The translations under genes and the position numbers were made by a program. A stretch of 64,000 nucleotides of DNA from Owenia fusiformis (taxonomy: Eukaryota; Annelida; Polychaeta; Sabellida; Oweniidae), in NCBI GenBank assembly GCA_903813345.2, contig CAIIXF020000001.1, forward strand, positions 25,287,915-25,351,914, written 5' to 3'. Under the pieces are notes generated by a model. That model worked only from the letters and a program-made list of their open reading frames with translations. It ran no database searches and was not told the DNA's origin. This document shows positions 1-64,000 of the stretch, piece by piece. Positions within the stretch are counted from its first letter, which is position 1. Each line of letters begins with the position of its first letter.

Positions 1-1659
1 TTTCAATCATTTACCGTAGTAACACCTTTGAAAGCAGTGGCCAAACTGCCCTAAGAAAAAAGTATTTTTAAAAAATGAATGAAGTCCCAACACAATTGTG
101 ATCATGACGAGTCAGTAAGCTTGTATGAATTGTAGGTACAGTTGTCATCTATTTGCAATGATAACATGCCATTTCTTCTAAAAAATGCGGTTATTTGGGT
201 TCTGAAGGAAAATTTCGAGTCAAGTGGCGTATTAATTTTGGCTTCATTTTTGTGAATTTCAATATCTGTCGGCAGAGATATGTTTGACCCCTATTGAGTT
301 TCGTGTCAAAATGTAGCATAGACATTGCTTTTGAACTTCAGATAGGCCAATGGGGTCCCATAAATCCATAACTCGAGATAAAAAAAATCAGGTGTTTGCG
401 CTTTTGCCCATTGACTAGTATGGTGACGTGAATAAGGGCTGTTTTGCCAGTGTTGTGCCTATTTGTATTACCTCCAAAACAGAAGAGCCCAGGCTTGTGA
501 AGTCCGATCTTGAAGGATGGTTCTTAAGATCCCAACCTGATATCGTGTGATATCGTGTGTAATGTGGTGGACGAAAGTGTTTCGACATTTGTCATATTTT
601 ATTAAAGGTTCTGTCATGTTAAAACATAGCAAGCCGGTTAAAATACCCCTAACGATTATCTAACGATTAGACAAACAACAAACCATGATAATTTTGTTCT
701 TGTTACAAGAATATCATCATAACTTGAGTCGTTATGAAACCCGAAGTAAAATTACATTGCTTCAGCTGCGATTGTGTGCTTTTCAGTTTATAAGTTTTTA
801 AATCCTTTGCGACGTTTTTATATAAATTATGCAGTGAAACTATAAAACATGAAAAGTTTTTTTTATTTCAAATTGATTCAATTACATAATGATAAAGATT
901 TTAACAGGAGACACGTGTTTATGTGTATATACTGAGTTTATAATTAAAAATGTATGAATATAAAATAGTACCTTTAATTTATAAGAAAGAGAGTATGAGC
1001 AACTTATTGGGAGCAGGAGCAATGGGGACACCAAACTGATACTAAAGATATTGTACGTATAATGTGTAACATAATGACATCTACTGAGGATATTAATATG
1101 ATGAGTTAACAAATAAGGAAGAATAAAAAAAAATGTGTACTATGCCCTAATAATGATTATTTGGAATTTTGCTGATCAGGAAGTTTTTTAGTCTTGATTT
1201 AGAAATACTCAGAGAAGGGCTATTTTTTAGATACAAAGGTAGATTATTCCAAATGATTTGTCCTTGGGTTTTTATTGAAAACAATCCTATATTCGTTTTA
1301 AACGTTTGTGCATGTAGCTCTTTGTTTTGTTTTGTAAAATAATTATGAATTTGGTCATTGCGATAATAATAGTCACCGAAGAGCTGTTGGTAAATTGTGA
1401 GGTTGTTATACCATTCATACACAAATTGACCAATGTTATACTCGAAGATGCTTGCAATTGGGAAAACTTTACTAAGCTATACTGCCTGAAATTCAAATGT
1501 TATATTACACTGCACAATTTTGAATGATATTGTACAGCGAGCTGCACAAAACAAGAACATTTGGAAAAATACATATATCAAACAAATTGAAAATGAACGA
1601 TAATTCACTGTTCTATATTCATCATTTATCATTTCAGACGATATAACAACCAAAAGAAC
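1..1659. other. upstream region of the VTC gene; no further gene seen
   Basis: Apart from the LINE fragment at 858-1422, I see no coding exon. A splice acceptor (tttcag) ends at 1636, so exon 1 of the VTC gene probably begins at 1637 with 23 bases of 5' UTR, and one or more non-coding exons may lie upstream. No TATA box or other promoter element could be assigned with confidence. Confidence 0.4.
858..1422 (-). mobile_element. 3' end of a non-LTR retrotransposon (CR1/Jockey-like LINE fragment)
   Basis: The minus-strand frame at 1147-1422 encodes about 91 residues that resemble the extreme C-terminus of LINE reverse-transcriptase polyproteins: a QIHNYFTKQNK-type motif, then KTNIGLFSI, then IWNNLPLYLKNS and a basic SKSRLKNFLIS ending. 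After the stop the sequence runs about 290 bases as a 3' UTR and ends in an A-rich tail (T-rich on the + strand near 858-868). The upstream part of the polymerase is missing, as expected for a 5'-truncated copy. It lies just upstream of the VTC gene. The family assignment (CR1, Jockey or similar) is from memory of these C-terminal motifs. Confidence 0.6.
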
Positions 1660-4600
1660 ATGAAGTTTGGGAATACATTGCTCAGACTGAGTGAAAATGA
1701 CAGCAAGTATGGCCACCAATACATGCAGTATAAACTTCTCAAGATGCACGTTAAGGAGCAAAAAGGGAACAACGACCCACAGAAAGAAGTGGAGTTTGTC
1801 CGCATGCTTGAAAGTGAGCTTCAACGGATCAAGAAGCTTATCTCTGCAAAGTAAAGTTATTTTTGTTAAAGAGTTTTAGATTCTTCATATCAGCAAAAAA
1901 CGGCAGACTGCTAACAATCATGCGTCACAAATGTAAAAAAACATACTGTTGTTCTTTCTACATTTGCACATATCATCAAAACAAGAGAAAGTTATGTTAC
2001 GCTTTGTACAATTGTCATCAATGCACGGAAACGTATTATAGATCATCATCCCGATTAAAGTGTAAGAACGCCAAAAAGTAAAACAAATACTAAATTATCT
2101 ACTCTAACGCAAGCAAGGCAACACGTTAAAATTAATTTGCTCAGCATCAGGACCTTTACTTTTATTTTATGTCATGCCAGAGACACAGAAAGATACATTT
2201 TGGAATATGAACTAAGTGCAGGTAGAATCTGATAGATTAATAGGTTAAAGGGGATTCGTTAATGATTTAAAGCGAAACCCTGTTGACGAGAATGTTTGCG
2301 TTTCCTTTTTAGAAATATCAAAGAGACAATTCCAAAGCATCGAAAGAAAAAATAAAACAATAAGGTTATATCGCAATGTTATTTATTTTATATAAAAATG
2401 CCGAAGAAAGTAGGATGTAGGTACTATGTGTATAAAATTTGACGCGAAACAACTAGAGTTTTATAAAGTATATGAATTAATTGACCAAAGCATGAATTTG
2501 AAAATACATACACATAATGGTCCCAAAAACAAGCGAAATGCTTGGCCTGGTAAGTCCTCACACCTCTAACGATTAGTATGTTATTTTAGGATAGACGAAC
2601 TAAAGAGTGCAGGACAAGGTTTGCAAATGTCGGTTAAAATGGCGGATATTTCGAACGAAATCCCTGATTTGCAACGTCTGGGGAACCAAGCAGATGTCTT
2701 AGCGACAGATATGGCTGAAATCGAACGTTTTGTTTTCTACAACAAAGAAGGATTCCGTAAAATTGTGAAGAAGCACGACAAGGTGACTGGAACAAGATCG
2801 TTTTGGTTCGAAGCCCAGAAGCACGCAGAGTTTTTCTCAGACTTAGCACACGAACTTGAAGGAATTCTTATCCAGCTCAGTGACATCTATGAGTATATAC
2901 GGGAGAAGCAGGGAGGTAACAAGGTGTCAGCAGAGCACAAAGTGTCTCAGGTATGATTGACATAGACCTAATTGCTTATCTTATACAATTATATGGACAC
3001 ATCTCGTACGAAATAATGAACCATTACAAACAAACTAGATATAGCTAATATCCATGATAAAAATATATTGAATTTAAAATACATTTCAGGAAACATTCGA
3101 ACGTAAGAGTACAAAATATTGGATAGCAATGGAGGATGCATTTCTACTGAAGACAATGCTAGTGAAGCACATGCCATTGTACATCTTCTCTAGGACAAAG
3201 CAAGAAGATAACAAGAGGATGGCAAACAAAAGGACAAGCATCTTACTTCAGGTAGAATTCATTCCAATCAAGTACAATGTTTTAAGAAGTGCAAGAAACT
3301 AGAAAACAGAGTAAGACTCTTCTCTTCTGTCTCTATTTTCAAAAAGTATTTATTGTTAGGAAAGCCCTCGATGTGCATGTAGAGAGTAAAAATCGGTTCA
3401 TAGAAAACACTATCTAAGCAAAGGGAAAAGACCAAAAACTGTGAAAAGGCTAGCAAGAAAAGCAAACTCTAATTGTTAACCTGTCATTAGAAAAATAGAC
3501 CATTTTTATCCCAAAAACCATCATGATTTAACGTGAAAAAATAATGTCTAACATTCTCCTTCACCCCTTCAATCAAGAACAAATATCAGAATCCAGGACC
3601 AAAACACCAAAGGACATTTCATTCATACTGAAGACAGTTGTTGATGAAAGAAATGACGATAATCATAACATCAAAAATAGTTGTAGACACTAGTACTCGT
3701 AAAAGGAGCATTCGGTCTCAAATGATGTGGGATAGACGAAATCCAGTCTCGAAGCCCATAGACAATTCAAAAGGCCATCATCCGTTCGCAAAGCCGTCGC
3801 CTAATCCATAAAACACTAATAATTCACAATCACACAATAAAATGGTCATCGGGAAAAAATGTAAATGCTTTCGATCCCTATTTCTCAGCTAATGATATTA
3901 TAACAAATTTATTTCACATAGGACCATGGTAAGAAGTTTGAAGAATTCAAATTTCTCCAAAAATCAGGCTGGATATCATCGGTCTACTTCGACAGTACAG
4001 ATCTCCACTCATACCACAGGCGAGTGGCCATGAAAGAAGGCGCTACTCTTATCCGTATACGATGGTAAGATTTGTTCAGTATAAAGATATCTGACCAAGT
4101 TTTCCAAGAAAGAAACATTAAACAAACATAGAAAAAGAGAACAACGCAATGGCATTTTTATCATTCAACACATGTTTCAACAAGATGAATCTTACTGTAG
4201 AAGTATTATATTTCATCCTGCATCAATAGAACCTGGTCAGTTATTCCGGTGGGAATTTTGAAATAAGGACCGGACCTCTCAATTCTACGTTGGTTTAGTA
4301 CGTGTAACTATGAATCTTGATGAATTGATTTATCTCTCCCTTTTGAAAGTTAATACTATAATCAATATCTAACTATATTAGTAGTTAAAGTAACCAGTGT
4401 TGGATGACTTATTCTACAGAATGAGTAACATATACATATTTCAGCTCTATATGCTCTTTACATATTACTTTTTCCATTTCCGTTGTTCAAATGCTTTCCA
4501 GTGTTTCAGGATAGGTTATGATTGCAGGTATGGTGATCCAGATGAATCAAGCGTTGCTGGCGATATGTACCTTCCACGTCCCCCAGCAAAGGGGCTCTTC

Positions 4601-7600
4601 TGTGAGCGGAAGACCCACCACGAGTGTTGGGTTGCAGAAGACAGTCTCAAAGAAAGATTCCCTATCAAGAAAAATAACATCACAGACTTCATAACTGGTG
4701 AGTTGTTACTTAAAGTGCATCTTTAAATAGCTTTTGAAAATTGTTTATCAACTTCGAAAATCTTTTTTTTTTGAAAATGTGACTTCCAAGTTCTGGGAGA
4801 TTCCCAATAGACCTCATGTTATAAAATTACTAAAAGTTAAGTATTTCTTGGACAGATAATATTTTCTTTTACTGGACATATTTTGATTTGCATAACTATT
4901 AGATACATATGGGTGATATGAAAATTGAACCGCTAAAAGTGATGAATATTTAATTAACAATAACTGTCTACTATACCTGCCATGCTATCTGACCCGAATG
5001 AGCCACCTGGTGGTGAAACTGGTAGCTACCTACTCATCTGAGTTATTATGTGTAAATTAATGGGTGATTTAATTGACCATAGTTTAATCTTGAATGAAGG
5101 GAAAAAACCAGCAGCTGAATGTTGTTTGAGCTCAGGAGATAGTGCAATGTCTTTGGCTGAAGAGATACAGAAAGAGATATTGGATAATAAACTTGTACCG
5201 ATGGTGAGAACTGTCTATAAACGATCAGCATTTCAGCTAGAGGAAACCAATGATGTCCGAATAACGTAAGCATAGATACGGAAAGGTATAATTTGTAGAA
5301 TTGCTGTCAACATCTTAATTGTTTATCTTTCTTGTCATTAGCCAGAACTAATCTTTTTTATCTTCTAGAAACGACAACATCAAAATAGTTTTCCATCTGT
5401 TTTGTCATTTATAGCTTGGATCAAGCCCTATCGTTTGTCAATGAACATCCGAGTGTCAGAGATGATGCCACGTGGCATAGAGATGAGACAGAGCTTGAGA
5501 ACAACGAGGACTGGATTAGTTTCCATGCAGCTGTTTTAGAAGTTAAGCTGAAGACTGCTTCCCCAGAATGGTTAGAGGAACTGCTGAAGTCTCCGATTAT
5601 TAGAATGGTATGGTCCCTCTTATTAAAATCAATTAAAACCACAAAATGTACGTTGTATTACCAACGGGATGTTATTCACATATTCTATTTTTTCTATTAT
5701 AATCGTATAGGTGAACAAGTTTTCAAAGTTTCAACAAAGTTGTACATCATACAATGCTGATAAAGTGAAGATATGGCCATATTGGTTCGAAGATGATGAA
5801 ATAAAAGAAGCAAAGAAAAGAACAAAAAAGGTATAGGAAAACTTCGTATTTCAGAAATTCTCTTTCCAAAATATATAGGATGTTACTACATTATGTCATC
5901 ATATTCTATACTGTCACAGTTTGCCATCGTCATTAAATAATTTGAATTTTTGTTCAATACTTGTCCGAGGCATTGTTGCGGAAGAATATAAAATAGCTGA
6001 GCATTAGAAACTATTCAGAATTGCACATTTCATTGTTTTAATGCTCAGACTATGTTATTAGATTTCAATGGCAACTCAGATGAACAGTTTGAAATTTAAA
6101 AGGTGTTTGCTTAAAAACTTGAGTATTGTAATCGGTCTTGCTAGCAAATACCTCCTTTGATACTGGTTTACATCAATTAGTAATCTTTTGTTTTATTTAG
6201 ATTAGACAAGCAAAGGACGAAGACGAAGGAATAGTCAGGGAGGAAAACAAAGAGCAAACATTAAGAAAGCCAACACCGTCATTTGGCCTTGAACCCGACT
6301 ACGCATATGATAATAAGGCTTATGGCGATGATGCACTGGGTGACATAGAGATGGGGATGTTTGAGAAAAAGGCTCCAAGTGTGAATGATGTCCCTGGTGG
6401 TACGATAGGTAGGCAGACGTTGATCTTAAAAGTAAAAACACATTCCAAAATAAAACAATAAATTCAAATATTACGATCCAAAAACATATTCAAAAGGTAA
6501 TTGCTTGTTGCTATCCATTGAGAAATAGTTTCTTGGGCACATAACAATATACTGCCAAAATCAGATGAAAAGATGAGAAATAACAAACTATGAAACTGAA
6601 ATTTTCACATCAATAGTCTATGATCATGATCCTATTTTGATTTAAAGGTACATTTGTATCAACTGTAAATGATAACCCTCCTGGTATAAAAACCATCGAT
6701 ATGACGGAGCACTCATTAAAGAATGGGACAAGTGCGTACAGCAATGGAGGTACAGCCATTACGAAACAGAGAAAACGATTAGCCTCCGAGAACAAACCAG
6801 AAGCCGTATACAATGACAACGATGATAACACCAACTGCTTTGGAAAACCCCAAAAATTCAAGAAGGCTACAAAGCGCTTAAAGATTGAACCGAAAACATA
6901 TTTTGCCAACGAAAGAACATTTATGCAATGGAGTACTGCTGCATTGTTTCTGATTGGTATAGGTGGCACTTTGGTTGGAACGCAAAGTGAGGTTGCAAGA
7001 GTTGTAACAATCGTCTTTTTCGCCCTCGCTCTTTTCATGGTGTTGTATGCCTGCGTGGTATTTTATGTAAGTACAACTTCATTTAATTTCTTGAAGTTTA
7101 ACGTTAGGATGAATTCGAAAACTAGTGAATCCTGATGGAATTCCCAATGGTAAGTTTGGACCAAGTTAGAATTACTTGAATCTATTTCACTGAAGCAAGA
7201 CATCAGTCTGGCAACGTGTTGTATTATACTCGTATAGTTGACATTGATTAATCAATCATTCCAGGTGCGCATGGTTCTAATCAAAAGAGGAACATCGGGA
7301 AGATTTGATGATTGGTTTGGCCCTGCGCTGTTGACGTGCTTACTCATTACTGGCCTTGGTTTTTCATTCTACGCCTTTCACTATTCTTGGACCATGCTAC
7401 GTGAGTGGTGCATTAATTCATATTTAAAACAAACACTGGTTAAATGCTCTCATAATTGAAATGAACACCCTTTCCTAATCTCCTTGTGGCTGAAAATTGT
7501 ATAACTATATTCTTAAGAACTGAAATGGAAAGAACTTGAAAATAAATAGATGTTGATCTAAAATATTTCAGCGCTTACCGTCATACCAATTCAGTACTGG

Positions 7601-8870
7601 GAGTCACCCGTGTGTGTTAAACTTCAATTGAAGAACAATCCGGTGTTCTTCTCTCCGAGTGGATTATCCACCAACGATCCAGAAAGGCGTTTGGCCTGGA
7701 CTTGTGCTGACAACAGAATAGCTCAACTAGACCTGGACACTGGAGAGTTCCTGCAGGTTCATACGATTGGAGGTCTGTTCATAATGATTTATAATTCTTG
7801 TTCGCTGAAGGAATATGCATAGTTTGCATACCTTTCAAATTCGTACAAGTCCGATACTGATATAAATCCCAGGATCAAACAAAATGCGGTAGATGTGTGG
7901 CACGTGTTTCAAGATTGTTATTAATGATAGATTAATTTTCAGATGAGGGTGTGAAAGATTTCGAATGTGTGACATTTGCAAAAGACGCAGATGTGATTTG
8001 GATTGGTTCTGAGGAACCGGAGAATGAGATAATTGAATACAACATTAAAACGAAGCGGAGACTTCGAACTTTGTCTATGGAACCAGTATCAGGTCAGACA
8101 CTGTTTGATTTTACTTTTTTAAAAGAGAGGTTTCTCTACCTCGGATGTACATTAGGATAACTATCATGTACAACATACAATGCATTATCTCAAATTATAA
8201 CGTAGATGATTAAGCATCATTTGTTCTATTCTAGGGAAAAGTACCAAATTAATGGAAGGGCTTGCCTTCATGGACTTTTACTACCCTCTGCAAGATTTAC
8301 CCCAAAAGGTGGTTGGTAACGGGACATTCTTTACGCCGAGACCTCAGAGTTTAGGGTCATTTTACATCCCTGTGGGATTCGGAGGTGTTTCACCAAGATC
8401 GAAGATAAAGGTTCCAGCTGACCTAACTACTGAAAAGATTGGTGCCATGACAACTCTTGGTGATACATTATATACAGTGTTCGATAACGCTCACGTACTT
8501 GTTGGCTATGATATGTTTACAGCGAAAATGGTGAGTATTGGGCGTTCTTTTGTCGTAAAAATATAATGCTTTAAAAACTAAGACTTTTACTATTTCATCA
8601 GATTTAAATATTATAACGTTTTCAAAAAGCTAGAGGTTGAGACAAATGACTTTTACATTTAGTAGTTGTTAACCGCTGCTGTTGGGAAATCGATACGAGG
8701 ATCTATTATTGTTTCAGACGCGTTACCAGATTCCAGGCAACGAGAAGAACTGGGAAGGTATTTTGTTCAGGCCACATAGCTCTGGTATGTGGGTTTACTT
8801 GGCCAAAGACAACCCACCAGAAATATGGAGATTTGACTTCGATACCAACAGTGGTTTCAAAGGATGTTAA
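1660..8870 (+). CDS. SPX-VTC-DUF202 polyphosphate polymerase with extra C-terminal propeller-like domain (VTC4-like)
   Basis: Exons: 1660-1850, 2590-2950, 3090-3251, 3922-4064, 4528-4697, 5100-5265, 5415-5607, 5711-5830, 6201-6408, 6648-7066, 7265-7400, 7572-7772, 7943-8092, 8235-8530, 8718-8870. All junctions keep phase and give 1022 residues. Residues 1-165 are an SPX domain (MKFG start; GFRKIVKKHDK basic helix that binds inositol pyrophosphates in the family). Residues 185-500 are a VTC polymerase tunnel domain that polymerises ATP phosphate into polyphosphate: RIRWYG near 283, ERKTHHECW near 312, VRTVYKRSAFQL, AVLEVKLKT (Glu 440) and VNKFSKF. The basic and acidic active-site positions look intact. 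An acidic linker spans 503-650. DUF202/VTC1 covers 652-755 with membrane helices near 668, 690 and 729. Residues 757-1022 are beta-rich and propeller-like, and by yeast VTC topology would face the lumen of an acidocalcisome or lysosome-like organelle. The ATG gives the canonical SPX start. AATAAA lies at 9002. Confidence 0.93.
4975..5032 (+). repeat. dispersed repeat in VTC intron 5 (copy 1)
   Basis: TACCTGCCATGCTATCTG followed by AGCCACCTGGTGGTGAAACT recurs at 18707-18765. It lies 70 bases before VTC exon 6. Confidence 0.55.
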
Positions 8871-9001
8871 TTAACATCAAATAACACATTTTGGATTGAC
8901 TTTGAACTTTGAAGTTTTTGCATTTTTATAACGGATACTGTTGAATAGGAAACAGTTCTAGCAATTTTGATAAAGGCTTTATTTGAATGGCGATTATGTT
9001 G

Positions 9002-9007
9002 AATAAA
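9002..9007 (+). terminator. candidate polyadenylation signal of the VTC gene
   Basis: An AATAAA hexamer lies 132 bases after the TAA stop of the VTC gene, in the T-rich and A-rich DNA expected of a short 3' UTR. It is a sequence match only; the cleavage site is not known. Confidence 0.4.
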
Positions 9008-9339
9008 ATATCGGATGGGGATAAAAAATGGCCGTACTTTGACACTCAATATATCCAAACTCCTACATATACTTCTAAAAATCTGCACACTGAAAATGCA
9101 TCATGTCCTTAATACACAGACTAGATTTCAATTTCATCCATCATGATTTCCGTTCATGGTAGCAAAATCATTTCCTGGTTTCACTTGAAAAGGTGATCAT
9201 TTGGTCCTCCATCTTCTCGATAGATGATGTGCAAGTGTTTTCTCCATGAACTGATTGAGCCTTAAGTCTAAGTAAATGTTCACAACAGCCTCTTAACAAT
9301 AATTTCTCGTTTTCGTCTACAATTAAGCGTGGTCATCTG

Positions 9340-9545
9340 GCTATTGCGTGCATCTGGCTATTTTTGGGCCCCTAGAACCAAATTTTGAAAAATTAAGGCC
9401 CATTTTTTGATAAATTGGCCCAAAAGATCAAATTATACCCAAAAAGGCCCATTTTTGAGGCCCTACAAAATGTTAGGGCCCATAAACTAATTTATTCTGG
9501 GCCCACTAAAGGGGGAGGCGGTCTCCATGGCCTCCCGGATCCACC
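9340..9545. mobile_element. remnant of a CAGTGGCGGATCC-type transposon
   Basis: The stretch is rich in GGGCC and GGCCC blocks separated by poly-A and poly-T, and ends in CCCGGATCCACCACTG. A related stretch at 18405-18590 ends in TTGATCCGCCAGTG. The shared ending looks like one terminal inverted repeat of a dispersed DNA-transposon family. The opposite end and any target-site duplication were not recognised, so this is a remnant. Confidence 0.35.
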
Positions 9546-10334
9546 ACTGAATTCATTAGCAATTTTGCTTATCTTCAACCCTTTTCATTGAAACATGTTG
9601 CGATCAATTCCTTGTCCGCCACAGAGAAAAATATCTTGATTCAACAAAACCTGTGCTCACCTTGCAGAAATTTCTTTGACACTAACTTTTACTAGACATC
9701 ACTTGACTAACGCGTGTCACATGGGTGTAGTGCATGCTCTACTCATGAAAGCTGGCAGGTGATGGAATGTGAGTAAGTGAACGTGCGTTTTTGAGGCTTT
9801 GATTTCATTTTGACCATGTGTACAGATTAATCAAGCTATGAACTGTGTCAGCACACAACATCATGTCATTTAAATGTCTAAAGTTGAAAGGGTTTGGATA
9901 AAGATTGTAACATCATGAGAGTACGGTCAATTTTGCCATCCCCACCTGATGTAGTTTAAGAAAGGAGGAATTACGAAGACAGTGGGGGACATTGATACTA
10001 TAATATTTTAGTAATTATGACAATTTTCTTCAATTAAAATAAGATACTATTATAAAATGGATTTGTCCTATATTTATATTTCACCACATATAAGTATTTA
10101 GTGGCCCTCTAGCTTTAAACTATATAACATATTGCCACTATGGACGAAGGTTTGACAATATTTGGGGAAATTTTTTTATCAGGTCAGGGTCAAAATTTAA
10201 ACTGAATTGAACTTTTGCCGTTTAGACAAATTTTGCCTAGAATTAGAGATACTGAAGGTCAAAATAGGTATTTTTAACTTTCTTCAAATCGAACAGATTG
10301 TTTTCATCAAAAAAGTTCTCGGAAATTCAAATAT

Positions 10335-10545
10335 CACTGGTCAGTATCGAGCGAAGGTTACGGCCGATCAAATAATCATACTCCGGAGTTTCTGTGTCAT
10401 ATAAGGCGGATCAAATATCAAAGCATCACGCCAGCTATAAAGTAGTTTACTTCGATGAAAAGTAAAATATCGAAATCGACACTTCTCGTCCGCCATCTTA
10501 AATGCGAAGGTGACGACCGTAACCTTCGCTTGATACTGACCAGTG
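10335..10545. mobile_element. foldback MITE, TIR CACTGGTCAGTATCGAGCG, 5-bp TSD
   Basis: The left end CACTGGTCAGTATCGAGCG and the right end CGCTTGATACTGACCAGTG are near-perfect reverse complements, continuing inward through the GAAGGTTACGG block. The element is 211 bp and is flanked on both sides by AATAT, a likely 5-bp target-site duplication. It has no coding capacity. The CACTGGT terminus and 5-bp duplication resemble the larger foldback at 42762-43222. Confidence 0.75.
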
Positions 10546-10979
10546 AATATGATCTTAGATTTGAGATTTGACCTCCAGTGATATTCGATGTTATCTCAAG
10601 TTTTCAGTTCGAGAACACAGATTTACATTTTTGGCTGAAAGTCAGGATACACAATAATGAATTTATAGTTTTGCACCAGATATAAGAGCTCAAAAAATTG
10701 AGAAAGGTCAAGATTTTCAAGATCAACGTTCAACTTGCTTCAAATTAGTATTAGTATGTATCATATACTTTCAGAAATGAAAATATACATGCTATTCCTA
10801 TGTATTCTACACCGTCCGGTGTTGGATAGATATTTTTCTTATTACATTTTTTCAACCAGGAGCAGTAAAGCCAAGAGGGACAGAAATCCCCGGAACAACT
10901 ATTTTCGTCACGCAATAATGTAGCCACACGATCACGTTCCTTTGTTCAGATTTCCTCTTCTACCTCTCTACCATCTATT

Positions 10980-13900
10980 TTACTCGTTGCTTTGTATATT
11001 TTCTTTCTGTCCCTTAGAATCATCTAGTGATATAGGGCCAAACCCATACGGCAGTAACTCTTTAATTGTCACTTTCTTCCAATCATTATTGATACCGGGT
11101 GTTGTCATGACCAAATACCAATCAAAGCCGAACTAAAAACAAAACGCACAATTGCAGTTCAAAATGAAATATATTACTTACTGGGATCATTCGAAAATCT
11201 GAGAGTAAATGTTTCTAAACACTATAACTGCTTCAGTACTTCGAGCAAAACTAATGTTGACCCTCGAAGGAGAAATAAATGCTGAAAATTGCCCCCCCCC
11301 CGACCATATACAACCGTTCCACTTTTATCTGTTGTCTATAGGTTCTTGCTCAGCTAAATGGCAAATCGCCTAATTTTTTTTATTATATGACATGTCTTAA
11401 GTTTTTCTACACTGTACCTCTGCCATGACTTGTCTGCACATCCCACAGGAACCGATAAAGTAGGGAACATCACTACAAGAATAGGGTGAATATATTGAAA
11501 GTGGTCAGCCTTACCTAGGGTAGAGGAGGTCAATGAGCTAAATGGATGGGTACTCATTTAGTCAGTTGACTGCATTATGAAACTTTAGTCAAACGGGGCT
11601 TTATTATGCTATTTTTTCCTACTAAATACATATTCGTGTAATGTAAATGCAAGTTTATTTTTTAAAAATTCACACGACTTCAAAATGCTAATTTAAAACT
11701 TAAAATTTAATGTTTATAGAATTCCAGTGTTATCGTAATTTGCAATTTCTAAAACAAGATACCAGCTTCAAGCTTCTGTAAACAAATTCTAAACAAATGG
11801 TTGCATTGTTAATTATCTTTCTTTTAAAGAGACGATCGGTTGACTAACCATACTAAAATCAATGCAGTGAATTGTCTATGTCCTGCCGATACAGCGTTAG
11901 CAATAGAGACTCTCTCTGCACACATGCACAATCCATATGAAGCGTTTTCCACATTACAACCTGAAATATTTGAACATAAAATGGCAGGGCTATACATAAT
12001 ACATGTAAACTGTGTATTGTCACAATTCAATAATGCATATTATTTTCATGATCAGTCGTGGTGAAACCTATAAAAAGTCTGTATTACTTTTATTGCATTA
12101 TTTTTGCTTCTGTATTCATTAAATTCAAATTATATTAGATATATTAAATATTTGTATTCGCTAAATCATTTTTCCATTCGGTAAAAACGTTTATATGTTT
12201 GTTACAGCAAATGAAGTTTTCAAAATAGGCAATCACTAATTACTATGTGCATTAAATTACATATTTCATTCGCTATGATATTTTTTTGCGTAAATTGTTA
12301 TGTTATTCCTTAAGAGTAACACATTATATGCACAATATTGAATTTCTATTTAATTTACCAAGTGGTTTACTTTTCCATGACATAGTTAATGCATTTTACT
12401 GAAAGCTAATTCGCTATTTACAGAATGCAATAAAGTAATATTCGATAACTTTCGTTGTTGTTCGATATTTTCTCACCTGACCTCGAGATTTACAAAATGG
12501 TCGCGCAGCTATTCTACATCGTTCAAATATATCACGTGGCTGAAAGTCTCGCAAAGTATCGAAAAATAACGAAATTTATCGAATGTGGCATTCGGTATTT
12601 ACCGAATATAAATAATTTAAATACCGAATGTACAAATAATTAATTGAATTATACGTGCGTTAAGGAAAACAAATTGATTCGCTGCATCACACAAATAGCA
12701 GGTCGTTCAATAAGTTCACGGAAAAATGCTCTCATTTCAAGGATTTTTGATATTTTCTCATGAAATATTCACACAATGTATAGAAAATACTTTCTGATTG
12801 AATCTTAAAATATCAGCGTCTCTTATTTGATTGGTTAACTTGACTTTTGGGTAGGCGGGGCACTTTTTACGTCACATTATTCATTAGAAAAACTACAGAA
12901 TAATAGAAATTTATGAGTATATCACCTGAATTTCTTCTCCGCTTTCTACTTGTACATGATATACACTCCCCTCCATAAGTTTGGCAACCTTTTTTCCCCC
13001 ATTGAACTACGTGTTAAATTACCTTTGAATTTTTATTTACTTACCCTGCGATGAAAATACTTATACTATTGATGGAAACGTAATTTGACTTTAATTCCAA
13101 TACCTCCAAATTTTCTCAATTTTTTCCCTCAATTACAATAGGTCGAAAATTGATGATAAATTTGATGAATTTTTGAAAATCGTCATTCCCATGTTATCCA
13201 ATGGGAAATGGTAGGTTTGCCGCAAGTCATATGACAGAATATCCATCCATCCGAGTCCTTGCAAAAATATGAGTTAGGCAGGCAATTGAATTTGCTAACT
13301 TTATTTAACAAAAATTTGATATGTTTCTTCAGGTTCAACAAAGTTATAGGGCTTTAAAGTCAAAATTGTTTTTCAAAAAACCTCTCCCATTGAAATAACA
13401 CAAGAGGCGAAAAATTATTTTCAAAAATGACTTTGAAGCGCTGTAACTTTAATATTCATCAAATAAACTTAACACTTAGTGTTCAAAAAAGTTAGACAAT
13501 TCAATTTTCTATATAAAAATATTTTTTGCTGAAACTTTTACTGAAAACATATCCTGATTTCTGATTTGCCCCGAACCCTCCCTTTCCCATTGGATTACAT
13601 GGGAATGACGATTTTCAAAAATTCATCAACTTTATCATCAATTTTCGACCTATTGTAATTGAGGAAAAAAATTGAGAAAGTTTGGAGGTATTGAAAATAA
13701 AGTCAAGTTACGTTTCCATCAATATTATAAGTTATTTCATCGCCGGTTAAGTAAATAAAAATTGAAACGTAAAGAGGCTTTAACACATAGTTCAATGGGG
13801 GAAAAAGGTTGCCAAACTTATGGAGGGGAGTGTAACTTAATGTAATTGTTACAACTATTGTCCCCTAAGGTTTCAGAAATATTCTCCCTCATGTTTAATG

Positions 13901-15338
13901 CACAGTCTCTTGTATTCAACCCATTGACGATACAGTGCTCGGAAGCCATTTGGAAAACTTGTTTGAATGGCAATCTTGACTGCAGTCGAAAGTAGTTTCA
14001 TTGTTCCATAAAGTGCAATTAAACTCCTAGCTAATCCTTCATCCCAGTGAAAAAGCAAAATCAAGGATTGTCTCATCTGGAGAGTATGTAACCTAGGGCA
14101 GCCTTGCTTTCTATTTTGCCAGTCATTTGTGATGGTTTCCTGCACAATATTAGCCATGAGATCGGCTGCATTATGCCGATGGAAAAAAGTTTGGCTGAAT
14201 GGTTAAGTTTTAATCAACCTACCATAGCATTACTCTTTGTTGATTTTCTGGTCCACTGGTATAGCATTGACTAGCACGATTTCTGAAATTTTCGGGATAA
14301 CAATGAACATCAATTTTCTCTCAGAATATTTGTAATTCAAAAAATAACAAATAAAAAATGGGGATCCTTCATTTGCACATATTGATAGATTTCTGTAATG
14401 CTAAATTGTGTGACGTAAAAAGTGCCCCGCCTACCCAAAAGTCAAGTTACCATAGTAACCCTTATTTTTGACCAATCAAATTAGAGATGCTGATATTTTA
14501 AGAATCAATCCGAAAGTAGTTTTTGCACATTGTGTGAAAACTTTATGGGAAAATATCAAGAATCTTTGAAAGGAGAGCATTTTTCCGTGAACTTATTGAA
14601 CGACCTGGTACATGTATAAATATCAAATTTGAATGCCAACACAAAGAGCAAGTGAAACTATTTAGCGAATATAAATTGTATAGATTATTACATTCGATAA
14701 AATAAAAAACATTCGATAGATTGGGTAAAGGTTTGGTAAATTGTTTGTTTTATTTGGTATTTATGGAATATTTAATGTACCGAATAAAGAAGCAGTTTAA
14801 ATACCACTTTTGCCATGACTATGACCTGTCTGAAACAAAACTTAATTATTTACCACGATGTTATATCAATTAACCAAATGAAATATCGTACAACGGGGTA
14901 TATATCCTCATGGACATGATCAATACGAAAATAATAGTAAGTAAGTATTAAAAAGTGTAAATATCAGTAAAATACTGTTTTGTTATCTTGAAACAGATAT
15001 TATCTATATGTACCAATATACACATAGGTACGTAGTACGTACCATGTGAATCTAGATGATCAATTTGTAGTGTCGTCGTGAATGCAGGTTGTATACACGT
15101 ATAAATATATACAGCTTGTTTTGTCTGTGCAATATGTATTGTTATTTTATTATGATACTAAATAGGAACCATCCATAAAGTACGAGATGAAACGCGATAT
15201 AGACACTTTAAAGTATACCTGTGAAAATGCTTCCATCTTCACATAAAAGGGCAGCTCCCACTTTAAAATTGCTATAGGGACAGTATGCCTTCTCTCGAGC
15301 ATCTCTCGCCTTTTTGATCAACCCAGGAATCAAGGCGT
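10980..15338 (-). CDS. CDA: cytidine deaminase (first exon not identified)
   Basis: Exons on the minus strand: 15219-15338, 11854-11960, possibly 11515-11537, 11418-11472 and 10980-11132 (stop). CDA is a cytosolic zinc hydrolase that deaminates cytidine and deoxycytidine in pyrimidine salvage. Motifs in order: [33 protein letters not shown] with the C-A-E zinc and catalytic triad; [13 protein letters not shown] with the two zinc cysteines; and [10 protein letters not shown] near the C-terminus. The second cysteine motif reads SCGMC where the family usually has PCxxC. Exon 2 needs an upstream exon ending in phase 1 with the start codon, which I could not place between 15339 and 17743. The 11854 donor and the 11472 acceptor differ in phase. 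A 23-nt microexon at 11515-11537 (LIDLLYP) restores it exactly but lengthens the loop by about seven residues. The gene converges on VTC. Confidence 0.85.
12964..13832. mobile_element. nested Tc1/mariner-like foldback MITE
   Basis: It begins CACTCCCCTCCATAAG and ends CTTATGGAGGGGAGTG, with TA on each side. The two arms are complementary for nearly 290 bp, including the AATTACAATAGGTCGAAAA block on the left and its complement near 13655. The middle about 300 bp is unique. No transposase is encoded. It interrupts the mariner-type element at 12698-14608 and is therefore younger than it. Confidence 0.85.
13873..14157 (-). pseudogene. mariner-like transposase C-terminal fragment
   Basis: The frame encodes about 94 residues. 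Its end, [19 protein letters not shown] followed by IKHEGEYF, resembles the C-terminus of mariner-family transposases, where a W-x8-C spacing and a GEYF ending are common. The DDE/D catalytic core is not present in the element. It reads toward the left end of the enclosing TA-flanked element, consistent with an internally deleted mariner. Confidence 0.55.
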
Positions 15339-17743
15339 CTTATAAAATATAAATGTATAACATTTTAATTATGGCACATCAGGTTACTGCATTTGGGCGA
15401 GCGTATCAACAGTTAAACATGCAGGTCACGAATCCGTATAAAGTGAAATAAAAGGTGCCCTGATTTTAGACGTGTTAAAACGGGAGTCAAAATGGAATAC
15501 AAAGGTAAAACATTTTTACATTATATTACTGTGTTACTGTGTGTTAGATATTGAATTGTATACCAACCTAGATCGGCGTCATTCATTATATAGATGTATT
15601 GTTCTTTCACTCTTGTTCCTTCTACCGTGTTACGGAATCCTTAATGTCCTCGACTTGTGACCTATAGTATACCTCAGTTCGTACTAACGTGTACATCGTA
15701 TATTCTGTATTCTAGAAGTATATATTATGTCCCAACACCTGTCTATAACACCTGATAAGGGTTATTGAACAGATCAGCCACTTGTTCAAGTTCTCGATTA
15801 TGACAAGACATTAAAGCCTATTACTTCTGATAGTTCGTAGAATTGACACACAGTATGATTAACTGTACATGTACGTATATTTGAAGTAACTGTAAAAATG
15901 GTCCCATCTATCTTTCAATGATGAAGTTGCTAAAAGGATGCCTCCCCTGTACCAAATACAGCCCAACATTATCGATCAACTCTAAATTCCAGGACTATTT
16001 TATATGACTCGATAGTTTTTTCTATGTGGCTGGTTGAATCTGATTAGTCGAGGCCTAGTTCCATGACCGATTTGATTTGTCTCAAGCGTTTGATAACGTC
16101 ATTATTTATTGCGCTGCTACGTCGATTAGACGATTGATGGCGAGATATATAACTCTAGACAAGGAAGAGAAACAAGTGAAACAATCATATCTCAATATTA
16201 TAAAGATATTAGAGAGATTCTCATGTTACGAAGCGTTTGATTACGTCATTATTTATTGCGTGGCCCTATACGTCGATAGGTGTGATATTCTTTATAGGCT
16301 ATGTATTAGACAACGATTTATAAAATTATCGACGTATAGGGTTGGGCATTAAATGATGACGTAATCAAACGCTTTATAAGTTATACGTTACACGGGAATA
16401 ATAAATATACTATAAGTGAGTTGTGAAATCTCTTTGGTCATCCGATGACTAACACCTTAAGCAATCATCTAAACCATACCACTCCTGGTAAGTAAAACGT
16501 GAACATCACACCCGTCGAAGTGTATACATAAAACAAGTTACACCTACCTCTTTAAGAATAGTAAGGGGGGACGAAAATGATTTATAGTGGTCGTTGCTTT
16601 TCTTTCACCTACTAACCAACTTCCTCCCCCCTCTGACAACCAGTAAGGGGTGCCGTAACAAAAATCAAACAAACATTGGATGACACCATATAATTTCTCT
16701 CTAGGTTTTCACACGTTTTAATTCGAAAAGTAGAGGAAACGACATATTACTTGAAATAAACATGATTGCGATTTTATCTTATGAGACACAAACAACCGGG
16801 TAAAAGTATTGTACAGCATCTCGTCATTTTGGCACTTTGAGTATTGTTATTCTATACACTATGCAAGTTAATATCAACGGAAAATATCAAGGCATGGTTG
16901 CTGGTCATCGATTTGTCTTTAAAGAATAAAGACATAAAGTTTATGACAAGTACAAATAGAGGAATAGTAAGTATCGACTTTACAATGATTACCATAGCGA
17001 ATTAGTCTGATATGTAGCAACGGCCTTATAACAAAGCCTAGGCGTATGTGCTGTTTTCTAGATATTATAAGCTCTGATTAATTAATTCCATTATATTCAT
17101 TTCGATTCCAAGAGACATACCTATGCAATAGGTATTTGTAAATGGACATCATGCTTGTTATACGGAGATTGGCAGCAGCTTCGAGACAACACCTTTGGAT
17201 ATGATACGGTTTATGGAAACGTACCAAGTTTCTCCACCGTTTACCTGACGACGCTCTACACAATCAATTACAGCTCCATGTGATCAATCAGTCGGCAAAC
17301 CATACCTCGAAGGGAACTTACTCCTATTGTATGAAAATGTGTTATTGGTTGAAGAAAAAAACGCTCTATAGAATCGTGTTCTATCAAATGCCTTTGATCG
17401 TGTAGGCTTAGAAACATATAAATGACATGTCTCATTGTTTTGTAATACCAGAGGATTCCAGGTTTACTAATAAAGCGATGTGTTACCTGACACTAAAGAA
17501 ATCTGAGATTTAAATTTATCGATAATCACTTTTATGCTAGAAATAATGTATCATATGAAATCGCTTTTCGTAATTAATGAAGTCGATTCGAATGTGTGTT
17601 TCGTGAAAATATATACAGGATAATGTTCGGATGTTTACACAGAGATCACAGTAGACACAAGGGAATTGACTCATACAACTGAATGATAAAAACAAATGTT
17701 TCGCTGTACATATTGTAGGATATGAGGAGATATTAAAAGCATA
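15339..17743. other. interval between divergent CDA and PHF24-like genes
   Basis: The CDA first exon and both promoters should lie here, but I could not identify them. The only clear structure is the palindromic MITE at about 16050-16435. A minus-strand donor (GTCGTCAG then gtaaac) near 17246 could end an upstream non-coding exon, but I have no coding support for it. Confidence 0.35.
16050..16435. mobile_element. degenerate palindromic MITE (copy 1)
   Basis: The block GCGTTTGATTACGTCATTAT occurs near 16231 and its reverse complement near 16350 (ATGATGACGTAATCAAACGC); a further partial copy lies at 16087. The right arm continues TTATAAGTTATACGTTACAC and ends GTGAGTTGTGAAATCTCTTT. The same arms occur, better preserved, at 23387-23607. 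Here the left outer arm is disrupted. Each arm carries a TTACGTCA motif. Confidence 0.6.
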
Positions 17744-20700
17744 ATGGGATCAGGAGCATCAAAAAGACCAAATACAACAAGGAAAGTACAAGCAGTAAGT
17801 GCTTTCCAAGCTATCCCTAAAAGTCCTAAAGAAAAGGACAAAATTCTGAATGATGAGATAACTGATACTCAAATAAAACTAGATGACGTTAACCACGATA
17901 ATGAGAAATCAACTGACAACAGACGAAGCATAACCATTAATGAGACTAGCAATGCATGGAACGCATTGAAGCAAGGAATTATTTTAAATGCAAATAGTCT
18001 TCCAAAGACTACATTAACACTTGATGATTTTACCAAGGTTATACGCAGAAAAGCAAGTGAGATCAAAAACGATGATTTGGAAATCCCTTACGAATCCAAA
18101 GAAAAGGTGATTGCACTTTTAATGCTATATTTAATGAATTCTTTTTATTTTACTCTTCAATGTATACATGCATATCCACTATAGTCGAGTCTGAAGTACC
18201 CTGCGTGCAGAGTCTACATGTAGTTAAACTACGAAACTCTCTTTTAGGAAGCTCTCTTTTAGGAAGTGAAGTCAAACGAATGCAAAGGGTACGTCTGAAG
18301 TGATTGAAACTCAAAATACATTGTATCTAGCTGATCCTTATATGAATATATATCTGGTTGAACAAAAATTATGACACATACAGTACTTCTCCCTTATACT
18401 AGTACACTGGGGGGGGGGGGCGGCATCCTCTCTTGGTCGAGCCCACAAAAAATGTTGGGCCTTACATTTTTCAAAATTTGGGCCAAATTTTGGTATTTTG
18501 GGGTCCAAAATTTTTAAGCGCATGGGCGCGTTTTTCTGATTTGAAATGTGGACGCACCCTAATTAGCTTTTTGATCCGCCAGTGATAGACACCATGTCAC
18601 AGTCATAAAAAGTGAAATATATTTTCTTGTATGTGACAGACGATATTTTCTATGGTAATAGAACGACTAAAACTGATGAAAATTCAAGTTTAAGGGAACT
18701 TTCTGTATACCTGCCATGTTATCTGCCCCGAATTAGCCACCTGTTGGTGAAACTGGTAACGATCTATTAGCATTTGCCGTATTGACTCGATAACCTTTGG
18801 TTGAGTATTGTGAGCAACCCGGTGGGTTTTACCAAAGCTACTTTAATGATTCACAACTCCTGAGCTTACTGATGGAATCGCAGCTATCTTAATATATCCA
18901 TGTACAAACGTAATTTATAACTTTTGGGGTAGGAGGTCAATCTAAAATTTCTAAATGATATACAGTGTAGAATATTTTACATACTACATGTCAAAAAGCG
19001 ATTTTGTCCTGGTTTATTTTCTGTGCGACCAGCCTGTGAGAATTCTGGACAAATATAAAAAAAACACCATTGACTCATGAATCGGGTGCAATTTTTATTT
19101 CTAGACATTCTATTCAAACATATTGTCGACTCGTACTACGACAATGTAGATATATATTGTTGTATATTGTTTAGTACTAGACTAGGTATAGTAATACATC
19201 TATTCTGATGCCCCGATTGTAAATAAATCTGATATCTCGTATTGTAATAATTATGTTAGCGCTATTAGATTAATACAGTGTTTACACGGATTGAATGTAA
19301 CATCTCATTTTCCCATGATTTATTATAGCCTAACCTTTAAAGCAATTTCTATTCTCTTCATGTCCGTTCTGTGTGGTTTCTGCCATTTGATGTTAAAGCT
19401 CTATTTTACATAAATCGAAGGTATAAACCGAACTGCTTAAAAGGAATATTTTGCATTTGAAAATGCTATTCAAAAAGCCCTGAAATGTAGGCCTATTGAA
19501 CAAAATGTATATTTCTGAATTCACTGTCTTGCATTCATAAAGCGGTAATGGATAGGAGGAACGTGCTGAGGATATCTGATAAAATTGTTGGAACAATTTC
19601 TGCCCATAAATTGCCTTTTTCTAAACAATTACAGAGTTTAGATTTCATTTCAACATGCTATACCTTTTTAATCTCGGAAATAACAATTGCTTTAAGTAAA
19701 TTATGAGTCAATTGATAGCTCTAGTCAAATGCAGAAAATAGAGTGACTGGCATTGTGTTTCCCAATGCAATCCCCAACACATGGATCCATGAAATCTCTT
19801 GCAATTCCACAATCAATGTTTGCACCTTAATTCACATTAGTTAGATATCTCAATTTTTTCAAATATTAAAATGGAAACACTTATAATTACTTTTTTATTT
19901 AAAAATAATTATGTATGCTTTCAAGAATTCACATTCTTTATCGATCCTTTGCTATCACTTTAAAATGAAGCAATTTAGATGTATCAGAAGACGAGGACTG
20001 TATTTTGAAGGTTTAACACGTGTTTTCACGTTTGAGAGGCTCCCAAGGCTCGCACGCGTGTTTACTGTCTAAACTGTAATATAGCCTATACTAGGCAGAG
20101 GGTAGTTTATATAATTTGCTTATATGTGTGAGGGACAAAATGTTTCTAATTTCCTGTTGAATGTCGAGTCTTTCATCATACGAATGTAATTTTAGGCGTC
20201 TGCATAGAATATTGGGAAATAAGCGTTACCCTTTCCAATAGTCTGAGTTTGCTTTTTAAGAGCTTCACCTCCACACTCAGTCAGGGTAAGCAAGCAGAAG
20301 AACAAAGGGATTTTGGGTCAGGGTACAAGTTCGAAATTGTTACGAGAGCTCTTCAGTAATTCTGCACTGAAAAGTTATCTACTCAATATATTGAAACAGT
20401 TTCTTGATCACACCCTTTGCGGACCGAGCCCACAAAAACACTCGGTGCGGATAACAGAGAGCTCGGTGCGAAACCAATTGTTATTTTTGAATGTGAAAAT
20501 TAAAGCATGTTGGGATTTTACTTATATTCATATATTAAAAAAACGACATGGAACCCCACACCATCGTATGAATATTGAATTGTCGTTATGCTAATTATTT
20601 ATTTTTCATTCATTATCATTAAATTAACATGATAAATAACGAAAGTTGTCGTTTTAAACATTATTCTAAGCTTTCATATACTATTGTCAATAATACAAAT

Positions 20701-23700
20701 AATGTTTGCGTCTTGAATGTACTAAATGTCACAAATTCCAATTAAAAAATATATTGAATCCGTACCGAACGTGTCATCTGCACCGGGCGTGTTATCCCAG
20801 CCCCAGGCTCAGTCTGCATGGGGTTGTTAAGGAAATTAAAATTGACTTAGACATCGTAGACTAAATATGAATCAATGGCAATATCCGATAAAGTCTGCGA
20901 ATCTTTTGAAATATAATTTTTATTGCATGTCATCTTGTCTTTCTCGCCATATCCTAGTAAATGTTATGGGCACTCAGTGTGAGTTCATTTGGCAATCAGC
21001 CAACCAACCATTAAATCAGTAGGGTATAATAACCAACTCCATCGTTTTTCTATTTTTAATAAGTCGATGGGGTTTGTATTGTCATGAACGACACCATTCA
21101 AAGTCAGAATGATATTGTATTCATGGAAACTCATGATTCCAGGTTAGTAATTTTGATAATTTATGATATAAGTACTATTATAAATGTGACACCTCGACTT
21201 GGCATTGCTTGGCACTTAACAAAGAGCAATCAACAATTACAGAGACAAACGAACAAATAAACAAACAAACATATAAACAAAGAAACAAACAACGAACAAA
21301 CAATCAAGTAAACAAACAATCAAATTGATCATCATCCTCATTTCGGGCATCTTGTGCTCAATAGCACAATAGAATAATTATAGTACTGAGCAATAAAATC
21401 TTAAAGTACAATCACATCCATCAACGTCAGGATGATGGTCTTCAAGGACACAATTTTTATGTTTAGTGTGTCTGTATGGGAATCAAGTACCAGGTACGGT
21501 CTCTTCTTGCAGTGATCCATCTTTCCCGACTTACATTATCGAGTACCTCAAGAGGCGGTTCTAAGAAAAGTACATTTTTCAAGCGCATGCAATGAGTAGA
21601 TTAGAACTATATCCAGCGTTATTATGGTCATTATTTTAGTATTAAGATGTAGCCTGCTCGAATCTCGTGTTTCTGTTTTATGTTAGGAATCTTTAAATCT
21701 TTTCGCAAAGATACAGTAGAGAGTTATTAAGTATTCCTGAAAAGTGTTACTTAGACTGCTAATGAATATTTCAAAAAACTTTTCAAGAGCCTCAGTTCAT
21801 ATGATGTCTAAGTGTGATTTTTTAAATCCAATGAAATTAATACTTCATTTTCATAATTTGAAATAACCTCTTAAAGAGGAAAAGCAGGGCAGGTGCTTAT
21901 TGAGGTCAAATATCTAATGGTTAGTGTTGTCCTTAGCTCAATGAATTGTGGAATTGATTTAACCCACTCTTGTCTTGTATCCTACCCTTTGCATTCGTTT
22001 GACTTCACTTCTTAAAAGAGAGCTTCGTCTTCGTCTTCTTGTAGTTTAACTAGACTCTACACGCAGGGTACTTGTATCCTAGACTTTAAATTCATGTTGC
22101 CGTACTCATTCAAAGTCTGGAAACGAGACATTCGTTGATAAATCATAATTCATTGAGTCCTGGGCTTAAATCATTAAAACAAAGATATTTATCTGTTCAA
22201 TGCATCTGGTAAATTGATGGAATACTTTCAGACTACACTGTGTAAGAATAAAAAAGAAAAAACATGATATTTTGACATTGAAGTATTGGAATTTCACGAA
22301 ATATTTTGCAAAAACACCTAGACCTCAATTTCAACTTGTACACATAGTTGCTTGTGCATTTTAAGCTAATCGAGGCAGCCATTTTCAATCTTTGCGACAT
22401 ATTTGCCGAAAACTTGTAGACAATGTCTGAACGTATAAAGTAAAGCACATGTTCTATTGCAAGCAAATTGATACATAACTTTATGACCAAAAAGAGCTGA
22501 AAACATGATTTTCGGCAATAAACGTGGCTGCCATTTTGAATAGAGGTGTGAACTTTTGAACCGAGATCCTATTGTGTGGGGGCTTTTTGTATCGATAATT
22601 AACAAAAATAGTGAATGATTTCAGTAGATCACGATGTGAGCTAAAAACAATATCCATGCTATGATTATTTGACAATGTATGTTAGAGTGAGTGTCAATAA
22701 TATGTATATCCTCCCGAAATGGAGGAAAAAATATACATGGAAAATATGCATCATGCAGTTTCGGGTCTCTATTGTGTGTCCTTTTTATTGTGAAATATAA
22801 AATAAGGGTCATTTTTAAAGTGCCCTTATCTTGATAATATTATGTTGCAATAAAGCATTTTCCGGTTTGTTTCTTTAAACTATTGATATTTCAGTTGTGT
22901 AGATGTTGTTGTATATAGTAGTAGTAGTAGTAGTATTTTTATTTATTTATGTCTCACGCACTAAAACAGATACTGAATACATAATATCACGTTAAAACAA
23001 TACATAAAAATTAAACAGTGCCTGGCCGATGCCGACCTATGAGAGACAGTGGAGTGTTACATTATGCTACGCCGTTTGGCTTGCATTTTTATAATTGTTT
23101 TACCAAGTGTTCGTTGAACAGTCTTTTCATTCATTATCAAACAGTATTTCACTAAACTTGTTTGCATATCAAAGTCATTATAATTTAACATTTTGGAAAA
23201 CAGACTAGATCGTTCATATATTTTATGTTATGGTACTACTTGTTTTGTTGTTGTATCACAAAATACATAAGGTAACGTACATTACCTACCACGTACATAT
23301 GACGATACGGCATAAAACAAAAATTGACTACTTATTGGAAACTCAACATCGAACATGTTTGAGAATTAGTGCAATTAAGTTACTTTAGAGAGATCTCGCA
23401 ACTCAATTATAGCATGTTTATTTTTGTCGTATAACGTATAACTTATGAAGCGTTTGATTACGTCATCGTTTATTGCGCGGTGTGATATTCTTACGTATAT
23501 AGCTGCGCAATAAATGATGGCGTAACCAAACGCTTTATAAGTTATACGTTACACGGGAATAATCAACATGCTATAAGTGAGTTGCGAAATCTCTCTAATA
23601 TTTTGCTAAATTCACTAACGATTCACAATAATATAATCTTGAAAAGTGTGTATGTAAAAACGATAAAATATCCCATTTGTCTAATTAGCAGTAAGAATTA

Positions 23701-26700
23701 CAACTTCGTTGTTGCCTGAAAGCCTCGGAGACGTAATTACAAATGAATTAGTGCTTTGAATAATGATGGAACGCGTATTTAAGGCAACATTAAAGCGAAG
23801 TATTAAGTTTATTATTAGCTTTTCTCAAACACACTTATCGTAGCAATAATGCATACATAGGACATGGCTTGAAATTACGCAAAGAGGTTTTCAGACCCTT
23901 ATATAACATAAATCATCTTAGTATGATTATTTTCCATTTTAAGATGTGAACAATAGGGAGGGTAAGCTACACGTTCTTAGATGACTTGCACGTGAACGTG
24001 AAATATCATGACTATAAGGATTACTGTTCCCCTCTCAATATGTTTTCCAGGGACCTAATTACAACTCCTCATAGCTCTAAACTCAGTTGGGCAAGTTATT
24101 ATTACAAGGGGAGAATGAATTCGCAAAGGACAGTACAACTAGTTCTGTCACGTTTTATTTTACTGTCCTTTGGGATTAACTGTCCTCCTGTGTGACAAAA
24201 TGTCGTATTGGATATCAACTTATAAGAAAAAGTGTCACTCTGTATAATCCAAATGATTAATTCACCCTGGGATGACGATTTTTTCAGCTTCCGATACATT
24301 TTTACTTATATACAACTTATGTTCCCAGAGTTTAGTGAAACATACAGGGTGGGCCAAAAACCAATACCCAAATTTAAAGATGAATATCATAATGATATAT
24401 GTTAAACCATGTCATTTATTATATGCCATTTTAAAAATAAATCATTTTCTAACAATATTACACAATCCATTGAAAACCGTTGTTTTCTTTCGGAGTTAGA
24501 GGTTAAAATTTACATCAGTGGTGTCATTGGAGGGACCAAGAGATTATTCACTGCGGATTTCCAAATTGTGGAGAATGGAGGTAAATTTGAACTTTGGCAC
24601 CTTCAAAAGAGGTACATTTATACAGGTCTAGTGCAAAATTCATCACCCATCTTTTAAAATATCAACTGTGTATTACTCTTAAATAAATTCATAATGATTC
24701 AGTCAAGCATACTGAGTGCAGTTGTGGATGTAATATTATTACATAGTTCACTTAGGTTTCATGTCTAAAAAGCCTAAAAACATTAACATATATATTTTAG
24801 ATCCAGACTTCGAAATTATTAATAAGCTAAATTTCTAAATTAATATAACATAGTTAATCTTTACTTTTATCCTCTCACATGCCAAGCTACAGTTATCCAA
24901 TAATAAAGAGGGAAATTTGGGAATTTTCATTTTTTTTGAGTTTTGGACACTCGTTACACCCCTGGTGTCAATTTTAGCCTCTAACTCCACAAGAAAACAA
25001 TGGTTTTTCAATCTGATGGTGTCATGTTGTTAGGAAACGACTAATGATATCGAATACGGCATGGTTTAAGATACATCTTTAAACTTGGGTTTAAGTTTTT
25101 GGCCCATCCTGTATTTTCTTTTTAGTTCATATTCTATTAGCTATATGTGGCACAAATGCCCTCTTAATTATTAAAAATAATCTATTTCAGGTTGAATCGG
25201 AGGAACTTTGTCACATATGTGCTGTATATACGGGAAGCGAGACGTACCCCTGTAGGATTTGTCCTCGTGTATATCACGAGAGCTGTCTTAGGAAGATAGG
25301 GCATTGTTCGAGTCCAGAGTCCAGTAACCTGCTACAAAAAGCACACGAACCCATTGGATGGAGCTGTTACAAATGTGTAAGTGAAATGATCAGTGATTTC
25401 GATTGAAAATACCATGTGCAGTATGGCAAGTGATTTTAGACAGTCATATCTTTCACCGTGAGTACTTTCTGGACATAAATACAGTGGTTTTAATTAAAAC
25501 AATATGTTTTCTTTCAAGTGAAGTACCCATGATGATAAAAATATCGATCGAACAATTCGAAAAATTATGAATAGGGACCCCATGTCAACATTTTTTTTCA
25601 AAATATTGAACCTATATACTCAAAAGAGGATCTCCTTTTTCTGATTTTTGTTGCATGAAAAGATTATTCAACAAGGGGCCTAAAACATCTTCAAAAATAT
25701 AATGGTATTGAAAGTCTAGTCTTGAAGATATCAATTTTTGATGACCAAAATGATGCTGAAAACAATGGATAGCGCGAGTTCTCCCTATGTGAAAATAACA
25801 TGGGATATGTGGTTTTTAACTTAACGCATTTCAATACGCATCCCATTTTCAGAAATTGTCAATATAGTGTAGACGAAACTTTCGATATGTTTAAATTGAG
25901 AAAAACAAAATAGAAAATAAGAAAATAAGCCTAACATTTTTTAAAAAGTGCCAGGGTGGGGCCCTAATCCATAATTTTTCAGAGAGTTGAATTTATATTT
26001 TACTATCATGGGGACTTCACTTGAAAGAAAACATATTGTTTTAATAAAAACCATTGTATTTATGGCCAGAAAGTACTCATTCTCAGATATGACTGCCTAA
26101 AATCACTTGCCATACTGCACATGGACCTTTACTTCTTCAAAGCTTAAAAGTGTTAATTTGCCGTTTCCAAAAATAACACAATTCCCAATTACATACGCGT
26201 GATCTTTAATGCCACAGTTGGTTGTATTCTCCCAAAATACTTCAGAGGAAGAAATTCAATTCCATTTCAATAATGACTTATGTTTCGTTATACAGGACAA
26301 TCTAAGCAGTGTTCTGGCTGAAGAGGAGATGTTTCAACTAATGGAAGATTTTGATATATATGACATAGACAAAGGTGGGTTAATATGTATGACTTTAAAA
26401 AATGTTACCTTTATTGGTTAAATTGGTTGATTGGTGGTCCTTTCACGTGCATGTTATTCAAATATTCTCTTTATCTGATATAATATGATATCTTCGACTT
26501 TGTGACATCCTTGGTCCAATGCTATTTCAATTCTTACGATAGCTGCTTTGGCAGTGAAGCCCGATCTTGGAGGATAACTTTGTGATGGTTATCATACATG
26601 TATTGCTCTCGATAACTCTATACACAATGAGTATATATTAAACCACAATGATTGACTTAAGTGGAAATATCTTCACATATTTACAAGTATATCATCTTTA

Positions 26701-29700
26701 CGACGAGATCTTAGTATTCAGCAGTTGTCGTCGGTTTGAAATCAAATATTATTGCTTCAGAGGTAGATGTGGGATGAAAGATCGAAATTTTGCTCGTATT
26801 GCAGTGCTCACTTCCAACTCTGCCATCTTGTGAGATTGCATACAGGAAATGATATCATTGACTTTTAACTTTTATAAACTTTCCAATATGAAATTGTTGA
26901 CGTATTGAATACGATATTTACTGTACGATTAGTAATACGGATTCACATATTTAAACTATATTTACCAAGGAGGTATATGTGGGATGAAAGAGCAAAAGTT
27001 TGCTTTAATACCTCCTCCGTTGCATTGACCAAATTGGGCGATGGCATCCCGTGAATACAACTCAAAACCGTATCATATCAGATCGTAGCATTTGAAGTGT
27101 CGTCGATACATGTATATCACGGGGGTAAAGCAGACCCGATGATGCAATGAGCTTGCTCGGCGGTATCATGACTGTGTAACGGGTCTTAATGTATAATTGT
27201 GCTCGGTGGTAGGTTCAAACAACGCGGATCCTCAAAGCATGTGCTCATGGTATATTCGTGTTTTAACACCCGTGTATATGAAATAGTAGACAACCATTTA
27301 ATGTGTTATAAATCTAGTCGCTGCGCTGATAGCCCATATGATACAAGCATCATTCACCATTAGTGAAATTAAAAGGAAATACAATACCATCACATATCAC
27401 AATGACAACTTTTGTTATAGACGTGCCATTATTAGAGGGATCTATTAAGCAAAACATGGAAAATGTTTTGATATAGTCAAAATTCATCATTTAATGCAAG
27501 TTTATTTAAAATAGGGTGCCATCTTATAAGATTTAATACAGGAAGTGATGTTATTTAGCTTTTATAAACTTGTCTATAACAGTATTGGCGAGTTGTAGGC
27601 CAGTCAATTGGTGAAAAAAAACAGCCTAACCTAGGACAAATTGCAATAGTTTGCAAACTTAGTTTAAATTGTTGATCAATATTCACCTTATATCATATCA
27701 AAAATATAGGAAAATATAATTAGTGGACAAATGTCAAATTTTACTTCATAGGTACCCCCTACGACCCACCCCTAAATTTGACTATTTGTTTAAAAAAAAA
27801 TTTTTTATCAATAATTAAATAGTTTTTTCAAGTTTTCTTGTTATATTATGATAATAGAATGACAAAACATAAATTTTTACCGAAGTAAACTTTCATTTGA
27901 GGCTTAGAATTTTTTGTTTCACCCTCGACAACCCCAAATGAGTCATTAAATGATTGACATTTCATGTATCTTTTCTTATATTTCTAGACTGGTGCATTCC
28001 AAAATGATTAAAAAAATCATGGTGATACATGTATATATGGACATAACATATATGGGATACCAGTATCATCAGTGGCATATTGGGGAAGAAAAAAAATATA
28101 TAAGTTTTACATTTTCGCCCCGCCCACTTTTGGGGTGACCTTACTTTTGCTAAATAATTTTCAAACTATGCAGTATTTCCTAACAATTCTACAACTTAAA
28201 GAATGATTTGGACATATTCCATCCAATATTAACTTTTATTAGAGTTTGGGACTCCTGTTTTGGACAAAATTATAACTGCAATTTGAAAAATCTGGAAAAT
28301 GGGGGGGGGGTATTTTGTAAGGCTAATACTGTATGTTTTGACATATATTTATATCAAATGTGCCAATTATGGGCCATTGAACTTATTTATGTGCTTATGT
28401 GAAGGTATAATAGTGTATTTGTTTAAAATGAAAGTACAATCACTGATTTAGAAAGATTTGTGATATCTTAAAATACTGTTATCTCAGACTGCTACAGGGC
28501 ATTGCAGATTTTGGACTTCAAGAGAGATTGCGGTTGGCAATAAGTCATCGTAATTTATATTTGCACATATTCCTCTACATTCACCACATGCCATGGAACA
28601 GTCCATTCCATTCTTTCGACATGTGCAGTGCATTGTTGTGCAACCTGTCTTACAATTACATTTGATCACTTCTAAGAGTGAAGAAGGTCCTGCCGGTAAA
28701 GTTGTAGCAACTGGGAGATAGTGGCCATTGTTCATTTCCCATCCCCATTCTTCTGGTGGAAGATTTACCCTCATCCATGATTGTACTTGATGATATACCC
28801 TTAGGCTGTGGTGCTTTGCAGCATCAGATGTAGGTGGAAGCACTTTTGGATGAACAGACTCTCGACTAGAGGCAGCTTTCTCATGAAACTTTTGTAATCT
28901 TAATTTGTTTAAGGTTTGCCCAAGCTTACCTCCTAATAATGATACAAAGGCAGCTTCTCCTTCTTTTGATATCATGTCTTATGTGGCATCATGCAATTTA
29001 AATGTACAAGCGCTTTTCTGAAAGACATCAGATTTCTTTATCTGCCTTTCTGGGACCCGTTTCCCAACTCCAAATAGCCTTGATGTAGTATCACATCCAA
29101 GAAATGCATGAATGAATAGGATGTTGCTGCACACTATGTCACCTAAAGATAGTCTTGTATCTTTGGTGTTCCCTCCATTTCTACGAAGATGAGTTGCATC
29201 TTTTGTGCTAGGGCCATTTTGGTACCCATCAAATACTATTTTAGCATTTTGGTACCTCATCTGCACATAGTATACATATTGGCTTAAAACGTTCTCCCAT
29301 GTAAAACCTTTTTGCCAAGGAATGCGATGAAGAAGGGCGCCTCCATCAATCACATGTTGAAGATCTTTGTCACTTGGTCCTGGTAAGGAAGATATTTTTG
29401 GTGTCCACAATGCTTCTGCCAGTGATTTTACCGCTGGTCTCATTAAAACTTTTGATTCAAACAAAGCCAGTGGGAAGCTTATAACCTAGAGGCTCTGACA
29501 AATCACCAGATCGTGTACCAGCTATGGTAAGGCGTTGATAAAGCAAAATAGGATCTATGTGTATTTCTTCATTGTTAACCTTGACTGCAGTTTTTGATCC
29601 TATGGTCACAGCTTGGCTTTTTCTTTTGAAGAAACACTCAGATACCTTTTTCCCAATCATAGATGCCACAATCACATTGCCTAATTCTTTTGCGTCATAT

Positions 29701-32700
29701 GCATTGGCAGCAGAAGAAGCTGCAACTCTTGTTGCAATGTTACGTAATGACTGTTCAGGAAAAAAGGGATTTCTTTCAACAAGGTATTTCAGGATACATT
29801 TAGCATCTTTGGTGATTCTTGTTGGTGTTGCATCTTTATGCTGCTCACTTGTGGCATATGTTATATCAGTGAGTTCTTGCATTGCACTGCTTATCTCTCC
29901 ACATGCAGGTGAGGAAAGAATCCACACCAGACGCTGAACTTCAGCCATGACCCGGCCTCTCGTGAGACATCCTGTTGACTTGATGCTTCGCATCAGGCAT
30001 TGCTCAATTATGAGATCTGCAGATAATCCTGCCCATGACCTATCTGATCGACGAATGACATGTAGCCCATTCATAAAATAGGCATATACCTCTTGGCTCT
30101 GTTTTTCAAGGTTATTCATTTTTTGGAGAAAGATATACAGACTTTAGGTATAGATTGTGACCTGCTGCTGCAAAATATGGCAACATATCGAGCAAACATT
30201 GGAGATGAAGTGTCCAACTCCCAATCCCTTCTCCTTTTATGAAGTTCCTGAATAGGTCGATCATATCCATATATTGCAACCATAGCTTTGCTGTTTTTAG
30301 ATTTTGAAGTGAGTCCTTCTCAGCTTGAAGCTTTTCTCCAAAGACTGTTGCAACATCAATTTTGTCATCATTGTCATGAACATGATTTATTATCTTATCA
30401 AAGACAAGATGCAATTCCTTCAGGTCAATATGAGTAGTATCATTCTCTACTTCTACAAATGGTTGTTCTTGTGATTTATTTTGTTCTTCATTGGTCTGAT
30501 CAAGACCAATGTCATATATCTGAGCTGCTAAAATAGTATTCAATGCACTATCAATCAGAAGGTGGCCTCTAACTGCCCTAGAAACTGCCTTACCAGATAA
30601 CATATGACCAATTGTATTTTCAGCATATACCAAGCTTAGGACAGAATCTAATCCTGACCCCTCCATGATGTGGCCTACAGAGCCAAGAAAACTCATATCG
30701 GTATGAAACCTAGTCTTGCAACCATTTTGTGAGCATCACTGTCTTCTGGCTCATTTTCTAGAATTTTGTTTGCTTTCCACCAAAGTGGCTGAGATGCAAC
30801 AAACTTCAAAGTGGAGTAGATACATGACAGGTCCATATCTATCAAAGGTAGAAACATGGCTGAAGATTCACCAGGATGTTCCCCCTTATAAACCATCTGC
30901 ATAAATCCTGACCAAAGTGGACAAGGAGTCTTAAAAAGCAAGGATGATTTCCACACAAGATCAAAGCCTGTTAAAGGTTTATCAAATGATTGTCTCACAA
31001 GCTCTTCATACCTCAAACTACTAAACATATCATTGTCATTTGAATAGTAGTGAGTATTGATGCGTCCAATTGCCTCTATGTCTTCTGAAGACACATTGTG
31101 TCTGATCACTGGCCGAGTTGTTCTCACTTTAGGTGTGACTGTTGCAATAATGCCCATTACATGGAACGTATTCTTGCCATCGGGAGTTCGAACGTTGTGA
31201 TCTACACTATCTGCAACATGATGTACAACATGATTAGCAGTAATGTTAGGTATGTCTGTGTTTTGCATCAATGCTGCACTCCTTTGGACACTTCTGGACC
31301 TCAGAATATGAGCAAGTAAACCCATGTTTGTTAAGTGTGTCAATCAAAAATCTTGACTGGAAATGATGATGAAGCTGCACACCTAGACCAAGCTGTAATG
31401 GGGCCAAAAGGGCATTTGGACGAGTGCCCTGCATAATAGCTTGTTCAATTGATGCTACTTTGTTTCTAACATCTTTACCAACAAACAACTTGCTCAAAAC
31501 ATCAACAAAATGTCAGGTAAAAAGTCTAATGACTCATTGATGGAGGACATTGTGTCATATTCAGGATAAGTTTGGGGAGATTGCTTTTTGTCCTTTAAGG
31601 CACTTTTATCAAACTTGCTGCAGTTTCTATAATTTTCTCTTTTTCATCTACTTGGTCTCCTTTGTGTTGATGAAAAGCATGCAATATTTTGGCAGCATTG
31701 TCATGAAACATTTTGTATTCCTTGGATATCACTGATGATAGGTTCTCACCAAAGAATGCTTTCAGCTCTTTCTTCATGTATTTAAAGCTATAGGGTTCAA
31801 TTTCACTGTCATTTATGAAGTCTTTCATCTTGCTAATCAGATCAGTGACAGTTATTTGTTCATCATCATTCGCTTCAAGAAAGGTGACAACTTTATTGAA
31901 AGCATCCTGTCGTTGCATGTCTTTAGGGCGTCCACTCATTCTTTTCATTTTTGGTTGCCTTTCCCCATCACTCAGTTGAAACTGTTGTGGTATGCCCTTG
32001 CCTGATCTAAAGTTACCACTACAAACCTTATGGTACACTGCATCTGCAGATGGTAAATCGTTAGTAAAACTAATACGTGATTTGACCATGTCAGACCAGC
32101 TGATGTTGTTCTGAAACATGGCTGGTAATATTGATACAATATATAGAATAAATATATGTATATTTATATTAAATATATATTATTCATTTATATATTCAAT
32201 GTATAATTGTTATTTTGATATACATTTTGTATTTTTCTTTTTCAACTCCTCTATTCAAATATATTAATTTGGAAAAGCTAATTTTGCAATAGATGAATGG
32301 TTGGATTGGTCAGGTGTTTATTGCAACAAACGTTTGAAGTCATTTTTGAAGTCGACCCTTGAATTTTAGATGGCACTAGTGTTTCTAAGTTTCATTTTAA
32401 AACTGTTTAATGATCAAATAACTAAGAGATAGTGTTTATGGGTCAGGTAACCATGTTGTATTTGTTTTGTTCTCAAATTAGAGTTGATTTAAGCTATAGA
32501 GATGTGATATCTCAGTTGTTATTAAGTAACGGTAATTGGACCCTAATATTTCATCTTGCATCCAACATATTATGAGATGTTTAACAAGACAGGGGAAATA
32601 ACTCCAATGAAAAGTTATCTACAAGACAGAATGGGTTTATATCTGTATTTTTATATCAAATTTGAGGACATATGTGGTATATATTGGAAGTTATATTGCA

Positions 32701-35700
32701 AAAGTAAGGTCACCCCAAAAGTGGGCGGGGCAAAAATTTGAAATTTTAAATATTTTTTTCTTCAACAATATGCAAATTCAGAAATCGGTATTCCATATGT
32801 GTATTACCTGTATATAGAAGTATTACCATGAGTTTTTCCATGGCTTTTGGATAAAGCAATTAAGAAATATATACATTATTATAAAATATTTTGGCCATAT
32901 GACAACATATTTTGGTGTATTTGGGAGGTAAATTGTCAATTGTTGGCACAAAAAAGCATTAAAAGTAGATTTAAATCCACTCTGAATCTTTCCCATGAAC
33001 TAATACAATATAAAAACATGTAAAAAATATTCAAATATGGAGAAATTATTTTTTCCCTTACCCCTAGTCAAAATTGGGGTGGGGGTACCTAAGAAGTGAA
33101 ATTTCATATTTGTCCACTACATATATTTTCCTATATTTTTAATATGTTGCTACATATATATCAATTCACCAATTAAACCATGTTTCAAAACTATTGCAAT
33201 TTGTCAGATGTGAAATCACCAATTGACTGGCCTATTGCTCAAAATCACTTCTAGAAAATGGTACTGGTATATTAAGCTGGTTTTGTGCTTCTTTTTTTTA
33301 TTTTTTATTTTTTTTTTATTAAAATCAATGTAACATATTTACAGGTTGTAGTGGCTATGACCCACAAGAGGGAGTATTAGGTGCCACATAATGGTATTTA
33401 CAATGATTTGTGAAATATTATGAGAAGTGTACATGTAATTGTGTAAAGTATGATATTGTACATAATTGAGAAAATAAACTGATTTAATGGAAATGATTAA
33501 AGGTCTCTTCTACAATAGCAGGTGCAAGCAGTAAAAATGTGTACAATGCTTACATACCGTCTTGCCTTATGTGATATGCAAGAGAGAAAATTCGAAATAT
33601 TTTACCTTTTCTGAGCTATCAGGGCAACATTTGGCTTAACATCTTCTTTGACATACCTATTTTCTTAAAATGTATGGATAAACTATCAATTTCAGCATTA
33701 AGAAGTGTAAATTCATCAGTTCAAAATAGTGAAATGATTCATCACTGCCACATATTAATAATTCAAGTACTAATATACCTGGTCTGCTAAACACAGTGCT
33801 AAAGCTATTATCATCAATATCATCGTCATTCTTGTGCGGAATAAAAGTAATTCATGTGACAAATATGACGACATTCCCAAATGGAGCTGTTGTGTTGAGG
33901 ATGTTGATCCAACTCAGACTAATTGAATTTCGAGCTTTATGGCAGATGACTGAGCAGAGGGGCGTTTGGAAAATTGTGCTTTAAAGATTCATACTTTAAT
34001 AATTGTCCTTCCGTTTTGCCACATTGAGAAACAACATAATACTTTCTAAATCTTGGCTTTGTGTATTCTTCATTGTAAAAGAATACACAAAGCGGGTCAG
34101 TGGTCACAAAACTTGAACTTAATTGAATTGTCATCGATTTGAAAATAAACTATGGTCAATGACTGTTCTATTTCTCAGAATTGTATATAAATCATGTTAT
34201 ATTTGTGTTGCGCGTGACGTTCGGGTCTACCCTGCGTGCAGAGTCTAGTTAAACTACAAAAGGGTATTCGGGTCGGGGGATTCGTTTACAAGCACTCGAT
34301 CGTCTATTATACCTGTGAATACTATCTCGATTCCACCATATATTTAGATTGTATCAAAGAACTTCTCATTTGAACGTATACGTTTACCGAGGTTAATTGT
34401 ACTCGCTTTTAATAATGACTGACGTACAAGAAAGAATAATCACCCGATATATTTATCATCGCGAAATCTACCTACTGATCTCATACAGATATATTATTAC
34501 AGGCAATTAACCCAGATCTATAAATATTGTTTAGTTGCCACGACAGAATGATGATTTGCCTCTTCGGCGACATCTTGTTTAGATGAACCATTTTATAAAT
34601 TAAAAGGCATTGATTCTACTTCAATTTTTTATCAAAGGGAAACAATAATACGTGGTTACCCTATATCGTTATGTTAGGCCCTAGATGTTAATTTTTGGAA
34701 AAAGGCATATACCAATTCATCTAATTTACTTTCTTAATTACATGTCAAAATTATAAAATCTAAAAAGTCATTAGATTTAAGTTGTGCAGACCCAAGTATA
34801 ATTCTCTAAGGGGATCACAATAATACATTTTGCATATAAATAAAAATGCTCTTAATTTCAGATTCCACGATTTCATTAGATGAGTTTTTAAAATACAAAA
34901 ATGAACAATACCAGAAAAGGTTTGGATGTGAGATGCCATTTGAAGATGAAGAAACAGAAAGAAGAAGATTTAAAATAATGGATAAAAATAAAACAGAAAC
35001 CCTTGACTGGTGGGAATTTTTGAACTATGAAAGCACTCATATCTTAACAACCAGGAGTAAGGTAAATATTGAATTGATTAAGGTAACTGGAAAGACCAAT
35101 ATGCTTTTCATAAGACGGGTACTATTGAATTAGCAAACAAATCTGTCTGATCGGATTTTGTCTAAGACATATTTAAGATTCATTGGATCAAATTAATGAT
35201 GCCATTTCGAAGTGCAGATTCTGAGACAATTTTCAGTTTCTTTATGAGTTAGGTAAACTATATACCTAGTTTCACAATTTGACAAAATCGCCTCTCTGGC
35301 ATTTTTTGGACATAGGCTATTTTGATTTCTGTCAGTTCTTCAAATTAGCAAATTCACAAACTTTCACTTTCATGTCAAAAATGGAAAGCAATTTTTAATG
35401 CTATGGCCACATACCATGGGTTTTGAACGAACATGTTTTTCATAGATGCAACATTTTATCCCATGATAACAATGGACGTGCATGTCCTTTGGTATGATAC
35501 CTTTGTATTAAAGTAAACCATGCCATGAAGATGCAGATGCTTTCCTGGATATCCAGGCACGTGAATATAACAATAAGTGAGATATGCCAAGTGGCTGTGG
35601 AGATCCCTATCGGTCGGAAAATATTCACACATGATCACTGTCTGATATCATTTCCCTTATTACCCACCGGGCTCTTTTGGCAAAGTGAAAAATACTAAAT

Positions 35701-38700
35701 GCTGTCTTGCTCTATCTACCATCGATATTATAGATATTTTTTTTTATAAAATATTGAAAAACTATACATACACACATAGGGATCTCCACAGCCACTTGGC
35801 ATATCTCTATGTGTGTATGTCCAGCTATTAATTGAATATAGGTTATTTGCTGGGAGGTATTGAATATGGGTTTTATTCCGAGGGACAATATGATATTGAC
35901 CGAAGGGTGATATGATTTTAACCGAGGGAGCGCAGCCGTCATTTCATGTTCTGTTACATTCAACTCAGTTCGCACCCGTCGCCTCTATTATCCAATTAAA
36001 CGGAGGGCTGTCAGTTCATTTCGAGAATTTGCCCGATTACAACCTGTGTCGGTAATTTCCGGAAAGGATAGGTACTGTATATATATGGTGAACTGAATTC
36101 GACAATGTTTTTCTCTTAAACCAATTATTGAAAACATTCTGTAAAAAACACGGTCCTTTATGTAATGTTGACTGATTGGCAACAATTTAATGCAAAAATT
36201 ATTAATTACAGAATATACGTATAACTGTTTTTTTTATTTTAGTGCAATTGTTTTTTTGTTCCTTTCTACCGATTCTTAGAATGAAATAAAATGTCTAAAG
36301 TTCCGAACCTTGTTGGAACAAAATAGCATATACAACATTTTCTTAGACCTCTCAATATTATAGTTATACAAAGGAAATTTTGGTTGATTTAACAAAAAGT
36401 ACGCAAAAACAAATCACCCCAAAATAGATAAAAAATTAAGATAAACCTTTTAGTTCATTAACAAGATACTTTTTTAAAATCAACCAAACTTCCCTTTGTA
36501 CAATTACTATATTGAGAGACCTAAACACGTTGTGTTTATGTCGTTTTGTACCAATGAGGTTCGGATAGATGTTTCATTTCATTCCGAACATATGATACCA
36601 AGAACGAAAAAATTGTCTGATGTGTTTTAAAACAATATAGAGAAAAGTATATATATATAATTCAAATTATCATGTTACCATCCAAAGGATGACCATTAAA
36701 TTGACGATGTGTAAAATTTTCAGAACGTTTTGATGATTGGTTAAAGAGAAACGCGTGTTCAAAAAGTTCACCATATCGATACCACTCCTTTTGAGTTGAT
36801 GGCCCTTAATCGAATAGGGGCCCCGATAGTATCACCAATTCTTGGATGAGTACTCTTTTTCTTTTAAGAGCTGAATAATACCATCAAGCTTATTTGAATT
36901 TTTCATTAAACATCTAAACTAGGTTGCCATTTAGTCGGAATTAGGTCTTGAACATGTTTGAAAGTACAACCAATGAAAATAAAAAATATCAACAATTCAA
37001 TACATAACTGTTGGAAATGATTTGCCTTATCTTCCAGGGTCTTCATTTTCAGACTTATCCGAAGCGTCTTATTGAAAATGCTTTATTGCCATATTCATCA
37101 CGTTAGTTGCTTAAAGATTCCCAAGGACCACACACTGAGATATTGAACAAAAGAGCAGTGCCGGATAGTCGTTTTCTGATATTAAAAAGTTGTTTTGTAT
37201 TTATACAAGCCTGTGGTGATCCCTGATTGTCTCGAGTACATCTTATCAATAACTCTTTTCATTTAACACAAGCCTCTAACCAATTCCTGTTATGATGGTG
37301 CAGAATATTAAATAATAGTAACAAAGAACTCATTCATTACGTTTTTAGTACATAAGCGAGTGATACACCTTGCTAGAATCATTGAAAATGAACAGGTAGT
37401 CGGTCGTGGATAACTCCATCACCGCAGGTACATTGATCGAAGGTAGAATAAAAAAAACAAATACAACGTACCAAATACCTGTGACCTATTATTCAATATC
37501 AAGCCATGTTCAGCATTTAGATTTCTTTCTTAGAATCCAACAGATAATGATTTTCAATTGAAAATGTCAAACCCTAATTTGGAGCAACCATATTTGAAAA
37601 TCTCATTTCATCTGACCGTATCTAGGGAAAATATATGATATTGACATCAGAAAATATCACATTGACGCTCGGGCTGTCGCCCTCGATCGATCAATATGAT
37701 AGGCCTATTTTCGTTGGTCAATATCATATTTGTCATTGGAATAAAATTCATATTCCATCCCTCCCATTAAATAACCTCTATGTGGAAAATGACGTGTAGG
37801 TTTGCTATGAATGCACTCTTTGAAAATGTATTAGCTATTCATTTTATAATGCACTCGTGGTTCAAGATGTAGTTAGATATTTCTTTCAGAATGCACTGTG
37901 GAAAATGGAGTAAATGTTTGATATTTATTTCAGAATGCACTGTGGAAAATGGAGTATATGTTTGATATTTATTTCAGACTGCACTGTGGAAAATGGAGTA
38001 TATGTTTGATATTTATTTCAGACTGCACTTTGGAAAATGGAGTATATGTTAGATATTTCTTTGAGAATGCACTGTGGAAAATGGAGTATATGTTAGATAT
38101 TTATTTCAGACTGCACTGTGGAAAATGGAGTATATGTTTGATATTTATTTCAGAATGCACTGTGGAAAATGGAGTATATGTTTGATATTTATTTCAGAAT
38201 GCACTGTGGAAAATGGAGTATATGTTTGATATTTATTTCAGAATGCACTGTGGAAAATGGAGTATACAATGTTTGATATTTATTTCAGAATGCACTGTGG
38301 AAAATGGAGTATATGTTTGATATTTATTTCAGAATGCACTGTGGAAAATGGAGTATATGTTTGATATTTATTTCAGAATGCACTGTGGAAAATGGAGTAT
38401 ATGTTTGATATTTATTTCAGAATGCACTCGTACGACTTCTTACTGAGCGGGAGATAGATGAAGCTAGAAGAACTTTCCGGGTTTTCGACCGAGATGGGAA
38501 TGGCGAGATATCGGAACATGAAGCAAAACACGCATTCACAAGCTGGTACAGTCAGTTCCTGCATGAAACACCAGGCTCCTTGAAAATGTAAGTATTGATG
38601 CAAGGGATGTCTCATATAATATATATAATTAGGCTCCTTGTAGGTACTATTTGATTTTCGATGGCACCTACGTGTAGCTCTTTGGAGATGCAGGTACAGG

Positions 38701-41700
38701 TATAAGTAACCTTCAATCAAAGGCAAAAAGGTCGTGTACTTTTAACAAGTTGTGTTAAATGCTGGTATTCCGTCAGCTGTTGGCTTATTGTATAGCTTAA
38801 AATACAGTTGTATTTGGTGCGACCAGGCTCATTGTCGGTGTGAGTATTGGCATGCGACCTGCGACAAGGCTTGTTGAGTATGTGAGAATTGGTATGCGAA
38901 CAGGCTCAACGAGGGTGTGAGTATTGGCATGCGACTAGGCCTATTGAGTGTGTGAGTATTGGTATGCGACGAGGCTTATAAAGGGTTTGAATATTGGTAT
39001 GCAACCAGGCTTATTGAGGGTGTGAGTAATAATAATGCGACCAGACTTTTTTGAGAGTGTGAATATTGGCATGCGACTAGGCTTATTGAGGGTTCAAGTA
39101 TTGGTACTATGCGACCAGGCTTATCAAGGGAAGAGTATTGATATGAGACCAATGTTGTGAGTATTGGCAATCCGACCAGGTTTAAATGGTATGAATATCG
39201 GTATGTGGCCACGCTTATGGAGAGTATGAGTACTATTGATGCACCAGATATATTATGAGGGTGTGAGTGTTGGTATGCGACCAGTCTTCTTGAGAGTGAG
39301 TATTTGTATGCGACCATGACTTATTGAGAGTGTGTTTTGGTATGTTGCTTCATCATTTGTATTGTAATAGGATTCTACATTGTGTGTTTTAGATTAGACA
39401 CAGATGATGTAGATGATAATTCAGAATTTGCTGTTCATGTAAAGGAAAACACAAAACTTATTATGGCTGCTGATACAGACAAAAATGGGTAGGTTTATGC
39501 TGATTGCTGAAATTGGTTATCTTTAAAACCTGGTCAATGTTAAAGACAATTTCTTCAAATGCGACAAAACATTTCCGAGACCTCTCTGTGCCGTTGTATT
39601 CACACTTCTATGAATAGGAATAACTTCTATGATCTTGTCTATTATATATCTCATGAGAAAATATGTGATCAGAAAATCACAACGCTAAAAGGTGGGCCAA
39701 AAAACCACATACAAGTTAAGTTTAAGGATGAATACAATGTTTTAAGCCATATACCATGTATTATATTATATCATTTTAAAGATCAATAATTTCCTAACAA
39801 TATGACACTATCCAATTGAAAACCCTTTCTTTTCTTGTGGTTAGAGGCTAAAATTGACATCAGGGATGTCATGAGCCACCAGAAAATGAAAATTGCAGTC
39901 ACAGATGCACTCTATGTGGTTGACTGAATCATTATGAATTAATTTGAGAGTAAAACATAATTCCAAACAATTAATTAAACAGATTATGTATTATGGGTGA
40001 ATTTTGCACCAAACTTGTATAAATGACCTCTTTTGAAGGTTGTAAAAATACAAATTTCTCTCCATCTTCCACAACTTGGAAATCTGCAGATAATAATTGT
40101 TTAGTCGCTCAGCCTCATGACACCCCTTGTGTCAATTTTGATCTCTAACTCCACAAGAAAGCTTTTCAATCGTATGGTGTGTTAGGAAATGATTTATCTT
40201 TAAAGTGATACATAATACATGGCAAGGTTTAGGATATATCATATGACATTCGTCTTTAAACTTGTGTATTGTTTTTGGACCCCCTGTATTTCCTGTACAG
40301 GAGTAGTAAGTTGATATTCATTTCACATTCTATATCCCATCGCGTAAAGGCCATGGATTGCAAGCCACGTGAGCATTGAGATTGTACAGTATATTACCAC
40401 CCATTAGTCTGATAGGACACTCACTGTGAATTCCTTGGATTCCAGCAAAGTGTAATAGAATGCAATAGTGTTAATTTTGAAAAAGGAGATCTAGTATCCA
40501 TAGTTAACCGAAAAAATCAATGGCAATATCAGGTCTAGTAATTGGCACTCCAATACTCATGCAGGTAACAGTACCTAGTCATTCCTGGTAATAAAAGCCT
40601 ATAAACACTCCATATCCATTTGATTACAAACTTAACTTCAGATTTCAATAGTTAACTCCCTATTATCATTGATTTTCCAGAGTCATCTCGACTCTACCTG
40701 TTAACATTATATTTCAAACATATATGTCTAAAACAAAGATAACATACCGGTATTATATTTGAGTATAAAATGTTTGGAAACTGTTGAATAGTTAGAAGTT
40801 TAAAGGAATATTCCTTGCCAGACCCTTTCTCTCTTGATATGGTAGCTATAATCATATATATAGTTTCCATATTTAGCAAAACATGGGAAAATGTTTTAAT
40901 ATGGTCAATATTGATCATTTAAAAATCTAGTGCTTATTTCCAGTGAGCTGTCATCTTTCAAGATTTCTTGCAGGAAGTGATGTCATCAACTCTCAACTTC
41001 TATAACCTTGCCCATAACAGTTTAGGAAAGTAGCACAAAATCACTTCTAGACAAGTGATCATTACTCTCTGTGCAAAAATATTTTCAGGGCTTGTCAACT
41101 TAGAATAAAAGAAGAGATTTTCAGAAGGAATAAATAAGATACAAAGTTGAAAAAGAATATTTAGCTGGTTTTGTAATTCTTAATAGCTCCTCACCTAATG
41201 CTATATGCAAAGTTGAGAGTCGATGACATCACTTCCTGTGTGAAATTTTAAAAGATGGCAGCTTACTGGAATTGAGCATCACATTTCTAAGTGATCAAAT
41301 TTGACCATATCAAAACATTTTTGCGTGTTTTGCTAAACATGGCAAGCATATATATGGTTATAGCTACCATATGAGGAGAGAGATGGTTTGGCAAGGAATA
41401 CTCCTTTAAGGATTTCGCTACCCGGTAATTCATGAATGGCCATTGGGAATAACAATATTTTACAAATATTTAATTCCATTGAGGTGAATACCTGTGCATC
41501 TTTTACAAGTGGTATTCCACGAAGCCCGAATGGCTAGTGGAATATCATCTTGTGAACGTGTCACAGGTATTCACCGAAATAGAATTAAATATTTGTTTTA
41601 TTCAGTCATGTGACTTCCGTTGAATATCGCTTATTATTTTTAGTCACGTGTAGGACATGGTCAAATCAGAGAGTTAGGAATATGACAGTGATATAATAAT

Positions 41701-43501
41701 GTTTGTTATTGGTATATTACTTTTTTTGCTCTCTTTGATGTCAATAACTCCTCATATATTTCTCAAGCTAGTAACCCATACTGAATCGGATGCAATTAGT
41801 AAGTACATAAACATATAAGGTATACGAGGAAAGGCGACAGATAGCATTGCACATTTTAATAATCTATTTCTAAGATTCACTTAAAGAATAATATCCATAT
41901 AAATAAATAATTAATATAAAATAGATGGATTAAACCCAATATGTGAACAAAAGTAATTTCATATTGAGCTTCCGTATTCTTCTAATTTTATCAAATTGGT
42001 TCAGGAAGATTATCGCCCGGGAGTTATCGCAAACAATTTCGGTCGGTTTTATCTAAAGAAACGTATATACACGTAGAATGAAAGTCTATTTTACTTGGAA
42101 ATATTAAACTAGTTATCAAACCATCAGCATACTTTTCAAAGATGTTGACCTCATTTTCATCAAAAATGAAATCATTTTTTACAATTAGCGCATTTCTATC
42201 CTTTATTTTGATGTGTATCAATTAGTTCTTGAATGGAAAACTGAATAATGAGTGGGTCTAAAAGATAAACCTGTGTTCATGACCAGAACATATTCATAAT
42301 TTAAGTTAGAATCGTCTGAAATTGTCTGCGATAACGTGCTCCTTTATATATTTATTCTGCCCTCACAAAATAATTGTTATATGGGATGTCAAGTTCCTAA
42401 ATAGCATTGCCCAAGTCGGTATTTTTTTTACTTATCTGATCTTGAATCATAACCTAATAGAAATCAAGATAATTAAGAGCGACTTGGGCAAGTCTAGTTA
42501 TTAAATTACCAGTCACAATATTATTCTGTTATTCTTTCTATACCAAAGGCTATATTTTTTGCTCTTTGTACACGGTGTTGTGATAATCTGTTTATCAAAA
42601 TATTTTTGAGTATCCCAAGTCCTATGGAAGGAGTATCTCGAAGATCAATATTCTAATTAAAAGCGATCCCAATCCCGAGACTCAAACATGTAGATGCTCA
42701 ATACCATTAAGATTATTTCCAATATCAATGGTGTTTCAAATTGCCTTTAAAGCTTAAAATGCACTGGTGATCCGCTCGATTACGCTAGTTACCGAAACGG
42801 TCTCGTTTCGGTAACAAAATGTCGGAACGTCGAAGGTAAGATTTTTCTTTTTCCTTATTTCACGCGTTGTAGGCAGAATAGCCACGACGTTTTTTCTCAC
42901 AAACGTGTATCAGTATCATGTTTTAGAAAATGTATGTTTGCGATATGGTGCAGATCTTAACTGTTTTTCGAAATACCGTTTATGTAACTTAAGTGAGGAA
43001 TTAAATCTACGATTCTGCTGTCTTCTGAACTATTTGTTCGCAAATATGTACATTTTCTTAAACATATGATACTGATACACGTGTGTGATACAAATGTCGT
43101 GGGAATTCTGCCTACAATGTGTGGAATAAGGAAAAAACAAAAATTGTGCCTTCGACGTTCCGACATTTTGTTACCGAAACGAACCGTTTCGCAAACCAGC
43201 GTAATCGAGTGGATCACCAGTGAAATGGCTGTTGGTATTAATGAGATTTTGAACGAAATTTGGAAAATGAGTCGATCACAATTCTGAGTTCTCTCAGACA
43301 CTCTTCTCCTCCCCTCTAGATCTGTTTGTGTATAAAGAATCTATATTCTTTTATTTCAGGAGGGTTTCATGGAACGAGTACCTAAAGGACCAGGCACTAT
43401 ATATCATAGCATCAAGACCTAATAGCTGTAGTAACGCACCAGAGGATGACAATTTAACAACAAAAAACCGAACAATATCTAATGATGCAAAAATCGTTTG
43501 A
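17744..43501 (+). CDS. PHF24: PHD finger protein 24 / GINIP-like protein
   Basis: Exons: 17744-18106, 25191-25376, 26296-26374, 34862-35061, 38421-38587, 39393-39488, 43360-43501. All phases agree and give 410 residues; vertebrate PHF24 is about 400. The protein starts MGSGASKRP, an N-myristoylation-type start (Gly2, Ser6) that would tether it to membranes. Exon 2 encodes exactly the PHD zinc finger (residues 122-183): CHIC, CRIC, HESC and CYKC. Three EF-hand-type loops follow: one near MDKNKTETLDWWEF, a canonical DRDGNGEISEHE at about 299-310, and DTDKNGRVSWNE spanning the last junction. In mammals the protein binds inhibitory G-alpha subunits and modulates GABA-B signalling in neurons; the role here is inferred. 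The introns are large and full of mobile elements. AATAAA lies at 44362. Confidence 0.9.
18192..18292 (+). repeat. dispersed repeat TACCCTGCGTGCAGAGTCTA (copy 1)
   Basis: TACCCTGCGTGCAGAGTCTA is followed by GTTAAACTAC, a duplicated CTCTCTTTTAGGAAG and GAAGTCAAACGAATGCAAAG. The same blocks occur in opposite orientation at 21973-22075 and in part at 34226-34262. Copies 1 and 2 form an inverted pair 3.7 kb apart in PHF24 intron 1, so they are either ends of one element or two independent MITEs. Confidence 0.6.
18405..18590. mobile_element. remnant of a CAGTGGCGGATCC-type transposon, with G homopolymer
   Basis: A run of ten G at 18411-18420 is followed by GGGCC-rich and poly-T-rich sequence ending TTGATCCGCCAGTG, the same terminus as at 9545. 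No coding sequence is seen. Confidence 0.35.
18707..18765 (+). repeat. dispersed repeat, second copy of 4975-5032
   Basis: The block TACCTGCCATGTTATCTG, then CCCCGAATTAGCCACC and GTTGGTGAAACTGGTA, matches the segment at 4975-5032 in the VTC intron with only a few substitutions. It is a short fragment of an interspersed repeat; its full extent is unknown. Confidence 0.55.
18766..21972. other. PHF24 intron 1, left part; no feature recognised
   Basis: This is AT-rich intronic DNA. I see no coding exon, tRNA or clear transposon ends. A low-complexity (AAAC)n-like stretch lies at about 21240-21320. Confidence 0.4.
21973..22075 (-). repeat. dispersed repeat TACCCTGCGTGCAGAGTCTA (copy 2, inverted)
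   Basis: CTTTGCATTCGTTTGACTTC, AAAAGAGAGCTTC, GTAGTTTAACTAGACTC and ACGCAGGGTA are the reverse complement of copy 1 at 18192-18292. Confidence 0.6.
22916..23290 (-). mobile_element. LINE 3' tail with terminal (TAC)n microsatellite
   Basis: Read on the minus strand, an about 330-bp non-coding segment ends in AATAAATAAAAATAC and a run of TAC triplets (AGT repeats at 22916-22935 on the + strand). A UTR ending in a short microsatellite is characteristic of CR1/L2-type non-LTR elements. No polymerase segment is retained, so the class is inferred. Confidence 0.4.
23387..23607. mobile_element. palindromic MITE (copy 2), TIR TAGAGAGAT-TCGCAACTCA
   Basis: The left arm TAGAGAGATCTCGCAACTCA and the right arm TGAGTTGCGAAATCTCTCTA are inverted repeats, and the arms continue through the TATAACGTATAACTTAT and AAGCGTTTGATTACGTCAT blocks for about 100 bp. 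The whole element is 221 bp. It has the same family structure as 16050-16435 and no coding capacity. Confidence 0.75.
24345..25111. mobile_element. Tc1/mariner-like non-autonomous element, TIR CAGGGTGGGCCAAAAA
   Basis: It starts CAGGGTGGGCCAAAAACC and ends TTTTTGGCCCATCCTG, with TA at both flanks (24343-24344 and 25112-25113). The inner arms are also complementary (TTTAAAGATGAATATC and CATCTTTAAAC). A related copy is at 39687-40286, sharing internal blocks such as the AGTTAGAGGTTAAAAT segment. No transposase is encoded. Confidence 0.75.
25412..26124. mobile_element. foldback element, TIR CCATGTGCAGTATGGCAAG
   Basis: CCATGTGCAGTATGGCAAG, then GATTTTAG, at the left is the reverse complement of the right end. 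The arms extend about 150 bp through GAAAGAAAACATATTG-type blocks, and the middle is unique. It lies in PHF24 intron 2, between the PHD exon and exon 3. No clear target duplication was found. Confidence 0.7.
26425..27430. other. PHF24 intron 3, left part; no feature recognised
   Basis: AT-rich intronic sequence. A short motif (GTAGATGTGGGATGAAAGA) occurs near 26764 and, diverged, near 26975, indicating a small duplicated segment. I see no exon or RNA gene. Confidence 0.35.
27440..27592 (+). mobile_element. left half of a MITE split by the Academ-like transposon
   Basis: AAGCAAAACATGGAAAATG, GTTTTGATATAGTCAAAATT and CAGGAAGTGATGTTA match the family copy at 40799-41410. The match stops exactly at the TTG before the 27596 transposon end and resumes after the TTG at 33235, so the larger element inserted into this MITE. 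Confidence 0.65.
28484..28975 (-). pseudogene. transposon ORF, C-terminal cysteine-rich CXC domain
   Basis: This is in the same frame as the preceding nuclease segment, separated by one stop codon and one further codon. GEAAFVSLLGGKLGQTLNKL is followed by a PEEWGW motif. Residues near 109-142 hold nine cysteines in a TSO1/tesmin-like pattern: KCNCKTGC, HCTCRKNGMDC and ACGECRGIC. CXC domains of this type bind zinc and DNA. The true stop is at 28484. Confidence 0.65.
28979..29464 (-). pseudogene. transposon ORF, XPG/FEN1-like nuclease core
   Basis: About 161 codons. AKIVFDGYQNGPSTKDATH matches the VFDG-x6-8-K strand and following helix of XPG/FEN1 nucleases. HAFLGCDTTSRLFGVGKR matches the GCDY-x-GIGxKRA helix-hairpin-helix entry. 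Both contain the acidic residues used for metal binding in the family. By analogy it would cut DNA during transposition. The segment ends at a TAA at 28979-28981 that is in frame with the next segment, a single nonsense codon. Confidence 0.65.
29457..30119 (-). pseudogene. transposon ORF, fifth segment
   Basis: About 220 codons. It includes RSWAGLSADLIIEQCLMRS and TRGRVMAEVQRLVWIL, then a helical stretch ending in LLYQRLTIAGTRSGDL. In XPG/FEN1-type proteins a first acidic cluster precedes the VFDG strand, but I could not assign it with certainty here. The frame breaks again at 29457-29464. Confidence 0.6.
30112..30696 (-). pseudogene. transposon ORF, fourth segment
   Basis: About 194 codons with GSVGHIMEGSGLDSVL, YAENTIGHMLSGKAVSRAV and RGHLLIDSALNTIL, a block I associate with the same repeat-protein family. 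It ends just after an A6 run near 30120; the following segment is in a different frame. A homopolymer indel, real or from sequencing, is the likely cause. Confidence 0.6.
30693..31343 (-). pseudogene. transposon ORF, third segment
   Basis: About 216 codons, including HVMGIIATVTPK, the SSEDIEAIGRINTHYY region and WSGFMQMVYKGEHPGESS. It ends at 30693 in a TGA that overlaps an ATG of the next frame (ATGA), so the break is a one-base shift. No known enzymatic motif was recognised in this part. Confidence 0.6.
31246..31497 (-). pseudogene. transposon ORF, second segment
   Basis: About 83 codons with ALLAPLQLGLGVQLHHHF and SRFLIDTLNKHGF. This block is familiar as a conserved part of the same invertebrate repeat proteins. 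A frameshift near 31320-31330 moves the conserved reading to the adjacent frame. Confidence 0.6.
31595..32119 (-). pseudogene. transposon ORF, N-terminal segment
   Basis: This 174-codon piece starts at an ATG at 32119 (MFQNNISWSDMVKSRISF). It carries AVYHKVCSGNFRSGKG, a Cys/His-bearing motif common at the start of a large family of uncharacterised invertebrate repeat proteins, followed by a charged helical region. The frame breaks at 31595; the next readable stretch of the same protein continues in another frame, and a further in-frame stop lies near 31505. No function is assigned to this segment. Confidence 0.65.
33238..34861. other. PHF24 intron 3, right part
   Basis: 33238-33300 resumes the MITE interrupted by the Academ-like element (CTCAAAATCACTTCTAG, then TTAAGCTGGTTTTGTG). 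A partial copy of the TACCCTGCGTGCAGAGTCTA repeat is at 34226-34262. Nothing else is recognised before exon 4 at 34862. Confidence 0.45.
35578..35808. repeat. short inverted repeat forming a hairpin with a 165-bp loop
   Basis: GAGATATGCCAAGTGGCTG and GGAGATCCCTAT near 35578-35610 are repeated as the exact reverse complement at 35779-35808 (GGGATCTCCACAGCCACTTG, then GCATATCTC). It lies 500 bases downstream of PHF24 exon 4. It may be a small MITE or the footprint of one. Confidence 0.65.
35838..37781. mobile_element. large inverted-repeat element in PHF24 intron 4
   Basis: The left arm (ATAGGTTATTTGCTGGGAGG, TTTTATTCC, ATATGATATTGACC) is the diverged reverse complement of the right arm at about 37640-37781 (GGTCAATATCATAT, GGAATAAAATTCATATTCC, CCTCCCATTAAATAACC). 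Arms are about 120-150 bp. The interior contains another foldback at 36244-36616. No coding sequence is present. Confidence 0.55.
36244..36616. mobile_element. nested foldback MITE
   Basis: CAATTGTTTTTTTGTTC, GAATGAAATAAAATGTCT and TCCGAACCTTGTTGG at the left are mirrored by CCAATGAGGTTCGGA, GATGTTTCATTTCATTC and GAACGAAAAAATTG at the right. The arms meet near 36400-36470 with the ATCAACCAAA and TTGGTTGATTT blocks. Confidence 0.65.
37809..38420 (+). repeat. 44-bp minisatellite carrying repeated copies of the exon 5 splice acceptor
   Basis: About twelve near-identical 44-bp units run from 37890 to 38420, preceded by two degenerate units. Each unit begins AATGCACTGTGGAAAATGGA, continues GTATATGTTTGATATT and ends TATTTCAG. 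The unit ends abut AATGCACT, and the last one is the real acceptor of PHF24 exon 5, which itself starts AATGCACTCG. One unit has a 3-base insertion near 38270. The array therefore presents about a dozen decoy 3' splice sites directly upstream of the genuine one. Confidence 0.85.
38818..39345 (+). repeat. degenerate tandem repeat, about 36 bp
   Basis: Units approximate GTGAGTATTGGTATGCGACC, AGGCTTATTGAGGGT, with many substitutions and small indels, about 14-15 units. It fills PHF24 intron 5 between exons 5 and 6. The antisense frame at 38976-39317 only reflects the repeat. Confidence 0.75.
39687..40286. mobile_element. second copy of the GGTGGGCCAAAAA element
   Basis: It begins AAAGGTGGGCCAAAAAACC and ends TTTTTGGACCCCCTG followed by TA. 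Internal blocks (GGTTAGAGGCTAAAATTGAC, GATTATGTATTATGGGTG) match 24345-25111. It is diverged and non-coding, in PHF24 intron 6. Confidence 0.6.
40799..41410. mobile_element. foldback MITE, intact relative of the Academ target site
   Basis: TTTAAAGGAATATTCCTTGC at the left pairs with GCAAGGAATACTCCTTTAA at the right; arms of about 130 bp include AGCAAAACATGGGAAAATG and its complement. The interior GTAGCACAAAATCACTTCTA corresponds to the sequence cut by the 27596-33234 transposon, giving a natural empty-site comparison. Confidence 0.7.
41416..41640. repeat. palindromic repeat
   Basis: CAAATATTTAATTCCATTG, AGGTGAATACCTGTG and its reverse complement CACAGGTATTCACCG, AATAGAATTAAATATTTG flank a loop of about 80 bases. 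It is likely a short MITE without recognisable target duplication, in PHF24 intron 6. Confidence 0.55.
42762..43222. mobile_element. foldback element, TIR CACTGGTGATCC, 5-bp TSD
   Basis: CACTGGTGATCCGCTCGATT, ACGCT at the left is mirrored by AGCGTAATCGAGTGGATCAC, CAGTG at the right. Arms of about 210 bp also include TTTCGGTAACAAAATGTCGG and its complement. AAATG flanks both ends (5-bp duplication). The left arm also contains a small palindrome, ACCGAAACG/CGTTTCGGT. It ends 138 bases before the last PHF24 exon. Confidence 0.75.
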
Positions 43502-44361
43502 TTTCCCAGAATTACAGAAGTTACTAAAACGGCTGCATGTTCAATTTAAATTGCCTGGGTGATCATGCGTCTGAATTTCATTGAGGTTACACCAAACATG
43601 TCCATTCGAGGAATTTTATGGAATTAAAACATGTCTCATCACGATCTGTTGTAAAAGTCCTAAAATCTGAAATTGAACACTACCGACGACGTATCTACAT
43701 TGAGTTTGTATTTTATTCTTTTGTTTACAATTTATATACGAGAGGGCTATCCAAAGGCATTCAGCAGTGACTTACACTCATACATACATGTAGTACGAAA
43801 AAATCTGTGGCCAATATTACGAATATGCGCCAAAACATTCTGAAGTGAATACTTTGGATAAACGATATTTTGTATATATAATGTAAAAATGCACACAAAC
43901 TATTAATTCGAGATTTTCATACAAAAAATCGTTCCTGAATTTTAAATCAATCCGTTGATAAAATTAAGTGGGATGTCCACCTGTCCAAATGATCACAATA
44001 TTATAGCACCCAAGGATAAAAAGTATCTTTGACGCACAAAATTATTTACTTGTGCCATTGGAAGACTGACACTTGATTTGACAAACACGTAGGTCTGTTG
44101 CTTTTTCTGTTCTGAATGAATCACATCAAAGACAATATTGGAAATGTATTCCTAATATAAATCATTCAAATGTGGCAATGTATGTTGGCTTGACTCCATA
44201 AACCTCACAGAAACTCATGATATATGTAATATCAGAAAATATTTATTTTTTCAGTCTTGCTTGTTTTACACCATAAAGTATCAATGATCATTGTGTAACT
44301 TTATCAAAATGTAATTAAAATCAACAGTGAAAATATATCATTGTATGCATGATGTGGCTAC

Positions 44362-44367
44362 AATAAA
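44362..44367 (+). terminator. candidate polyadenylation signal of the PHF24-like gene
   Basis: First clear AATAAA downstream of the stop at 43501 in an AT-rich 3' region, 860 bases after the stop. Not confirmed by a transcript. Confidence 0.3.
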
Positions 44368-45016
44368 AGTATGTTATATAACATAATCAGTGTTAGTGAT
44401 ATAAAACGAAAATAACAGTTTTAAACCAAACATGGTGCTTGAGAAAGACAATAAAGATTAAGAGACATAATACTAACAAAGAATCTCAGAGTCAAATGAT
44501 CAGTAATTATGTAATAAATCTTACAAATTATAAGGTTCCTATCAAATTGATCTGTTGCTAAAGCAACAATAACAAAGTGTCAACACCTATATAAGACTAC
44601 ATTATACTTTGATCACTACAGATTAAAAACGAATGTTAGACCAGAAAAAATATTCTTGTTTCTGGTCGCCTGCCATTCTAATAATAAATAAATGAGCTAA
44701 ACACATGCAAAATGTTTTTACAATGTATCAAGCCTGACAGGGCATTACTCATTTGTTTCTATATAATCTGAATAAGTGTTTGGTAGGGATCCTACAGGAC
44801 AAACTTTTTTATGCGAACAGAAACTATTTTTCATTGTCTGACCAACCCAAGGTTAAGTTCACAAAAGCACTGTTATTCAATCCTCATTTATACTTGATGC
44901 AATTGTAGAATTCTATTAAGTCAGAAAGTAATAGATCTGTTGTATTGATTGGTTCATCTCTATCAATTGTTATCATTAATTATGACATTTTGATGTATAT
45001 ATTGATCCAGAGTTCA

Positions 45017-45022
45017 TTTATT
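45017..45022 (-). terminator. candidate polyadenylation signal of SPTLC1
   Basis: TTTATT on the + strand (AATAAA on the minus strand), 637 bases beyond the SPTLC1 stop. The 3' ends of SPTLC1 and the PHF24-like gene converge here, and the two candidate signals would leave about 650 bases between the transcripts. Confidence 0.3.
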
Positions 45023-45658
45023 GTTAACAACACAACATTGTGTCCTGCAGTATAAAGAGTTTAATGATAATATAATTGTACTGAAATTAAAATAATCAAA
45101 TTAAAATCTGCTTTCTTCGTGGTTGTTTACGGTGGGTGAAAATTACTAGTAGATTGTGTTACCTGGCATACATAAGCAATTACTGCAAATTATGAATGAC
45201 ATAGTTCAATTGTACAACAACTTTGCAATAGTGAACATAAAGGTACCTTGAGAAACCTAAATATTTAAACCATGATTCCAATACATTTGAGAAATCATCC
45301 GTTGAAGTTGGACATTCTTCACATAGAAAAATGTTATACATTTGTTCTGACACAGAATTCCTTACATGTACACATTGCATTCACACAAAAGCAATGCTTA
45401 ATGATCATTATTGATATGTGCAATCATTACCATACCATTACCAACTGCAATTAATTACACTTAATTACAGACAATTAATTAAAAGGTTTACATGTACCGA
45501 ACAATCTCAAAGAGTAATCTAATATCAAATTACTGATAAAGTCAGACTTTAAAAACATAACAAATTATAGAATGAAAGGTTCTTGAGTACTCTCCTCTCT
45601 TATCACATTGAAGACAAATTACTAGGAGATTTGGCATCTGCATGTCTCTGGGAGGCTG

Positions 45659-48600
45659 CTATTGTAGAACAGTCCTCACTATGGTTTCTAGCACATCTAC
45701 TGACTTTTTCATATCTTCTTCCTTGAGTTCAATATTTACTGTTACACGTATGCTGAAATATAAGAAATCGTGATATGTAATAAATCAAACACTTAAAATT
45801 ACAGATTTCTTTTTGCAGAAAAAACTCTTCTTTGAGTATAGTGTGAATCTCAAATATCATTGAAAACTAGATAACAGCAACTCCGCTGAGTAGCAAATCC
45901 CAACGAACAAAATATCAATTAGCGAATTCCAATCAATCATACTCATTACTTTGGTTAAAATTGAAAAAATTAGATTTTAAAATTGCGAATTCCTGCAAAG
46001 CAGCCATTTTGAATTTTCTGAGATACAAATCTGAAAAATAATACCATAATTGTGATCTACTCCAAAATTCCTTCAATTTGAGTATAATATAGCCATACTT
46101 TGAAGGGATCGAAAAATTATTGCGAAATAGTACATTAGAAGGCCATTTTGAATTTTACAAGGCTCGAATCAGAAAAAAGATACAATATTTGCAATCTACT
46201 CTTAATTGCCTTTCATTTGAGTATAATAAAGCTATACTTAAGAAAGATCTAAAAATTAGCGAACATTTTTGTTTTCCTGTCCCCCCATACACAGCCCCTG
46301 GGGGTCAGGATGAAAAACACGGAATATATGTGAAATAGACAAATTTGTGAATATACTACCAAAATTTCAAACAATAATATTAATTACTTTGGTTCAGAAT
46401 GAAAAATTTATGATTTTTGCGAAAAAGTCCCGTCATTTTTAAAGCGGCGGCCACCTTGAAAAATTTTTTTTTGTGTAAAACTATTCACCAATATACATCT
46501 TTCCACTAAATATGAAGAAAATCCGTCTACTAGTATTTGAGTTATCTTCCGGACAAACGGACGGACTGACTGACTGACAGACGGACTGACGGATGGGCAG
46601 ACAGACAGATGGACGGACAGATGGAGGGCTTCACTATATCCCTACCGAACTTCGTTCATTGGGATAATCAACTTTTGAGCTAGGTATGAAAAGTCCACTG
46701 GCTTAAAAATGAGATGCAATCATAAGAATAAGAGAAAGAGGTTGGATTTAGGACAACCTTAAAGTAGACTTGGTCCTTCTCAAAATGACTGATGACGGAA
46801 ATGCAACTACCTAATACAGAACGGCACAGTAATTTTAAATCTATGAGGATGAACAGCTTCAATAAAGGAGGTCTCATAGAGCCTCTGATGACAAAGATGA
46901 CAGAGATGAAATTATGATTATAATGGTGTGCAATATTACCTGACAGGTGGTAAATGTTGTTCCTCTGTGTCCAGGTACCTAGCCACTGTCAATGCTACCC
47001 CTTTGTCCCTGGCCTAGGAAACAAGAGATTCATAATACATCTACCCATAAATCTACTATATGGCCATTGTTAATGCAGTTACTATAGTTATTATGGAACA
47101 TTATCTCACATCTAGAACACAGACAGATTTTACTCATAAAGTGTCTACTGTTCAATTTGACTCTTTTATGATTGACTGTTTGTAAAGGACTGTGAGTTCT
47201 ATGTAGAATAAATTGGGAGAGGTTTTTAATGCGTTTGCTTATGATTTTCATCTAAAAAAACATTAAAACACTATAAAATGTTTTATTGACTATAAGATTA
47301 CACCATATAATCCAAAAGAATATTTCTGATTTTCAAAGGTTATCTATGGATTAACACCCAGGTATTCTTAGTTTTCAAACTTCAGAGGACTGTACTGGGA
47401 ATCATTGATAATCACTGCTTTTGAAGAAAAATGCTCAATAAAACGTTTTAAGTGTAATGATGTTTTTTAGAAAAAACAAACTCCCCAGGCCAATTCATTC
47501 TACATACAACTCGAGGTCTATTCTGATCTTTTCCTTTGTCAAGAATTGGACAAAACTATAAATCTTAATTCTGTGATTACCTGAATGTCAGGGTTATTTT
47601 TACCATGAAACAAGCGTTGTAATATTTTAGTAATTTGGTTGAAACATGACTGTGATAAATGAAAACACTGGAACGAAGAAAAATCTTTGAGCTATTGTTT
47701 ACCTACCAGATCTACTATTTTCTGTAAAGTCTTTTGGTCTCTTGATCTGTCGCCAGTGGGTTTGATCAGTCGAAGGTGTTGAATAGGTGACACTGGGAGA
47801 CCACAAACTGTTAACCCTGGCAATCTGCAATTTCACATAGACTATGTGTAAGTAATTCATCGTGGTTCATTGTTTGAGATTACAGATGATATGATGTTTG
47901 CAATTTCATGTTGTATTGAGCAAGATGTGAATATATATATATATCTAAAACACAACAATATATTTAAATCAGGTCAACTATAAGATTTCCTTGGGATATA
48001 AAAAGGTTTTAAAAAGTTGTGACTTTTTTGTTTCTTTTCCTTTTGGCGAATGTAAACAATGGAGGTTCTTTCGCTAAGGTTTTTTAACTCATCTATTCAC
48101 ACTGGTTTACAATTGTTTTCTACACAAGGACACCCAATTCCTAGAGATATAAGAACAGAACTAGCTTTGAAACATTATCTCCATTTCCATAGGGTAAGTT
48201 GACTTTTTGGTCGCTAACTCCAATTTTTACAAAACAATTTAATAACGAAAATGTTGTTGAGTAATATATCAGTTATAGCAGTTATTCAACATATACGAGT
48301 AACAACCTGCTTTAAGGTCTGAGTTCCATGTATAGTAATTATCAGGAAATACCAAACTACACTGTGTAGTACTATAAATAAGTATAAAACGGCATACCTT
48401 TGTAGTTGGTTGTGCATATACTGTGCATTTTGTTGAAGAGACTGGAATATTTGCGGCTTTTCTCGCATGATGTTGAGAGACTGGATGGCAGCAGAGGCAA
48501 GCATAGGGGGAAGAGATGCTGAGAAACAATATCCAAGACCTGATAGGCGCTGAAATAAAGTACATAAATGACATTTATGGTAACATAACTTTAATTAAGT

Positions 48601-51600
48601 GTTTCTCTGTGAACCTGAATAACACAATGTCATAGTAATATGCCTTTTTGGAGACATTACGTTTGCAAATTTTGGTTGCTTCGCAATGTTGATTTTCAGT
48701 CTAGCTGAGACAGTTGAGACATTAAGATTGCACCAAGTAGTAAAACCTGTACCGTTGGCTCCTATGTGATCTTTGATCTATAAATAACTAAAAAAGCGAC
48801 TAGAAAATCAATGTGCTAACTTTCTATATGTTTCTAATTTAAAATTAGCAATAGCTGTTGAATAGCTGTATATGTTATGGTTCAATATAAAATTAATCCA
48901 ATGGGGAAGAAATGCATGAAATTTCAAGTATGAAGTATTAGCCATATGATCAGTGAAATTTGTGTTAAAGCTGTTGCAGCAGACTAGAGTTTTTTTCCCA
49001 TTGTGTGTACCAGATTGTTTTGATATGTAATCAGTTGATTGATTTAAGAAAATATGATTTTCGAAGATTTGTTTATGGACATCAATTTACAAACATTTTA
49101 TGTAGCAGCAAACCACTCACAGCAATTTATATTCCTGTTCCTTGTTTTGTAAGTGTACAAGTTGATGGGTGTTCTGAAGGTTTATTTTGAAGTAAACAAA
49201 ATTACAGGTCCAAATATACAGGTCAAAGGTGTATCTTAAGGTCTCTAGTTCTCAATTGTTTCTTTACTGTTTACTTCATTTAAACAGTAACTCATCTAAG
49301 AACTCATTTTTTTTATTGCACCTTTGTGTCTTCACAAGGATATGACAAGAAATATAAAATGGTTACCTTGCTCTTTATATCAAATTAAAATTCTGACAAT
49401 TTAAGAAAATTTATACAATTTTAGGTTGAGTGTAGTAGTATCAAGTCCAATATGTAGAAAAAATTAATCTGTTAAAGGTATTTTATACCTGGTGATCCAC
49501 TACATAAGCTTTCCCACAGCAGAAGCCTCCTATAGACCCCACACTGTTCTCTATGCTGGCTGTTATCAGATCGATCTCACTTACCTACAATATAAAAGTG
49601 TGTGATGGGAATTAGATGCAGTATGGGTGCAAAACTCCAGTGATTAATTTGGGCTGAATTTGAAAAATCTTTGATTCTGAACTTTCATCTTATCTGTTAT
49701 GTATTCAATATACATATGTTATGTTCATAATCATGTTAAATGCATGAGAAATGAGAATCTGAACTTACAGGTATGTTAAAGTGTTCTGTTACTCCTTTAC
49801 CAGATTTTCCCAGAGTTCCAAATGAGATACTCTCATCTATAAATATTCGCACCTTGTATTTCCACTTGAGATCAATCTGAAAACAAATGTAACAGTAATG
49901 CTTATTCACAACTGTAAAGTGTAAATATTTTCAAAATCATATACCATATCAATATGTCATCAGAATATTTTGGCTACATTCTGTTGCAACAGGAGCCAAG
50001 ACTTGCATAGATTAGCAGTTAACTACTAGGTTGTTCTTCAAATTTGGCCCATTGGTTTGTGTGTAAATATCGCTGTATCAAAACTTCAAATTCACTACAC
50101 ATATCAAATAAATATTATGTTTTCCTTCATCATTATTTACAAATATGTTTTAAGATTCAAAATCAAAAGGTTTTGGATATTTTCAAACACATTTATCTTA
50201 GGAGATTTTTGGAGTAATTTTTACATGTTAAAGTATGCTATTTAACCCACTGTATTTTTCGCCATCTATTGACAGTCCTGAAGGCCATTAAAATCATCAG
50301 TTGACAATTTTCCAGTATATAAACTTTAATTGTTCCTTGATTTTTAAATTACTCATTTTTGAATGGTCTATATGTTTCAATGATAAATCCAAAGGAAAAA
50401 TTAGATGAATAAAATGCCCGAAATAAGTGAAAAGATGAACTTTGGCAGCATCTGGAGTGGTACAGTAATTACATGTATATAGTATCTTCTAATATTCTTA
50501 AACTCACCAGTTGAGGAAGAGGACAAATATCTCCATGGTTTAGATATAAGCCCTCTACTATCATAAACCTTCGAGTCACTTTGGCCTTTTTGGGATTCTA
50601 GAAGATAAAACAGTTGCTTTATAGATCAATCTGTATGCAACAAATTAGCTGGAGGACATGTCATGTCACAAGGGTTTTATTCTATTATCAATTTCTTTTT
50701 GTCTAGACTGTCTCTGTTGAAGGATTTATAGCCCAAGTCTCAACGATTTTTGAGTGATTTATAGCACAGGTTTCAAATATGCAGATTAGCAAATTAAACC
50801 AAGGCTAACATGAAAAGAAAAGTACATAAAATCAGCCTCAATTTATTAGCATAAAACAACATTTTAAGATATTTGTATTATTGTATACTCATTAAATTAT
50901 CCAACCAAAAAAAATTGCGGGCATTTATCCAGGGCTCAACCTGGGTACAATTCCTTAAATTAGAAACACATTAGCACATACTTGACTAACACATTTCCTT
51001 CAGTTCAAAGACTTTTACCAAACTCACCTTTTTGTCCTCAATGTCCTGTTCTTTCAGTACTCTTTCAAGATCTTGCATGTCATTGTGTTTGAAATAGACA
51101 ACCTTACTACGAGAGGCCTGAATACCTTTCTGAATAGCAAATGACACCCCATCATCACTGAAACATAGGGACATGAATTGTATATGAAAGCTAACAAGCA
51201 CTCCTTCACTTAATTAGGCATCCAACAATTTGAGGCTTTTCAACAATGTGGATGAATTAAATGTTAGATAGTGTACAAGCAATCATTTACTCGGAAGCAT
51301 GCATCCAACAATTGCTAATCAATATTAAATCACTCACTTAACTTATTCTTACCACTTTTATAAATCAAAATATATTTTTCGCCTATTCATATCATGATAA
51401 ACTATATCGAGATGATAGCCCCTGCTAAAGCTATTGCATGCATGAATATAGTGTACAAGCCAACAAACTTGCAACTTACCAGAATATGACATCACCCCTT
51501 TTAGAATAAGCAGGAATGGCACTGGCCACTGTTGCAAATCCATAAGAATAAAGTATGGCCTCTTCACACTGCATGTACTTGGCAAGTTTCTCTTCCAGTT

Positions 51601-54600
51601 CTAAATGTACATCTATAAAAGAAAGTATCAAAATATTTCACAGATAAAGCATTTCTTTATCAAGCTCACTTTGGAATCATTGTATGGACTAATTCTATTA
51701 TTGATTTGTTTTACAGTATTAAACTAATCTACCACCAACCCTACATCAGAAAGTATGGAACTGAGCGTCCATCAACCACGACAATAAAAACTAAATATGG
51801 GAACATGTACTCACCAACTGTTCCATAGAAACCTCTTGGGCCACATGAACCGACTCCATACTTTCTCAGTGATCTGACTGCCTCTTCCTGAAGATACAGC
51901 CACAGAATAAATAGACATATTATGAAACTGACAAAACATGGCATAAATGTGACAATCAATTAGCTTTCATGAGACTACTGAGTAGATTTGCAGTACATTA
52001 AGAAAGTAGAAAACTGGAAATCATGACTTTTTATTTCCGTTTCTGTATAATCAATTAAATAAGTGTTTACCTTTATTGAGCAGTTCCCTGCCAGTCCAAG
52101 GAAGTTAAATGTTGCCAAGTTGATGCAGGGTTGGCCATTGATGTTCAATAGTTTACCAATAGGCCTATAACATGATGAAAACAAATTGTTAATGGAGTGC
52201 GTGCGAACTGTGTAAAAGTGTGAAGATGTCTAGACTGAGCGATGCATAAAGATATAACTTGGAGGTAGAAATTAATCTATAATTGTGCTATTAGGATATA
52301 CAGATGACTTATTAGAGGAACATATTCTCCTGTTATAACACTGAGCCTAATATTAATAAGTTGGAAAATGAGATCTCATTATTACTTGTTTAACTTCAAA
52401 ATATTTTTTTATCCCTTATTTAATGCTGTGTGGTAAAAAATACACTGAGACACTTAACATGGGATCTGCCATTTTTGCTACATTTCATGAAATTCATCAA
52501 TTTTGACATCAAATTTTGACCCAGTGTAATGGAGATATAACATTGAAACGTTGCGGACTTTATAGGGAATAGAATCAAGATACAGATTTATTTACTTTAT
52601 TGGGATTTCTTTTGTTCCCCGCTTAGAAAACAGTCGTTAAACAAATATGGGGATTAACATGTAAACCTATGAGGTCCTTAACTTTTTTTGAGGAGTATAT
52701 ATCGTCTCCTACATATTCTTAATAATAACATTGCGTCTTGACATCAGAGTCTGATTGAAAATAAGCTCCTTTGAAGAATGAGATCTTCAATATAATGATT
52801 CCAGTTGAAGTCTTTGTTTTGCAAAAGGATTAGTTCAGAACAATGCTTAGAGATTCCTTACAAGAGAGTAGGGCTAGTGTATAATTATACTTACCCTGAG
52901 ACAACATTATCATGCACTAGGGCTAGTAAGGCAGGGTGGTCACTAGGTGTGTCTGGGACTAACGGTTCTGGTGTCCATTCTTCAACCAGCTCTTTCTTCT
53001 CCTACAAATGCACATGTTTTTAGTGCACTGAATGTAGTATGTACCTTATATTATGGCCTATGTACTAAACATTTCTTTGCAGTATGCAGTTCAAGTACTT
53101 GGTAGATGCTACATGAAGTACTAAAAAGTCTGTCAAATAAAACTATCAAATGAAAATGACAAATTGTTTTATTAAACCACAGGTCCTGGTAAACACGTAC
53201 ATAGTTCTCGCCAGGCCTTAGAAAGACTAGAGACTAGTCATATACAGCACTGTAGTATTAAACTGGAGCCAATGATAAAATAAATCATATATTCCCTTAC
53301 CTTGTCTGAGAGGTTGTGTTCTGGCTTGTAACTCTGTGTAAAGAACAATCTGATAATCACCACAATCAAGAGACCCTCAAACAACAAGTGGTAGCTTGGG
53401 ATCTATAAATAAATGACAAGAAATATATTTTTATGAGGTAACAATTAATCACATACCGTATTCTCTCTAATAAATGCACAGTGCATCCCATATTCTCCTG
53501 GAAGAGATGTCTCAAATGATGGGTCATACCTTTTGGTGGTCAATTTTTGGATGTAGTATTTTTGGTCTTAGTGTCCGCCTCTCTCATTACTTTATTGAGC
53601 CCACCACCAATGGGGACTGGATCTAGCATAATTGGGATCCATGGCAATTTCCACAGGACAGAACATACTATATGAAATGGTAACGGGGGGGAGGGGGGGA
53701 TTACCAGATGACCTTTGGTATTGGCATGTTTGATAAACAGGCCTCATTTGCCATTGAAATGGATCTTTTAAGGTAATCGCTTTTGTTTTATAAGTATTCT
53801 CTACAAGTTTGGATCAATAGTATAATACCATAGCTGATAGCTTTGAAATGATAATGTTGAATTAAAAAAACGCCATTTCCACGATTTCAAAATTTTATTT
53901 TGCGTATTTGCGGCACTGAGAGAGCATGTGTTCATGATTGTTCACATGATCACATCCTGCAATTTGATTGGACATCATGTACTGGGGAATCCCCGAATAC
54001 AATAGAGTATGATAGAAATATGGGAGCTACAGTAGGGAACATAAAGAATTACTATAGCTATGAAAATTACATGCTGCCGCACATGTAATAAATTCTTACC
54101 TCAGTGTATTCAGTACTCTATTTTCTCCGTCCTAGTAGTAGGTCCAAATATAGTGGAATTTGTGTCCATGACAAATAAGAACTTAAAAAGTTGAAGTGGA
54201 TATTCACATGTTAAATCCCTTCAAATGTTAAGGTAATTTTGTAGCCTGATTACGCTACAATGGAGGATTGGCTCCCAGAATGCAACATGACACGTGCCAG
54301 CTTTCAAAATGCCGTTCCGCCATTTTGAAACCTGTCACGAGTAAATAAGGTTAACTGATATTGCATTCTGGGAGTCAATCTTCCTTGGATCACAAACATC
54401 AGGCAATTCATGAAAACATTCGTTCGATTTGGTAGGGATTTATCCATCATTTGCAGGTATGAAGCTTTGGATTCATTTATTGTGCTACTTAAAGGGAATT
54501 ATTTTTCTACCGCTTGGGAGAGTTTGAGACACGTAACTTGGAATTTAGCTCATTGTGACAACTTTTGATGGTTGAGTTTTATTTTTGTGCCCCACTTTAC

Positions 54601-57600
54601 TCACTTCTCCTGTTCAGTGGCGTAGGAACAATGTACGCCAAAACACTAGTGCGTACTGCGTAGTGTTGAAAAATGTTCTTTTTTCATATTTTCTCATTGT
54701 ATTGTGCAAAAGTAATCTCGAGCACACTAGCCTAAAGAAATGTTTTGTGGATACCATATGATATGCTCGATTTTTTCAATAGTACTCTGCATGGTTTTTG
54801 TGCCTCTGTTATTTTTCTAACCTGGGCCACAGATAAATGACACTTTTTGAAAAATAAAATATTGACAGTTACCTTGTTTCTACAGTTCTAATACTGTAGA
54901 AAATGCAAAGTAATCATTATTGCTATGTTTGGCAAATAATCATTTAACAGATTGAATTCCCTTACCAACATACTTCATGAAAATCGAGCCATTATTGACT
55001 ATCCAATGGCGTAGCTTCATATACGCAAAAAACGCCATTGCGTACTCTCAAATTTGAGAGAAAAATAGTTTTTTATAATGAATTGCCCCGCACTTTAGAA
55101 ATACTGGATAGATCTTAAATAGTAAGATAATAGTAACAGTAACAATCATATATGAAAAACAAATAAATGATTTGTTCTAATCCTGTGTTGTTTGTTTTTG
55201 GTCCAGATTAAGTCGGAATTTCGTATTTCAAACCGACCCAGGACGCTTCAAAAGCAATCTCATTTTAAAATTTTCTTGGGGGAGAACCCCCCCAAACCCC
55301 CCTCGAATTCGTTCGCTTCGCTCACTTGTGGCGTACTCTCACAAAATACCCACGCTACGCCTCTGTATCTTATGGATTTTAAAACTAAAATACAATTTCG
55401 CCAAATATTCGTGATTCGCGTTCTCTTCACAAATTTGAGAGAAAATGTTTTTTTCAAAAACTACTTGATTAATACCTTTGCAATTTTTTGCGCATGTTCC
55501 GTAATGCTTATGCAAACTGTGGTATCATTTAATTATAATAATGATGAACCTCTTTAAATTAGATGTGTATTTTTTTATTCTCCCCCTACCTGCAATTTTT
55601 CAATTTCACTACAGTTTAAAATCGATTTAAAATCACAGACAGAAATTATAGTTAAGTCAGCAATTATCTATTTTCTTACTAAATCACCAATTGTTATTGG
55701 TAGTACTTCTTGAAATATGAATTAAAGACAAAAACAACTTGAAAATGTTGATTATTCAATTACGCGTTCCACTGATTTCAGTTCTAGAAAAGCCATTACC
55801 TAAATTTTTATTTCATTTGAAAGATAACAGATTATTGTTTTAGGAAATATAACATTTTTGGCACCCCCTAAGTCATGTTGACGTCGATTTGACCTTTGTG
55901 GTGGGAGGTTTATTTGGTCTTGCGAATTAGTGTTGTAAAGGTTGCAGACATTAGGGTTAATTGTATCATTGATCACAAATGCGTTTCTTAAAATCAATTG
56001 ATCAAACTAGATTCTTTAATCTGTACGTATTGTCTTATTGCAGGGTACATAATGGAATCAGACAATACAATTATCTCAATTCAATTATTTGAAAATAATT
56101 AAAAATCTCTCATTTTTATTTGGAAATTGGTCGTCTATATCGTTCGAGTCATAAGAAAAGTGAGAATGATTTGTGTCAAGATTTAAAAGATTGGCTTTCC
56201 ATGGTGATTTTAAATGATGAAAATCATTCGAACATTTTAAGCACATTAAAATGGTATCAGGGAATTTTAAGCTTGCAGATAAAATCGAAACGCCAACCTA
56301 TACGTATGACCAATCGCCCATTCAAATGCATCGCTAAATATTTCCGTTCACTTCATGGTTCACTTAGGTTGTGAAAACATGGCATGCTAAAATCTCTATT
56401 GCCATAAAATGACGTTTTACGAGCATAAAATAGGCGTTTTGATATAGAAGATTTGACACCACTGTTTCATTTTTGTCAGGATTTTTTGGCGTAGTGTTGA
56501 ATTTACTTCCTTCGCCCCTGCTGGTATATGTCTAGGTGCATTCATTCACCCTCTGGGTCTCTGAGATGCATTTCACACCCGGTGATCGTGAATATGGGAC
56601 GGAGGGGGGGAGCAGGCAATTTATTTTTTCAAGAAAAAGTTTACTATTGAATTGCTAAATGGATAGGCACACGGTATGGTAGAATATGTTAGGTTTTCTG
56701 GGATTTTTTCTGAAACGATACGCATCTAAGGTATGAGATCTATTAAAAAAGGCGCAAGGCCATCAACAGGCACAAATCAACGTTTTTGCTATAAACCAAA
56801 CAACAATGGTCTGGACGACCTGTAATAAATACTTGTAAGTGATGTTATCATAACTAAATTAATGTCATTGCTGAATTTATAAAATAAGTTTCCATATGTG
56901 AAATAAAAAATAATCGAAAATAATGAATTTGGGACGGAGGGGGGGAGGGGACGGAGGGGGGGAGCAATATGTATATAAGACATGATAAGAGATGTTTCGC
57001 GACTTTAAGTCCTTTTACTCCAAATGTCCCCATTTTTCAGTCTCCAGGGGTATATCATCCAGTTTCTTACTAAGTTAATGAGTTCATTTTACAAATACAA
57101 GAATTCGTGTGAAGTTGTTTCACTTTATAGAATTATTACTCCCCCCCTCAGTCCCCTCCCCCCCTCCGTCCCATTTTAATTATTTTCGATTATTTTTTAT
57201 TTTGCGTATGGAAACTTATCTTATAAATTCAGCAATGACATTAATTTAGTTATGATAACATCACTTACAAGTATTTATTACAGGTCGTGTAGTCCATTGT
57301 TGCTTGATTTATAGCAAAAACTTTGACTTTTGCACGTTGGTTGCGTTGCGCCTTTTTTAATAGATCTTATATCTTAAAAGAGTATCGGTTCAAAAATAAT
57401 CCTAGAATACCTAACATATTTTATCATACCGTGCCCCTATTCAATTTGCAATTCAATCGTAAACTCTGTCTTGAAAAAATAATTTTACCAGATTTGTTGA
57501 ATTTTCTAGCGTAAATTGCCTGCTCCCCCCCTCCGTCCCATTTTCACGATCACCGGGTGTGCATTTGCTTCGAAATATTTTAAGATCAGAGTAATGAATA

Positions 57601-57887
57601 AACCGGATTAAGTTTAACTTGTTAAACTAGGAGAGTTTCTATGATTGCTGGAAACTCATTTAGATCTAGGCCTAATTTTTCTTGAAAAAAAAGTTCAAAA
57701 ACATTGAAATAAATGGACTTTAGGTCCAAGCCAAAGTTAAGCATTGTAAAAGCTAAATCTATACAGTATTAAGAGATGAATATATTAATGAGAAATCATT
57801 TCCATTTGGTGAACACAAAGAGAGATCATTTACCTGTAGTATACTGGAGAATATTTCGTTGAAATTCCAATTTTCGACGGATGCCAT
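45659..57887 (-). CDS. SPTLC1: serine palmitoyltransferase subunit 1
   Basis: Exons from the start: 57834-57887, 53301-53402, 52895-53001, 52071-52164, 51815-51887, 51480-51612, 51028-51157, 50508-50597, 49769-49876, 49489-49584, 48398-48549, 47707-47824, 46940-47013, 45659-45752. Phases agree throughout and give 474 residues; human SPTLC1 has 473. It is the non-PLP subunit of the ER enzyme that condenses serine and palmitoyl-CoA, the first step of sphingolipid synthesis. An N-terminal membrane helix lies near residues 22-38 ([13 protein letters not shown]). Family blocks: [35 protein letters not shown] (containing the cysteine mutated in human HSAN1), [43 protein letters not shown] and [14 protein letters not shown]. 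It carries no PLP lysine, as expected for this subunit. Intron 1 holds several large repeats. Confidence 0.96.
46548..46625 (+). repeat. GACGGACTGACN simple repeat inside an interspersed repeat
   Basis: Blocks of GACGGACT, GACTGACT and CAGACAGA alternate between GTTATCTTCCGGACAAACGG and a conserved-looking tail (CGAACTTCGTTCATTGGG). Such arrays sit in interspersed repeats of marine invertebrates. It lies in SPTLC1 intron 13. Confidence 0.6.
54242..54408. mobile_element. small foldback MITE
   Basis: GCCTGAT, then TGGAGGATTGGCTCCCAGAA, TGCAA at the left is mirrored by TTGCATTCTGGGAGTCAATC, TTCC and ATCAGGC at the right. The length is about 165 bp with no coding capacity. It lies in SPTLC1 intron 1. 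Confidence 0.6.
54615..56520. mobile_element. composite of CAGTGGCGTAG-type transposon ends
   Basis: CAGTGGCGTAGGAAC begins at 54615, a related GGCGTAGC end is near 55008, an inward CACGCTACGCCTCTG is near 55350-55366, and TTGGCGTAGTG with CGCCCCTG lies near 56486-56520. These look like terminal repeats of one family, perhaps a 365-bp copy (about 55003-55366) inside a larger degraded one. The CGAATTCGTTCGCTTCGCTC stretch at about 55303 is typical of the subterminal DNA of such elements. Boundaries are tentative. Confidence 0.4.
56574..57561. mobile_element. 988-bp near-palindromic foldback element, TSD CATTT
   Basis: It begins CACACCCGGTGATCGTGA and ends TCACGATCACCGGGTGTG, flanked on both sides by CATTT (56569-56573 and 57562-57566). 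The arms are about 430 bp and remain complementary almost to the centre, with GGGACGGAGGGGGGAG blocks at both the outer and inner edges. No protein is encoded: frames inside only reflect the palindrome. It lies in SPTLC1 intron 1, about 270 bases from exon 1. Confidence 0.85.
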
Positions 57888-58228
57888 GTTGTTTTTTTGA
57901 TCGTATGGAGGATTTCACTACACCAGCAAGACATTTGGCATTAACAAAATAAACCCCGTAGTAGAGTATATTATTTATGAATAGAAAAATATTATTTATG
58001 AACTATTGTGCAATTTTGGAAAATATATGAATTGCTGTAACACGAGATGTAATGATAACTGATTATGTTTCCATTGATTTCGCCTACCATATTTACGCAT
58101 ATAGTTTAAATTGTAGTGTTCATCTACACACGCTTTGATGACGTCAAATTCATGCGACGTCAGCAAAGAACCCATGTCTCTCCAGATTTGATGAAAGTTT
58201 GTTCAATATTTACATCTTTTTCATCCCA
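57888..58228. promoter_or_regulatory. shared head-to-head promoter of SPTLC1 and the metadherin-like gene
   Basis: The start codons of two divergent genes are only 341 bp apart, so their promoters must overlap. A full palindromic CRE, TGACGTCA, is at 58139-58146, and a second GACGTCA core is at 58156-58162 (CGACGTCAG). Such sites are bound by CREB/ATF and related bZIP factors. No TATA box is evident for either gene. Transcription start sites are unknown. Confidence 0.6.
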
Positions 58229-61200
58229 ATGACAGCGGCAATGCAGATAATGGATGTGGTAGATCCACACTTCGCTGTACCGGTTCTGGGAGTGGTCGTG
58301 TGTGCTTTGTTGGTATTGGCATTTGGCTTTAAATCGCCTGTTGAGCCACCCAGCTTTGATTTCGTTGATGAAAAAAAGTCGAGATCAAAATCAAAGAAGA
58401 CGAAACAGGTATGTGTTCCACAGACTTTTCGTTTGGATCAGTGATTCCCCTAAATATTACACATAAATGTGATATAGATTGAAGCACCAAACGTTTTGTC
58501 TGATCGGACTTCAATCACAGTAGCCGCCGCGAGATGTAGAGTACTGCTACATGTTAGATCTACACAGTTTATTCTCGGCATGAGGCATTCCCGGACAAAT
58601 CCTTGGCATCAGGTGAAAAATCTAGGTGTATTTTAGACTCTTTTCAAAATACAACACCACTGTATTGATAAAAATGATGTGTCTTATTTGAAGTTTCAAT
58701 AAAGAAATCGTATAAAACAAAGAAATATTGAAGATTGTCTGACAATGCCCCATAACGACCTACAGTAATGGGCCCCTCGGGGAGCTGTAGTGTAACAAGC
58801 CAGATATTGGACATGAAAGGTAGTGTTCTAAATTCAATGTCTCCTGAGGGAATCAAACCCAGGACTTTCAGCTCCATAGACCTTGTCTACAGCTTTAGCC
58901 AATAGGGAGCTAGCCACTATATTTGGGCTGTGCTAGTAACTTCCTTTCAAGAGTCATAGCACCCCCCCCCCCAAACTGTAGGGCAATGCCACGTCATAAC
59001 CCATCATATGCGTAAATCACTGAAATGAGTCTTCTGATCAAATGTAACCCAAAGGGCCCCTTCTGGGAATTGTAGTGTAACAAGCCAGATACTGGACAAG
59101 GGCGTGTTTGACTCAGTATACATCATTCTTCCTAATTTTACAGAAATTTCAGAAGGTTAGAAATAGAAAAATCAGAACTTAATCCCTGGACCAAAAATAT
59201 TTTAGACCATGTCAAGGTAACCTTACTCTGTGTTTTCAATAATGCTGTCCAAATATTGAAAAAATGCAAAAAAATGTTTGACCCAGAAATAAAAATGAAC
59301 TGCATATTTTGGAAGCAGACGCAAGTCAAATGCACAAAATCAACTTTGGATGAATGATTTGATAAAGATCTTACCTTCAGTCTCTTTATTTCGTCAGAAT
59401 CCACTAAGTAATTGAAGGAAAGTTGATTTCTGATCGAAATAGTAAGAGGCATGTGATAGGACAAAGAGTTATCCAAATCTCCATTTACGAGCAGTAATCA
59501 GTACGAGTTCTACGATTGGCCGCTAGCTGAAGACCTGATCTAAACCTTAAAAGGGACCTCGCGCCGATTGCTCCTAAAGCAAGATATTTCTGAGCCATCA
59601 AAATCAATAGCAAATTGCTTCGAAATACGCAAAGAAAATGTGTGTTGAATGGTTGAATATAAGTTATACCTCACAAGTGATGGTATCTGTATCATTCAAT
59701 GACATTCTAGACTCGCTTAAATGCTGATTTAGACCAATAAATAGCAAAAACGATACAAAATTTCATCAATTTCATCAACTTTGAATTCCCGGGAATTTTT
59801 TACAAGGGACGCAGTCTTTTGAGGGGGACGCATTTTTTGAAAATCAGTATGTCCCAGGGACGCAATCTTGGACAAACCTACTGAAAATATTGCTTACTGT
59901 AGTAAAGAAGCGATGAAACATGATTTTCATTAAGATGTTAAAACTCAAAAAATCTCATTTGCTAATGTGGCTACTGAAGATTCACATGTTTCAAGTCTGA
60001 AACATGTAATTTGATTGGTTCCGATATATTCCGGAATATGCCGAAATTGAAATTTTTGTTTGTTATGTGCAAACATCAGTTTTAATAAATAAATCAGCAC
60101 ACTTGATTTACTGCTTGTATTCATATTTTACAGCATACTTATAAACCCATGTTTTAACAGTTATGTAGGTACTTCTACATTTTTTGACAATTCAAAATCT
60201 CTGGGACTCAGATATTTAATTAGAACACTAATGTACAAAATTCAGTGCCAATGTAGGAATCAAACCCAGGACCTTCCACTCAGCTCCATTGACCGATGCT
60301 CTACCGCTCGGCCCAACAAGGGCCAACCCCTAAAATTTCATTAAAAATGAGAATTCAATGAGATCTAAAACCTATAAGTAAATCTATTATTGATCAATTA
60401 ATCTGAAATCATGTCCCTTACACTACTGAATGGTACTATAAAGGCAATTTAATTTGTGTCAACTAAGTTTTGTAAGAGTGTTACATACCTTTAGATGTAA
60501 CACTGAAAAATGAGATGTCAAACCCCAAATCCTAATGTTTTTTAATGTTGAATGCCATCAGTTCTTGCTCTGGATATTATTAATTAAATTTTCGTGAATT
60601 AAATGTCGACAAAACAAACATGATTCTATTTTTGTAAATGATATATGTTTTTAGAAGACTCCCAGTAATGGGCATATAGTACAAGAGTCTTCAGAGTCAG
60701 TTGCTAAGCAACCAAAGCAGTCGCCACGCACAAAGCAGGATGCTAAGGATGCCAAGTTAAGCAAGGTATGCAGATTTTGAAGTGCAATACAGGATATATT
60801 CTGCTTGAGAAATTTTGTATTGGAACAAGATGAAGTCGAGTGCCAATACAGAATATCGAGACAGAATCAGAGGGCTTCATTTTACAGATCATACGATAAT
60901 TAGACATATTTCAAAAAACTCATGAACTTAATTTGAAAAACAAGTTGTGATTAAACTTATGAAACGTGACAGTATTATTTACTTTGAATTCAGATTGGTT
61001 TAGAATACCTAAAAAAAAGTAATATAAATTGCATTGAATAATAAATGTGACACAATCATTTATTCATTTTAAATCATGGATAACTAATCCCCATTTGATA
61101 GCTTATGTAGGTAATTTCACCATTTGATACTTGATATCAGAGATATCTTAATATGATTAGAATGACAAAGAGCAAGAGTTGGTTATTTGTAAGTGATGCT

Positions 61201-63698
61201 TGCAATGTTATTACCCCTTTGATTTATACTCATATGGCTGTTAAGTGGTTGACTCTTATAGCATGATAGAAATGTTTTTATTTTTGATTGAAATTGCTCT
61301 TATATTAGGTACTCAATTTCATTCAATAATGCGAATGAGGAAGTATTATATGAGTTTATTTTGTAAAACACAGGCCCGTAGCAAGGGTGGGGGGGGGGGT
61401 GTTCGCAGGGTTCGGGCGAAACCCCCCCCCCCCCTGGCCAGAAATTCTTTCAAAATCATGCAGTTTTTCACAATTTTGAGCACTTCTTAAATGATTTTAG
61501 CCATATTTGGGCCAAAATTGTCAAATGTGAACCCCCCAGGAAATTTTTGAAAACTGAACCCCCCTTGGCAAATCCTGGCTACGGGCCTGAAACATGTCTC
61601 TAAAAGTAAACTTTTCTACAAAACTATTCATATAGAAATACTCTAAGCAGCTGTTAGAAGTTCATGTTAAGAAGTGTTAATTGAAAATATTTGTGCTAGT
61701 AAAAACTCGCTAAATCTCCACTTTTTTTAATTAAATTAGTGATATTTTATTTCTTTGATCTGTTTCTATATATCCCTAACTACTACCTTTTCTGGCTATA
61801 AACCAAATTAACTCATATTCATAATCTGACGAAAGGTTACCTTTATCAACACCAATACTATAAAATCATCTGTAATAGTTCAATTATATATTGGATATTA
61901 TATAATGGAAAAAAAGTTTGAAAATAGAGATTTCTGATTGTGTATGTTGATGACTTTAGGTAAAGAAGGCAGCCCCAGGCAAGAGTAGCAGGCCTGAAGA
62001 TGTAGAGCCAGCCAAGGCCAATGAGACAACAGAAGATGCAGGTACTGTAAGCCTAGTCAGCCAAAAGCACATGCGAGCATTTATCATTATCAAAACTTGA
62101 ATGATAAAATTGTAAATTAAAACCATAAAATTCAGAGTACTCTTATTCATAAGAACTTCAATCTAGCTCCTCTGTAGTAAGCCTCTGTGAAAGTGTTTAC
62201 ATTGATGATTTATGAAGACATGTTAGAATAAAATAAGTCTGGTAACATGAGAGGTAATAAAGGACATCTATATTCTATAGCTGAGAAATATTCATGTATC
62301 GAATCATCTCTTTTTGTACATATATAGAAGTTCTAATGCAAATAAATCTACATATTATGTTTGATCATGTTTATCCAACCTTTTGTTGTTTAAGATATCA
62401 GCCTTCAAATCTGCCAAAGAGCCTTGAATTTAAATATTTGAACTGTCACAATGATTTATGTCCTTCTTGTGTGAGACTTTCTAATGTAAAATTATGTGAC
62501 CAGAACAAACCTAAAACACTTTTATCTTGTTTGGATATCTACAATAAGGCATTTCATAAAACATTCTTTTCCCTTGCACAAACATACTAATTTGTTGCTA
62601 GGAGCATTAGAAAAAATCTCAAATGTCAAATCAGTTTATGTCATGTATTAATATATTGACATCATATACTAATGCATATATGTATTTATATAAGGCGCCT
62701 GAGTGGGTCATACTAACTTCTGGTGAAAATCTACTCAAGAAAAGTTAGTTTTATAATGTTACATATTCCATTATGATGAATGAACTATAAGTGCACTATA
62801 TTCACTAACAGAATAACAACTGACGCAACTCTCAATTTCCCTATGTGTAATATTATTTTATCATGTACAGCATTATTATTTTTTTATTCAGGAGAGTGGA
62901 CCACCCACATCTCTAAGAAACGTAAGAAGGTGCTGAAAGAAAACGATGTTGTCGTTAAAGTAGCTGAGAAGGCAGAAAGCCCCCGTGCCCAGACAAAGGA
63001 GAAATCTCTTAGTCCAGAGGAGACCCCTGAAGCCCCTGCTGCCCCTGAGCAGGCCCCCCAGGAACAGAGGGTGAAGAAGGAGAAAGGAACTCCAAAGAAA
63101 CCTAAGAAGGTCAGTAGTGCATAGTTTATGGTTTACTGTTAACTGTCACAGTGTTGAGGATTCACAGAGTTTCCAGTCTGAAACGTGGATTTGATTGATT
63201 CCAAAATATGCCAAGATTAAAGTGAATACCTTTGTTGTGGACAAACATCGATTTAAAATAAATCAAAGCACTTTTTACTGATTGTCCTCAGTGTACTGAT
63301 CACTAAACATTTTAAAGCATACTTATAAATGATGATTAATTGTTTTAACAGTTATGTAGGTACTTCTGCATTTTTTATGAACATTTTTTATTGATAATAA
63401 ATTTCTTGAATGCTTTCATACATATATTTGCAAATGCAAGAAATATGAAAAAATAGTGGTATTAATAGTTATACAATCTCTTTGATTATCTCATACACTA
63501 ATTTCCTCATTTCTGCATGGTATATACATCTTGAAATAAATGTTTTCAACAATTTCATCAGAATTCGTCTAAGCACAAACTATTCTGATTTACACCCATT
63601 TCTCTTTTTCATTGTAGGAGGCTGTCAAAGAGACCCCTGTGGTACCTGCAGCCCCAGAATTATCACAAGAGGCAACCAAGCCAAAGACTGAAGAAAAG
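58229..63698 (+). CDS. metadherin (LYRIC)-like single-pass ER membrane protein, 5' part
   Basis: Exons: 58229-58408, 60655-60765, 61960-62041, 62892-63109, 63618-63698; the gene continues past the window. Phases agree; 224 residues are readable. A membrane segment lies near residues 16-34 (VPVLGVVVCALLVLAFGF), with a short N-terminus and a long Lys/Glu/Pro-rich C-terminal region. The spacing and composition resemble metadherin/LYRIC: a PSNGHIVQE block, a basic region, then GEWTTHISKKRKKVLKEND, which aligns with the conserved W-containing motif before a basic KRxxR run in that family. Metadherin binds SND1 and acts in RNA control and survival signalling; function here is inferred. Ribosome-binding protein 1 or kinectin are alternatives. 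The upstream in-frame sequence lacks an ATG before 58229. Confidence 0.6.
58730..58925 (-). mobile_element. tRNA-derived SINE (copy 1)
   Basis: On the minus strand, TTGGCTAAAGCTGTAGAC resembles an A box and CCTGGGTTTGATTCCC a B box of the internal tRNA promoter, about 40 bases apart. The body continues with CCAATATCTGGCTTGTTAC, which recurs at 59070-59100. It lies in intron 1 of the metadherin-like gene. Confidence 0.55.
58970..59103 (-). mobile_element. SINE body fragment (copy 2, 5'-truncated)
   Basis: TCCAGTATCTGGCTTGTTAC, ACTACAATTCCCAG matches the body of the copy at 58730-58925 without the tRNA-like head. A run of C at 58962-58971 marks its downstream end. Confidence 0.5.
60220..60322 (-). 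mobile_element. tRNA-derived SINE head (copy 3)
   Basis: The minus strand reads GGGCCGAGCGGTAGAGCATC (A-box-like) and GGTCCTGGGTTTGATTCC (B box) at normal tRNA spacing. No complete acceptor stem could be folded, so I call it a SINE head rather than a tRNA gene. Confidence 0.5.
61371..61589. mobile_element. 219-bp MITE, TIR CAGGCCCGTAGC
   Basis: It starts CAGGCCCGTAGC and ends GCTACGGGCCTG, flanked on both sides by AAACA (5-bp duplication). The interior is dominated by G and C homopolymers (61389-61398 and 61423-61434). There is no coding capacity. It lies in intron 2 of the metadherin-like gene. Confidence 0.75.
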
Positions 63699-64000
63699 GT
63701 AAACAATGATTTATTCATCATTCCATACAGCACATAAGACAATTATTTAGGTAAAATTAATGTTGTGCATAATGCACTGAAGGGCTTGTATCAAACAGAA
63801 TAGAATTCATAATTTGCTCTTGGCATTAAAAGTGGAAAACTGCAAAAATATATGTTTCAAATTTCATTGGAAATATTTGATCAGATTGATACAAAATCAC
63901 TAGAAGAAGATATTTTTAATGAAACTTTTTGCAAGGGTCAAGTATTGACAAAGCATAAATTTCAATGTCCTCACCTTGACAACCATACAAAATGATTATT

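Follow-up and report, generated by a model that had tools for sequence, protein, structure and literature searches.

Two genes for a putative Vtc4-type polyphosphate polymerase with an additional C-terminal domain in the annelid Owenia fusiformis

Introduction

Whether an animal genome can hold a polyphosphate polymerase of the VTC type, and how such an enzyme would be built, is the question raised by a locus of the annelid Owenia fusiformis (contig CAIIXF020000001.1, positions 25,287,915 to 25,351,914, a stretch of 64,000 nucleotides analysed as a whole and referred to here as the window). The first-pass annotation of this DNA described a complete VTC-type polymerase gene in an organism belonging to a group generally held to lack VTC, and this general view is indeed stated in excerpts of PMC10704438, PMC12526157 and PMC10657179, according to which animals lack VTC or, among the opisthokonts, fungi alone possess it. 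In the same line, the excerpt of a 2026 paper on Drosophila (PMC13061417) considers the polyphosphate kinases of multicellular organisms to be still unknown. Among the literature matches listed, no report of an animal VTC gene was found in the titles and abstract openings, and VTC proteins of invertebrates may be present in databases.

Structure of the copy A gene

The gene, referred to as copy A, is described by a splice model which joins 15 exons of the plus strand into a single frame with 1,022 codons and a stop. All 14 introns have GT...AG ends and are AT-rich (31.5% GC against 34.4% for the window), and the window is gap-free (N count 0). The coordinates, the exon count and the motifs RIRWYG, ERKTHHECW, VLEVKL and KFSKF reported previously are all correct by this model. 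The features are as follows, each exon resting on the splice model and on the further evidence given in brackets.

1660 to 8870 (+): whole copy A coding span, 15 exons, 1,022 aa (Pfam and PDB matches)
1660 to 1850 (+): exon 1, start of SPX (MKFGNTL..., aa 1-64) (copy B exon 64% identical)
2590 to 2950 (+): exon 2, remaining SPX with the KIVKKHDK ligand cluster, aa 64-184 (residue alignment)
3090 to 3251 (+): exon 3, start of the VTC catalytic domain, K193 = yeast K200 (residue alignment)
3922 to 4064 (+): exon 4, VTC, start of RIRWYG, R283 and R285 = yeast R264 and R266 (residue alignment)
4528 to 4697 (+): exon 5, VTC, ERKTHHECW, K314 = yeast K281 (residue alignment)
5100 to 5265 (+): exon 6, VTC, R384 = yeast R361 (residue alignment)
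5415 to 5607 (+): exon 7, VTC, VLEVKL, E440 = yeast E426 (residue alignment)
5711 to 5830 (+): exon 8, end of VTC, KFSKF, K465 and K468 = yeast K455 and K458 (residue alignment)
6201 to 6408 (+): exon 9, weakly conserved linker (comparison with copy B)
6648 to 7066 (+): exon 10, end of linker and DUF202/Vtc1-like helices 1-2, K654 and R661 = yeast K622 and R629 (Pfam, phmmer)
7265 to 7400 (+): exon 11, membrane helix 3 (phmmer, hydropathy)
7572 to 7772 (+): exon 12, start of the propeller-like C-terminal domain (profile comparison)
7943 to 8092 (+): exon 13, propeller-like domain, DFECVTFA...IWIGSE (profile comparison)
8235 to 8530 (+): exon 14, propeller-like domain; the glycosylation sequon NGT (aa 902) recurs in copy B
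8718 to 8870 (+): exon 15, end of the propeller-like domain and stop; terminal Cys1022 also in copy B
9002 to 9007 (+): AATAAA 132 bases past the stop, perhaps a poly(A) signal, perhaps a chance occurrence in AT-rich DNA

The description of the gene as complete holds for its structure, but it omitted exons 12-15 as a domain and, being limited to the window, could not cover the second copy of the gene.

The second copy and the origin of the pair

A second SPX-VTC gene, copy B, is present in the genome in addition to copy A. It is intact, encodes 996 aa in 15 exons and is located on another contig (C6), where its exon 1 occupies positions 28657381-28657572 and a distance of some 16 kb separates its exon 13 from exons 14-15. 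The exon ends of copy B were picked to fit the phases of copy A. At exon 12 two acceptors can be used, separated by two codons, and alternative donors exist for exons 9 and 12. The equality of phases is therefore partly chosen; the open 15-exon frame and the GT-AG ends are not. The two proteins are 55% identical over 948 aligned residues, the identity amounting to 64% in the VTC domain, 51% in the C-terminal part and 38% over 78 aligned residues of the linker (aa 496-640). Codon positions 1, 2 and 3 differ by 0.34, 0.25 and 0.63, respectively, and this pattern, together with a dN of 0.375, points to purifying selection; dS was not computable, which is taken as saturation. Judged from these sequences, copies A and B are an old pair maintained by selection. 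A reading as a pseudogene was rejected, and so was a chance chaining of exons.

With respect to the origin of the pair, a horizontal transfer into the animal lineage, instead of a retention from the opisthokont ancestor, is a serious possibility, if a rather doubtful one. It would agree with the lack of any animal VTC in the published surveys, as far as their excerpts go, whereas the genes carry a full set of introns, have been duplicated and differ too much for dS to be computed, so that any transfer was at least not recent. Relatives were also looked for by scanning for peptide patterns. In the collection of genome contigs one VTC relative, L021, was found on the contig of a marine metagenome-assembled genome (MAG), an earlier scan having found none. 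The IMG/VR scans, with the animal proteins or L021 as query, found no relative, and the missing viral relative is weak evidence against a transfer since the scans of both collections used few short peptides and do not demonstrate absence.

SPX, VTC and DUF202 domains and their functional residues

The profile search proposed for PF09359, PF02656 and PF03105 was run on the spliced protein. The VTC domain (PF09359) is recognised in copy A at aa 189-475 with an E-value of 2e-57 (194.9 bits, cut-off 23) and in copy B with 3.4e-51, and DUF202 (PF02656) occurs at aa 654-713 of copy A (2e-9, 38.2 bits, cut-off 23.4). The SPX profile (PF03105) remains under its cut-off of 27.8 bits in both copy A (1.2e-4, 22.7 bits) and copy B (21.1 bits), and the SPX of yeast Vtc4 aligns by phmmer to the corresponding region of copy A (8i6v_E, aa 1-224, 65.4 bits). 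Pfam and phmmer together bear out the combination of SPX, VTC and DUF202 in one chain.

The order of these three domains is that of yeast Vtc4, to which the VTC domain is 39% identical. In contrast to Vtc4, copy A has two insertions of about 26 and 14 residues in the VTC domain, a C-terminal domain behind helix 3 with a length of some 265 aa (the match in chain 8i6v_E stops at residue 716 of 721), and an animal host. Of the residues of yeast Vtc4, 16 were checked, and copy A, copy B and L021 share every one of them. They include the catalytic and tunnel residues, kept 10/10 in each copy, seven positions of which we take to be tunnel sites, and the six SPX ligand residues Y22, K26, K133, K129, K132 and K136 (yeast numbering), all conserved. 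The catalytic R264, R266 and E426 and these SPX residues are named in PMC9911596, from which the channel residues K622 and R629 were also taken; the latter are conserved as K654 and R661 of copy A in the phmmer alignment. The claim of a complete VTC-type polymerase gene on an animal chromosome, with its catalytic residues in place, is supported.

A protein of this kind might be real and yet be no polymerase, acting as a regulatory subunit like Vtc2 or Vtc3, or as a scaffold repurposed for instance in membrane traffic. This reading draws on the central domain of yeast Vtc2, Vtc3 and Vtc5, which is assumed to be regulatory according to the excerpt of PMC7381174, and it is improbable: besides the intact catalytic and tunnel residues of each copy, the best PDB match of copy A is Vtc4 (3.1e-61), Vtc3 (2.6e-30) and Vtc2 (9.4e-19) being weaker. 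Copy A probably encodes a Vtc4-type polyphosphate polymerase of the membrane, in which the sensor, catalytic, channel and lumenal parts are assembled in one chain.

The membrane part of copy A matches Vtc1 over aa 643-746 (2e-15, phmmer). Hydropathy places two of the three helices of copy A above the threshold, helix 1 deriving from the alignment to Vtc1; in copy B the stretch 925-946 within the C-terminal domain also exceeds the threshold and could change the topology. A search of the genome for DUF202 found two loci only, copies A and B, hence no separate Vtc1 partner as in yeast, such a miss being short of proof. As the search gave no stand-alone Vtc1, an oligomer of A and/or B chains is expected to form the pore. 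The earlier idea of a single-chain enzyme stands in that one chain carries all the domains, but the pore presumably consists of several chains, and copy A has copy B beside it in the genome.

The C-terminal propeller-like domain

The last quarter of copy A (aa 757-1022) is related by profile comparison to the SdiA-regulated/phytase-like propellers of bacteria. Both families, PF06977 and PF13449, are presumably beta-propellers. The bacterial proteins come from a search of 100 genomes, 23 of which yielded 29 matches in total. Of these matches, 14 were given as loci, and 12 of the 14 were used: L022, the strongest Phytase-like match (4.5e-41), had no open reading frame found by the model, and L034 was excluded for its length (910 aa). 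A Pfam scan of two members of the set, L024 and L031, identified both as SdiA-regulated (PF06977). Some of the bacterial proteins also appear to have lipoprotein-like N-termini.

Compared by hhalign with the 12 bacterial proteins, the C-terminal profile of copies A and B reaches a probability of 94% and a score of 56.5, with most of the domain aligned. In comparison, 100 column shuffles gave at most 23.5 (2.5%), and the SPX-VTC profile of both copies scored 17.0 (0.2%) against the bacterial propeller profile. A first set of 7 bacterial proteins (93%, 54.2) and the 5 proteins outside this set (90%, 50.2) gave similar values. Taken singly, copy A reaches 84% and copy B only 42%, and pairwise phmmer of both copies against seven bacterial propeller proteins gave no match. 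Depending on the copy, the Phytase-like profile PF13449 gives either a match under the cut-off of 27.6 (copy B, 1.2e-5, 25.8 bits) or none (copy A). Searched directly in the genome it had no match, perhaps because exons were scored singly, a result which speaks against the Pfam evidence and agrees with a weak relationship. The C-terminal profile matched no PDB chain up to E 10, NCBIfam gave one meaningless match (E 0.18) and PHROGs none, and its self-comparison yielded no significant blade repeats (best off-diagonal P 0.15). The animal domain shares 'EG' and acidic motifs with the bacterial proteins, which are, however, stand-alone, whereas in copies A and B the domain is fused to a polyphosphate polymerase and remains below the Pfam cut-offs.

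That exons 12-15 form a gene of their own, the polymerase stopping after helix 3, is suggested by domain borders on or near exon borders (SPX in exons 1-2, VTC in 3-8, helices in 10-11, propeller in 12-15) and by the 16 kb preceding exons 14-15 of copy B. It is nevertheless quite unlikely, given that both copies allow a phase 1 splice between exons 11 and 12, that the exon order is identical at both loci with the C-terminal part conserved between them, and that the last 149 residues match copies A and B only within the genome.

Genomic setting

A putative cytidine deaminase (CDA) gene occurs downstream of copy A in the same window, as previously claimed, at a distance of about 2.5-3.2 kb instead of some 2 kb; the zinc-binding region of PF00383 matches part of the minus-strand ORF 11824-12039 (4.8e-5, 23.6 bits, cut-off 25), and the minus-strand ORF 11397-11504 contains the motif SCGMCRQ. 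The window also holds a KIAA1045-RING exon (PF16744, 2.3e-21), and the animal nature of the genome is seen from a Hox cluster, its Lox5 of spiralian type, about 7 Mb away on the same contig. The contig of copy B carries the SPX and EXS exons of XPR1 (C6:22.578-22.591 Mb). XPR1, a phosphate exporter, is the known SPX protein of animals; it shares the SPX domain with copies A and B in the same genome but possesses an EXS transporter and no polymerase.

Contamination by an alga, a fungus or a symbiont, or a misassembly, would find some footing in the excerpt of PMC4263762, where fungi, algae and protists are named as the typical bearers of VTC genes, and in the VTC sequence of the marine MAG contig, but it is scarcely credible in view of the gap-free window with these neighbours and of the AT-rich canonical introns, the Hox cluster on the contig and the long-diverged, intact 15-exon paralogue on the contig of XPR1, which together also bear out the earlier argument against it.

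Proposed working

Taken together, copy A would best be read as an inositol-pyrophosphate-gated polyphosphate polymerase and translocase. Under plentiful phosphate, the cytosolic SPX domain would bind inositol pyrophosphates and thereby free the VTC tunnel domain. In the presence of Mn2+, this domain would transfer the terminal phosphate of ATP to a growing polyphosphate chain. The polymer would then enter a pore made of DUF202 helices from several chains (A, B or both), leading into the lumen of an acidic organelle resembling an acidocalcisome or a lysosome. A vacuolar H+-pyrophosphatase, as in protist acidocalcisomes, was not found in the genome, which counts against this model. The propeller-like domain should sit in the organelle lumen where, tethered at the pore exit, it may bind or process the polyphosphate as it comes out, or the calcium that serves it as counter-ion. 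The gene structure, the domains, the conserved functional residues, the paralogue and, by profile, the relationship to propellers are direct results. Among the steps that we infer, namely topology, oligomer, activity, organelle and propeller role, the last is the least certain.

It is quite possible, if somewhat short of probable, that some animals have kept an ancestral opisthokont VTC and rebuilt it as a self-sufficient SPX-VTC-DUF202-propeller pair, with a pore devoid of Vtc1 and a lumenal propeller that receives, trims or packs polyphosphate with calcium.

Significance

Two intact animal VTC genes offer a directly testable enzyme for polyphosphate synthesis in animals, and a polymerase with an added C-terminal domain which yeast Vtc4 lacks. 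The SPX proteins of animals would extend beyond XPR1, and the stated history of polyphosphate synthesis would change, with a loss in some animals and not at their base, or with a gain. If the ancestral VTC was indeed kept and rebuilt as such a pair, it would represent the first genetically defined animal polyphosphate synthase, and could account for the polyphosphate-rich, acidocalcisome-like granules of invertebrates.

Gene structure and known domains

The coding model of the VTC gene in the window (copy A), 15 exons at 1660-8870 on the forward strand, reads as a single frame of 1,022 aa with GT...AG ends in all 14 introns, and RIRWYG, ERKTHHECW, VLEVKL and KFSKF are all found in the spliced protein, in agreement with the first-pass annotation of a fifteen-exon gene with these four motifs intact. 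Of the SPX, VTC and DUF202 domains noted with them, the Pfam profiles score VTC (2e-57) and DUF202 (2e-9) above their cut-offs and SPX (1.2e-4, 22.7 bits) below its cut-off of 27.8 bits. The location of the sensor, VTC and DUF202 parts in one chain stands in the gene model of copy A, with a C-terminal domain as an extra. The top match in the PDB comparison is yeast Vtc4 (3.1e-61), Vtc3 and Vtc2 being weaker, and the membrane part matches Vtc1. A chance match, or a string of unrelated exons, is ruled out by these splice, Pfam and PDB figures. By the features tested, copy A is classified as a member of the Vtc4-type VTC family, its SPX part qualifying on residues and alignment and not on the Pfam cut-off.

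Functional residues

Copy A, its paralogue copy B, yeast Vtc4 and a VTC protein encoded on a marine MAG contig were aligned and read at 16 yeast positions, all of which are identical in both copies. Vtc4 residues K200, R253, K281, K294, R361, K455 and K458 are those we take to line the tunnel. According to passages of PMC9911596, Y22, K26, K133, K129, K132 and K136 form the inositol-pyrophosphate site, R264, R266 and E426 act in catalysis, and K622 and R629 are channel residues. In the PDB-match alignment, the latter two align with K654 and R661 of copy A. The pattern of both copies is the one expected of an active SPX-gated polymerase, and not of a decayed one, and it is from these conserved residues that we infer the polymerase mechanism.

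The second copy

When all six frames of the genome were searched with PF09359, six exons matched, and these lie in two loci, copy A and C6:28.634-28.636 Mb on another contig. Copy B occupies C6:28615059-28657572 on the minus strand, with 15 exons, 996 aa, no internal stop and GT-AG ends in 14/14 introns, its exon borders having been picked to suit the phases of copy A wherever alternatives existed. The two proteins are 55% identical over 948 aligned residues (SPX 51%, VTC 64%, linker 38%, DUF202 61%, C-terminal part 51%). This divergence, together with codon-position differences of 0.34 (first), 0.25 (second) and 0.63 (third), a dN of 0.375 and a non-computable dS, taken as saturation, argues that both copies have been maintained under selection over a long time. 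A broken, frameshifted extra exon 1, probably the leftover of a tandem duplication, occurs at C6:28614098-28614256, next to the final exon of copy B on its downstream side.

The DUF202 search of the genome matched copies A and B only, and no Vtc1 was found, so the animal pore would consist of A and/or B chains; the yeast complex, in a figure legend of PMC9911596, comprises three Vtc1 chains, Vtc3 and Vtc4. XPR1 is also present in the genome, SPX and EXS both being matched, with an XPR1-like gene carrying SPX and EXS exons at C6:22578362-22591262, ~6 Mb from copy B on the same contig.

The C-terminal domain

Exons 12-15 of copy A encode ~265 residues past the third helix. A Pfam scan of this part gave no match in copy A, and in copy B gave Phytase-like PF13449 (1.2e-5, 25.8 bits), under the cut-off of 27.6. 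For comparison, PF13449 matched 29 times in 23/100 bacterial genomes, and 14 of these matches were taken as loci (L022-L035). Against seven of the 14, the profile built from both C-terminal parts reached a probability of 93% and a score of 54.2 (49 column shuffles <=19.0; reversed 17.0). Against 12 of the 14, with both strands read, it reached 94% and 56.5 over 200 aligned columns (100 shuffles <=23.5, 2.5%), and a control SPX-VTC profile from the two copies scored 17.0 (0.2%). The five loci absent from the seven-locus set, compared alone, gave 90% and 50.2. As single sequences against the 12-locus profile, copy A gave 84% and copy B 42%. An HMM from the bacterial set scored 34.8 bits for A and 14.9 bits for B with filters off; with filters on, that from the seven-locus set reported A only, not B. 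Pairwise phmmer of both copies against seven of the bacterial proteins gave no match. In the two bacterial loci scanned, L024 and L031, SdiA-regulated PF06977 came best and Phytase-like second. On these profile, shuffle, control and HMM comparisons, the domain is assigned with moderate confidence to the SdiA-regulated/Phytase-like propeller superfamily. Several of the bacterial proteins have lipoprotein-like N-termini, judged by eye.

With a cytosolic N-terminus and three helices, the C-terminal domain would be lumenal. Both copies share a sequon for glycosylation, at residue 902 of A and 875 of B, as well as three cysteines, at 771, 801 and 1022 of A, in agreement with this placement. Against it count the hydropathy plots, which flag two of the three expected helices in copy A and an additional stretch, 925-946, in copy B. 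The C-terminal domain might, as a guess, bind or trim polyphosphate, or calcium.

Genomic surroundings

The assembly comprises 498 Mb in 525 contigs; the window spans C1:25287915-25351914 and contains 0 N bases. A Hox cluster lies on the contig of copy A, C1, at 18.0-18.5 Mb; homeodomains matched 47 times across the genome, and of the 10 matches read as loci 9 are on C1. The peptide KLTGP, the mark of spiralian Lox5, follows one homeodomain (L012). The cytidine deaminase neighbour of the first-pass annotation is seen in the window as a PF00383 region, its score (23.6 bits) slightly below cut-off. Two further exons were recognized:

25095-25406, forward strand: KIAA1045-type RING exon, PF16744 (Pfam 2.3e-21)
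34840-35133, forward strand: weak EF-hand exon, 9 kb past the KIAA1045-RING exon

Both perhaps belong to a single PHF24-like gene. At 28484-32179 on the minus strand, six long ORFs of 164-228 aa each, adjoining or overlapping and with a cysteine-rich end to the run, follow in a row and may represent a mobile element or retrocopy. At 38001-40000, where GC skew is strong (0.264), a minus-strand ORF with repeated VAYQYS-like units is apparently a tandem repeat.

Relatives and significance

Outside animals, an SPX-VTC protein (VTC 3.9e-59; SPX 28.3 bits, above cut-off) is encoded at 646-2230 of NZIV01000064.1, a Neomarinimicrobiota MAG contig binned as bacterial, and is adjoined by a short membrane ORF, Vtc1-like by eye, without a DUF202 match. 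This contig may be misbinned protist or giant-virus DNA; no relatives were found in an IMG/VR peptide-pattern scan or a tblastn search of a phage collection.

A passage of PMC12526157 describes animals as devoid of genes for the VTC polymerase, and one of PMC13061417 describes the polyphosphate kinases of multicellular organisms as still unknown. Excerpts of PMC4263762 name insect, sea urchin and chicken eggs as sites of acidocalcisomes. They also report homologues of Vtc from trypanosomatids, apicomplexans, fungi and algae, and not from mammalian cells. No animal VTC gene appeared among the literature matches listed, as judged by title, abstract start and passages. Protein databases may contain VTC-named entries from some marine invertebrates; if so, the family would already be recorded, yet unremarked as far as the searched literature goes. 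Compared with the yeast system, copy A comes from an animal, is duplicated, unites all parts in one chain and has an added C-terminal domain, and as such is, by its sequence, a new form of the Vtc4-type family.
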